Under the pieces are notes generated by a model. That model was not told the DNA's origin and did no database searches. It saw only the letters and a list, made by a program, of their open reading frames with translations. From assembly GCF_963675165.1 (NCBI RefSeq), contig NC_087390.1, forward strand, positions 1,569,501-1,633,500: a DNA stretch of 64,000 nt, in the 5' to 3' direction. The DNA is from Halichondria panicea. Its lineage: Eukaryota; Porifera; Demospongiae; Suberitida; Halichondriidae. Both the position numbers and the translations under genes were made by a program. Shown here piece after piece: positions 1 to 64,000 of this stretch (position 1 is the stretch's first letter; the number at the start of each line of letters is the position of its first letter).

Positions 1-177
1 ATTGTTGTGTACTAAATCTGTATTTGTGATAAAAATTAATTATACTTTATTAGGGTAAAGATCATTAATGAAACAATGGTAGATCACAATTATGGGCTAG
101 ATGGGCGTATCAGTCCAATCCAACAGCAACGCCCAACTGCCATGTGGTAAAAGCCATGAAGATAGCCTAATTTCATG

Positions 178-2603
178 ATGCCTGCTCCTCTTCCACGATG
201 TTTCTTTGACATAGCTATCAATGGAGTGGCAAGTAAGTTATGGATGTGTTGGTTTGGCTGTATAATCAAGCTGTACTAGATCTAGTAGACATTTTAATAT
301 GCGACTGTCGTAAAAAGTATTTCTTCCTCTCTTGTTCAGCTGGGCGGGTTGTGTTTGAGTTATATAGTAATGTGGTTCCCAAGACAACGGAGAACTTCCG
401 GTGTCTGTGTACGGGTGAGAGGGGGGAGGGCAAGAGCACGTTCAAGCCACTACACTACAAGGGCACACCCATCCACCGTATAGTGAAGGGATTCATTGTA
501 CAGGGAGGAGACTTCAGCTGCGGTCAGTATGGACATTGTATCATGTCATTTGTGATAGTATTATGTACCTAAGTGTGAAAAAATACGATGCTTAAATTTT
601 TTTAGTCGTAAGTTAATTACATGTACACACAAGGGTACTACACATCTTCAGTAGTTTTCCCGAAGACAATTGGACAATCTTTGTGTTTCATCCCCCCTCC
701 ACACACACACCCACACACACACCTCCACCCCCACACACACCTCACACAGGTGATGGAACGGGTGGGGAGTCCATCTATGGTGGCATGTTCAAGGATGAGG
801 CGTTCCAGCACAAACACGAGAAACCATTCCTCCTCTCAATGGCCAACAAGGGACCAAACACCAACGGATCTCAGTTCTTCATGTGAGAGATTGGGCGGAT
901 AATAGCTGTGTGTGTGTGTGTGTGTGTGTGAGACTACCATCTTAGCTGCACTTATATTTATAGTATGAAATGCTACCATCCGGAATTAAAACATCTGGCA
1001 GAGGAGACCTAATCATGTCACCAGCCGAGGGTTTGCACTTTAGTGCTCTAGTGTAAATTGAATGTTTCTTATCCCCCTATGTATAGGTCTAGATCTGTAG
1101 GCGTGTAAAGCCTCTGTAATTGTCTCCATAAGATAATTATTGCCCTGAGCTTGAAGTCTGATAGTTGTGTTTGCAGCTGTGTATGTTCATCTTGTATACC
1201 GTATAGCGGGTAATTTTCATAAAGTAAATATTCGTTATTTTCGTGGGCAAGCTGACCTACACAAAATTTCACGAAACTCACCGTTTTCTAGTTGAACGAA
1301 TACCCAGTATACAGTATACAGAATGTAGTTTGTATACCAGTGTCGTTATAACAGTAATTATATTCTTACCCCCCACCCTCTCATAGTACCACTCGTCCTG
1401 CCCCCCACCTTGACGGCATTCATGTGGTGTTTGGTCATGTGATCAGTGGAGTACAGTTTGTGACAGAGATGGAGAATCAGAAGGTAGACACGAACTATCG
1501 ACCCTACACTGACGTCAGGATTGTCAACTCAGGGGAGCTGGTACGAGTCTCTAAAGGTGAGAGGTCATTTCCTTAATGCATGATTGTCAGGGTCAAAAGG
1601 TCGTATTTAACTGCCTTCCCAGATGACTTTAATTGCATTCCAATTGTCTCCAATTCTACCTCCAATCCTTGGAATAATTTTTAGAGTACTAGAATTGGCT
1701 TTTTAAATAGAGTTTCGATTGTCCAATGTTATCGATTTTATAATTTTCTAAAAAAAGCTCTTTCAGATGGTGTGTTTAATTCTTAAATTTGGAACGCGCC
1801 ATAATTTCTGGAAAATACCATGGGCTATAGTTCATGGTATTTTGCAAAAACAGACCTAAAATAGACTTTTGATTTTAAGACACCATCTTAACAAGTTTGA
1901 TCTAAGCTTTCAAAATATCATAAAATTTACGTTATTGGACCAACAGAACTAAAGTTATGGCCGTTCAAAGATGCTTTATTTAACGCTTGGCCAATCTACG
2001 TTATAGTTATGGTATGTGTAACCAGCACTGGTCTCTATGCCTACACTAATGTAGCGTACTAAATACACGCCCAGTTATCTAACACTCTCTGTTAATTCCA
2101 CAAACAGCTAAGAAGGTCAAGAAGAGAGCAGTGGTGGAGTTGTCAGCAGAGTCTACCAGCCATGATGAGTCATCCTCTGAGATTGAGAGTGAAGAAAGCT
2201 CCAGCGATGAGAGGAGCAATAGACGTAAGAAACACAAGAAGGGGAAGGTTGTAAAGAAGGAGAAAAGAAAAAAGAGGCGTAGGGAGAAGAAATTAAAAAC
2301 GAAAAAGAAAAAGAAGCCTCCACAGTGAGTATTAAAAATAATTATCACAATCTGAAAAAATTACGTATAAATACACCCGTGAATTTCTACGTAGGTTTAT
2401 TGCACGTTAATGTTTTTCCCAGGTCTGACTCAGAGGAGAGCTCTGTGTTGTCAGGTGATGATCATGTGACCTCCACGATGGTTGATGAGGAGGAGCCTCC
2501 CTTTCCTCCCGAGCTAGAGGATGAAGCTAACAAGTCGTGGCTGTACCAGCGCAGTAGGACACCCTCACCCGTCAGGGAGGAGAGAAAGAATGATACAAAG
2601 TAG
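178..2603 (+). CDS. SR-type nuclear cyclophilin (peptidyl-prolyl cis-trans isomerase, PPIG/NKTR-like)
   Basis: A peptidyl-prolyl isomerase expected to act in nuclear speckles. Six exons fit by homology and GT/AG sites: 178-232, 340-522, 750-882, 1387-1556, 2108-2324 and 2423-2603, giving 312 residues. Exons 1-4 hold a full cyclophilin domain: [14 protein letters not shown] carries the catalytic Arg, and [16 protein letters not shown] is the active-site strand. [13 protein letters not shown] has His where cyclophilin A has the cyclosporin-contacting Trp, as in the PPIG/NKTR group. Exons 5-6 code for an acidic-serine stretch, a very Lys-rich block and [11 protein letters not shown], an SR-like tail. 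An ATG directly before the chosen start (175-177) is also in frame. The end is TAG at 2601-2603, but it overlaps a possible donor (AA/GTAGGT), so more 3' exons may have been lost where the duplicated formin block begins near 2.94 kb. Confidence 0.85.
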
Positions 2604-2795
2604 GTCCGACAAAACTACAGTACCGTGTGTGTATATACACTGTACATGTATATGCTTAATTTCTATTTGCTTTGTGATTTGTAAATATTATGCAACTTTC
2701 TCGCAGTTTAACAACAACAAGAAGTTCCATTCAGTACTTCCCTATAATATCAGTGTTGTCTGTAGGTACCTCCTTCCATTCAGTATTTCCCTAGC

Positions 2796-2890
2796 TACCG
2801 TATAGCGGGGATATTTCGAGGGTATAAATGTTCATGGTTTTCGCTGATTAAGCATCTACCGCGAACATTTATACCAACGTATACCCTAAT
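2796..2890. mobile_element. Remnant of the TACCGTATAGCG-end MITE family
   Basis: The left end TACCGTATAGCGGGGATATT matches the terminal repeat of the better-preserved copies at 8151-8353 and 33368-33595. The right end is degraded, leaving only a short inverted stretch (ATAAATGTTC...GAACATTTAT). It lies just 3' of the cyclophilin. Confidence 0.45.
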
Positions 2891-3158
2891 TATAGCCCAC
2901 GCTTTTGTCAGACAAATTGGACCCTACACTCGTGTTATAATTATAGTCCGTCTATTACATACCAACTTCATCCCCCCTCCGTTTAATCAATGGTTTGAGG
3001 ACTCTTTCAGCTGCCATAACCTGCATTCAATTTCAACTATTTTGGGGGTTTTTGACAGCTTAAAAAGAGACCTTTCAAATGGTATCATCAATGTTGAGTA
3101 CGTACATGTAATTACCAATTGCTTATCGATCACACCACATGTAAACCTCATTTTGTAG

Positions 3159-4776
3159 GAGGCGTTCGGAGAAGTTGTGCAATACTTTGGAGAAAATGCT
3201 AAACTGAGTCAACCCAACTCCATCTTCCCCGTTCTGCACAGATTCGTCACAAACTTCAGAGTAACTTTCTTACTATAATTATAATAATGAGTGTTGTGCA
3301 TTGACATGTAGGATAGATGTTGGCATGTCATGAGATCAGTCTAGTATACTGCCCTAGGTAACCAGCAGTTGACCCTACAACTATTGCTGATACCATCAAT
3401 CACCTTTAGTGGTCTGTGGTGGTTTCCTGTTTGATATGCTTCAGGGGAGATGAGGGCTACTGATTATCTACAAACAACATGTTCACCTTTGTTTATACAT
3501 TGTCCAAAGAAATTGTTTCAAACCTTTGTCAAAATTAATGTTGGTTCCTCTTTCCCGTATGTATATGTATTTTAGTGTTTCTAAGTGCAGTCATGTACAG
3601 TATGTGGGTGTGGTATACAGTACAGTTTGAATGGTGAATGATATTTTGTCTCTATACAGAAAGCAGACAGTGACAACCTTGCCAAGATAGCCATCAGACA
3701 AGCTGTAAGTATATCACAAGAGCGTACATCAATCATTCTGTTAACACATTCTCTCATTCCCCCATTATAGCAACTGTGTGTATTACCTTGCGTGGATGAC
3801 ACTTCCTTATCAGAGGTAAACAAGACATTCACTTTCACTTGTTATTGGCCCCCGTACTTGCTTGTTACAGCGTCATAGAAAGCATGGGGGCTCCGGGGGA
3901 GGGCTAGAATCCCCCTATACCTTTCAGACTACATTCTACTGCCTTTCCTCCTCTTGTGCCAACAATTAATATCAGTGTGACTCTACGTACATGTATATGC
4001 ATGTACATGTTTGTAGCAACATTCTATTAATAATTTGTAGCTTGCTTTCTGCTCTCATTTGGTTGTGGTTTACTCTTGCTATGTATCTTATTGCGCAGAT
4101 AATTCTAGCGTTTGGCAACTACATGAACAGCAGTAAGAGGGGCGGAGTGTACGGGTTCAAGGTGGCCTCTCTGGACATGGTGAGCTGGCCACACAAACTG
4201 ATTCACTCTAACAGACAATAAATTATGACTGTTTGTGGATGGGTTAACTTTTTCTCATGCATACACATGTACAGCAAACCATATAGGCCACGAGCATGAT
4301 TATACTGTATAGCGTGAAATTTTCGAGATACTTACATTTCGTGGAATGGATAACTGCTTACCGGAGCCACGCCTTTAATCTTTGCACATTTAATTTTCGT
4401 GAATACACAAAAACAACAAAAATAAAGCCTCTCAAAAGTTCCGCGTTATACGGTGTATCAGTATGTGTGACCTCCTCCCATGCAGCTGCGTGATTCTAAG
4501 GCCCCTAGTGACCACACGGTAACACTGATGCACTACGTAGCAGGAGTGATACGAGACAAGTTTCCCTTGCTGTTAGGATTTGTCCATGAGCTCACATACC
4601 TGGATAAAGCTGCACCTGGTGAGAAAATAGTGTCTATCATCAGCTTCTTGTTTCATTAGCTCTAAACCGCCTTGGAATTATATGTACATGTACTTTGAAT
4701 CACTGTCTCTCTGGCTTTTATCAATAGACATGCTCTGTAAAACATTGATTTTTGTCACCCCATCCACACACCACCT

Positions 4777-4818
<42 letters not shown>

Positions 4819-6384
4819 ACACACACACACACATCACACCTCACACACCCACACAGTCTCTTTGGACCTACTCATGGCCGACTTCCGTCAGATCAGTAAA
4901 GGGATAAAGGAAGCGACTGGAGAGCTCATCAACAATAAACAGAACACTGCCCTCAAGACCTTCTGTCTGGAGGCAGAGCCTAAGGTCACCAAGCTGGAGA
5001 AAGGATTGGAGACTGCCAAGGTCAGCTCAGCTTTAAGATTTTATTATACATCGTTATTACGTACATGTACATGTAATTACCAATTGCTTATCGATCACAC
5101 CACATGTAAACCTCATTTTGTAGGAGGCGTTCGGAGAAGTTGTGCAATACTTTGGAGAAAATGCTAAACTGAGTCAACCCAACTCCATCTTCCCCGTTCT
5201 GCACAGATTCGTCACAAACTTCAGAGTAACTTTCTTACTATAATTATAATAACGAGTGTTGTGCATTGACATGTAGGATAGATGTTGGCATGTCATGAGA
5301 TCAGTCTTTCTAGTATACTGCCCTAGGTAACCAGCAGTTGACCCTACAACTATTGCTGATACCATCAATCACCTTTAGTGGTCTGTGGTGGTTTCCTGTT
5401 TGATATGCTTCAGGGGAGATGAGGGCGACTGATTATCTACAAACAACATGTTCACCTTTGTTTATACATTGTCCAAAGAAATTGTTTCAAACCTTTGTCA
5501 AAATAATGTTGGTTCCTCTTTCCCGTATGTATTTGTATTTTAGTGTTTCTAAGTGCAGTCATGTACAGTGTGTGGGTGTGGTATACAGTACAGTTTGAAT
5601 GGTGAATGATATTTTATCTCTATACAGAAAGCAAACAGTGACAACCTTGCCAAGATAGCCATCAGACAAGCTGTAAGTATATCACAAGAGCATACATCAA
5701 TCATTCTGTTAACACATTCTCTCATTCCTCCATTATAGCAACTGTGTGTATTACCTTGCGTGGATGACACTTCCTTATCAGAGGTAAACAACACCCTCTC
5801 CTGGTATAAGAATATCTCTGGAATAATAATCACTTGCTGTCTAAATATCAACTGAGAATGTTCTGTCTGTCTATATATTAACTGAGAACCTGCTTGCTTG
5901 TGTGTACAGGATGATCAGGGTGTGGACGTACTGCCTCAGATCTACGACGGAGCTATTGAAGAGATCATTTCCGGTCAGTTGAATGGCTACTGTCAGTATC
6001 TTTGAGACTGTATATATAATTTGGTAGTCTGAAGTTTACTGAGCAGCGTGCACATTTTTTAGGTGTAGATTTGGCCCTGGGTCATTTTGTATTTTGTAAC
6101 TATCGAACTATAGTATAGATTTGCATGCATGCTACTACATACATGACAGTGTACCAATTCTGAATTCATCGGCCGCTCTTGTGCTTGTACTATATACAGG
6201 TATGAAGAACACTGCATACAGACCGGCCAACTACAGACGTAACACATTACGTAAGCATGGCAACTCTACATCGTCCAATCAGGTGGCAGCACCCTCACCA
6301 CATAATGAACTTCTCAAGTCCCTACAGAGAAGAACTAAAGCTAGAGAGGACAATTACGGTGCCAATAGACCATGGCTGAAATAA
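3159..6384 (+). pseudogene. Rearranged 3' half of an FMNL-like formin (FH2 C-terminal exons)
   Basis: Exons matching the downstream formin occur here in the wrong order. First come the [16 protein letters not shown] exon (3159-3260) and the [15 protein letters not shown] exon (3660-3704). The series then jumps back to [16 protein letters not shown] (4099-4179) and runs on through 4486-4618, 4857-5020, 5124-5225, 5628-5672, 5910-5973 and 6200-6384, ending at a stop. The jump is near 3820-3830, where intron sequence downstream of the KADS exon is joined to intron sequence that lies upstream of the IILAF exon in the full copy. FH1, the first half of FH2 and any start codon are absent, so it cannot make a formin alone. 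Each exon is open and close to 16042-21639, so the duplication is recent. An intact gene at a misassembled junction is the alternative. Confidence 0.8.
4303..4454. mobile_element. MITE, TACCGTATAGCG-end family (diverged)
   Basis: Ends TACTGTATAGCGTGAAATTT and ACTTTTGAGAGGC-type sequence in inverted orientation, closing with TTATACGGTG. The same insertion is present at 19342-19525 in the equivalent intron of the full formin, so it predates the duplication. Confidence 0.5.
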
Positions 6385-6474
6385 TCTGTATAGCTAGCTA
6401 AAATCATTTCATTCACCGTTATTGTCTTCTGTACATTTTGTGTTTCTTTGCTCAATTCATATAATTATACATGT

Positions 6475-6480
6475 AATAAA
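6475..6480 (+). terminator. Poly(A) signal AATAAA of the formin relic
   Basis: AATAAA lies about 90 bases after the relic's stop codon. The identical context is at 21730-21735 after the full formin. Confidence 0.5.
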
Positions 6481-6682
6481 ATGTATTGTATGTTCGTTGA
6501 TGACCCATGCTTTACCGTATTACTATAACAAGTTGGCATATGCGAGAATATAATTATAAGTATGCACATGTACATGTATGACATTGTGAGATTTACTATA
6601 TATAGTGCAGTTCATATACTTGAAGCAGGGATGAACATTATTATGAACAGTTTACACATGACAAAGAACAAAGTATATATAT

Positions 6683-6750
6683 GGTAAAGATCATTGATGG
6701 AACAATTGAAAGAATAGCGTTGCAAAAAAACGGGGAGGGTCTTGTATTGT
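6683..6750 (+). promoter_or_regulatory. Conserved block upstream of NLR1
   Basis: GGTAAAGATCATTGATGGAA followed by an A-run and GGGGAGGGTCTTGT. Versions occur at a similar distance upstream of all four receptor genes and once without a receptor (45616). A second conserved stretch directly before the ATG (CTTGGAGCTGGCACAGTTGG) probably marks the 5' UTR. Being shared by duplicates does not by itself prove function. Confidence 0.3.
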
Positions 6751-6925
6751 CAATTTGACAAAGGAGGAGGGTCTTAATTGCATGTATGTGGTCAAGTAAA
6801 CAAAGCTCTATTGTTCTGACCTTGTGTTCTGACTGCATATGCATTAAATCTGCACTGAAGAAGTAAGCTTCAACCACAACATTAAATCTTGGAGCTGGCA
6901 CAGTTGGTCTATTCCTGACAGAACC

Positions 6926-9900
6926 ATGAAGATGACATCTCAGAGACATGCCCGTTATCTCTCAATTGATCTGGACAACGATGTTACCCTGGTTTTCCGT
7001 AAGCCTAGTTGGCAGCTCAGAGCCAGCCTTGCCTCTGTGTTGATCACCCCTGTCCTCTACCAACTCTACCTCATTATGGTCACCATCAGATACATACTCT
7101 TCTTACAAACTTTTTCCTGTGAGTCAGTGAAGCATACTCACCAATAATTGCATAACATTTCTTATCATACACTTTTGGTATAATTTTACAGAGCATTATT
7201 ACGGGGCATAGGCCACTAAAGATCAGTTGTAAACAGCCATTAGTGCATTGCTTGGTATTCACGGAATGACCACAATTGTGATTTCATATATTTTACATTT
7301 TACGTATAAAATTATGTGTACTTTCTAGTCTCGCGGACTGAAAGAGAGTCTGGCCAATTTCACCGCAGAGTTGTGTTGACCTATGCCACAAATGTCGTGG
7401 TGCTCTAAGTGGTTGATAAGTGTTTGACTGTAGTAAGTTGTGAAACTGCACAGCTGCAGGCTTAGCTTTAATTATATGGTTTCACATGCACATCCGTCCT
7501 CTAACCACTAACCACTTATCAATGCAAACAGCCACTTAGACAGCTGCACAACACAAGTAGCTCATGTGTAATTTGCCAGACGATATGATATATCGGCTGG
7601 TCCACGAGACTAAGTTACAGCTACATGTGTATTTATAGTTAAACGTAGATAAGAGTAAAAGTGTTGAACTGCTAGTAACAGCATTTGCCCTGTATTGGTC
7701 ACCACTTGATAGTCATCAGTACTAATTAGCAATACTTCCCAGAACAGACCACAGTTTACTCAAGAACACTTAACAGTTTACTCAACTGAATGTTTTGCAG
7801 TATCGAACTTTATGTGTAGAAAATAAAATATGGACACTACTCCAGCTTTATATTGTAGGTGCTTATGCTAATCTGGGTGTGGCTACTTCGGGGTTTATTG
7901 TATCACGTGGCGAATGAAGAAGAAAAGTTAATTGTATGTTTTACTCTTGCATACATGCAGAGGTGGAAGCATTCTTGGTGCACTACTTACTGGTCAACAG
8001 AGATCTAGGAAGCTAGAGAGTGTCACTGTGCTAGTTTGTAGTAGTCTACCGTAGAAACTGGATTATTAGCGCTTACTCGACTATACAGAGCATAATTATT
8101 ATACGGGGCATAGGCCACAATGTAATTATACTTAAAGGGTCAGTTTTAAATACCGTATAGAGGGTGATTTTTGTGGGACAACATATTTTTGGTTTTCCGT
8201 GGTTGAAGGTCTGAATGAATATATTATCCATGAATGAAGCGACCTTGCCTACCTTTGCAAGTTCAACCACGAAAATATTACCTATGAAATGTCTTAATAA
8301 TTATTGCTGAACCACAAATATTTTGTCCCCCGAAAATTACCCGCTATACAGTAGGCATTAGTGCATTGCTTGGTATTCACGGAGTCATGACCACAATTGT
8401 GATGTCACACCACATGAATATATTTATGCAACTCTACACAGCTCCCCCACGTCCTGCTTGCCCTGTGGTTGACTTGAGTTGGACTGGAGTGTTTCCTTGT
8501 GAGCTGGGATGGAGGGGGAGTGCACTGGCCGTTCTCATTATGTCAGCTGTGCTTATCACCTGCTACTCACTCATCACTGCCTGCTTGGTGAGATGGAACC
8601 CTCGGAAACAATGGAACTCAACCACATCAGGTAATCAATTATATATTTACTGCTACAATAATTATAAACGTCACTCTTACTTTTTAGTTTTTGATACTCA
8701 AGAAAAGCCGACCAAGTTCCAAGTGAGAGTTCAGAGCACTAATCGACTGATGTTGCCCCCCACTCTCAGTCTGTGTATACTGTTACTGATATTCCGCTTA
8801 CTGTTACAGTCAGGAGATGTTGAAGCAAACCCTGGACCAACGCTTAGTAAGCAGTGTCTCAGTCTTATGTATGTATATAATGTACAAGTTGCTCCAGCTA
8901 TTTTATAGAACATACATGCACGAACCATGTGTACGACATTGTACTTATTATTTGTTTTGTAGCCTCAATTCTGACTCTCCGTGATTTGAATTCTGTTTAC
9001 AAGAACTTGATAAAAGCCGCTGGAAACTGGTTCAACTTGGGACTTGATCTGGGATTAGGCTTTGACATCCTTAATAATATCAGTGATAAACATCGAGACA
9101 ATCAAACCTGTCTACGTGACATGATAGCTGCTCGCTTGAAGACTGGCCCTCTTACCTATTCTGAAATATGTCAGAGTCTCAGAGCATCAACAGTTGATCG
9201 AAATGATGTCGCTGAGGCTATAGAGGGGACATGTACAGGTATGAATAGTAGCATTTCTACTGCAGCCTATAAAGAATGTAACTATGAATAGTCATGAGGA
9301 TAACTTAGACCACGATAACTATCTATAATTATTACCACAGCCTAGAGCCAGAAATGTAATTTGTTCAATCGGACAATTGTTATAGCATCCAATTACTTAC
9401 TTTCAGATGAGGATACTTCACATATGAAGCCGAAATTGTCCACAACGACTCCTGAACCAACCAGTGAGTTAGCTAATCGGTAGTTTATGTGGTGATATAG
9501 AGGCATTTGTTCATGTAAGACTTTGACTTTTGGATTTCTGTGCATTTTTTTTTATAAGAAAGGTTGGGCTCAGGCACATTTGTTGTATTTCTCACTGTTT
9601 ACTTAGTTTGGAGGGTCCATTATTGAAGATTCCACTGTATTATTACCTTCACTTCATGATTATTCTTTTATACTGTAGAATCCAAATCCGATAATCGTTC
9701 CACCATCCAACCAGATGAAGCAATAGGAATTTATCGATCATACTTAACTAGTATTTACGATACAAGATCCCTCCCTGCTGATGACAAATATCCTCTCCAG
9801 TGCGTTAAGCATTTTGTTAACCTAACATGTGCTGATGTAAGTAAACATTTATCCAGAGAGGAAATCAAAGAGTCTTGGTCAGAAATAGTTCAAGGCAAGC

Positions 9901-12788
9901 TGGATAAATTTCCAAGAGAGAGAATCACAATGGACCAGATAGTTTCCAAAGTAGAGGGCAAATTCTCTAAACTAGTTGTCATTAAAGGGGCTCCTGGAGG
10001 AGGTAAGACGACTTTGTCATGGGAGCTGTGCAGACGATGGGCTAATGGTGAAGTTTGGACAGAGTACTCCCTCGTTGTATTGCTCCGACTTCGAGATGAG
10101 AATATTCAGGAAGCTGTAGAATTAGTCGATCTATTTCAATGTGAAGATACTGATGATTCCAAAAGTGTTTATTCTATTATCCGAAAGAACCATGGGCAGG
10201 GCATACTTTTCATTTTGGAAGGCCTGGATGAATTGACACCATCCCTTAGAGAAAAAGACTCCATATTTATGAAGCTAATAACCGGACGTCTTCTGCCAGC
10301 TAGTACCGTTCTTGTTACCACTAGGCCCTGGGCTGTATGCGATCTACCTGTTACTTGTAGCTCAAGAGTTGATCAGTTCATCGAAATCTTAGGTTTTTCT
10401 GGCGAACAAATTAAAGAGTACATTGATCTAATGATCAAAAATCGAGAGGCTCCACCAGAACTACGTGAATACATTAACTCTAATCCACATATATCTAGTG
10501 CAATGTATAACCCTCTTCATGCCAGAATTGTAGTTGATGTTTACAAAAAAAATTGTCACAAAAAAAGCAGCGTCTTTCCTAGCACAACAACTGAACTATA
10601 CACTGCATACTGTCAAGTTTTAATTGAAAGATATTTACATGACAAACCAGAGAGTGATTGGAGTGACGAGCTTAGTGAGTTACCTTGGTCACTTCAGGTA
10701 CATTTTGATAAACTCTGCCAAATTGCGTACAATGGAATAACAAAAGAAAAACAACAGTTGGTTTTTTTCAAGGAAGATGTTGTTGATACTAACACACTTG
10801 GATTCATGAACAGTGTACATCCTTTATATAAGAAAAGCAACAGTTCTCCATCTTACAATTTCCTTCATCTAACACTTCAAGAGTTCCTCGCTGCATTTTA
10901 CGTCTGGAAAAATAACACCCCACACGAGCAGTTGATCTTGTTTGAAACAAAGACTGATGATGGATCATACAAGATGATTCTATTGTTTTTAGCTGGATTG
11001 ACTAAACTGAATGACCCATGGACACAGTGTGTACTTTCAACTCCTTTTGTGTACTATGAGAAAGGATCGTCAAAAGCCGAGAGAATGTGTAGTAGATTCT
11101 CAAGTGATCGAATTCTTTGGATCTATGAAAGCCAAAATGTGCAAGCCATGAAGGACATGTATTGTAATGTGCTGTATATACTACTGCTATATTATGAGAC
11201 AATTGATCATTTTGCACTTGGTTATGTTGTAGCTTCTGCTCATTTCAAAGTAACTGTAATGGACATGTTCACGTTTAATGAAAATAATGTGGATGGATCA
11301 ATGATATTAGCAGGAATCAACAAAGTTTTGCCTTCTTTTACTCTAAGTGTAAGGCATCTGACAATGTCTACCACATTCAAGATTCCATCTGCTTGGCATA
11401 CACTCACTGATAGGATACTACCAGAATTAGAAAGCGTCACTATCAGTATTGACGATATATTTGATGGGCCTGAGGTTCCATGTACATTAAAAATATTTGA
11501 CACTATACAGCTATCTCCAAACTTAAGTGTTGTAGAGCTAGATTTTGGCATCTCAAGAGACACTGTGATACGAATACTTGATATTTTGAAGCCAAAACAC
11601 TGCTTGAAAGTTTTGAAATGTGCTCAAGTATCGCCAGCTGATGAAGAGTTGTTGTCTGACTTCATTGCACATTCTAGTATTGAAATGTTGGTGATACATT
11701 TGGTTCGAGCGCTTTCTATTGGTACCTCACCCATCACAGATGCTAAACATTGGTGTATTTCAATTGAATTGAACGTGACTGAGTTAAAAAGGAACAACAC
11801 GAAAATCTTGCCACATTTGCTGTCTGAAATTTCATTTACCAATAACGATCCAAGAAGAATGTTTACAAAAAAAGAGTCAAAAACCAAAAACTTAATTTCA
11901 ATATTAAGCCACTGGAAACTAAGCTTACAATATCTGCGATGCTCTTCCCATCTTCACTTGACTCCCACACAATCTGAGCAGCTTTTTAGTACTCTACTCA
12001 ATTGTCCGATACTTAAAGAACTCGATATCCAAAGTGAAATAAAGGGCCGATTTGAATATTTCTGTACCCCCCTGCAGCACTTGCAATCACTAACTTTGGA
12101 TTGTCGTGATAATGCCTGTGAAGTTTTACGTTCTCTCAAAGACAATCGATTACATTCCATTAAAAGCCTTAAACTGATATGTAACTTTGACTGCTTTTTT
12201 GATGAAGCTATTGGTGAGTATCTACAGACTGACACATCTCTAGAGGAATTGACACTGCATTATATTGATTTCGAAAGTAGCCCGAGTCATTTAGAGCAGG
12301 GACTGCAAGTTAACACATGTCTAACTAAGCTAACTATTTTACCTCATATTAGTTATGATGAATCGCTTGATTATGATTATGGTTTCGAAACGGTTGAACT
12401 GGCCCAAATGTTTCATACAACTCTACAATTCATTGAACTTATGTTTTGTAAGCAGTTTCCACCGGATCTACTACCCGTTTTGGAAGCATTGGGAGAAAAC
12501 AATACAGTTAAACACCTGAAACTCCGTCTGTGTGTGCCACCATTAGAACATTTTATACCGTACACTGTTACCACTGAAGAGGCTGAAGCTGTTGGTAATG
12601 TGTTAGCCAAGAACAAGACTCTAGAGGTGTTTTACCTCAATGTTGAGATCATTGAGTGCTCCCCAATTGTCAGGGGGCTGTTTGAAAACAAAACACTGAA
12701 ACAATTCGGCACTTCTAATAATACAAAAAAAAACATTGTCACATGTCCCGAGTACATTGATGTCAGACAAAGAATTGTGTTTATTTAG
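6926..12788 (+). CDS. NLR1: leader-2A-Death-NACHT-LRR receptor
   Basis: An intracellular NOD-like receptor; the family senses microbial or danger signals and oligomerises through NACHT. Exons 6926-7118, 8442-8630, 8688-8846, 8963-9238, 9407-9463 and 9679-12788 join in phase 1 throughout to give 1327 residues. Residues 1-177 form a leader with hydrophobic spans near 32-62, 90-113 and 152-168, ending in the 2A motif at 171-178. A Death-fold domain follows (about 182-272; NWFNLGLDLGLGFDILNNI). A Ser/Thr/Pro linker exon comes next, then NACHT with Walker A GAPGGGKTT (395-403) and Walker B ILFILEGLDEL (467-477). The C-terminal third carries degenerate LRRs such as NNTVKHLKLRL and NKTLEVFYL. The start ATG has ACC before it and is conserved in all copies. 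Intron 1 holds two small transposons. The first base of exon 4 makes Thr where the sisters have Gly after the 2A exon. Ligand unknown. Confidence 0.9.
7326..7612. mobile_element. Small inverted-repeat element, TAGTCTCG ends
   Basis: Ends TAGTCTCGCGGAC and GTCCACGAGACTA are inverted copies, with further matching inside (GTCTGGCCAATT against AATTTGCCAGAC). Size is 287 bases, inside intron 1 of NLR1 and absent from the same intron of NLR4. I see no clear target duplication. The ends resemble those of the element at 29739-30490. Confidence 0.6.
8151..8353. mobile_element. MITE, TACCGTATAG-end family
   Basis: Left end TACCGTATAGAGGGTGATTT; right end AATTACCCGCTATACAGTA in inverted orientation. 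It lies in intron 1 of NLR1. The flanking phrase GTGCATTGCTTGGTATTCACGG occurs on both sides of the 7.29-8.36 kb segment, so this intron also grew by a local duplication. Confidence 0.55.
8798..8839 (+). other. 2A-like ribosome-skipping motif of NLR1
   Basis: Reads LLLQSGDVEANPGP in frame at the end of exon 3. It matches the full 2A consensus D-[VI]-E-x-N-P-G-P, with a hydrophobic/amphipathic helix before it as active 2As have. Skipping would occur between Gly177 and Pro178. All four NLR copies carry it unchanged. Confidence 0.88.
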
Positions 12789-13112
12789 TAGTATGTATGA
12801 CTCCTGTTTTATGTTATGGTCTAGTTTGTATACTAAATCTTATAAGTCTTCCCAATCGGTGGCTATCTTTCTTATACATGTACAGTATATTTTTGTGTAC
12901 CATTGGGCAGAGAGTATAAACTCTGTACAATAATTATACACTCCATAATTATTTATGTCTCTAATAGCAATTGTTTTTGATCGTTTCGTTGCTTTGGTAA
13001 TTAAAATCTTCTCTTCAAACAACATATTAAATGACACGACTATAATTATAGATTTCATTTTTATCCTTATACTTGAAGCATGATCATTTCCAGACAACAT
13101 AATTATAATAAG

Positions 13113-13253
13113 CTATTGCATGTTCACAAAGTTCTGGATGAGGTTGAGTGCTCTCTCCGGCTGGTCAAACGGGAGAATGTGCCCACCCCCTCTCACGACC
13201 ACCTGCATAAACTTGTTCACTGTCCTCACACACCCGGCAACATCATCTCCTAT
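13113..13253 (-). pseudogene. CPVL-like serine carboxypeptidase, last exon only (copy 1)
   Basis: Coding on the minus strand and convergent with NLR1, 325 bases beyond its stop. The reading contains VVVRGGGHILPFDQPERALN, the C-terminal catalytic-His segment typical of vertebrate CPVL (S10 family). The acceptor has moved so that three residues (VWK in the other copies) are missing at its start. No other carboxypeptidase exon is found before the ODAD2-like relic begins, so this is a single stranded exon rather than a gene. Confidence 0.7.
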
Positions 13254-13261
13254 CTGTGAAG

Positions 13262-14735
13262 GGAGAAATGTGTGTGTGGGGGTTAGGGTTAAGGTTAACC
13301 CGAACATAACAAAATTAGAAACTACTTTAATGTGTGTGTGTGTGTGTGGGGGGGGCCGGGTGAGAACAAGAATATGTGTGTGTGGGGGGGGGTGAGAACA
13401 AGAATATGTGGGTGTGTGTGGGGTGGGGGTGAGAACAAGAAATGTGTGTGTGTGGGGGGGGTGAGAACAAGAAATGTGTGTGTGTGTGGGGGGGAGGGAT
13501 GAGAACAAGAAATGTGTGTGCGTGTGTGGGGGGTGAGAACAAGAAATGTTTGTGTGTATGTGTGTGGGGGGTGAGAACAAGAAATGTGTGTGTGTGTGGG
13601 AGGGGGGGGTGAGAACAAGAAATGTGTGCGTGGGGGGGGGGGGGTGAGAACAAGAACAGTTTGTGTGCATGTGTGTGTGTGTGGGGGGGGTAAGAACAAG
13701 AGATGTGTGTGTGTGTGGGGGGGGGGTGAGAACAAGAAATGTTTGTGTGTATGTGTGTGGGGGGTGACAACAAGAAATGTGTGTGTGTGTGGGGGGGAGG
13801 GATGAGAACAAGAAATGTGTGTGTGTGTGTGTGGGGGGTGAGAACAAGAAATGTGTGCGTGGGGGGGGGGGTGAGAACAAGAAATGTGTGTGTGTGGGGG
13901 GGGTCAGAACAAAAATGTGTGTGTGTGTGTGGGGGGTTAGAACAAGAAATGTGTGTGTGTGTGTGTGGGGGGGGGGGTGAGAACAAGAAATGTGTGTGTG
14001 TGGGAGGGAGGGATGAGAACAAGAAATGTGTGTGTGTGTGTGTGGGGGGGGGGGAGAACAAGAAATGTGTGTGTATGTGTGTGTGTGGGGAGGGGTGAGA
14101 ACAAGAAATGTGTGTGTGCGCGTGTGGGGGGTGAGAACAAGAAATGTGTGTGGGGGGGGTGAGAACAAAAAATGTGTGTGTGTGTGGGGGGGGGGGTGAG
14201 AACAAGAAATGTGTGTGTGTGTGTGGGGGGGGGGGGTGAGAACAAGAAATGTGTGTGTGTGGGGGGGGGATGAGAACAATAAATGTGTGTGTGTGTGGGG
14301 GGTGAGCTAGAACAAGAAATGTGTGTGTGTGTGTGTGTGTGGGGGGGGGGGGGTGAGAACAAGAAATGTGTGTGTGTGTGGGGTGAGAACAAGAAATATG
14401 TGTGTGTGTGTGGGGTGAGAACAAGAAATGTGTGTGTGTGTGTGTGTGTGTGGGGGGGTGAGAACAAGAAATGTGTATGTGTGTGTGTGTGTGTGTGTGT
14501 GGGGGGGTGAGAACAAGAAATGTCTGCGTGTGGGGGGGGTGAGAACAAGAAATGTGTGTATGTGTGTGGGGGGTGAGAACAAGAAATGTGTATGTGTGTG
14601 TGTGTGTGTGTGGGGGGGGGGTGAGAACAAGAAATGTCTGCGTATGGGGGGGTGAGAACAAGAAATGTGTGTATGTGTGTGGGGGGGGGGTTAAAACAGG
14701 AAATGTGTGTGTGTGTGGGGGGGGGGGTGAGATGT
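13262..14735. repeat. GT/G-run minisatellite, long array
   Basis: About forty units of 28-45 bases, each built as GTGAGAACAAGAAATG, then (TG)n, then a run of 4-12 G on the + strand. It sits where the last intron of the carboxypeptidase relic would be. Long open frames across it on both strands (HTHT/PP/FLVL and CVCVGG) are by-products of the repeat. The G-runs could form quadruplexes. Confidence 0.95.
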
Positions 14736-14740
14736 ACAAA

Positions 14741-14970
14741 GTGGGTCCTCACTGAACACTAGTTAACCACTAGTCCTACAGCTGTGTACCCAGTGGGTCC
14801 ACATTGTACACTAGTTAACCACTAGCCCTACAGCTGGTTACCCAGTGGGTCCACACTGAACACTAGTTAACCACTAGCCCTACGGCTGTGTACCCAGTGG
14901 GTCCACATTGTACACTAGTTAACCACTAGCCCTACAGCTGTGTACCCAGTGGGTCCACATTGTACACTAG
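14741..14970. repeat. About 62-base tandem repeat, nearly four copies
   Basis: Unit contains ACACTAGTTAACCACTAG, then CCTACAGCTG, then TACCCAGTGGGTCCAC, with two alternating variants (CACTGAACAC and CATTGTACAC). It directly adjoins the minisatellite. No coding sense. Confidence 0.9.
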
Positions 14971-14980
14971 CTACTTACTT

Positions 14981-15510
14981 GTTGATGAGGAGGAGTGGTT
15001 GATTAGTACCTGTGAGTAGTTAAACGAGAAGGGCTACCCCACCAATTGAGAAGCACACTCTCCCAGAGCTCCCACCATATTCATCAGAACCTGCATCAGG
15101 AGGATCATTCATTGCTGTAGCTAGATTGTGAACAGGTTTATACAGTTTCATTCTAGTACCTCTTCAGGTTGATTGCCCAACAGTGATACCAGTTGCTCAA
15201 CTGCTTTCAACTCTTTGAACTAAAGCAGACAAAAAATTAATATTAAATCAACAATTAGATATCTCAACGTATAATTATGTGTGTGTTTGTTCATCACACA
15301 CACACAGAAAGCTGCCATTCTATAAATGCTCCAGATATACATAGCTCACTTTATGACATTTTCCTTGCTCTTGCTACACTTCCAGACAGCCCAGTCACGG
15401 CTATGAGGAGGTCCTTGTTATCAGTGACCTTGAGTAGTGCAGCCAGTGGTGAGAGTCCATCATGAGAGTGTACCAGCGATCGTGTCACCTCCTCCTCCGC
15501 ACACTAGTGT
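14981..15510 (-). pseudogene. ODAD2/ARMC4-like armadillo-repeat relic
   Basis: ODAD2 docks outer dynein arms in cilia. Three minus-strand exons align in order with the vertebrate protein. The first, at about 15510-15350, reads [18 protein letters not shown] and on to [10 protein letters not shown]. The second, 15217-15158, reads FKELKAVEQLVSLLGNQPEE. The third, 15090-14981, reads VLMNMVGALGECA and ends GTNQPLLLIN. Lesions are clear: one base is missing near 15390, shifting the frame before the expected [12 protein letters not shown], and the third exon has a frameshift plus an in-frame TAA. The rest of the protein is absent. The 62-base tandem repeat begins right at its last donor. Confidence 0.65.
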
Positions 15511-15643
15511 GTGTGAAAGCAATTTTGAGCAACCACTCCGCGATCTGAGTGTGTGAATAAAATTATGGTAATCAAATTTTAGCTCGTTGTGGTAATAATT
15601 GTGGTATACACATCGATCACACTGCACACACACGCCCACTCAC

Positions 15644-15813
15644 CACTGTCGTCTGGTGTTAACGTGTCATCTTCGTCTGCACAGAGAGGTATCAGTGTGT
15701 TGTGTGTGCAAGGTGATGAAGTTCAGTTATACACAGTTTATTTAAAGACAGATCATCTACTCCTCACCATCTAGTAAGGACTTGGTCTCTTCTTTCTTCT
15801 CTTTATCATCCAT
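15644..15813 (-). CDS. Possible 5' exons of a minus-strand gene (acidic N-terminus)
   Basis: ATG at 15813-15811 opens MDDKEKKEETKSLLD, with a phase-1 donor after 15768 (GATG/GTGAGG). An acceptor before 15676 continues DEDDTLTPDDSG to a matching phase-1 donor after 15644. The two exons join in frame into a charged N-terminus. No downstream exon in the right phase is visible: the ODAD2-like exons below do not continue this frame. It may be the start of that relic with exons lost, or chance. It faces away from the formin. Confidence 0.3.
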
Positions 15814-16041
15814 TTTAATGGCCACTCACTAGCCTAGTTAGAATGAATAGCTAGCTACCTTAGCTGTAAAGAAGTCATAATTATGATCAAAACTCCCAGT
15901 ACAAGCCGCCCTCATTAGTGGTGCATTTTGGGGATTCCCCTGAAAGAGGGGTGGGGCTGGCCTTGCAGCTTTGATGTTGGCAAATGACGTCATGACACCC
16001 TTGTATGTACATGTATGATGACACGCACATTGTCTGGTTAG

Positions 16042-19000
16042 CTCCAAGAGAAGCACGAGGCTGCAGAGTTCCAGTCACTCAAGAGAATTGGTGAGAATCA
16101 TGTTTAGCTAGTATAAATACTTTATGGGTTTGAGAACTCTCGATGATCTGCTATAAATTGAGAGAACTGACCAACAAAAAAATACTTGCTCTGAGATTCT
16201 GCATATATAAATCATCTTGTTGACTGCATTTCTCCATTGCCCTCTCCCTCCTAGCTGACCTGGAGAAGAAGTTATCAGATTTGAACAAAACTGTCAAGGA
16301 GGTACAAACTGGAACATTACCTGTACGTTGACTGTTGAAGCATCTGTAGTGCATGCCTGTACACACTGTAGTACATATATAAATATGAAATTAGACAGAT
16401 GTATGGTTGGTTTTGTACAAATGCAGTAAATTGTTATAATCATTTTCTTCCACAGCCTTCGTCAAATGCCCCTCCCCCTCCTGGAGCACCCCCTCCACCC
16501 CCACTCCCCGGAGGTGCCCCACCCCCTCCTGGACTGCCGGGTGCCCCCCCACCACCACCCCCTCCACCAGGAGGGCCGGGAGCACCACCACTTCCACCCC
16601 TGGGAGGAAAATTCGGAAGTAAGTCAATACTTATCATTATCAGTTGCTTTTTGAAGGAGCCAACTTTTTTCTTAAGAAGAAATTTTTATTGTCTAATTAA
16701 GTTACTAGCTGTATCTTAAGTTTCAATAGTTTCAACTACTACAGCTCAGAATTTGTTTAGTTATCAGAATGTTAGAATCCTACTGTCTGTACTCATCGTA
16801 CATATAGTTATACATGTAGCTATAGAGCTGATAATACACACTGTATGTACTTGTCCCTCTCTCTCCCACTGTCCCCAGTCCGCGGGGGTAAGAGGAAGAT
16901 TGAGACCAAGTATCGACTGCCCCTACTCAACTGGTCCAGTATCCCGGCCACCCAGATCGCAGGCACTGTCTTCACTGAAATGGACGATGAGAAAATCATT
17001 AAACTGATCGATTTTACCGGTGAGGGGTGGTCATGTGATTAGAGTGTGAAAATTTTGTCATTTGTACGTCTTTTAATATTTCATGTATGTCTTCACGTAT
17101 TGCAGTATGTACTTGTTTATAGCTATCGAGCGATCCAGTATTTTGTTTATTTTTCCCGAAAACAATGGAGACCGGAACTCCAAGATTGGTATCAGTAGCT
17201 CTACTGTTCAATTGGTTTTTCTCTCACTCAGAGTTTGAGGAGACCTTCAAGCTGAACACACCCGCTAATAATGAGCCTGACAGAGGAGGAGTCAAGCCAG
17301 AGCCCACCCCCCGCAAGAAGACGGTGCAGAAGGAAGGGCTACTGGACACCAACAGATCTCAGAACGTTGCCATTGCACGGAGGAAGATCACGTGTTCTTC
17401 AGAGGAGCTCAAAGATGTCATCACACAGTAAGTATGGTTAGCTACAGTAGCAGGGGATCTGAAAACAAATTAATGTGGAGTTTACAATTGATATACAAGC
17501 AGAGGAGGTCCGACAGGCGCGGTGCAGCTCAAGTAATTAGCCTCTGATTACTCTCAGCAAAAACATACGACGTGGGAGGATAATTATTATTCAATCAAAG
17601 ACTAATTGCTTGAGCTGCACTGCGCCTGTCGTACCTCCTCTGATATACAAGTACTGTACATGCGTTGTTATTTTGTTTACTACTGTGCGTGACTGATTAT
17701 AATTATACACACCACACCCACCCTTTGATGTTCTTGTTGGCCACTCCCCCAGGATGGACTTGGAACGTCTGCCAGTGGATTTGGTGGAGATCCTAAACAA
17801 AGTGACTCCCAACGAAGACGAGGTTAAGAAGTTTGGTCAGTTCCAGAAAGACAAGAAAGACCCGAAGACACTGCCAGACAATGACCGGTTTGTGTTTGAG
17901 GTGAGAGAAGCAATCTAAAGTCTATTTGCATTGAGTTTGGCCCTGGAAGTTATGTGGTCAATTATGGCTTCATTTATGCTTTATGTGGTGGACAAGTATG
18001 CCTGGGACTTCTACATGGAAAATGCTAACTTTTAACTGGTTGGAGCTTACCAGCTCTACAGCATATATAGATAGAAGCGCTTTTTAACAAGGAATCCAAT
18101 GGTATATGAAACTTTGAATTTCAGTAAAGTATGACAAAGTTATGACAACTTTATGAAGGTCAAACTCAACACAAATAGACTTTAGCTTGCTGTAGGTGAT
18201 GGGTAGCTACGTATAGGCTGCATTTTGAAATTACTAGAGTTGTCTCTTTAAATAGAGTTTGATGGTCAAATTCCAACGATTTTATTTTTCTGAAAGCTTA
18301 GAAGGAGCTCTTTCAGATGATATGCTCAGATCGCATAAAATTATTTGCAACAGGCCATTAATTTTCATTTTCACGACGGCCCTTGGTAGTTACTTCTCCT
18401 GTTCCCTAATTGTGCAGTTGTACAGAGTGGAGAGGTTACAAGCACGACTGAATGTGATGATCTTCATGGGAAACTTTGAGGAGGACATTGGTATTCTAAT
18501 CCCTGTGAGTTGAGCATAATAATTATACATGTGTTAGTAGTACTTGTGCGGCTTCCCCTGCCTTGTGTATTGCCTAACAACTATTGTAGCGGTGGAACCC
18601 ACAAGGAAAATCTTTAGAAAACAAGTTTTTGCCCCATTGAATGAGGTTTTAGGTAGTTTGTTCTCGCCTGACTACTACTCTAAACCTCCTCACAAATGAA
18701 TAACTTCTCCATACATAGTTACAGTACTGCCTGTACATTATCTCCTCACAGCAAATTGATGCAGTGATAGCAGCCTCTAAGTCTGTGACTTCTTCAGACC
18801 ACTTTAAGAAATTCTTGGAAGTGAGCAAACTGCTATCTGTGTGTCTTGTTGAACTTAGACATTCACTTTCACTTGTTAGTGGCCCCCGTACTTGCTTGTT
18901 ACAGCGTCATAGAAAGCATGGGGTCCGGGGGAGGGCTAGAATCCCCCTATACTGTTTAGTACCTTTCAGACTACATTCTACTGCCTTTCCTCCTCTTGTG

Positions 19001-21639
19001 CCGAAAAATTAATATCAGTGTGACTCTACGTACATGCATGTACATGTTTGTAGCAACATTCTATTAATAATTTGTAGCTTTCTTTCTGCTCTCATTTGGT
19101 TGTGGTTTACTCTTGCTATGTATCTTATTGCGCAGATAATTCTAGCGTTTGGCAACTACATGAACAGCAGTAAGAGGGGCGGAGTGTACGGGTTCAAGGT
19201 GGCCTCTCTGGACATGGTGAGCTGGCCACACAAACTGATTCACTCTAACAGACAATAAATTATGACTGTTTGTGGATGGATTAACTGTTTTTCTCAAGCA
19301 TACACATGTACAGCAAACCATATAGGCCACGAGCATGATTATACTGTATAGCGCAAAATTTTCGAGGTACTTACATTTCGTGGAATGGCCTCTAAAAGCA
19401 TTTCGTTGCATATTTGTGGGATAACTGCTTACCGGAGCCACGCCTTTAATCTTTGCACATTTAATTTTCGTGAATACACGAAAACAACAAAAATAAAGCC
19501 TCTCAAAAGTTCCGCGTTATACGGTGTATGAGTATGTGTCCTCTCTCTCTACCCATGCAGCTGCGTGATTCTAAGGCCCCTAGTGACCACACGGTAACAC
19601 TGATGCACTACGTAGCAGGAGTGATACGAGACAAGTTCCCCTTGCTGTTAGGGTTTGTTCATGAGCTCACCTACCTGGATAAGGCTGCACCTGGTGAGAA
19701 AATGGTGTCTATCATTAGCTTCTAGCTCTAAACAGGCCTTGGAGTTATATGTACTTTGAATCTTTTGAATCACTGTCTCTCTGGCTTTTATTATTTAACA
19801 AAAGACTGCTCTGTAAACAGATCTTTATCATCCCCTCCACACACCACACCTTACACACACCCACCCACACCTCACACCACACCTCACACACACACACACA
19901 CACACCTCACACCACACCACACACCACACACACAGTCTTTCTGGACCTACTCATGGCCGACTTCCGTCAGATCAGTAAAGGCATAAAGGAGGCGACTGGA
20001 GAGCTCATCAACAATAAACAGAACACTGCCCTCAAGACCTTCTGTCTGGAGGGAGAGCCTAAGGTCACCAAGCTGGAGAAAGGATTGGAGACTGCCAAGG
20101 TCAGCTCAGTTTTAAGAGTTTGATGGACATCTTTATTGTAGTACACCTTCAATGCATCATATACCATATTAAACTACACCCCCCCCCTCATGGTTCGGGG
20201 ACTCTTTCAGCTGCCATTACTTGAATTTGTGCATTCAGTTTCAACGATTTTCTGAAAGCTTAGAAAGATACCTTTTAAATGTTGAATTTAGGGAGTAGCA
20301 CATACATGTACATGTTAGATCACACCACATACACCACATGTATAAACCTCATTTTGTAGGAGGCGTTCGGAGAAGTTGTGCAATACTTTGGAGAGAATGC
20401 TAAACTGAGTCAACCCAACTCCATCTTCCCCGTTCTGCACAGATTCGTCACAAACTTCAGAGTAACTTTCTTACTATAATTATAATAACGAGTGTTGTGC
20501 ATTGACATGTAGGATAGATGTTGGCATGTCATGAGATCAGTCTAGTATACTGCCCTAGGTAACCCGCAGTTGACCCTACAACTATTGCTGATACCATCAA
20601 TCACCTTTAGTGGTCTGTGGTGGTTTCCTGTTTGATATGCTTCAGGGGAGATGAGGGTGACTGATTATCTACAAACAACATGTTCACCTTTGTTTATACA
20701 TTGTCCAAAGAAATTGTTTCAAACCTTTGTCAAATGTTGGTTCCTCTTTCCCGTGTGTATTTGTATTTTAGTGTTTCTAAGTACAGCCATGTACAGTGTG
20801 TGGGTGTGGTATACAGTACAGTTTGAATGGTGAATGATATTTTGTCTCTATACAGAAAGCAGACAGTGAAAACCTTGCCAAGATAGCCATCAGACAAGCT
20901 GTAAGTATATCACAAGAGCGTACATCAATCATTCTGTTAACACATTCTCTCATTCCCCCATTATAGCAACTGTGTGTATTACCTTGCGTGGATGACACTT
21001 CCTTATCAGAGGTAAACAACACCCTCTCCTGGTATAAGAATATCTCTGGAATAATAATCACTTGCTGTCTAAATATCAACTGAGAATGTTCTGTCTGTCT
21101 ATATATTAACTGAGAACCTGCTTGCTTGTGTGTACAGGATAATCAGGGTGTGGACGTACTGCCTCAGATCTATGACGGAGCTATTGAAGAGATCATTTCC
21201 GGTCAGTTGATTGGTTACTGTCAGTACTTGTGTGTAACCACTTGTCTAGGCTCATTATTTGAGACTGTATATAGTTTGGTAGTCTGAAGTTTACTGAGCA
21301 GCGTGCACATTTTTAAGGTGTAGATTTGGCCCTGGGTCATTTTGTATTTTGTAACTACCGAACTATTGTATAGATTTGCATGCTTGCTACTACATACATG
21401 ACAGTGTACCAATTCTGAATTCATCGGCCGCTCTTGTGCTTGTACTATATACAGGTATGAAGAACACTGCATACAGACCGGCCAACTACAGACGTAACAC
21501 ATTACGTAAGCATGGCAACTCTACGTCGTCCAATCAGGTGGCAGCACCCTCACCACATGATGAACTTCTCCAGTCCCTACAGAGAAGAACTAAAGCTAGA
21601 GAGGACAATTACGGTGCCAATAGACCATGGCTGAAATAA
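16042..21639 (+). CDS. FMNL-like formin, 5'-incomplete (coiled coil, FH1, FH2, DAD-like tail)
   Basis: Formins nucleate and elongate actin filaments; FH1 binds profilin-actin and the FH2 dimer holds the barbed end. Fifteen exons join without a stop: 16042-16090, 16255-16301, 16456-16618, 16879-17019, 17232-17427, 17753-17900, 18418-18504, 18752-18820, 19136-19216, 19561-19693, 19936-20099, 20360-20461, 20856-20900, 21138-21201 and 21455-21639, giving 557 residues. Residues 1-32 are coiled coil and 33-86 are Pro-rich FH1. FH2 follows ([25 protein letters not shown]). The end has YDGAIEEII and [10 protein letters not shown], like the autoinhibitory DAD of FMNL proteins. The first exon listed starts at an acceptor, so 5' exons are missing; no GBD/FH3 coding is seen upstream, where the next items are minus-strand relics. 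It is either truncated or its N-terminus lies elsewhere. Confidence 0.85.
17500..17642. mobile_element. 143-base MITE with CAGAGGAGG ends and a perfect 9-base target duplication
   Basis: Arms of about 50 bases: CAGAGGAGGTCCGACAGGCG against CGCCTGTCGTACCTCCTCTG. It is flanked by ATATACAAG at 17491-17499 and again at 17643-17651. Sits in a formin intron. Same ends as the element at 44932-45384. Confidence 0.9.
19342..19525. mobile_element. MITE, TACCGTATAGCG-end family (sister of 4303-4454)
   Basis: Ends TACTGTATAGCGCAAAATTT and CCGCGTTATACGGT, inverted. It keeps about 30 bases (CTCTAAAAGCATTTCGTTGC and neighbours) that the sister insertion has lost. Confidence 0.55.
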
Positions 21640-21729
21640 TCTGTATAGCTAGCTAAAATCATTTCATTCACCGTTATTGTCTTCTGTACATTTTGTGTTT
21701 CTTTGCTCAATTCATATAATTATACATGT

Positions 21730-21735
21730 AATAAA
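21730..21735 (+). terminator. Poly(A) signal AATAAA of the formin
   Basis: First AATAAA after the formin stop, about 90 bases downstream, in the same context as 6475-6480. Confidence 0.55.
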
Positions 21736-21947
21736 ATGTATTGTATGTTCGTTGATGACCCATGCTTTACCGTATTACTATAACAAGTTGGCATATGTGA
21801 GAATATAATTATAAGTATGCACATGTACATGTATGACATTGTGAGATTTACTATATATAGTGCAGTTCATATACTTGAAGCAGGGATGAACATTATTATG
21901 AAAAGTTTACACAATAGGATGCATTCATGCATTATCGAGAATTATAA

Positions 21948-22012
21948 GGTAAAGATCATTGATAAAACAATTGAAAGAATATCTTTTTGTAAAAAAACGG
22001 GGAGGGTCTTGT
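21948..22012 (+). promoter_or_regulatory. Conserved block upstream of NLR2
   Basis: GGTAAAGATCATTGATAAAA, an A-run and GGGGAGGGTCTTGT, 172 bases after which the NLR2 exon 1 begins. Homologous to 6683-6750. Confidence 0.3.
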
Positions 22013-22830
22013 ATGTCACCCTCGCAAAGTTCGCAAATGTTTGATTCTCGCAAAACATTCTAGGTAAACAAAGCATCAAGAATTCTCTGTTCTGACTGGC
22101 ATTAAATCTGCACTGAAGAAGTAAGCTTCAACCACAACATTGAATCTTGGAGCTGGCACAGTTGGTCTATTCTTGACAGAACCATGAAGATGACATCTCA
22201 GAGACATGCCCGTTATCTCTCAATTGATCCGGATGATGATGTTACCCTGGTTTTCCGTAAGCCTAGTTGGCAGCTCAGAGCCTGCCTTGCCTCTGTGTTG
22301 ATCACCCCTGTCCTCTACCAACTCTACCTCATTATGGTCACCATCAGATACATACTCTTCTTACAAATTTTTTCATGTGAGTCAGTAAAGCTACTCACCA
22401 ATAATTGCATAACATTTTTTATTTAATATACACTTTGGTGTAATTATACTGAGCATATCACGGGGCATAGGCCACAATTATATACTTGAAGGACAGTTTT
22501 AAACAGCCATTAGTGAGTGCCGTATCCATGCAGTTAGGGGCTCATTGTGCTCACGTACCTAAGCTCAACAGTAACTTACTGGATAGCTGGGAGCTGTATG
22601 AGCCTGAGCCTGCATTGCACTAGAGCTATAGCTAGCTAGCTAGCAAGAGCTTTTATACTGCGGATTTCACGGAGACCACACCTTCATGCATGCAGATATC
22701 CAAGGTTCCTGTTTTGTGACAGCATGCTCTATAATTTTATTCACCCAAGTTACAACCATCACCAGCAGAGGAGCAGAGGGCCTGATCACACTACCTGAAT
22801 AATTATACAATGGGTTTGATAGCCTGATTT

Positions 22831-22917
22831 GAGAGCACAATGATATACTATCACCAGAACATCTGCATCAAAACCATTGTATAAGATGTTCTGGGGATAG
22901 TATATCATTGTGCTCTC
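22831..22917. repeat. Hairpin-forming inverted repeat in NLR2 intron 1
   Basis: 34-base arms GAGAGCACAATGATATACTA... at 22831-22864 and its complement at 22884-22917, nearly perfect, with a 19-base loop. A partial arm (GAGAGCACAATGATATACTA) recurs near 23627, so this is a dispersed element end. Confidence 0.75.
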
Positions 22918-23187
22918 ACTATATAGGCCTTGCCCAATTATTCAAATTTTGCCTAGTCTCCAAGTCTCATGCATTGTACCTTATAATTCGTCTTTACCAT
23001 TAGTCTCAATAAAAATCATCAACGAGAGTTATACTGCAACATCACTGACGCTTCTATATAATCTTCTAAGGAACTATTATTGGTTAAAGAAATCTTAGAA
23101 AATAGTCAACTGATCCAGTACTACTACTAGCACCTTCCATACGTATTATATACTCAGTATAGCCACTACTATACTAGCCAGTCTAGC

Positions 23188-23435
23188 CAGTGGTGATCCA
23201 GGAATGTTGAGAGGGAGGTTTCAAAACAGTTAATTTTAATAAAAAAATAAAATAAAAAAAAGCAATGAGCATGCGCATTAGAGAGCCCTTCCCACATATA
23301 GAAATCAGCCTAGTAACTACAGATGGTGATCATTCAAGCTGAGTTGCTAGCTGGGAAGTTGATCTCCAATGTGTTAATTCTTGTGTGAAAGGGGGGTTCC
23401 ATGGAACCCATGGAACCTGTCTGGATCCGCCACTG
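23188..23435. mobile_element. hAT-like MITE in NLR2 intron 1
   Basis: Ends CAGTGGTGATCCAG and CTGGATCCGCCACTG form an imperfect terminal inverted repeat of a kind common in hAT elements. The 248-base insert has CTAGC on both sides; a full 8-base duplication is not evident. No coding capacity. Confidence 0.6.
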
Positions 23436-24698
23436 CTAGCCACCACGTGTGCTCAGAAGTGTAAAGGTCAACAATTAGCATTGGTCATGCTTCTATAAAT
23501 ACTTTCTACCAAAATTTGATAAAAATTGCCTAATAGGCTAATATTTTTTGCCTATTAGGCTGGCATAATGCTCAATGCTCCACGCTAGCATAAAATTGGG
23601 CAAGCTCTTACTATAGCCTATAGTGAGAGCACAATGATATACTAAAACCATTGTATTATTAAAGACAGCATGCAGTACGATTACACAGAAAAATCGACTG
23701 ACAAGACTATGTCTTCTGCACATAAGTGATACACTGTGAAAAATACCTGTAAATATTGACTATTGTTCCCTGTAATGTGCAGTAAAGCGTGGGCGTAGGC
23801 GGAATCCAAACATTTCGCGCTATTCCGCGACCTGAGCACCCTCGTACCATTATTCCTAGAAAAACTTGGTATACAGAGACTCTCGTTAATTCGGTCACCC
23901 TTGGGACCATGCAGCTTGGCCGGAATAGCGAGGTGGCTGCAGCTCAGGAAATAGCCACAGCTTATACCTCGAATCTAATGACTACTTTTGCGGTTCTTGT
24001 CTCGAGAATAATGTAGGATAATGTTCTCTATTTAAGTGTAATCCAATTTTATTTGCTAAACCACACCCAAAATGTCATATCCGGCCGTAATATACGTATA
24101 AAATTACATAGAAAACCTTGTTTGGGACAGCCAGCACTGGCCGGTAAACGGAATAGCGAGTGGCCGTACTTCAGGGTGATTTTTGTGCAGTAAACATATA
24201 GCTAGCATTCCGTGCAAAGCCAAATGGCCGGTATATCGAGGTGGCCGTACTTCAAGAGCCGGAATAGCTAGAGTCTACTGTACATGGAATCTCATGACCA
24301 TCCACAATAGTGATGTCACAGCACATGAATATATTTATGTAACTCTACACAGCTCCCCCACGTCCTGCTTGCCCTGTGGTTGACTTGAGTTGGACCGGAG
24401 TGTTTTCTTGTGAGCTGGGATGGAGGGGGAGTGCACTGGCCGTTCTCATTCTGTCAGCTGTGCTTATCACCTGCTACTCACTCATCACTGCCTGCTTGGT
24501 GAGATGGAACCCTCGGAAACAATGGAACTCAACCACATCAGGTAATCAATTATATATTTACTGCCACAATAATTATAAACGTCACTAGTTTTTGATACTC
24601 AAGAAAAGCCTACCAAGTTTCAAGTGAGAGTTCAGAGCACTAATCGACTGATGTTGCCCCCCACTCTCAGTCTGTGTATACTGTTACTGATATTCCGC

Positions 24699-24740
24699 TT
24701 ATTGTTACAATCAGGAGATGTTGAAGCAAACCCTGGACCA
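24699..24740 (+). other. 2A-like ribosome-skipping motif of NLR2
   Basis: LLLQSGDVEANPGP in frame at the end of exon 3, protein-identical to the other copies although the receptor is frameshifted downstream. Confidence 0.85.
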
Positions 24741-27700
24741 ACGCTTGGTAAGCAGTCTCTTTATGATGCATATAAAATTAAACTATGTGTATGCCATTGT
24801 ATTTAGGCTCTATTCTGACTATTGATGATTTGAATTCTGTTTACGAGAAACTGTTAGAAGCCGCCGAAAACTGGTTCTTCCTGGGACTTTCCCTGGGATT
24901 AGGTCATGGCACCCTCAAGAATATAACAGATGACTATCGCGGGAACAGGAAATATCTATGTGAAATGATAGCTGCTCGCTTGAAGACCGGCCCTCTCACC
25001 TATTCTGAAATATGTCGGAGTCTCAGATCACCAACAGTTGATCGGAATGATGTCGCTGAGGCTATAGAGGAGGCATGTACAGGTATGAATAGTCATGAGG
25101 CTAACATCAATGGATAGTTCACAACCTACCTAGTCACGAACGTATGTACTTCATAGCATCCAATTACTCACTTTTTCAGATGACGATACTTCACCTGGGT
25201 CATCTAAGAGGAAAAAATTATCCACAACGACTCCTGTACCAACTAGTAAGTTAGCTAATCTGTAGTTTATGTGAGTGGTGATAGAGTAGGTACATCTCAA
25301 GGATTGCTGTGATAAAAGCGGTTTGTGCATTGCTCAGGTTTTGAGGGCCAATTATTTGAGATTCTATTACTCGCTTCATGAATATTTTAGTATTTATAGT
25401 TTATTCTTTTATTATAGAACCCAAATCCGATGATCGTTCTACCATCCAACCAGATGAAGCAATAGGAATTTATCGAGCATACTTAACTAGTATTTATGAT
25501 ACAAGATCCCTCCCTGCTGACGAAAAATATCCTCTCCAGTGTGTTAAGCATTTTGTTAACCTAGAATGTGCGGATGTAAGTAAACATTTATCGAGAAAGA
25601 AAATGGAAGAGTCCTGGTCAAAAATAGTTAAAGGCGAGCTGGATAGATTTCCTAGTAAGAGAATCACAATGGATCAGATAGCTTCTAAAGTAGAGGGAAA
25701 ATTCTCTAAACTAGTTGTCATTAAGGGGGCTCCTGGAGGAGGTAAGACGACTTTGTCATGGGAGCTGTGCAGACGATGGGCTAATGGTGAAGTTTGGACA
25801 GATTACTCCCTCGTTGTATTGCTCCGACTTCGAGATGAGAATGTTCAGAAAGCTGTAGAATTAGTTGATCTATTTCAATGTGAAGATACTGATGATTCCA
25901 AGAATGTTTATACTATTGTTCGAAAGGATCATGGGCAGGGCATACTGTTCATTTTGGAAGGCTTGGATGAGTTACCACCATCCTTTAGAGAAAATGATTC
26001 CATATTTATGAAACTAATAACCGGACGTCTACTTCCAGCCAGTACTGTGCTTGTTACCACTAGGCCCTGGGCTGTGTGTGAACTACCTGTTACTTGTAGC
26101 TCCAGAGTTGATCAGTTCATTGAAATTTTAGGTTTTTCTTCCAAACAAATTCATGAGTACATTGATCTAATGATCAAAGATGGGGCTCCACCAGGACTAC
26201 GTAAATATATTGACTCTAATCCACGTATCTCTAGTGCAATGTATAACCCTCTTCATGCCAGAATTGTAGTTGAAGTTTACAGAGAAAACCACGAGAATAG
26301 CAATAGCATAATCCCCAACACAACAACTGAACTATACACCGAATACTCTCAAATTTTGATTGAAAGATATTTAGACAGTGATTGGAGTGGTGAGCTTAGG
26401 GAGTTACCTTCGTCACTTCAGGTACATTTTGATAAGCTCTGCCAAATTGCGTACAATGGAATAACAAAAGAAAAACAACAATTGGTTTTCTTCAAGGAAG
26501 ATGTTGTTGATGCTAGCACTACACTCGGATTCATGAACAGTGTACACCCTTTATATAAATCCACAAAGAAAAGCAACAGTTCTCCATCTTACAATTTCCT
26601 TCATCTAACACTTCAAGAGTTCCTCGCTGCATTTTACATCTGGAAAAACAACACCCCACACGAGCAGTTGATCTTGTTTGAAACAAAGGCTGATGTTGGA
26701 TCTTACAAGATGATTCTATTGTTTTTAACTGGATTGACTAAACTGAATGACCCATGGACGCAGTGTGTACTTCCCACTCCTTACTTGTACTATGAGAAAG
26801 GATCGTCAAAAGCCGAGAGAATGTGTAGATTCTCAAGGGATCAAATTATGTGGATCTATGAAAGCCAAAATGCGCAAGCCATGAAGGACTTGTATTGTAA
26901 TGTGCTGTATGAACTACTGCTAGATGATCCGACAGTTGATCAGTTTGCACTTGGTTATGTTGTAGCTTCTGCTCATTTCAAAGTAACTCAAATGGACATG
27001 TTCGAGTTTAATAAAAGATATGCTTTTGATGTGGATAGATCAATGATATTAGAAGGAATCAACAAAGTTTTGCCTTCTTTTACTCTAAGTGTAAGGCATC
27101 TGAAAGTGTCTACCGCATTCAGGATTCCATCTGTTTGGTATACACTCATTGATAGGATACTACCAGAATTAGAAAGACTCAGTTTTGGATCAAGAGATAT
27201 TGACGATAAATTTGTTGGGCCTGAGGTTCCATGTCCATTAAAAATATTTGACACTATACAGCTATCTCCAAACTTAAATGTTTTAGAGCTAGATTTTGGT
27301 ATCTCAAGAGACACACTGTGATACGAATACTTGATATTTTGAAGCCAAAACACTGCTTGAAAGTTTTGAAATGTGCTCGAGTATCGCCAGCTGATGAAGA
27401 GTTGCTGTCAGACTTCATTGCACATTCTAGTATTGAAATGTTGGTGATACATTTGGTACATTCGAGCGATCTCTTCACAGATACTGATGATTGGTGTATT
27501 TCAATTGGATTGAACGTGACTGAGTTAAAAAGGAATAATACAAAAATTGTACTGTCTAAACATTCATTTACTATAAAAAGAATGTTTTCAATAGAAGATA
27601 TTAAATACCTAATTTCAATATTAGGCCACTGGAAACTAAGCTTACAATATCTGCGATGCTCTTCCGATGTTAAGTTTACCCCCGGACAATCTGAGCAACT

Positions 27701-29714
27701 ATTTAGTACTCTACTCAATTGTCCGATACTTAAAGAACTTGATATCGAAAGTGAAATAAAGGGCCAATTTGAATATTTCTGTACCCACCAGCACTTGCAA
27801 TCACTAACTTTGTCTGGTCCTGATAATTCCTGTGACGTTTTACGTTGGCTTAAAGACAATCGATTACATTCCATTAAAAGCCTTAAACTGATATGTAACT
27901 TTGACTGCTATTTTGATGAAGCTATTGGTGAGTATCTACAGACTGACACATCTCTAGAAGAATTGTCACTGCATTACATTGATTTCAAAAGTAGCCTGAG
28001 TCATTTAGTGCAGGGACTGCAAGTTAACATATGTATAGTGAAACTAATGATTTTACCTGATATTACTATTACAAGGGCCTTAGATTATGATCTCGGAATG
28101 CTTGAACTGGCCCAAATGTTTCAACTTAATACAACTCTACAATTCATTGAACTTACGGTTGATATGCATTTGCTAATGGATCTACTACCTGTTTTGGAAG
28201 CATTAAGAGAAAACAATACAGTTAAACACCTGAAACTCCATCTGTATGACCTTGCGCTACAATTCGCTGGGTACATCCCTATAAGAACAACGTACACTGT
28301 TACCACTGAAGAGGCTGAAGCTGTCGGTAATGTGTTAGCCAAGAACAAGACTCTAGAGGTGTTTCACCTCAATGCTGAGATCACTGAGTGCTCCCCAATT
28401 GTCAGGGGGCTGTTGGAAAACAAAACACTGAAAGAATTCAGAATTTCTAAGGATATAAAAAACAACGTTATCATATGTCCCGAGTACGTTGATGTCAGAC
28501 GAAGAATTGTGTTTGTGGAGATCCCTTTTTATGGTTAACATGTAGCGGTTAATGACTCTTGTTTAGTAGTCTAGTGTTATAATTGTTAATAGTACTAGTA
28601 CTGAAATACACAATGCGTATAATTAATTATAATTATATGTAAGCTTAATTCCCGATATTGGTGGCTATCTTATAATTATAATTGTACAGTAGGCTCTCGT
28701 CCGGTCACCCTTGGGACCTGCTAGCTTGATATCATAATTACTTCACAAAACTCGCCCTTATAAGCAGTCACTTCGCTATCCTGGTCATGCAGTTGTAATT
28801 ATATGCAGTATTATTTTTTTTGTACCATAATTATTATATTCCTTCAAGTCAAGAACAGTTTATATATTTACTGTTCTCATGCAGTCGCTTCGTTGATTTG
28901 GCATAAAATTATAATCTTCTCTTCAATTCTTCTAGTTTTGTTTTTATACTTGAAGCATGATCATTTCCAGACAACATAATTATAATAGGCTATTGCATGT
29001 TCACAAAGTTCTGGATGAGGTTGAGTGCTCTCTCCGGCTGGTCAAACGGGAGAATGTGCCCACCCCCTCTCACGACCACCATGCAGCTCACATACCCGGC
29101 AACATCATCTCCTATTTTCCACACCAGTCCTGTGAAGGGGAGGAATGTGTGTGTGTGTGGGTGTGTGTAGGTGTGGTGAGAACATAAATACAACCTTTAA
29201 TTTACTTGACAAAATGCACACGCAGGGAAGCTCTAAACAAAACAATAATAAAACGGAATTATCCACACACCATAACGGGAGGAGAGGACATTGTATCACT
29301 ACTGAGGCCATTATGTATCAGTACTTTATTGCACTCTCGTTTCCAAGGACCATTTCCACATCTTCAGACTGAGAGCCATAGCCGACGTGAATGGCTCGTC
29401 TGATGTCAGTGGTGTTGATTGGTGTTGATGAAGGGAACGTAGTAGTTAAAATCAGGGGAGGCTGGGCGAATAAGAAATATTGCATGTGAAGAACTGTCTG
29501 AACCCTTTAACCGCCACGGGCCCACGATCGTGGCCCGCAATAGTAACTTTTTTGCGAAATTCTAATTCTGCGATACTTAGGAAGTAGCTCGAACTACGCA
29601 CATCCCTGTATAGAGGAAGAGCTGTAGAATCACGTGCAATTTAGTCTAGAATTTTCCAAGCCACGTTGCTATGTTAAAATTTCATTAGCATCTTACCGCA
29701 CGAAGTTTATAGCT

Positions 29715-30730
29715 ATGGCTAGGTTGTTTACTTGTGCCTAGTCTCGCACAGCCAGCCCCGGATGTTTTCTATTTGAACGCTAGGTCGATAACATGGGTCT
29801 GGTGAACTTCCTATGTACAAGTTGTGTCGACACGCCGAAGATTTCTCGGCGTGTTAACCGCTGCGGTCAACTGGAGGCAAAAAGAAGGAAAGATAGTTAT
29901 GCAAAGCAGCCTCTTGTTGCCCAACTTGCTACAGTTTCTAGCTAAATGCAACTGACAATAATGGCTTATTTATGCCCTAAGACTATCCCAGAAGATCACA
30001 AAGAGAGAGAAGTTCCATGGGTAGTTGTACAGAAGCAAGAGCTGAGTTGTAGATAATTAGCTGCAAGGATGTCTCCTACTAGTACTACATCTATACCTGA
30101 AACCAGCATTCTATATTCAAGTGGCAGTACTGCAAATAAGATTTGATTTGCATCTTTTTCTCTGAGAACTGAATCCATGCCATTGTTGAGAACCTTGAAA
30201 CATAACATGCCTGGTTTAAACTCAGTCTAAATCTTTCTAGTTACTCTGAGTAGTTCTTGCATGTGTAGATCCATCCTGATTTGAGCACTGAGGACTCTCA
30301 ACTATACTGTACATATAAATTTATTTGCAGAACTGTGTGGTTTTCACATTATTGTAACCACAATGTGGTCATCAACCATGAATAATATTATTTGTGACCA
30401 CTATTTACTATAACCCACTTAAGGCCTTGCACAACTCGTTGATAGGAAGTTCTCCAGACCCTATTTTTAATCGGGGCTGGTGCGAGACTAACTTGTGCCG
30501 ATGTGCTTGAACATCTTGAGGACAGCAATGGCGATGTCTCCTCTGGTGATGACAGTGCCTATGAAGGAGAGGGGATAGTAGGATACCTCCCAAAGGCTAC
30601 CAGCTTTATGCCAGATGCTGATGAACTGTCTGGGACTGAGGACATGCATGACATGGACCTAGACGCTAGAGCTATGGACCAGGACGGTGAAAGACCAGGA
30701 GAGGGCTCACTGTGTGACTCTGGCAAGTAG
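29715..30730 (+). pseudogene. N-terminal piece of a piggyBac-type transposase, split by a nested element
   Basis: ATG at 29715 reads MARLFTCA up to the nested element. The same frame resumes after it at 30500 as DVLEHLEDSNGDVSSGDD, then continues acidic (DADELSGTEDMHDMD) to a TAG at 30728. An acidic N-terminus is usual for piggyBac transposases, but I see no DDD catalytic core. The identification rests mainly on position inside an element with piggyBac ends. Confidence 0.5.
29739..30490. mobile_element. Nested inverted-repeat element with a perfect 9-base target duplication
   Basis: Ends TAGTCTCGCACAGCCAGCCC and GGGGCTGGTGCGAGACTA. Direct repeat ACTTGTGCC lies at 29730-29738 and 30491-30499. 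The 752-base insert splits the piggyBac coding remnant and so came later. The 9-base duplication fits Mutator-like elements better than hAT (8) or mariner (TA). No transposase seen. Confidence 0.88.
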
Positions 30731-31189
30731 TATAGTATAGCTAGAATATCAGTAGTAAGTATAGTATAGCTAAAATAGAATTAGCAGTAATGAACAGTCT
30801 TTATGTGAGCTTGTAAATTTCATAGATCGTTCACCGATATAGTAATACATGTACGTATTGTACTTCAAATTGATATATCTTAGCACTGTTACATTCATAT
30901 GATGTGAAAATCAAGCTTAGTCAAGCCTTTATACCATATGATAGGCTGATCCATAAAAAAAAATTTTGGATTTTATCTCACCGCTGGCCGAGCATTTAAA
31001 ATGATAAAAACGGGTGAGCGTAATAACTGTGGTTGTTATGGCAACACATGTTGCACCATTTTATTCTTTGTGGTATGGGCATTCTATTGGTATATGGTTG
31101 CTAGGAATTGTATTGCTCTGGAAACCCGATAGAGAATTTACAGACATTTCACTTCACTGTTAATTAGAATCCGACGGTTAAAGGGTTAA

Positions 31190-31910
31190 ATAATCAATTT
31201 TTGCATGACCAAAATGTCAGCAATTGCCCTCTACAGTTCTTATACTGTAACTAAATTAAATGCAGTGAAACTTGTATTGTGGTCAGCCTATAATCAGGCA
31301 CCCTTTACAATACAGCCAGGTTAACAAGCTTCAGAGTCTCCATAGCATGTGTTTGAACCAGACCACCTCTTTATTATAGCCACTGTTGGTCTGCCCTTGC
31401 AAGGGGTGACAGCTATAGATTGGTTTCCTTACACAAGTATACACACATGGAGAAACCAATCACCCCAGGGCATGACATTTCAACAACACCCTACAATACT
31501 TAAGTCAGTGTTTCCCCCAGTGTACAGTTCAAACAGGGTGGCGCTAGACTATGGCTTGGGGGAGGGGCAGCATGTATTACTGCTAATCTTTCTTGCCATT
31601 ATTTGCCATGCACACAGCTTCTCAATGTCCTCTAACACAGTACATGACCACAATAGAGATAATTGTATAGTCCAGGACTTCCCCAAATTCAATCCATACA
31701 CACAACTTAACTTGTACAGATTCCCAAATTCAATTAGCTACTCAACAAGAGCCCTTTAACCAAACACTGGTTAAGTATGTACCAACATAAGATAAATAAT
31801 ACAGTAGAATGTTCAGTACACTACGTATAGGTAAAAAGAGTATATACCACTCCAAACAGGACTGTATACTTCTATCCAACACTTTCTGACATACTCTATC
31901 AACATACGTG
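31190..31910. other. Intron of the carboxypeptidase relic
   Basis: No exon seen. It is nearly identical to 42470-43130 in copy 3, apart from small indels (for example GGCGCTAGAC here, GGCAGGCTAGAC there). A 136-codon frame at 31349-31759 is not kept in copy 3. Confidence 0.6.
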
Positions 31911-32469
31911 TACATAGCGAGGTCCTGAGAATGTTGTAGTAGTTGGTGGATCCAGTGATGTTGCACAAGTACGTAGGATACGGTATCAGATCTCCGTTGA
32001 GCAGAGCAGCAAAAATCTGCAACAGTCGACACAAACATGTTATACCTAGTTTGAGAATGTGAAATGAATTTTGGATGCTGAGCTTCTGTGAATTGGCCAC
32101 CGAATAAACCGTAACAGCTGCGTTGAGTAATAGCTTAGACAAGCACACAGCTGGCTACAATGTTCACTAACTGCTAGGTACTGAACCCTGGTGGACGAGA
32201 GGGGGTACGTGATGCACATACATTGTAGTTAGTCAGTGGCTTCAGTAGTTGGTTCCTGTACAGGTACTGAGTACTAGAGTTGCCTCTGTGACTAGAGTTC
32301 TGATGCTGTGTATAGTGTGTGTACCTTGAAGCCATCGTAAAACCATTCAGCTTTGATGTACTGCACAGCCGTGTTGGTCCTTGAATAAATGTAAGTGGCT
32401 TGGTTCTCGTCAGCCATTCCAAACTGGAACACAAGGTCAGCGTACGCCATCATCACTTGCGTCCGTCCC

Positions 32470-32470
<1 letters not shown>

Positions 32471-32528
<58 letters not shown>

Positions 32529-32551
32529 GTGTGTATGTGTGTGTGTGTGTG
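32471..32551. repeat. (GT)n microsatellite
   Basis: About 40 GT units with a few interruptions, directly upstream of the acceptor of the carboxypeptidase exon at 32468. Confidence 0.95.
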
Positions 32552-33367
32552 AGGGGTAGCAGCAGAAATAAGAATTGCCTTTTTATCTCTCAAATATGAA
32601 AGGTCTCTTTCTAAACTAGCCATAACTCGAGAAAGAAGCTTTAGTTTGCTAATCCACGAATCAAAATCCAAGAGAATGTGGCTAAAAGACTATAGAAGCT
32701 GTTAGTTTTCTTCGCATTGCAACCGTTGAGCAGTTACAGCTGGAACAGACACACAGACAGACACACGCACACACACACACACACACACAGTCAGCTCTAC
32801 CGTATTCCTCGTGCGGCTACATCTCGAGGCATAATTACAGTATTTGGTATTATGGCTGGTTAGGACATGATTATTGTGGGCATGCAGTGGCTATGTTAAC
32901 ATGAACAATTATGGGCTTGGGCTGTACATAAAGACTTTGGACTGTATAAATGGAGGGTCCTTTGGTTGCTTGGTTGGTGAGAAGCTTTTGTGCTTGTACT
33001 TGGTATGACAATAATTTTATGATAATAAACCTCAGGAATTGTCTAGAGGTTTTGTGGTGGCTGATGCATGGGGGTGTTGGGAGTGGGCCTTGCCCAATTA
33101 TGCTCAAAATTGTTCCTAGTCTCCAAGTCTCATGTACATTGTACCAAGAGTTCATTAGGAGGAGTACACAACTCCACTTAACACCGTAGTACCTTCCCAC
33201 AATCACATGCTGTTGTATAAAGAATCAAAATTAATTTGCAATGAATGACAGTGTGGATGGTGATAATGTGATCACTAATGTTATTCATTTACAACTGCCA
33301 GTAGGAAAGGCAATGAATAACATAGTTACTAATTGCCTTTCCTGCTTGTTGTGATTACAATAGTGAG

Positions 33368-33595
33368 TACCGTATAGCGCGAAATTTTCGAGGCACTTAT
33401 ATTTCGTGGATTAGCCTCTAAAAGCTATTTCGTTGCACAATGTTCGCGGAATGACTGCTTACCGGAAGCCACGCCTTTAAATCTATGCATGCTATAGCAG
33501 GTAATTCAATTTTTGTGGACTTAATTTTCGTGTAGGATTCTAACCCACGAAATCCGCGAAAATTAAGCCCCTCGAAAATTTCGCGCTATACGGTA
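33368..33595. mobile_element. MITE, TACCGTATAGCG-end family (best-preserved copy)
   Basis: Terminal inverted repeats of about 26 bases: TACCGTATAGCGCGAAATTT and AAATTTCGCGCTATACGGTA. The outermost TA on both sides may be the target duplication, as in Tc1/mariner-type MITEs. Length 228 bases; no coding. Confidence 0.88.
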
Positions 33596-33815
33596 TCTGT
33601 GACCTAGGAATGAGGAATGCTTTTTGTGCAGTCTATTGGAGTAGCTATACTCTTCCTAATGAACTCTTGATTGTACCAGGAGTGCACTCCTGATTGTATA
33701 CCTATTAGTCTTTAATTATTACCATTAGTCTGCTAGCATAACTTGGGCAAGGCCTAGTGGGAGTGGGGAACAGGCATTAGTCAGTATATACGCCCTTGGT
33801 CAAAGTAAATAGATG

Positions 33816-33839
33816 TGGTGTGTGTGTGTGTGTGTGTTG

Positions 33840-33870
<31 letters not shown>

Positions 33871-33878
33871 TGTGTGTG

Positions 33879-33934
<56 letters not shown>

Positions 33935-33942
33935 TGTGTGTG
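33816..33942. repeat. (GT)n microsatellite
   Basis: Roughly 125 bases of GT with TGGT interruptions. It is followed by GAGGGGTAGCAGCAGAAATA, which also follows the GT runs at 32.55, 43.88 and 48.42 kb, so the run travels with a dispersed repeat. Confidence 0.95.
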
Positions 33943-34238
33943 AGGGGTAGCAGCAGAAATAAACTTGGCTTAAGAATTGAAAAATACTTTAAATATTAAA
34001 GCTAGGTCTCTTTCAAAGCTTTCAGAAAATCAGAAAAGTGTTGAAATCAAGTTATGGCAGTCCCCAAACCATTGGGGAGCTATTACACTTTGGTGCCCTT
34101 AGTGACTTTGCTGGATTTTGTCTATAATTGTAAGCAAGCAACTCCATTAACCTGGGCTGTAATAATTATAGAGGGTGTCCTAGTGGTTAGTGTACACACA
34201 TAATACACTTGACTCTGCCTGAGTGTCCTACTAATAAC

Positions 34239-35591
34239 CTGATGGCCTTGAGTTGGATGTTGTTACTGATCCTCTCCAGTACTGCCTCCCCAGACACAGT
34301 GTCTATGATGAGCACACACTCTTTAGTGACAGGCTTCTTGGGTCCTCTGAACTGGGCCACATCATCAGTCCACTCAGCCTGTGTGGAAGTGAAGGGGGGC
34401 AGAATGATTGTAGTTATAGTCAAACCTGTCTATTGTAGTCACCCTCTATAATACAGCCACTCAACATCTCCATAGCATATAATTATGTGTTTGGACCTGA
34501 CTGTGTTAGGAGGCCACCTCTCTATTGGCAAACATGCCTCACAATAAAATAGCTGATTGAAGAGCTCATAATTATAACTACACAACTACATGTACTTGCT
34601 TATTAAGTTTGCTCCCTAGAAACCTACTAATAGATCTAGCTCAGTTGCTGTGAGATAGCAAATAGTGTGTGATATGATGCTGGGCTAGTTGTACAGTACC
34701 CCAGTGTACCACCACGGTGACTGCTCACTTCCCTAGATACAACCTCAGGGTATGGAGGAAGTGATTGTAGCTAAGCTACAGTTATCCCCTCACCTGGTAG
34801 TTGTACGTTCACTTCATCATCAGCCACTCGCAGTTTACCAGGCTTTGTGGGATCCACTGACAGAGGCTTGAAGTCATCTGATACAGTGGCCATCAATGTC
34901 AGTCACTAAATGATTCGGTAAAATTCGGCTGAAAAAATACATCTATTAAACATTATATTAAGACTAAGAGGGTGGAGATACGCTAGTCGGGCGCCGCCGC
35001 CCTCTACCATTGCCCGGAAGGAGGTCGGGAATCAAGCCTATCCACAGTTTTGTTCTGTTGTTGGAAATCCAACAATTCCACCAGCTCCAATCAGATTGCA
35101 GTATCTCAAGGGGATTAATCACACCCACTCAACTGTACCATGTGTGAATTTTGCACACGTTGGATTGACTGAGAGGCGAGGCCAACACCCACTTTAATAA
35201 ATGATTTCATCGCTATTGGTTAGCACCCACATAGAATGAATGATATTCATGATACTATTGCGTAACAGGCCAGAACAAAACTGTGGATAGGCTTGATTCC
35301 CGACCTCCTTCAAGGAGGGCGGCGGCGCTCGACTAGAGACACGCCACTACAGTCTTCCTGGTTTATATAATCCTTCACTGAAGGAGATGAACTCTATGTA
35401 TGCATGGCGATATGATTTTTTTTTGTATGGTACTGAGAAATCGGAGAAACTGTGACTCACATTTAATATTTGATGGTGTGATAGGCGTTCTCCCTGGGGA
35501 AGGTGAAGCTCTTGCCCAGTTTGACTCTATATTCCTCACCCAGTTTCACTGGGAGCAGCTCAGTGCAGTAGAAGCAACTTCAGCCGGCCAT
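34239..35591 (-). pseudogene. ELL-associated factor (EAF) relic, copy A
   Basis: EAF proteins stimulate the ELL transcription-elongation factor. Minus-strand exons: about 35591-35460 (VKLGKSFTFPRENAYHTIK), 34877-34794 (DFKPLSVDPTKPGKLRVADD) and 34378-34239 (QFRGPKKPVTKECVLIIDTV, then SNNIQLKAIR). All align with the EAF N-terminal domain. Lesions: extra bases just after the ATG and again 20 bases on break the start (ATG GCC GGC TGA), and a 7-base duplication at the first donor adds a stop. The phase from exon 2 to exon 3 also does not fit. No C-terminal transactivation exons are seen. The first exon points away from NLR3, so the two may once have shared a divergent promoter. Confidence 0.75.
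34984..35335. mobile_element. 352-base inverted-repeat element in the EAF relic intron
   Basis: Arms of about 70 bases: TAGTCGGGCGCCGCCGCCCT and AGGGCGGCGGCGCTCGACTA outermost, then a shared GAAGGAGGTCGGGAATCAAG segment. Flanks GAGATACGC (34975-34983) and GAGACACGC (35336-35344) are a 9-base duplication with one mismatch. The empty site is seen near 55175 upstream of NLR4. Confidence 0.88.
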
Positions 35592-35631
35592 AGTCTAACA
35601 AGAGGCAAGCGAGGCCAAATTTGTCCCATAC

Positions 35632-35692
35632 GGTAAAGATCGTTATTGAAACAATTGAAAGAATAACGTTGCAAAAAAGTGGGGGAGGTTTT
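35632..35692 (+). promoter_or_regulatory. Conserved block upstream of NLR3
   Basis: GGTAAAGATCGTTATTGAAA, then an A-run and GGGGGAGGTTTTGT. Homologous to 6683-6750, 187 bases before the NLR3 ATG. Confidence 0.3.
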
Positions 35693-35818
35693 GTGGTCAA
35701 AAGAGCATGCACAAGATTCTCTAGCTCTGACTGACATTAAATCTGTACTGAAGAATTAAGCTTCAACCACAACATTAAATCTTGGAGCTGGCACAGTTGG
35801 TCTATTCCTGACAGAACC

Positions 35819-38800
35819 ATGAAGATGACATCTCAGAGACATGCCCGTTGTCTCTCAATTGATCTGGACGATGATGTTACCCTGGTTTTCCATAAACCTA
35901 GTTGGCAGCTCAGAGCCAGCCTTGCCTCTGTGTTGATCACTCCTGTCCTCTACCAACTCTACCTCATTATGGTCACCATCAGATACATACTCTTCTTACA
36001 AACGTTTTCCTGTAAGTCAGTGGGAAGCATACTCACCAATAATTGCATAACATAACTTGTCATAGAGTAGAGAAATTTGGAGTTGTATGCTTGTGTTGAC
36101 AGAGATACTGCAACAGTTTGTTAATTGACTAAATTTAAGTGTGGGTGCCAAGTAAAATTCATTGTTAAAACAAGAGTAACTGTATATAGGCAGAATTATA
36201 TACTAGGCAGAATAATCACTATAATTATTTTATTATCAGATATTATGTTAGAACAGCCAATTAAGGTTAAAATTAATCACTAGCAATGGTGTCACGTAAT
36301 ACCCCCCTGTCTCATAATACCCCCTGTCTCCCCCTATCTCATAATACCCCCCTGTCTCATAATACCCAAACCACTTTAAACACTAAATTAATGCTAGCAT
36401 TAGCTGCAAACAAAGCACTGTCACTAATGTTTTTGCTTATTATGCAGACATAATTATAACAATGCATATTGACCATAATTATAGTAGTTAGTGAACAGGT
36501 TATTTAGCTGATTACTGCAAGACATTAACTGGTCAGAAACATTAATTTTATAGAGGTCTCATAATACTGACTTGTACTCTACTCATATTACGGGCTACAA
36601 TTACACTTAAGGAACAGCCATTAGTGTATTGCTTAATTGGTATTCACGGAATCTCATGACCCACAATTGTGATGTCACATGCAGCACATGAATATCATTA
36701 TTTATGTAACTCTACATAGCTCCCCCACGTCCTGCTTTCCCTGTGGTTGACTTGAGTTGGACCGGAGTGTTTCCTTGTGAGCTGGGATGGAGGGGGAGTG
36801 CACTGGCCGTTCACATTCTGTCAGCTGTGCTTATCACCTGCTACTCACTCATCACTGCCTGCTTGGTGAGATGGAACCCTCGGAAACAATGGAACTCAAC
36901 CACATCAGGTAATCAATTATATATTTACTGCCACAATAATTATAAACATCACTCTTATTTTCTAGTTTTTGAAAAGCCGACCAAGTTCCAAGTGAGAGTT
37001 CAGAGCACTAATCGACTGATGTTGCCCCCCACTCTCAGTCTGTGTATACTGTTACTGATATTCCGCTTACTGTTACAGTCAGGAGATGTTGAAGCAAACC
37101 CTGGACCAACGCTTGGTAAGCAAATGTCTCTTTATGTATGCATATAAAACTTGTATTAAACCATGTGTATGCCATTGTATTTTTGTTTTTGTTTTTTGTA
37201 GGCTCTATTCTGACTATCGATGATTTGAATTCTGTTTACGAGAAATTGATAGAAGCCGCTGGAAACTGGTTAGACCTGGGACTTTCCCTGGGATTAGGTC
37301 ATAGCACCCTCAGTAATATAAAAGATGAACATCGAGACAAGAACCAAACCTGTTTACGGGAAATGTTAGCTGTTCGCTTGAAGACTGGCCCTCCACTCAC
37401 CTATTCTGACATATGTCGGAGCCTCAGAGCACGAACAGTTGCACGGAATGATGTCGCTGAGGCTATAGAGGAGGCATGTACAGGTATGAATAGTGATGAG
37501 GTTAACCTCGACCACACTATAACTGTAGATAGAATTAGTATACTTATACGTAACTATATGTAGTTACCGCAGCCTAAAGCCAGGAATGTAATTTACTATT
37601 ATAATACTTCAATAGGACAATTTTATCCAATTACTTACTTTAATTTAGATGAGGATACTTCACCTGGGCCACCTATGAAGCCAAAACTGTCCACAACGAC
37701 TCTTGGACCAACCAGTGAGTTAGCTAATCAGTAGTTTGTGTGAGTGCATGGATTGAGAAAAGGCAATCTCAGGATTACCGCGCATTTTTAAAAATATATA
37801 TTTCCACAGCGACTCCTAGACCAACCAGAAGTTAGTTAATTGGTATAGTTTGTGTGATAGAGTATGTAAGAAAATTTGGGATAGAATTATACAGTACTGT
37901 TTGGAGTCGCACTCTTTTAACCTATATACGTACGTAGTGTACTGAAGATTCCACTATAATTATTGTTTATCATTCGCTTCATGTTTATTCTCAGAATTCA
38001 AATCTGATAATCGTTCCACCATCCAACCAGATGAAGCAATAGGAATTTATCGATCATACTTAACTAGTATTTACGATACAAGATTCCTCCCTGCTGATGA
38101 CAAATATCCTCTCCAGTGTGTTAAGCATTTTGTTAATCTAGAATGTGCAGATGTAAGTAAACATTTATCGAGAAAGGAAATTAAAAAGTCTTGGTCAGAA
38201 ATAGTTCAAGGCGAGCTGGATAGATTTCCTAGAGAGTCAATTACAATGGACCAGATAGCTTCCAAAGTAGAGGGTAAATTCTCTAAACTAGTTGTCATTA
38301 AAGGGGCTCCTGGAGGAGGAAAGACGACTTTGTCATGGGAACTGTGCAGACGATGGGCTAATGGTGAAGTTTGGACAGATTACTCTCTCGTTGTATTGCT
38401 CCGACTTCGAGATAAGAATGTTCAGGAAGCTGTAGAATTAGTTGATCTATTTCAATGTGAAAATACTGAAGCTTCCAAAAATATTGTTGCTACTACTATC
38501 ATACAAAATCATCATGGGCATGGTATTCTTTTCATTTTAGAAGGCCTGGATGAGTTGCCACCATCCCTTAGAGAAAATGACTCCATATTTATGAAGCTAA
38601 TAACCGGACGTCTTCTGCCAGCTAGTACCGTGCTTGTTACCACTAGACCCTGGGCTGTATGTGATCTACCTGTTACTTGTAGCTCAAGAGTTGATCAGTT
38701 CATCGAAATCTTAGGTTTTTCTTCCGAACAAATTCAAGAATACATTGATCTAATGATCAAAGATGGGGCTCCACCACAACTACGTGAATATATTGACTCT

Positions 38801-41143
38801 AATCCACGTATCTCTAGTGCAATGTACAACCCTCTTCATGCCAAAATTGTAGTTGAAGTGTACAGAGAAAACCATGAGAATAGCAATAGCATAATCCCCA
38901 ACACAACAACTGAACTATACACCGAATACTCTCAAATTTTGATTAAAAGATGTTTAGAGAATGATTGGAGCGATGAGCTTAGTGAGTTACCTTCGTCACA
39001 TCAGGTACATTTTGATAAGCTCTGCCAAATTGCGTACAATGGAATAACAAAAGAAAAACAACAGTTGGTTTTTTTCAAGGAAGATGTTGTTGATGCTAGC
39101 ACTACACTCGGATTCATGAACAGTGTACATCCTTTACATAAGAAAAATAACAGTTCTCCATCTTACAATTTCCTTCATCTAACACTTCAAGAGTTCCTTG
39201 CTGCATTTTATGTCTGGAAAAATAAAACCCCACACGAGCAGTTGATCTTGTTTGAAACCAAAGCTCATGATGGATCATACAAGATGGTTCTATTGTTTTT
39301 AGCTGGATTGACTAAACTGAATGACCCATGGACACAGTGTGTACTTCCAACTTCTTACTTGTACTATGAGGAAGGATCATCAAAAGCCGAGAGAATGTGT
39401 GAATTCTCAAGTGATCAAATTTTGTGGATCTATGAAAGCCAAAATGTGCAAGCCATGAAGGACTTGTATTGTAATGTGCTGTATGAACCACCGCTATATG
39501 ATGATATTGATCAGTTTGCACTTGGTTATGTTGTAGCTTCTGCTCATTTCAAAGTAATTCTAACGGACATGTTTGAGTTACATAATGGTATGGCTATATC
39601 AATGTTATTAGCAGGAATCAACAAAGTGTTGCCTTCTTTTACTCTAAGTGTAAGGCATCTGAAAATATCTACCACATTCAAGATTCCATGTTTTTGGCAT
39701 ACACTCACTGATAGGATATTACCAGAATTAGAAGGAGTCACTATCAGTAGATCAAAAGATATTGACGATGAATTTGATGGGCCTGAGGCATTAAAAATAT
39801 TTGACACCATACAGCTATCTCCAAACTTAAGTGTTGTAGAGCTAGATTTTGGCACCTCAAGAGACACTGTGATACGAATACTTGATATTTTGAAGCCAAA
39901 ACACTACTTGAAAGTTTTGAAATGTACTCGAGTATCGCCAGCTGATGAAGAGTTGCTGTCAGACTTCATTGCACATTCTAGTATTGAAATGTTGGTGATA
40001 CAATTGATACCAGAGTCACCCACAGATTGCTCACTCACCACAGAAACTAATAGTTGGTGTATTTCAATTGGATTGAACGTGACTGAGTTAAAAAGGAATA
40101 ACACAAAAATCTTGCCACAATTACTGTCTAAACATTCATTTACCAATAGCGAAGTAGAAAGGACGTTTATGAGATCAGATGTGATCTTTTCACTGTCTAC
40201 TATGAAAAATTTAATTTCAATCTTAAGCCACTGGAAACTAAGCTTACAATATCTGCGATGCTCTTACCTGGTTCAGTTCACCCCCGCACAATCTGAGCAG
40301 TTTTTTAGTACTATACTCAATTGTCCGATATTTAAAGAACTCGATATTCAAAGTGAAATAAAGGGCATATCTAGATATATCTTTAACCCACAGGACTTGC
40401 AATCACTAATTTTGCGTTGTTTTGATTATGCCTGTAAGGTTTTACATTCTCTCAAAGACAATCGATTACATTCCATTAAAAGCCTTAAACTTATGTGTTA
40501 CTTTGACTGCGATTTTGATGAAGCTATTGGTAAGTATCTGCAGACTGACACATCTCTAGAAGAATTGACACTGAATTTTATTTATTTAAAAAGTAGCCCG
40601 AGTAGCATATGCATGAGTCATTTAGTGCAGGGACTGCAAGTTAACACATGTCTAACTAAGCTAACTATTTCACCTCATCATAATTTTATAATTAATATTA
40701 AAAAAAGGGACTCAGATTATGATCTCAGAACGCTTGAACTGGCCCAAATGTTTCAACTTAATACAACTCTACAATTCATTGAACTTACGGTTGATATGAA
40801 CTTGCTAATGGATCTACAACTCGTTTTGGAAGCATTGAGAGAAAACAATACAGTTAAACACCTGATACTCCGCCTGTATGTGACATCATTTACACCGTAC
40901 GCTGTTACCACTGAAGAGGCTGAAGCTGTCAGTAATGTGTTAGCCAAGAACAAGACTCTAGAGGTGTTTCACCTCGATGTTGAGATCACTGAGTGCTCCC
41001 CAATTGTCAGGGGGCTCTTGGAAAACAAAACACTGAAAGAATTCGGCACTTCTAAGAATACAAAAAAGAACATTGTCGCATGTCCCGAGTATCTTGATGT
41101 CAGACGAAGAATTTTGTTTTTGAACATTACCCCTTTTCATTAA
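35819..41143 (+). CDS. NLR3: leader-2A-Death-NACHT-LRR receptor
   Basis: Exons 35819-36011, 36720-36908, 36966-37115, 37202-37483, 37649-37714 and 37995-41143 join in phase 1 to 1342 residues with no stop. The leader is 174 residues (three fewer than NLR1 at the start of exon 3), then the 2A motif. The Death exon is two codons longer than in the sisters (DKNQTC and GPPLTY). NACHT has GAPGGGKTT and ILFILEGLDELPP. LRR-like segments end the protein. Exon 2 has HILSAV where the sisters have LILSAV or LIMSAV, placing a His in the second hydrophobic span. Intron 5 has a partial copy of the exon 5 end at about 37803-37830 (CGACTCCTAGACCAACCAG) with a ruined donor. The likely EAF partner upstream is broken, while this receptor is open, which argues for selection on the receptor. 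Confidence 0.9.
37067..37108 (+). other. 2A-like ribosome-skipping motif of NLR3
   Basis: LLLQSGDVEANPGP in frame. Predicted products: a 174-residue leader ending in Gly and a 1168-residue receptor beginning with Pro. Confidence 0.88.
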
Positions 41144-41567
41144 TATGCATTGTGTACTAAGTTTAGGTGGCTATCTTATACAGCATAATTATTTTGTGTG
41201 TATACCATTCCTGACCCAGTTTTAGGCAGAAAGTAAAACTGTTCTATAATAATTATAATTATATAACATCATACACTCCATCTTGTTTATTATCTATGGC
41301 TCTTATAATTATCTTTTTATATATAGGTATCTTAATTTGCAATTCCTGACCCATGCAGTTTTTAGGCAAAAAGTAAACTGTTCTTATTATTATGTTTATG
41401 TCTCTTGTTTTTGATCGCTTCATTGAATTTGCATAAAATTATAATTCTCTTAAAACAACATAATTATTAAATGACACGACTATAATTATAGATTCTAGAA
41501 CTCACTATATAGTTTTTATCTTTACACTTGAAGCACAATCATTTCCAGACAACATAATTATAATAGG

Positions 41568-43663
41568 CTATTGCATGTTCACAAAGTTCTGGATGAGGTT
41601 GAGTGCTCTCTCTGGCTGGTCAAACGGGAGAATGTCCCCACCCCCTCTCACGACCACCTGCATAAACTTGTTCACTGTCCTCACACACCCGGCAACATAA
41701 TCTCCTATCTTCCACACCTGTGAAGGGGAGGAAATGTGTGTGGGGGGGGTGAGAATAAGAAATGTGTGTGTGTGGGGGGGGGTGAGAATAAGAAATGTGT
41801 GTGTGTGTGTGGGAGGGGGGGTGAGAACAAGAAATGTGTGTGTATGGGGGGGGTGAAAACAAGAAATGTGTGTGTGTGTGTGTAGGGGGGGGGGGGTGAG
41901 AACAAGAAATGTGTGTGTGTGTGTGTGGGGGGGAGTGGGGGGTGAGAACAAAAAATGTGTGTGTGCGTGGGGGGGGGGGTGAGAACAAGAAATGTGTGTG
42001 TGTGTGTGGGGGGGGAGGTAAGAACATATACAAAACTAGCAACCTTTAATGAATAATTATCATACTGTAGGTGTACAATGGAGTCACTTGTGTGTAAGCC
42101 TTGAGGTAGGCGTGTCTTCCCGACGTACCTGCAACATGCTCTCCGTAAGGGGAACCCCCACAATGATGTCCAGCTGTCCATTGTACAGGAGCACCTGAGG
42201 GGCTACACTAACAGTCACCACATTATTATAATGCAAAAGAGACCGTTTGTATGTACTAAACAAAGACAATATTCACTCATTATAAGCACACCATAGTATG
42301 ACATTGTACGAAACACTTGAAAACACAATCTTCAGACTGAGAGCCATAGCTGAGACTACCGACGTGAATGGCTCGTCTGATGTCAGTGGTATTGATGAAG
42401 GGAACGTAGTAGTTAAAATCAGGGGAGGCTGGACGAATAAGAAATATTGCATGTGAAGAACTGTCTTAAATAATCAATTTGCATGACCAAAATGTCAGCA
42501 ATTGCCCTCTACAGTTCTTATACTGTAACTAAATTAAATGCAGTGAAACTTGTCTATTGTGGTCAGCCTATAATCAGGTACCCTTTACAATACAGCCAGG
42601 TTAACAAGCTTCAGAGTCTCCATAGCATGTGTTTGAACCAGACCACCTCTTTATTATAGCCACTGTTGGTCTGCCTTTGCAAGGGGTGACAGCTATAGAT
42701 TGGTTTCCTTACACAAGTATACACACAGGGAGAAACCAATCACCCCAGGGCATGACATTTCAACAACACCCTACAATACTTAAGTCAGTGTTTCCCCCAG
42801 TGTACAGTTCAAACAGGGTGGCAGGCTAGACTATGGCTTGGGGGAGGGGCAGCATGTATTACTGCTAATCTTTCTTGCCATTATTTGCCATGCACACAGC
42901 TTCTCAATGTCCTCTAACACAGTACATGACCACAATAGAGATAATTGTATAGTCCAGGACTTCCCCAAATTCAATTAGCTACTCAAACAGGGCCCTTTAA
43001 CCAAACACTGGTTAAGTATGTACCAACATAAGATAAATAATACAGTAGAATGTTCAGTACACTACGTATAGGTAAAAAGAGTATATACCACTCCAAACAG
43101 GACTGTATACTTCTATCCAACACTTTCTGACATACTCTATCAACATACGTGTACCTAGCGAGGTCCTGAGAATGTTGTAGTAGTTGGTGGATCCAGTGAT
43201 GTTGTACAAGTACGTAGGATACGGTATCAGATCTCCGTTGAGCAGAGCATCAAAAATCTGCAACAGTCGGCACAAACATGTTATACCTACTTTGAGAATG
43301 TGAAATGGATTTTGGATGCTGAGCTTCTGTGAATTGGCCACCGAATAAACCGTAACAGCTGCGTTCAGTAATAGCTTAGACAAGCACACAGCTGGCTACA
43401 ATGTTCACTAACTGCTAGGTACTGAACCCTGGTGGACGAGAGGGGGTACGTGATGCACATACATTGTAGTTAGTCAGTGGCTTCAGTAGTTGGTTCCTGT
43501 ACAGGTACTGAGTACTAGAGTTGCCTCTGTGACTAGAGTTCTGATGCTGTGTATAGTGTGTACCTTGAAGCCATCGTAAAACCGTTCAGCTTTGATGTAC
43601 TGCACAGCCGTGTTGGTCCTTGAATAAATGTAAGCGGCTTAGTTCTCGTCAGCCATTCCAAAC

Positions 43664-43666
<3 letters not shown>
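41568..43666 (-). pseudogene. CPVL-like serine carboxypeptidase relic (copy 3), catalytic His lost
   Basis: Minus-strand exons: about 43666-43566, then about 43286-43150 (DALLNGDLIPYPTYLYNITG), about 42434-42345 (DFNYYVPFINTTDIRRAIHV), about 42205-42130 (VLLYNGQLDIIVGVPLTES, with the catalytic Asp) and 41717-41568. It is the most complete copy of the C-terminal half. In the last exon the catalytic His codon is changed: GGGHILPFDQ in copies 1 and 2 reads GGGDILPFDQ here (C to G on the coding strand, + position 41636). The first exon has a Gln-to-stop change (TAA), and its 5' part is replaced by a GT microsatellite. No exon with the nucleophile Ser is present. It is inactive by several independent marks. 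Confidence 0.78.
41727..42025. repeat. GT/G-run minisatellite, short array
   Basis: About eight units of the same type as 13262-14735 (GTGAGAACAAGAAATG, (TG)n, G-run), in the last intron of carboxypeptidase copy 3. Confidence 0.93.
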
Positions 43667-43667
<1 letters not shown>

Positions 43668-43716
<49 letters not shown>

Positions 43717-43722
43717 GTGGGT
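43668..43722. repeat. (GT)n microsatellite replacing an exon end
   Basis: GT run with GGGT interruptions abutting the truncated first exon of carboxypeptidase copy 3. A second short GT run with the shared GAGGGGTAGCAGCAG tail is at 43859-43890. Confidence 0.9.
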
Positions 43723-44931
43723 GTCTTATCTTGTGACTGTATAAATGTAGGTTGCTTGGTTGAGGTGATTTTATGATAATAAACCTCAGGAATTGTCTAA
43801 AGGTTTTGTGGTGGCGACGGGAGTGTTGGGAATGGGCAACAGGCATTAAATAGATGTGGTGTGTGTGTGTGTGTGTGAGGGGTAGCAGCAGAAATAAACT
43901 TGGCAAAATACTTTTATCTTAAAGGTCTCTTTCTAAGCTGTCAGAAGATCAGAAAAGTGTTGAAATTGAATTCGAGTTATGGCAGCTGAAAGAGTCCCCA
44001 AACCATGGAATAAAACGGAGGGGGGTTGTAATTGAACATAATCTTTCAACAGCCATAACTTGAGTACTGGTGATCCAATGTCAACATTTTATGATTTTCT
44101 GAAAGCTTAGAAAGAGACCGTTCAAATTATGTGTTTAAATCCAAACTTTCGTTGGGGCTATAATTTGTCATTTGGACCATGGGCTATTATGAACTTTGAG
44201 TACATCATATGAAAGGTCTCTTTCTAAGTTTTCAGAAAATCAGAAAATCGTTGAAATTGGATACATAGGAATTCAAGTTAAGGCAGCTAAAAGAGTCCCC
44301 AAACCATTGGGGAGCTATTACACTTTGGTGCCCTTAGTGACTTTTGCTACAGTAGATTTTGTCTATAATTATAAGCAAGCAACTCCATTAACCTGGGCTG
44401 TAATAATTATAGAGGTGTCCTAGTGGTTAGTGTACACACATAATACACTTGACTCTGCCTGAGTGTCCTACTAATAACCTGATGGCCTTGAGTTGGATGT
44501 TGTTACTGATCCCCTCCAGTACTGCCTCCCCAGACACAGTGTCTATGATGAGCACACACTCTTTAGTGACAGGCTTCTTGGGTCCTCTGAACTGGGCCAC
44601 AACATCAGTCCACTCAGCCTGTGTGGAAGTGGAGGGGGGCAGAATGATTGTAGTTATAGTCAAACCTGTCTATTGTAGTCACCCTCTATAATACAGCCAC
44701 TCAACATCTCCATAGCATATAATTATGTGTTTGGAGGCCACCTCTCTATTGGCAAACATGCCTCACAATAAAATAGCTGATTGGAGACCTCATAATTATA
44801 ACTACACAACTACATGTACTTGCTTATTAAGTTTGCTCCCTAGAAACCTACTAATGGATCTAACTCAATTGCTGTGAGATAAGCAAATAGTGTGTGATAT
44901 GATGCTGGGCTAGTTGTACAGTACCCCAGTG

Positions 44932-45384
44932 CAGAGGAGGAATACCAGGGTCAATAGGGTCACGTTTAATGAAAGATTAAACATTCTTGTTCTGGGTTCT
45001 TGACCTTTGCTGAATATAGCAGCTTAGCGCTTCTGTTCTTTATTTGCCTGCTTGGAAAGCTTACTATACCTAGATCTATCCAGTGCAGCAAGCCAGTACA
45101 TCAACATTTATACCCTAGCCACGGAAGGCTAATTTCTATATCTTGTGGTTTTGAAGAATGCAATAAAAGGTCAAAGGTTGCAATTAAATCCTGGATCTCC
45201 TCTCTCAAGCTGATTCCTCTGGGGCGCAATAGCTCAACCGATTTCTGTTGTGATTATAAAGAGGATCAATCTATTAATGGTGTATAAACTCAGCGGCGCG
45301 AGGGTAAACTCAGTTTTACATGTAAAACATAGGGCCACGTGGTGTTTTAATTAGTGACCTTTTGACACTGGCATTCCTCCTCTG
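44932..45384. mobile_element. 453-base element with CAGAGGAGG ends and a 9-base target duplication
   Basis: Left end CAGAGGAGGAATACCAGGGT; right end ACTGGCATTCCTCCTCTG, inverted. ACCCCAGTG flanks both sides (44923-44931 and 45385-45393). The empty site is in copy A near 34.70 kb (TACCCCAGTGTACC). The internal 95-codon frame (45000-45287) has no recognised domain. Ends look hAT-like but the duplication is 9 rather than 8 bases. Confidence 0.88.
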
Positions 45385-45408
45385 ACCCCAGTGTACCACC
45401 ACGGTGAC

Positions 45409-45447
45409 TAGATGGGCGTGGCCCGCCCCCAGAGCCACGCCCATCTA
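45409..45447. repeat. Short perfect palindromic insert
   Basis: TAGATGGGCGTGGC at 45409-45422 and its exact complement at 45434-45447, with an 11-base loop. GTGAC occurs on both sides. Absent from the matching site in EAF copy A, so it is a separate small insertion. Confidence 0.75.
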
Positions 45448-45615
45448 CACAGTGACTGCTCACTTCATTTTTGATGGTAGTATTCTTCGTGGGGAAGGTG
45501 AAGCTCTTGCCCAGTTTGACTCGTTCCTGACCCAGTTTTAAGTAGAAGCAACTTCAGCCATACAACTAGAACAAGACAGGAGATTCGAGCACTTTGAGGG
45601 CAAATTGTGGTATAC

Positions 45616-45672
45616 GGTAAAGATCATTGATGAAACAATTGAATATAGTGTTGCAAAAAAACAGGGAGGGTC
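45616..45672 (+). promoter_or_regulatory. Conserved receptor-upstream block without a receptor
   Basis: GGTAAAGATCATTGATGAAA, then an A-run and CAGGGAGGGTCTTGTG, homologous to the blocks before the four NLR genes; part of it (AACGGGGAGGGTCTTG) repeats near 45714. The leader exon is missing downstream. Confidence 0.3.
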
Positions 45673-45875
45673 TTGTGTTTGTATGGTCAAGCCGCCCTCG
45701 GTACAGCACAAAAACGGGGAGGGTCTTGCTCATGGTCAAGTTGTATCGACCACAAGCTAGCTGCTACCGTATTATTAAAACAAAGTGGTATAGCTAAAAG
45801 AACATGAAGAGGTATTTACCGTATTAGCCACACTTTTAAATCATCGCACTACAGACATCTATCCCTGACTCAGAG

Positions 45876-46163
45876 ATGATCTTTGGTGATTGGCAAAGCA
45901 GTGAAAGAGCTAATACAAAAATAGAAACGTATGCTGATGGCACTGTACTAATCAATGGACGTAGATGTACATGTAACGATAGAAGGAGTTGGACACGGTG
46001 TCGCTGTTTTGTATGGCTGATTCCACTACTAGCTGTCCTGACACTGAGCTGGTTGTTGGACTATACCGGTTTCGGAATTGAACAGGCAGCACTTTTAACA
46101 GGAACACTCGTGCTTTTAAGTATCATTTACATCTATCTCTGTTTTTTTAAATACTTGGGCTGA
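45876..46163 (+). CDS. Hypothetical small two-span membrane protein
   Basis: A 95-codon open frame from ATG. Residues 1-45 are polar with a Cys/Arg-rich patch (CTCNDRRSWTRCRC). Then come two hydrophobic stretches, FVWLIPLLAVLTLSWLL (about 46-62) and AALLTGTLVLLSIIYIYLCF (about 71-90). The frame is open upstream to a possible acceptor (CTACAG) 25 bases before the ATG, so it might be an internal or terminal exon. It lies where exon 1 of a receptor would be expected, beyond an EAF relic and the shared upstream block. I recognise no family. Composition resembles coding sequence, but nothing confirms expression. Confidence 0.35.
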   Translation: MIFGDWQSSERANTKIETYADGTVLINGRRCTCNDRRSWTRCRCFVWLIPLLAVLTLSWLLDYTGFGIEQAALLTGTLVLLSIIYIYLCFFKYLG

Positions 46164-46576
46164 TGCATAGATCTAATTATTTGTTCGTAATTATTGTAAG
46201 ATTACAAAATTAATGTGGACAATAATGTTTACTTCCTATTATTACCCAATATAGTAAACCATGGAAAGATCATTGACATTGATAAAGATTCCATACAAAG
46301 AGGTACACATACATAATTATACAAATGCACCAAGGTCAGATGCAGTAATGAGTTCACTTAGTCTCGTGATACCACAGCCAGTTCTCTCTCATTAATATAT
46401 AGTGTGGGGGAGAAAAATTCAGTAGAGTTAATTTTTTTGCGACAAAACAACACTATAAGGTTGTAATTTAAAGGAATTTGCCTAGTGTAGACTACAGTGC
46501 ATTCATTATTGATAGCTACACACACAGTTCTTGCGTTGTGTGAAAGGACGATAGATTGTGTGGTGCATGAACTTAC
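46164..46576. other. No gene seen
   Basis: AT-rich intergenic sequence. A weak echo of the receptor-upstream block (GGAAAGATCATTGACATTGA) occurs near 46262. Confidence 0.4.
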
Positions 46577-46637
46577 GTAGTTGAGACATGGTACGAGGTC
46601 TGATGTTGTTCTGCTGTTGCGGAGTGAACGCCGAGGC
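46577..46637 (-). other. Orphan exon-like segment
   Basis: 61 bases between a good acceptor (CTCTGCTGCAG/GCC) and donor (CTAC/GTAAGT) on the minus strand, open as ASAFTPQQQNNIRPRTMSQL. The spacing FTPxQxxxIRxxxM recalls the QLQ motif of SWI/SNF ATPases, but the match is too short to rely on. No neighbouring exons found. Confidence 0.35.
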
Positions 46638-46966
46638 CTGCAGCAGAGCATGCAGTGTACATGTAAGTAAAGTAAAGTAAAGGTAATGGTACAATAATTA
46701 TAGTTAGGAGATTACTTCGCATGCATAAAATCAATCCATGTGAGTACTGCTGGAGCAGATTATTACAGTGTCTGTTGTATAATTATAGCCTTTTCCTGAG
46801 TCAAAAATGGGCTAGAAAGGAACGTAGTATCAGCTGTTTAAAAGGCCTACCGGTAGAATTATTGGAATGCATGTGTTTAGAACGCTCAGTAATTTCACTA
46901 AATGTATGGGCCTTGAACGTAAATACATTGAACGTAAATACATTGTACCCCTGAGGCTGAGGTTGA

Positions 46967-48382
46967 TTATAGGACGTTCTGGATGAGGTTGAGTGCTCTC
47001 TCCGGCTGAAGAATGTGCCCACCCCCTCTCACGACCACCTGCATAAACTTGTTCACTGTCCTCACATACCCGGCAACATCATCTCCTATCTTCCACACCT
47101 GTGAAGGGGAGTGTGTGTGTGTGGGGGGGATGCGAACAAGAAATGTATGTGTGTGTGTGGGGGGGTGAGAACAAGAAATGTGTGTGTGTGTGGGGGGGAT
47201 GAGAACAAGAAATGTGTGTGTGTGTGGGGGGTGAGAACAAGAAATGTGTGTGTGTGTGTGTGTGGGGGGGTGAGAACAAGAAATGTGTGTGTGTGTGGGG
47301 GGGAGAACAAGAAGTGTGTGTGTGTGTGGGGGGGGAGAACAAGAAATGTGTGTGTGTGTGTGTGGGGGGGGGGAGAACAAGAATAGTGTGTGGGGGGGGG
47401 GTGAGAACAAGAAATGTGTGTGTGTGTGGGGGGGGAGGTGAGAACAAGAAATGTGTGTGTGTGGGGGGGGAGGTGAGAACAAGAAATGTGTGTGTGTGGG
47501 GGGGGTGAGAACAAAAATGTGTGTCTGTGGTGGGAGGAGGTGAGAACAAGAAATGTGTGTGTGTGGGGGGGGAGAGAACAAGAAATGTGTGTGTGTGTGT
47601 GGGGGAGGTGAGAACAAGAAATTTGTGTGTGTGGGGGGGAGAGAACAAGAAATGTGTGTGTGTGGGGGGGAGGTGAGAACAAGAAATGTGTGTGTGTGGG
47701 GAGGGGGGGTGAGAACAAGAAATGTGTGTGTGTGGGGGGGGGTGAGAACAAGAAATGTGTGTGTGCGTGTGGGGGGGTGTACGTGTATATTTCTATCCAA
47801 CACTTTCTGACATACTCTATCAACATACGTGTATACCTAGCGAGGTCCTGAGAATGTTGTAGTAGTTGGTGGATCCAGTGATGTTGTACAAGTACGTAGG
47901 ATACGGTATCAGATCTCCGTTGAGCAGAGTATCAAAAATCTGCAACAGTCGGCAAAAACATGTTATACCTACTTTGAGAATGTGAAATGGATTTTGGATG
48001 CTGAGCTTCTGTGAATTGGCCACCGAATAAACCGTAACAGCTGCGTTGAGTAATAGCTTAGACAAGCACACAGCTGGCTACAATGTTCCCTAACTGCTAG
48101 GTACTGGACCCTGGTGGACGAGAGGGGGTACGTGATGCACATACATTGTAGTTAGTCAGTGGCTTCAGTAGTTGGTTCCTGTACAGGTACTGAGTACTAG
48201 AGTTGCCTCTGTGACTAGAGTTCTGATGCTGTGTATAGTGTGTGTACCTTGAAGCCATCGTAAAACCGTTCAGCTTTGATGGTGTTGGTCCTTGAATAAA
48301 TGTAATCGGCTTGGTTCTCGTCAGCCATTCCAAACTGGAACATAAGGTCAGCGTACGCATTCATCATCACTTGCGTCCATCC
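46967..48382 (-). pseudogene. CPVL-like serine carboxypeptidase relic (copy 4)
   Basis: Three minus-strand exons remain: 48382-48248 (QFGMADENQADYIYSRTN), 47939-47837 (TLLNGDLIPYPTYLYNITGS) and 47098-46967. The last exon has a 9-base in-frame deletion that removes PFD after the catalytic His (HILQPERA instead of HILPFDQPERA) and a changed end. The RRAIHVG and YNGQLDIIV exons are missing, replaced by minisatellite. The first exon lost 12 and gained 3 bases but stays in frame. It has no adjoining receptor. Confidence 0.72.
47105..47785. repeat. GT/G-run minisatellite, medium array
   Basis: About eighteen units of the GTGAGAACAAGAAATG-(TG)n-G-run type. Both ends abut carboxypeptidase relic sequence, so the array has replaced the middle of the relic. 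Confidence 0.94.
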
Positions 48383-48648
48383 CTGCATGTATGTGTGTGT
48401 GCGTGGGTGTGTGGGTGGGTGTGTGAGGGGTAGCAGCAGAAATAACTTTTTTATCTCTCAAATATGAAAGATCTCTTTCTAAGCTTTCAGAAAATCAGAA
48501 AAGAGTTGAAATTGGATACCCGGAATTTAAGTTATAGCAGATGAAAGAGCCCCCAAACCATTGAACAAACGGAGGGGAGTTTGTAGTTAAACATACATGT
48601 ATCTTTCAACAGCCATAACTTCAGTACGTTAAGTTTAACTAGAGCACT
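48383..48648. repeat. Dispersed repeat (GGTAGCAGCAG...CTTTCAGAAAATCAG family)
   Basis: Contains GAGGGGTAGCAGCAGAAATA, then CTTTCTAAGCTTTCAGAAAA and GAAAGAGCCCCCAAACCATT. Related stretches lie at about 2.99, 18.24, 20.19, 32.58, 33.98 and 43.92-44.31 kb. No coding sense. Confidence 0.6.
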
Positions 48649-49206
48649 AAGTGCTAACCCTCGGCTGTTCACATAAATCAGAATTAAGGGTGTTATGTGA
48701 GCAGGCTAAGCAGCAAGTAACGTACGGGAGCAATTAAAGTCTAGAGGCTGAAAGTTTTGAGAATGGAGTTTAGTAGTGCACTGGACTAGGATCACAGCAA
48801 AGTCAGCAAAGAAGCCTAGAGTCTCAGTATAGCTCCTGTGAGGTATGCTCTGGGGCTAGGATAATAATTATAAGCAACAACCACAATCATAATTCTATAG
48901 CTTTCTATTAGCGACCCTGTTCCATTGTTCTTGGTACCGGATCACTTCAGCTGTAAATAAGTAGGGTACCTCGAATAAAGGCCGCGTGTAGTTAGTTAGC
49001 TAGCTGCCAACGGGCAAGTTTAAGCTTCTTAGTTTTGCTCGCTTATATTCGACAACGAGGCTTTATATCAAAATCTGCAACTACGTATTAACTTGTTGGG
49101 TGAAGGCTATCCATGCTGTAAACGCAGAAGCAGACTCTTGTGCCACACACAAACAAACAAACCAGATGACTACTATACCCGCTGGCCACGGCACAGCCTC
49201 GGGTAA
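48649..49206. repeat. Dispersed 0.56-kb repeat, copy 1
   Basis: Starts CTAGAGCACTAAGTGCTAAC and ends near CAGCCTCGGGTAA. It pairs with 54180-54745 in the same orientation; together they bracket the 1.33-kb tandem array. Shared internal blocks include GTGAAGGCTATCCATGCTGT. Confidence 0.75.
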
Positions 49207-49250
49207 TTATGCAGAGTACTATGATAAAGCTATACAGCTATTTTGAACAG

Positions 49251-52200
49251 ACTGACTGACTGGCGCTTACCCTCCCATATTGGGATCAGTGTCAAAGTAT
49301 GAGGTCTCAAAGGGGAGTATAGCAAACCAAATGAATTTATTCCTAAGTATGTGAATAATGGCCTTGTCCCTTGACCTTTTAACACAAGATACGCACTAAA
49401 ATCTATCTATAAGTACGAATATGTGCCTTCAACCAATCACATCACAATGATTGAGTATAATAGGAAGAAAAATTGCTAATAGGCAAATTTTTTGGGACAG
49501 CCCTACTCTTGGTATGCTGGCTTGTAATTGTGCTCCTTATACACCAGAAACCACATGTACCACCAAAAGCAATGAATAGATTTGTGGTAAGACTAGATGA
49601 TCTCTAGCAAAAGACCGTCTAGATATTGTTGGGTCTAGTACTCAAACTCCCTCTCTTCCCTATTTACCCCTCTCTTTTGGGGGGTAAGCTTCCGTCCCTG
49701 ATTAGTCAGGCGCACACACCCCTTATTGGGATCAGTGTGAATACATTCAAAGTATGAGGTCTCAACGGGGAGTACAGCAAACCATTATTCCTAAATCTAT
49801 GAATAATGGCCCTGACCTTCTGATCTACACAACCACACTTTGAACAGCCAGACGACTGACGCTTACCCTCCCCTTATTGGGATCAGTGTCAAAGTATGAG
49901 GTCTCAAAGGGGAGTTCAGCAAACCAAATGAACTAAGTATGTGAATAATGGCCTTGACCTTCTAACACAAGATACGCACTAAAATCTATCTATAAGTACG
50001 AAAATGTGCCTTCAACGAATCACATCACAATGATTGAGTAACTTTAAACAGTACACGGACCAAAAAACTATCAACTGACCGGGTTTCATCTAGGATTTTA
50101 AGCTTGGAGGAGGAAACCACGCACGCTAGAACGAAAAATTGGAGGCCACACCAACTTCTGGCTACCACACCCCCTATATTGTTAGTTGTTGGTGCCTATT
50201 AGCGATGTACTCCTGGCAATGTGCATTGACAGGGAACTCCATGTAACTTTTTTTTCCTATTGACCTGAGAAGAGATTTGGACACGAATGATTTAGTGGTA
50301 ACAGTTACTCCATGTAGTTCCAATGGCAAATCTCCTTCTAGCAAGGGCATAATTAAAGGGCATCAATAGATCCTCTGAGTCATCATCTTGTTTAATTGGT
50401 ATTAGGACTGTCCCAATTATTCTAGTTGTGTGCAATCAACCTCATAATAGATATGTAATTATTGTAATTGGCACGTATAGATATCGCTTGTATGGTAACA
50501 AATAGGTAAGTCGGCCTACATGATTGACATCTGTTACAAAATTGTTTGATGCCAACTAGGAGAATAATAGGTGAGGCTAAAAAATTAGAATAATAGGTAT
50601 ATAGAGTCAGTATGAGGTCATAGAGGTCAATAATATCATGTAAGTGCAGTACACATATCAGTTGTTTAGTTTTATATGGCTGCAATATTGCTATTTATGG
50701 TGCATGTTGGCTTTTCAATGATAATGGAGAATAATAGGAAGAAAAATTGAGAAATTCTAATAGGCAAATTTTTTGGGACAGCCCTACTCTTGGTATGCTG
50801 GCTTGTAATTGTGCTCCTTATACACCAGAAACCACATGTACCACCAAAAGCAATGAATAGAGTTGTGGTAAGACTAGATGATGGATGATGACCAATTATC
50901 CTCTAGCAAAAGACCATGTCTAGATATTGTTGGGTCTAGTACTCAAACTCCCTCTCTTCCCTATTTACCCCTCTCTTTTGGGGGGTAAGCTTCTGCCCCC
51001 CGCCCCCTACTAGATGAAACCCTGATTAGTCTGGCGCACACACCCCTTATTGGGATCAGTGTGAATACATTCAAAGTATGAGGTCTCAAAGGGGAGTACA
51101 GCAAACCATTATTCCTAATCTATGAATAATGGCCCTGACCTTCTAATCTACACCCACACTTTGAACAGCCAGACTGACTGGCACTTACCCTCCCCTTATT
51201 GCGATCAGTGTCAAAGTATGAGGTCTCAAAGGAGTATAGCAAACCAAATGACCTAAGTATGTGAATAATGGCCTTGACCTTCTAACACAAGATATGTACT
51301 AAAATCTATCTATAGTACGAAAATGAGAATATGTGCCTTCAACGAATCACATCACAATGATTGAGTAACTTTAAAACAGTACACGGACCAAAAACTATCG
51401 ACTGACTGGGTTTCATCTAGGATCACGAAAAATTGGAGGCCACACCAACTTCTGGCTACCACACCCCCTATATTGTTAGTTGTTGGTGCCTATTAGTGAT
51501 GTACTCCTGGTAATGTGCAGACAGGCAACTCCATGTAACTTTTTTTCCTATTGACCTGAGAAGAGATTTGGACACAAATGATTTAGTGGTAACAGTTACT
51601 CCATGTAGTTCCAATGGCAAATCTTCTTCTAGCAAGGGCATAATTAAAGGGCATCAATAGATCCTCTGAGTCATATCTTGTTTAATTGGTATTAGGACTG
51701 TCCCAATTATTGTAGCTGTGTGCAATCAACCTCATAATAGATATGTAATTATTGTAATTGGCACGTATAGATATCGCTTGTATGGTAACAAATAGGTAAG
51801 TCGGCCTACATGATTGACATCTGTTACAAAATTGTTTGATGCCAACTAGAAGAATAATAGGTGAGGCTAAAAAATTAGAATAATAGGTATATAGAGTCAG
51901 AGGTTTAATACTGCACTTACATGATATTTATTGACCTCTATGAGGTCATAGAGGTCAATAATATCATGTAAGTGCAGTACACATATCAGTTGTTTAGTTT
52001 TATATGGCTGCAATATTGCTATTTATGGTGCATGTTCATGTTGGCTTTTCATTGAGAATAATTACCTGGGAATAATAGGAAGAAAAATTGAGAAATTCTA
52101 ATAGGCAAATTTTTTGGGACAGCCCTACTCTTGGTATGCTGGCTTGTAATTGTGCTCCTTATACACCAGAAACCACATGTACCACCAAAAGCAATGAATA

Positions 52201-54180
52201 GATTTGTGGTAAGACTAGATGATGGATGATGACCAATTATCCTCTAGCAAAAGACCTGTCTAGATATTGTTGGGTCTAGTACTCAAACTCCCTCTCTTCC
52301 CTATTTTCCCCTCTCTTTTGGGGGGTAAGCTTCCGCCCCCCCCCCCCACCCCCCATCTACTAGATGAAACCCTGATTAGTCTGGCGCACACACCCCTTAT
52401 TGGGATCAGTGTGAATACATTCAAAGTATGAGGTCTCAAAGGGGAGTACAGCAAACCATTATTCCTAAATCTATGAATAATGGCCCTGACCTTCTAATCT
52501 ACACCCACACTTTGAACAGCCAGACTGACTGGCACTTACCCTCCCCTTATTGGGATCAGTGTCAAAGTATGAGGGGAGTATAGCAAACCAAATGACCTAA
52601 GTATGTGAATAATGGCCTTGACCTTCTAACACAAGATATGTACTAAAATCTATCTATAAGTACGAAAATGAGAATAATTTATGTGCCTTCAACGAATCAC
52701 ATCACAATGATTGAGTAACTTTAAAACAGTACACGGACCAAAAACTATCGACTGACTGGGTTTTATCTAGGATTTTAAGCTTGGAGGAGGAAACCATGCG
52801 CGCTAGCACGAAAAATTGGAGGCCACACCAACTTCTGGCTACCACACCCCCTATATTGTTAGTTGTTGGTGCCTATTAGTGATGTACTCCTGGCAATGTG
52901 CAGACAGGCAACTCCATGTAACTTTTTTTTCCTATTGACCTGAGAAGAGATTTGGACACGAATGATTTAGTGGTAACAGTTACTCCATGTAGTTCCAATG
53001 GCAAATCTCCTTCTAGCAAGGGCATAATTAAAGGGCATCAATAGATCCTCTGAGTCATCATCTTGTTTAATTGGTATTAGGACTGTCCCAATTATTCTAG
53101 TTGTGTGCAATCAACCTCATAATAGATATGTAATTATTGTAATTGGCACGTATAGATATCGCTTGTATGGTAACAAATAGGTAAGTCGGCCTACATGATT
53201 GACATCTGTTACAAAATTGTTTGATGCCAACTAGGAGAATAATAGGTGAGGCTAAAAAATTAGAATAATAGGTATATAGAGTCAGTATGAGGTCATAGAG
53301 GTCAATAATATCATGTAAGTGCAGTACACATATCAGTTGTTTAGTTTTATATGGCTGCAATATTGCTATTTATGGTGCATGTTGGCTTTTCAATGAGAAT
53401 AATTACCTGGGAATAATAGGAAGAAAAATTGAGAAATTCTAATAGGCAAATTTTTTGGGACAGCCCTACTCTTGGTATGCTGGCTTGTAATTGTGCTCCT
53501 TATACACCAGAAACCACATGTACCACCAAAAGCAATGAATAGATTTGTGGTAAGACTAGATGATGGATGATGACCAATTATCCTCTAAGCAAAAGACCAT
53601 GTCTAGATATTGTTGGGTCTAGTACTCAAACTCCTTCTCTTCCCTATTTTCCCCTCTATTTTTGGGGGGTAAGCTTCCGCCCCGCCCCCTACTAGATAAA
53701 ACTCTGATTAGTCTGGCGCACACACCCCTTATTGGGATCAGTGTGAATACATTCAAAGTATGAGGTCTCAAAGGGGAGTATACAGCAATTATTCCTAAAT
53801 TTATGAATAATGGCCCTGACCTTCTGATCTACAACCACACTTTGAACAGCCAGACGACTGACGCTTACCCTCCCCTTATTGGGATCAGTGTCAAAGTATG
53901 AGGTCTCAAAGGGGAGTACAGCAAACCATTATTCCTAAATCTATGAATAATGGCCCTGACCTTCTGATCTACAACCACACTTTGAACAGCCAGACGACTG
54001 GCGCTTACCCTCCCCTTATTGGGATCAGTGTCAAAGTATGAGGTCTCAAAGGGGAGTATAGCAAACCAAATGAATTTATTCCTAAGTATGTGAATAATGG
54101 CCTTGACCTTCTAACACAAGATACGCACTAAAATCTATCTATAAGTACGAATATGTGCCTTCAACCAATCACATCACAAC
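49251..54180. repeat. Tandem array with a unit of about 1.33 kb
   Basis: Four units, each built of blocks A-B-C-D. A starts GCGCTTACCCTCCCCTTATT, B starts AACAGTACACGGACCAAAAA, C starts ATAGGAAGAAAAATTGAGAA, and D holds CACACACCCCTTATTGGGAT. Block A begins at about 49251, 49851, 51171 and 52521, with partial copies at 53851 and 53993. Unit 1 lacks B. On the minus strand, block A contains a short exon-like frame with acceptor and donor (KVKAIIHILRNKFIWFAILP, ending PFETSYFDTDPNKGR/GTAAGC). Block D holds a frameshifted version of it, so the array may derive from duplicated exons of an unrecognised gene. The identical 87-codon frames at 50422 and 53097 are block B copies. Confidence 0.85.
51909..51979. 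repeat. Unit-specific hairpin in the tandem array
   Basis: Left arm TACTGCACTTACATGATATT... (51909-51943) is the reverse complement, one base aside, of the right arm (51946-51979). Sister units near 50.61 and 53.29 kb have only the right arm. Confidence 0.88.
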
Positions 54181-54745
54181 TAGAGCACTAAAGTGCAAAC
54201 CCTTGGCTGGTGACATGATAATAAAGAAACCAAAAGAGTGATTAATGCAGTGCATGTAGTGATGTATGACTAGTACAGCAACTCAAGAGCAATAAAACTA
54301 AACCAGACTGGAGGCATGCTGAAACATTGAGTGGTACATGTCACATTAGACATACACTGTGGACTGGGATCACAGCAAAGAAGCCTTGAGTCTTAGACTT
54401 AGAGAGTCCTGCCAGGCTGGAGTATATAGGATCCAGAGTCAGCCAACAACCAGTCACAATTTTAGCTTTTCTACTCAATTGTTCCTGGTACGGATCACTT
54501 CAGCTGCAACTATGTAATCAAGGCCACATGTAGCTAGCTAGCTGCCAACATGCAAGTTCAAGCTTCTTAGCTTTTGCTCGACAAAGAAGCTTTAACATAA
54601 AAATCTACCATTATTTATATTGTTGTGTGAAGGCTATCCATGCTGTAAACGCAGAGCTGTGGTACCCAGATGAGTAGAAAAGCCCATCACAAACAAATAA
54701 ACCAACAGACTACTATACCCGTGGCTGCCCACGCGCGCCTCGGGT
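54180..54745. repeat. Dispersed 0.57-kb repeat, copy 2
   Basis: Inserted inside an array unit: the unit's ATCACATCACAATGATTGAG is interrupted after CACAA and resumes as TGATTGAGTAACAGTACACG after CCTCGGGTAA. Pairs with 48649-49206. Confidence 0.75.
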
Positions 54746-55046
54746 AATGATTGAGTAACAGTACACGGACCAAAAAACTATCTTTGCTAGCAATACACAT
54801 GCACACTGTAGGGAAGCACCCTAATATTGATGATACTAAATTAATACACTCCATGACTTCACACCCTTACACCTCACACCCCTCAAGCCCTCACACCTCA
54901 CACACCTGTCCTGCAGTACTCCGCCCATTATGATGTCATTATTTTACTGAGCATATACGATGTTATCCAAAGCCCCCAGATACCGGGGGATATTAGAGCG
55001 CATGCGCAAGCAGTCGATACCAGGCCCACTTCCCTGGTGAAGTGCG
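54746..55046. other. No gene seen; low-complexity and small inverted repeat
   Basis: The end of an array unit, a CACACC-rich stretch (54.84-54.91 kb), and a short inverted repeat, CCAGGCCCACTT against AAGTGCGGCCTGG, near 55.02-55.05 kb. Confidence 0.5.
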
Positions 55047-55426
55047 GCCTGGGATCGAGGCTACTGATACAGTGGCCATCAACAATACTAATGTCAGTCA
55101 CTAAATGATTCACATCAGTGTTGTGTACAAATTTGGTAAAAATTACATTAGACATTATATTAAGGCTAAGGGTATGGAGACACACCACTACAGTCTTCTC
55201 ACCATACCGGTTTATATAATCCTTCACTGAAGGAGATGAACTCTATGTATGCATGGCAATATTATTTTTTTAGTATGCTAGAAATCGACTTAAAGAAACT
55301 CTGACTCACATTTGATGGTGTGATAGGCGTTCTCCCTGGGGAAGGTGAAGCTCTTGTCCAGTTTGACTAGGTATTCCTGACCCAGTTTTTCACTGGGAGC
55401 TGCTCAGTAGAAGCAACTTCAGCCAT
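55047..55426 (-). pseudogene. EAF relic, copy C
   Basis: The first exon reads from ATG at 55426-55424 as MAEVASTEQLPVKN and then meets an in-frame TAG after an extra pair of bases. The downstream phrase GAGCTTCACCTTCCCCAGGG and the first donor (ATCAAAT/GTGAGT) are well kept and show the ancestral junction. Only the intron side of exon 2 (GATACAGTGGCCATCAA) survives, and exon 3 is absent. It precedes NLR4 as copy A precedes NLR3. Confidence 0.7.
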
Positions 55427-55478
55427 AGAACAAGACACAAGAGACACTAGAACTCCAAGCCAAATTGTTGTCTGATAC

Positions 55479-55530
55479 GGTAAAGATCATTAAAGAAATA
55501 ATTAATGCAAAAAAGGGGAGGGTCTCGTAG
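55479..55530 (+). promoter_or_regulatory. Conserved block upstream of NLR4
   Basis: GGTAAAGATCATTAAAGAAA, then an A-run and GGGGAGGGTCTCGT, 152 bases before the ATG. Shortened relative to the sisters. Confidence 0.3.
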
Positions 55531-55630
55531 TCAGGCTATATAAACAAAGATTATTTGTTCTGAAAGCTTCTCAGCAACTATTTGTCTTGAATCTTGGAGC
55601 TGCACAGTTGCATGGTCTTCTGACAGAACC

Positions 55631-58600
55631 ATGAAGATGACATCTCAGAGACATGCCCGTTATCTCTCAATTGATCTGGACAACGATGTTACCCTGGTTT
55701 TCCCTAAGCCTAGTTGGCAGCTCAGAGCCTGCCTTGCCTCTGTGTTGATCACCCCTGTCCTCTACCAACTCTACCTCATTATTGTCACCGTCAGATACAT
55801 ACTCTTCTTACAAACTTTTTCCTGTAAGTCAGTGAAGCATACTCACCAATAATTGCATAACATTTCTTATCATAATTATACACTTTGGTATAATTATACC
55901 GAGCATATTACGGGACATAGGCCACATATAGTTTATAAAGGTCAGTTTTAAACAACCTTAGTGCATTGCTTGGTATTCACGGAGTCATGACCACACTTGT
56001 GATGTCACAGCACATGAATATAATTATTTATGCAACTCTATACACAGCTCCCCCACGTCCTGCTTGCCCTGTGGTTGACTTGAGTTGGACCGGAGTGTTT
56101 CCTTGTGAGCTGGGATGGAGGGGGAGTGCACTAGCCGTTCTCATTCTGTCAGCTGTGCTTATCACCTGCTACTCACTCATCACTGCCTGCTTGGTGAGAT
56201 GGAACCCTCGGAAACAATGGAACTCAACCTCATCAGGTAATCAGTTATATATTTACTGCCACAATAATCACTCTTACTTTTTAGCTTTTGAAAAACCGAC
56301 CAAGTTCCAAGTGATAGTTCAGAGTACTAATCGACTGATGTTGCCCCCCACTCTCAGTCTGTGTATACTGTTACTGATATTCCGCTTACTGTTACAATCA
56401 GGAGATGTTGAAGCAAACCCTGGACCAACGCTTGGTAAGCGGTGTCTCCTTATGATACATAATGTACACAATGACATTGCTCCTCAGAGAACATGCATGC
56501 ATAAACCATGTGTATGACATTGTGTGCTTATCATTTGGTTGTAATTTTTGTAGGCTCAATTCTGACTCTCGGTGATTTGAATTTTGTTTACAAGAACTTG
56601 ATAAAAGCTGCTGGAGACTGGTTAGACCTGGGACTTGATCTGGGATTAGATCTTGGCACCCTCAAAGATATAAAAGATGAGTGTCACAGGAACAAGGACT
56701 GCTTACGTGAAATGATATCTACTCGCTTGAAGACTGGCCCTCTCACCTATTCTGACATATGTCAAAGTCTCAGAGCACCAACAGTTGCACGAAATGATGT
56801 CGCTGAGGCTATAGAGGAGGCATGTACAGGTATAAATAGTCATGAGGCAACCTCGACCAGCATTTCTATGGATAAATATCAGTATACCACAGCCTAAAGC
56901 GTAGCTTAGATATGTAGGACAATTGTAAGGCTACTAGCAATATAGACCACACTATAAGCATTTCTATGAATAGTTAACAGTACTTAACTATGTGAATGGA
57001 TAGTTCACCTCATCACGAACACTTATATTATCTTTATGTACTTCAGTCAATTGTATATATAATTGTAGCAGATGACGATACTTCACCTGGGCCATCTAGG
57101 AAAAGATTATCCACAGCGACTCCTGGACCAACCAGTGAGTTAGCTAATCGGTAGTTTGTGTGAGTGGTGATAGGGTAAAGGACAAATCTCAGGGATTGCT
57201 GCATTTGTTCATGTAAGACTCCGAAAGTTGCAATTGGTTGTGTGGATAGTGATAGAGTACATTTTTTTGGGGATAGCAGTCGTAATCTTTTTACCTATAC
57301 ACATATATATATACTGTACTGAATATTCTACTGTATTATTTATCTTTCGCTTCATGTTTATTTTCAGAATCCAAATCCGATAATCATTCCACCATCCAAC
57401 CAGATGAAGCAATAGGAATTTATCGAATATACTTAACTAGTATTTACAATACAACATCCCTCCCTGCTGATGACAAGTATCCTCTCCAGTATGTTATGCA
57501 TTTTGTTAATCTAGAATGTGCGGATGTAAGTAAACGTTTATCGAGAAAAGAAATGGAAGAGTCCTGGTCAGAAATAGTTCAAGGCAAGCTGAATAGATTT
57601 CCTAGAGAGTCAATTAAAATGGACCAGATAGCTTCCAAAGTAAAGGGCAAATTCTCTAAACTAGTTGTCATTAAAGGGGCTCCTGGAGGAGGTAAGACGA
57701 CTTTGTCATGGGAACTGTGCAGACGATGGGCTAATGGTGAAGTTTGGACAGATTACTCCCTCGTTGCATTGCTCCGACTTAGAGATAAAAATGTTCAGGA
57801 AGCTATAGAATTAGTTGATCTACTTCAATGTGGAGATATTGATGTTTCTAAAAGTGTTTATACTATTATCCGAAAGAATCAAGGGCAGGGCGTTCTTTTC
57901 ATTTTGGAAGGCCTGGATGAGTTGCCACCATTCTTTAGAGAAAATGATTCCATATTTATGAAGCTAATAACCGGACGTCTTCTGCCAGCTAGTACCGTGC
58001 TTGTTACCACTAGGCCCTGGGCTGTATGTGATCTACCTGTTACTTGTAGCTCAAGAGTTGATCAGTTCATTGAAATTTTAGGTTTTTCTTTGGAACAAAT
58101 TCAGGAGTACATTGATCTAATAATCAAAGATGGGGCTCCAGCAGAACTACGTGAATACATTAACTCTAATCCACGTATCTCTAGTGCAATGTACAACCCT
58201 CTTCATGCCAGAATTGTAGTCGAAGTGTACAGAGAAAACCATGAGAATAGCAATAGCTGCATAATCCCCAACACAACAACTGAACTATACACTGAATACT
58301 GTCAAATATTGATTAAAAGATGTTTAGAGAGTGATTGGAGTGGTGAGCTGAGTGAGTTACCTTCATCACTTCAGGTACATTTTGATAAGCTCTGCCGAAT
58401 TGCATACAAGGGAATAACAAAAGAAAAACAACAATTGGTTTTCTTTAAGGAAGATGTTGTTGATACTAAAACACTCGGATTCATGAACAGTGTACATCCT
58501 TTACATAATAAAAGCAACAGTTCTCCATCTTACAATTTCCTTCATCTAACACTTCAAGAGTTCCTCGCCGCATTTTACATCTGGAAAAATGAAACTCCAC

Positions 58601-60549
58601 ACGAGCAGTTTATTTTGTTTGAAACAAAGGCTCTTGATGGATCATACAAAATGATTCTATTGTTTTTAGCTGGATTGACTAAACTGAATGACCCATGGAC
58701 ACAGTGTGTACTTCCATCTCCTTACTTGTACTATGAGGAAGGATCGTCAAAAGCCGAGAGAATGTGTAAATTCTCAATTGATCAAATTCTGTGGATGTAT
58801 GAAAGCCAAAATGTGCAAGCCATGAAGGACTTGTATTGTAATGTGCTGTATGAACCACCGCTAAAATTTAATGATAAGACAATTGATCAGTTTGCACTTG
58901 GTTATGTTTTAGCTTCTGCTCATTTCAAAGTAACTGTAATGGACTTTAGTAAAGGACTTCATGAAGTTGTGGATAAATCTGAAATGATATTAGCAGGAAT
59001 CAAAAAAGTTTCGCTTTCTTTTACTTTAAGAGTAAAGCATCTGATAATGTCTAACACATATGTGATTCCTCCTGATTGGTGTACACTCAGTGATAAGATA
59101 CTACCAGAATTAGAAAGAGTCACTATCAGTACCGGTATGGAAAGAATAAAGTGGTATAGCCCTGAGATTCCACATGCATCAACAATATTTGACGCTCTAC
59201 AACAATCTCCAAACTTAAGTGTAGTAGAGCTAGATCTTGGCATTTTAAAAGACACTGTAAAACAAATACTTCACATTTTGAAGCCAAAACACAGCTTGAA
59301 AGTTTTGAAATGTACTCAAGTATTGCCAGCTGATGAAGAGTTGTTGTCTGACTTTATCGCACATTCTAGCATTGAAATGTTGGTGATACATTTGGTACCA
59401 AATTCTAAAAGTACGCGCTCACCCCCCACAGATACTGAAAATAATTGGTGTATTTCAATTGGATTGAACGTGACTGAGTTTAAAAGGAATAAAACGAATA
59501 TTTTACCACATTTACTGTTTGAACATCCATTTACTGTTAACGGAGGAACGTTTCCAACAGACGATGCACAAAAACTGTCTACTATCACAAACTTAGTTTC
59601 AATCTTAAGCCACTGGAAACTAAGCCTACAATATCTGCGATGCACTATGCGATGTCTTCAGTTGACCCCCGGACAATCTGAGCTGTTTTTTAGGACTCTA
59701 CTCAATTGTCCGATGCTTAAAGAAGTTGATCTCAAAAGTGAAATGAAAGGCCAATTTGAATATTTCTGTATCCCCCAGCACTTGCAATCACTAACTTTGC
59801 ATTGTCCTGATAATGCCTGTGAAGTTTTACGTTATCTCAAAGACAATCGATTACATTCCATTAAAAGCCTTGAACTTACATGTCACATTGACTACGATTT
59901 TGATGAAGCTATTGGTGAGTATCTACAGACTGACACATCTCTAGAAGAATTGACACTGTGTTATAATTTCCAAAGTAGCATTAATCATGTAGTGCAGGGA
60001 CTCCAAGTTAACACATGTCTAACTAAGCTAACAATTTCACCTTGTAAAACTGTCTCATTTGTTCTCGCAAGGCTTGATACTATTGAACTGGTCAAAATGT
60101 TTCAGCTTAATACAACTCTACAATTCATTGAACTTGTGGTTCGTAAACTGTCGCCAAATGATTTACTACCCGTTTTGGAAGCATTGAGAGAAAACAATAC
60201 AGTTAAAAATCTGACACTCGGTCTGTATTTTATAGACGCTACAAAACGTGAGGGCCAAAATGTTCCATCAGTATGTACACGTGAGTACACTGTTACCACT
60301 GAAGAAGCTGAAGCTGTTGGTAATGTGTTAGCCAAGAACAAAACTCTAGAGGTGTTTCACATCATTGCTGAGATCATTGAGTGCTCTTCAATTGTCAGGG
60401 GGCTATTGGAAAACAAAACACTGAAAGAATTCGGCACTTCTGAGAAAACAAAAAAGAATATCGTCACATGTCCCGAGTACGTTAATATCAGACGAAGAAT
60501 TGTATTTTGGGGCGTTCCCCTTTTGTACTATATTAATGACTCTTGGTAG
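55631..60549 (+). CDS. NLR4: leader-2A-Death-NACHT-LRR receptor
   Basis: Exons 55631-55823, 56048-56236, 56285-56434, 56554-56829, 57072-57134 and 57368-60549 join in phase 1 to 1350 residues with no stop. The leader has 174 residues. Intron 1 is only 224 bases and free of the transposons seen in NLR1 and NLR2, so it shows the ancestral intron best. Death exon: DWLDLGLDLGLDLGTLKDI. NACHT has GAPGGGKTT and VLFILEGLDELPP. The region after NACHT differs more from the other copies than NACHT does (GMERIKWYSPEIPHASTIFD replaces the ISIDDIFDGPEV-like part). The C-terminus is longer (FWGVPLLYYINDSW). Unlike the others it has no carboxypeptidase relic after it. Confidence 0.9.
56386..56427 (+). other. 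2A-like ribosome-skipping motif of NLR4
   Basis: LLLQSGDVEANPGP in frame. Predicted products: a 174-residue leader and a 1176-residue receptor beginning with Pro. Confidence 0.88.
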
Positions 60550-61011
60550 GCTTATGAAAATGCACGTTGACTAGGTATACCTGTTATACTGGTTTGTATG
60601 TCTGGAATGTTCATGTTCATGTATATTATTGTCTGGAATATTTTTCCTACATTCATTCCTATTATAAAGTCACTTATTTCATCTCATTTTTTTGTCCTGA
60701 TGAATCGCTCAATGCGAGGAAAAGCTTTGACTATTGAAGTTGAAAGTGACTAGCCTATATAGCTATTTAGTGGTTACAGAGGTCAAAAGAATAGGTGGTC
60801 GTAGCGGCCCTCTGGTAGCTGCCCCCAGCTCCCTGCAGGCCACGTGAATACACCATCCATGAGATCTAGTCTCTTCCCCACACTCTCACTCTCCCATGCT
60901 TCCCTATACTGGCCCTCACTCCTCCATTCTCCCCCCTGATCCTTATTATACCCGACCACTCCTCCCCTCTATCCCCAAATGCTTCACCACTCTACCACAT
61001 CCTGGCACTCG
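60550..61011. other. NLR4 3' flank; no gene seen
   Basis: AT-rich 3' flank, then a C/T-rich low-complexity stretch (60.87-61.01 kb) leading into the cyclophilin relic. No AATAAA near the NLR4 stop. Confidence 0.4.
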
Positions 61012-61200
61012 ACTACTCCTCTTTCACGATATTTCTTTGACAAAGCATGCAATCAATCAATGGACCCGGTGGCAAGTAAGTTATAAATGTGTGTGCGCAT
61101 AATTACATACTAAAGGTTTGTCTGTTAGGTGATGATCATGTAATTGTTGACGAGGAGGAGCCTCCCTTTCCTCCTGAGCTAACGCACGAGGTGAATGCTC
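61012..61200 (+). pseudogene. Cyclophilin relic: exon 1 joined to exon 6 remnant
   Basis: 61012-61090 matches the cyclophilin exon 1 and donor region at 181-245 (TTTCTTTGACA, GGTGGCAAGTAAGTTAT). 61127-61193 matches its exon 6 at about 2452-2522 (GGTGATGATCATGT, GAGGAGGAGCCTCCCTTTCC). Exons 2-5 with the catalytic domain are missing between them. It is a processed-down or recombined fragment, not a gene. Confidence 0.75.
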
Positions 61201-62496
61201 TCTATAATTATGAGCATCTTACTTGTAAATTAATAAAGATACAACTCTCTCACAGTTGCATGGTTAATTGTATTCGGAGACTCTCTCCCCATTCAGATGG
61301 TGGTGTGTGGAGGAGATGATTGTGCTAGGCAGTGTGTTCGTCAGAGAACTGGGGTCCTCATAGTTGCTAGAAAGACGGACATGTCCACGGCAGCAAGAGG
61401 TGATGACGTCCGCACAATAGCAACGTGCTCCCGGCCCGTTGCTATTGAGTGAGGTCAGAGATGTGATTGGCTGGAAGCTTGTACCCGGCACTGTCACTAG
61501 GTTCTACTGGGGAAAATCAACACAAGTAAGGGACTGCATAATCTGGAGGAGTGTTGTGCAAATAATTATATGATTTCCCTTAAAGTAATACATGTAAATC
61601 CTTTAATTTTTGGAAATTGTATGAATAATTATAGCAAACGAATATATATATATATGCCACTCAATCCTGACCCAACAGACACAAAATAACTCGAGCATTG
61701 ACTGAAGCTAAGACCTCCATTCATACATACAACTTTCAAAGAAAATTGTGCTAATTTGCGGGGGAAAAAACGCAAGTCGTTTGTAACAAAATATAGGCTT
61801 TCTATAATTACAGGGAGTCACAAACCACTGTTTGTAAGAAATCTATAGAAATTATAACGACTCTTTATACAAGTGTCAAAGCTCCACATGAATGGTCTAT
61901 CATGTCTAAGATTTCAATTTTACACAGAATGCAAGTAACAAATTCGGTGAATTAATGCGGACGCTTTAAACAGTACCCAGTACTGCGGTCTTCAAAAATG
62001 TAGCGCACAGAGTTGCTAATATCGAGGCATGTCGGAAAGATTGGCCGTGTTTAGGTGCGCCCCCTCGCTAAAATGTGTGTGGGGTTTAAAGACTGTTTCA
62101 GCACTTTTAAGGTTCAGTATACCCTCCGAGATGTTATTTAGCGGATAGTGAGCTCAGTGCGAACATCGTCATGTCCTGCAATAGATTAGGTGTCACCTGC
62201 AGTTCCAAGAGTACTTAAAGCTGCTGCACATTCCAACCATTTGAAAAGGGGGAGGGATTTCACGAGGGTGCTGGGTCGAGTTACCAATGAGAAAAAAGGA
62301 TCATCAGTGATTGAGAGCTTGTTAAGAATCTGCACGTGAATCAGGTGAGGTAGCTTAATTCAGCAGCTAAATGGTTAAAGAGACATGCACAAGATTATGT
62401 AATTGTGTACACAACCCAAATGAGCCAAATACAGTGCAACAACCAATCGGTTAGTGTAAAACATGGAATATACTTTTTGCATCACTGAGGCAGTGA
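61201..62496. other. No gene recognised
   Basis: A moderately GC-rich patch at 61.29-61.51 kb has short frames on both strands without a recognisable domain. The remainder is AT-rich, with an (AT)n run near 61.64 kb. Confidence 0.35.
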
Positions 62497-63758
62497 TGAG
62501 TGATGGCAAGATACTTGGCCACTTCCCAGAATGCAGCGCTGAGGGCCAGAGAGAGTGGAGTATCACCAGCCTTGTTGACTGTACCTGTACAGCAGTCATT
62601 GTTTGGTTTTACGTTCTACACACCTACAAATTATGAACATACTTCTAGGATCACAACGATGCTCGTTCACAAGGTACGTGACTGTGTCCAAGTGGCCATT
62701 GGCACAGGCCAGAGAGAGTGGTGTGTCACCAGACGCTTTGTCGACTGTACCAGTACATGTATACGAGTGTACTGAATGACTACAGCAATTGATGTGCCAT
62801 ATACGATTCTTACTTCTAGGATCACAATGATGCTTGTTTATAAGGTATTTGACTGTGCCCAAGTGGCCATTGACACAGGCCAGAGAGAGTGAGATATCAC
62901 AAGCTTTGTTGGCCCCTGTGTTGGTTCATGTAGTGTTTGGTAACCAAGCAACACCTTTTATATGATATAATCAGTAACTGCATGCATGTAAAAAAATCAA
63001 ACAGGGATGTTACATTAGAGTGCAGACGTATAGTAAAAGAGATAATTATAGGCTTCCTATACAAGTTTGTGATAAATCTGGTGTACAATTGTTTCTATAG
63101 AGTACAGGCAGCAACGGAATTTCTCAAACAATGACATGTCCTTTGCAAACCTTGCTGAGTGCACACACTCCCTGCCAGCGTGTACTCTCCAATGCTCACT
63201 AGAGCTTCCACAATATCCTTCCACTGCATGTCAATATTCTTAATTTTGGCTGTCCGCAGAGTTGCTGCTGTAGGATGTTGGCTCTTCTTTATGATTTCCA
63301 GTTGGTCATTGCCCAATCCCAAGCAAACACCAAGTTAAAGCCATTGGTCACATTCCAGTTGACTCAGCTGTTCCAGTGTTGGGTACGAGGACAGAGGATC
63401 TATATAATAGTCAGATAATATACTTATAGAAATTCCCGAGTGTACTGAGGGGGGATACTATAATAGTCCCTGATGAGGCATTTTGTCCAGTTATAAATCT
63501 GAGTGTTATTGCACTGATTGTTACTATGATGTACACTGCAGGGCTACAAAATTGCTTAACTTCATTACTTGGACGTACCCTAAGACACATATATATTATC
63601 TGTGACCATGCACGAACTACTGTGTATAACAGCTGATGAGCTGGTGGCTAACTCACCTCTAGATCCAGGCTGGAACTCCTCTACATGGTCAGCCAAGGCA
63701 ACGTCTCCATTCCTTTTGGTCACATCAGCAGCAGTCTATCCATCACTGTCCTTGATAT
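62497..63758 (-). pseudogene. Ankyrin-Death gene relic
   Basis: Minus-strand exons in order: 63758-63657 (ankyrin end: TAADVTKRNGDVALADHVEE), about 63404-63151 (Death fold: LGLGNDQLEIIKKSQHPTAA, then MQWKDIVEALVSIGEYTLAG), 62915-62814 (SLSLACVNGHLGTVKYLINK), about 62747-62646 (GDTPLSLACANGHLDTVTYL) and about 62592-62497 (GDTPLSLALSAAFWEVAKYL). The ankyrin exons are each one repeat of about 33 residues. Two in-frame stops break it: TAG in the first exon, where ankyrins usually have DGxTA, and TAA at 63337-63335 in the Death exon, right after the conserved Trp. Invertebrate genomes have many ankyrin-Death proteins of presumed signalling function. An incomplete gene running off the window is possible. 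Confidence 0.6.
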
Positions 63759-64000
63759 CTGCATGCATGGTTGCAATTGGTTGAACATAACTGAGCATGC
63801 ACTGACAGTACATGTTTAATTGGTGTCTGCTATATAATTATAGCACTCGCCCAGACTAGGACACAACATAAAAGAGCTAGTTAAATCTGAGTGGGAAAAC
63901 TTAGACAGACGTATAATCGACGTCAAAATTCAAAGTCTATATATAGAGATTGTGCATTATACGCACGTTTATATATGGTTTGCCTATACAGACTCTTGTT
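63759..64000. other. Window end; no gene seen
   Basis: AT-rich sequence without a supported exon. Confidence 0.4.

Follow-up and report, generated by a model that had tools for sequence, protein, structure and literature searches.

A conserved multi-span leader ending in a StopGo (2A) motif heads NACHT-type receptor genes in a sponge and may be made as a protein separate from the receptor

The window, a 64-kb stretch of DNA that corresponds to positions 1569501–1633500 of contig C14 in a genome of 131 Mb and 39 contigs, carries four tandem NACHT-type genes, all on the + strand (Table 1). In each of them exons 1–3 have GT/AG splice sites and phase-1 introns, and the frame that is open through exon 3 continues into exon 4; in copy 1, exons 1–4 together span 6926–9238. 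Once spliced, exons 1–3 encode a leader that measures, up to NPG, 177, 177, 174 and 174 residues in copies 1–4, and that ends in LLLQSG-DVEANPG/P (the slash marks the putative skip site). These splice and frame models agree with an earlier note on this DNA, which had claimed four NLR copies with a leader of 174–177 residues ending in DVEANPGP, in frame with the body. The note had also described the leader as long and hydrophobic, with two spans in addition to that of the 2A, and the three hydropathy peaks of the copy 1 leader (1.85, 2.28 and 2.17) bear this out.

Table 1. Exons and motifs of the four receptor genes; positions are those of the window.
Copy	Feature	Position	Strand	Remark
1	Leader exon 1: start codon, hydrophobic span 1	6926..7118	+	
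1	Leader exon 2: two-cysteine loop CPVVDLSWTGVFPC, span 2	8442..8630	+	
1	Exon 3: basic linker, span 3, LLLQSG-DVEANPG/P	8688..8846	+	
1	2A/StopGo core motif	8816..8838	+	pattern scan
1	Exon 4, Death-like	8963..9238	+	domain call weak
1	NACHT + C-terminal repeat exon	9679..12788	+	start placed by eye
2	Leader exon 1	22184..22376	+	
2	Leader exon 2	24353..24541	+	
2	Exon 3 with 2A	24589..24747	+	
2	Exon 4, Death-like	24807..25082	+	
3	Leader exon 1	35819..36011	+	
3	Leader exon 2	36720..36908	+	
3	Exon 3 with 2A	36966..37115	+	
3	Exon 4, Death-like	37202..37483	+	
3	NACHT + repeat exon	37996..41143	+	start approximate
4	Leader exon 1	55631..55823	+	
4	Leader exon 2	56048..56236	+	
4	Exon 3 with 2A	56285..56434	+	
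4	Exon 4, Death-like	56554..56829	+	

The two receptor bodies that were scanned, those of copies 1 and 3, match the Pfam NACHT model (E 1.1e-19 and 1.6e-20, respectively), and the body of copy 3 also matches NLRP3 chains (E 6e-14). The bodies of copies 2 and 4 have 86–88% DNA identity to the scanned copies, from which it would follow that they too are of the NACHT type. In copy 2 the body (window 25360–28538) is not one open frame but two that overlap, of 653 and 428 aa; copy 2 is therefore probably frameshifted, i.e. a broken gene. Long TG/G-rich repeats with stop-free minus-strand frames occur at 13113–14758, 41568–42202 and 46967–47931 of the window, the first two immediately after copies 1 and 3 of the receptor genes.

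The body had been described as Death-NACHT-LRR. This description holds for NACHT in copies 1 and 3, but the Death assignment is weak in Pfam and the LRR assignment lacks a model match. Seven of 17 exon-4 sequences met the Pfam Death model (best E 0.0019), with no such match for copy 1 exon 4, and two unrelated models, UBR1-like_wing and PF0610-like_N, were met by 12 (best E 0.0025) and 10 (best E 0.00048) of the same 17. A profile built from the 17 sequences reached FADD at E 0.42 only. A wider profile, which includes four hand-picked Death-like additions, reached FADD over nearly its full length at E 0.00046; two of its 17 matches were engineered repeat proteins. No LRR model was matched in the Pfam scan of the bodies of copies 1 and 3, and the LRR label derives from seven L..L.L patterns in the body of copy 3. 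Since our main reading of the leader and its StopGo motif is independent of the Death label, the weak Death call leaves its probability unchanged.

The motif itself is found at four sites in the window (starting at 8816, 24717, 37085 and 56404) and at none in 100 shuffles. Genome-wide, D(V/I/M)ExNPGP occurs at 116 sites, as compared with 0 for the reversed pattern. When the last residue was freed the number remained 116, with P following NPG in 116 of 116 (reversed control, 2), while freeing the first P of NPGP gave 120 sites (reversed control, 3 in all). Among the extra sites listed, two look like chance and one like a decayed member (C5:3029295–3029317), which reads NHGP instead of NPGP and lies inside a cluster of intact 2A sites. 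At least 12 distinct DNA codings of NPGP were counted by eye among the sites listed. The octapeptide of the window copies conforms to the StopGo core (D/G/C/N)(V/I)ExNPGP, and the hexapeptide before it, LLLQSG in the C14 type and LLLQCG on C2, fits, when compared by eye rather than by motif scan, the published L-rich class that ends in (A/S/C)G before D. By sequence, then, the octapeptide and the upstream class are consistent with the assignment of the motif in the earlier note to the StopGo type. An example of L-rich motif 6 is reported to be active in reticulocyte lysate, and a StopGo variant with N at p12, which is present here in L020 and L027, to be >95% active (Li et al., 2026, PNAS, PMC12846837). 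The octapeptide and, by eye, the upstream hexapeptide class are those of viral L-rich (LLLLSG-like) StopGo; however, viral StopGo belongs to polyproteins, whereas the putative StopGo sites described here lie in cellular immune genes.

We sampled 24 copies of the C14 array, i.e. the four of the window and 20 further copies (L001–L020, taken as 9.8-kb stretches), and ten other places as shorter stretches; L023, L024 and L027, which lie outside the array and have less regular edges, were left out of the 24-copy counts. With exon edges as set by BLAST, all seven were GT/AG in 18 of the 24 array copies, and in the other six a shift of one edge by ≤30 nt was needed. After these edges had been reset, no stop codon interrupted the frame between the start of exon 1 and the end of exon 4 in any of the 24 copies. 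In L014 the regular acceptor of exon 3 is missing and the next AG would serve in its place; L018–L020 and L024 have an alternative exon 1 N-terminus that starts MQW. A P-loop body frame was present in 23 of the 24 copies (missing in L018), and the body frame reached at least 1000 aa in 19. Along the array bodies, dN/dS was ∼0.8–1.0 in the C-terminal repeat region as compared with ∼0.3 around the NACHT part.

At least 47 places in the genome carry leader exon 2, the core of which reads CPVVDLSWTGxFPC: 37 on C14, seven on C2, and one each on C16, C6 and C7. All 47 lie <700 nt from a 2A exon, so that a leader apart from a 2A exon was not found in the genome; conversely, 11 2A exons of the C14 and C2 leader types had no exon-2 match. 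No additional exon-2 place that could represent a parent gene emerged when the C2 leader served as query and matches up to E 10 were allowed. In Pfam the leader corresponds to no known family, with weak, scattered matches of which the best, in one member, had E 0.0014. A viral or bacterial origin of the leader was considered; of 21 pattern matches in viral_contigs and 46 in genome_contigs, none was confirmed as a relative. As to a retrotransposon origin of the 2A, no transposon protein was noticed by eye in the frame lists of seven of the ten short stretches.

The C2 places belong to a second, tandem family (L022 and L031; C2:7763200–7770000), which carries a diverged leader and 2A at its head. 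In L022 there are three leader exons and a 2A with the same phase-1 joints as in the C14 copies, followed in order by an exon without a Pfam match, a Death-like part, ankyrin repeats (E 9e-16) and a P-loop frame whose matches to AAA, GTPase and Roc all fall below the cut-off. The Death-like part has no Pfam match in L022, and its L021 counterpart meets Death at E 0.0034, below the cut-off. From order and frame we infer that the leader, Death-like, ankyrin and P-loop parts of L022 belong to one gene. A CARD-like reading of the C2 exon 4 had no Pfam match to support it and was dropped. NACHT was not seen in the parts of the C2 family. The leader thus belongs to NLR genes in the NACHT array, as had been claimed, but also heads a Death-like/ankyrin/P-loop family; a search for leaders without an NLR, suggested in the earlier note, showed none away from a 2A exon among the 47 places, but did show the leader ahead of this family, in which no NACHT was seen.

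At the places read, 2A sites lie ahead of Death-like immune genes, and some have other leaders. L028–L030 (on C5, C10 and C11) have different leaders in which, as judged by eye, a hydrophobic stretch immediately precedes the 2A and Death-like sequence follows; the parts of L028 and L030 that were scanned first had no Pfam match, and a later part of L028 met Pfam Death at E 0.015. An N-terminus MGIxVELWRARIGLF is common to several 2A places (on C11, C5, C10, C4, C3, C12 and others), and in L028 and L030 the leader of this WRARIGLF type ends, by eye, in a hydrophobic stretch and 2A. At C14:1.23 Mb (L032, C14:1231500–1240500), three 2A exons follow partial EHD (dynamin-like) coding sequences that are in frame with them, one of which matches EHD_N (E 2.6e-13) and another EHD4 chains (E 1e-26); the arrangement recurs at C13:6488059. 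The EHD match also occurs in two frames, of 510 and 462 aa, at ∼10 and ∼50 kb from the EHD-2A exons at C14:1.23 Mb. Five of the six EHD-2A places start in mid-protein, and these loci may therefore be recombination debris.

The comparison of C14-type with C2 leaders bears on constraint. Over exons 1–2, six pairs (the first copy of the window, denoted W1, L006, L001, L019, L024 and L027, each with L021 or L022) gave pS 0.62–0.96 and pN 0.16–0.22, values that are rough because silent sites are near saturation and that are not independent because the pairs share sequences. The core of exon 1 had pS 0.86–0.96 and pN 0.19–0.22, and that of exon 2 pS 0.62–0.70 and pN 0.16–0.20. The linker of exon 3 is not conserved between the two types (pN 0.49–0.60), while span 3 with the 2A is (pN 0.26–0.29). 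Differences between the leaders of copy 1 and L022 numbered 10/7/23 and 9/8/25 at codon positions 1/2/3. Low pN alongside near-saturated silent sites argues, on this comparison of sequences, that the leader is a protein under selection rather than a spacer, and agrees with the suggestion of the earlier note that it may be a protein of its own.

Within the array the picture is different. Leader pS was 0.057, about a quarter of the exon 4 value of 0.217, and body pS was 0.19–0.33 in 13 of 14 windows along the body and 0.68 in the last, short one. Intron 2 identity was 0.925 and that of bases 1–40 of intron 1 was 0.957 (21 copies), while intron 3 was poorly conserved (identity 0.68–0.72). Low leader pS, together with the uniformity of intron 2 and of the beginning of intron 1, suggests that the leader block, but not the receptor bodies, has been homogenised within the array. 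Leader dN/dS in the array was 0.72, with edges as set by BLAST and the three copies with the other N-terminus included, and recent constraint on the leader within the array looks weak. Homogenisation alone would keep the array copies alike; the array by itself is thus no proof of constraint, and the argument for constraint rests on the C2 comparison.

We propose that exons 1–3 form a leader cassette encoding a three-span membrane protein that ends in StopGo (2A). Translation would start in exon 1, where open frames and splice sites are seen, span 1 would bring the ribosome to the ER and, as the motif and its class suggest, the peptide bond would be skipped at NPG/P. Skipping would free a leader with a hydrophobic C-terminal tail, and the ribosome would continue to make a separate Death-NACHT receptor that starts with Pro. 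The basic linker of copy 1 has K+R 7 as compared with D+E 2 and the cysteine loop is balanced (2, 2), which suggests a topology with the N-terminus in, the cysteine loop out, the linker in and the tail out; the C2 span count is unsure, because the L022 leader has five hydropathy windows >1.3 rather than three. With the tail predicted to be out, an unskipped chain would place the receptor on the lumenal side. Whether the receptor is cytosolic would then depend on skipping, which would have to be efficient. By the time the 2A is reached, spans 1 and 2 should already be outside the ribosome, and for this reason the receptor would be synthesised on ER-bound ribosomes. The weakest step is the role of the leader, most likely that of an anchor, a partner or a guarded sensor that is produced along with the receptor. 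Overall, we consider it likely that StopGo recoding yields a membrane leader and a free cytosolic receptor from each mRNA.

The available start codons bear on this proposal and on two of its alternatives. Exon 3 contains a Met in nine of the 24 array copies, 29 residues ahead of the skip site in copy 1, and lacks one in 15. The first Met of the Death-like exon is residue 53 or 54 in 18 copies and residue 4 in one, and is absent from five. With no Met in exon 3 and a late or absent one in exon 4, translation of those 15 copies must therefore start in exon 1 (or in exon 2 in L001 and L008), provided that exons 1–3 are used. Were the receptors instead targeted as in sea urchin, translation would begin at the exon 3 Met to give a 29-residue signal with 2A, partial skipping would split the receptor between cytosol and secretory pathway, and exons 1–2 would be upstream or alternative. 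The exon 3 Met, where present, would allow this, and an N-terminal 2A is known to serve as both signal and recoder (Roulston et al., 2016, PMC4981915), but the 15 copies without that Met and the coding selection on exons 1–2 across families argue against it, and we regard it as unlikely. In a different scheme, the receptor would be mostly leaderless and start within intron 3, the leader being a separate short transcript or a relic. An in-frame ATG does lie in intron 3, ∼100 nt or less before the Death-like exon, in 17 of the 24 copies; it is nevertheless missing from seven, copy 1 included, in an intron that is itself poorly conserved, and conservation of the 2A motif would be left without a reason. 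This we judge very unlikely.

The other alternatives concern the motif and the leader themselves. If the 2A were inactive, the product would be a single membrane-tethered receptor with the leader as a plain anchor, and transmembrane parts have been reported in sponge NLRs (PMC12909245). An anchor has no need of NPGP, however, yet the P after NPG is kept at every site in the genome, and the predicted topology would place such a receptor outside the cytosol; we consider this quite unlikely. It would be most surprising if exons 1–3 were functionless and alike only through gene conversion or as a mobile repeat. The much lower silent divergence in the leader than in exon 4 of these genes and the existence of local chimeras with EHD fragments are in keeping with such a process, but it does not account for the old divergence between C14 and C2 under strong amino-acid constraint. 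We therefore retain StopGo recoding into a leader and a receptor as the preferred reading. A broader proposal, which we offer tentatively and with less than even confidence, is that the exons act as a plug-in recoding cassette that supplies one membrane protein per receptor from the same mRNA, on ER-bound ribosomes; skipping would set the side of the membrane on which the receptor lies, NACHT and ankyrin/P-loop receptors would have the leader in common as their partner or guarded sensor, and leaders of the WRARIGLF and EHD types would be swappable before the 2A exon.

Expanded NACHT genes are reportedly part of the NLR repertoire of the sponge Amphimedon (Yuen et al.). In the sponge Dysidea avara, too, NACHT genes are described as expanded, with Death forms and transmembrane parts to which the Death-like exon and predicted spans here would correspond, and the term ‘2A-like’ is absent from the main text of that report (2026, PMC12909245). 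NLRs headed by a 2A are already known, from sea urchin: in SpNLR2A, the 2A lies at or near the NLR N-terminus and is also able to act as a signal sequence, 2A was reported in 85 of 241 NLRs, and a 26-residue form was shown both to skip and to target (Roulston et al., 2016, Traffic, PMC4981915). This bears out the statement in the earlier note that sea urchin NLRs have 2A-like motifs at their N-termini. The genes described here resemble SpNLR2A in constituting a large NLR family headed by a 2A, but the form tested in sea urchin has its 26 residues at the very N-terminus, whereas here the core ends at residue 177 (copies 1 and 2) or 174 (copies 3 and 4) of a three-span leader encoded by three exons (PMC4981915). 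Unlike in SpNLR2A, the leader is also common to a second receptor family, although the sea urchin wording, ‘within the N-terminal region’, leaves longer leaders possible (PMC4981915). In the literature searched we came across no description of a multi-span leader that is conserved and common to several receptor families. A long conserved multi-span leader in two receptor families thus seems to be new, provisionally, as the survey of eukaryotic and viral 2A by Rao (2025) may list such genes.

Cellular coding sequences are said to contain natural StopGo only very rarely (PMC12846837), whereas we count 116 such motif sites in the genome of one animal. If our reading is true, the arrangement would have built into it in what ratio an immune receptor and its membrane partner are made and where they are located, and these genes would lend themselves to testing why an NLR would be made at the ER.
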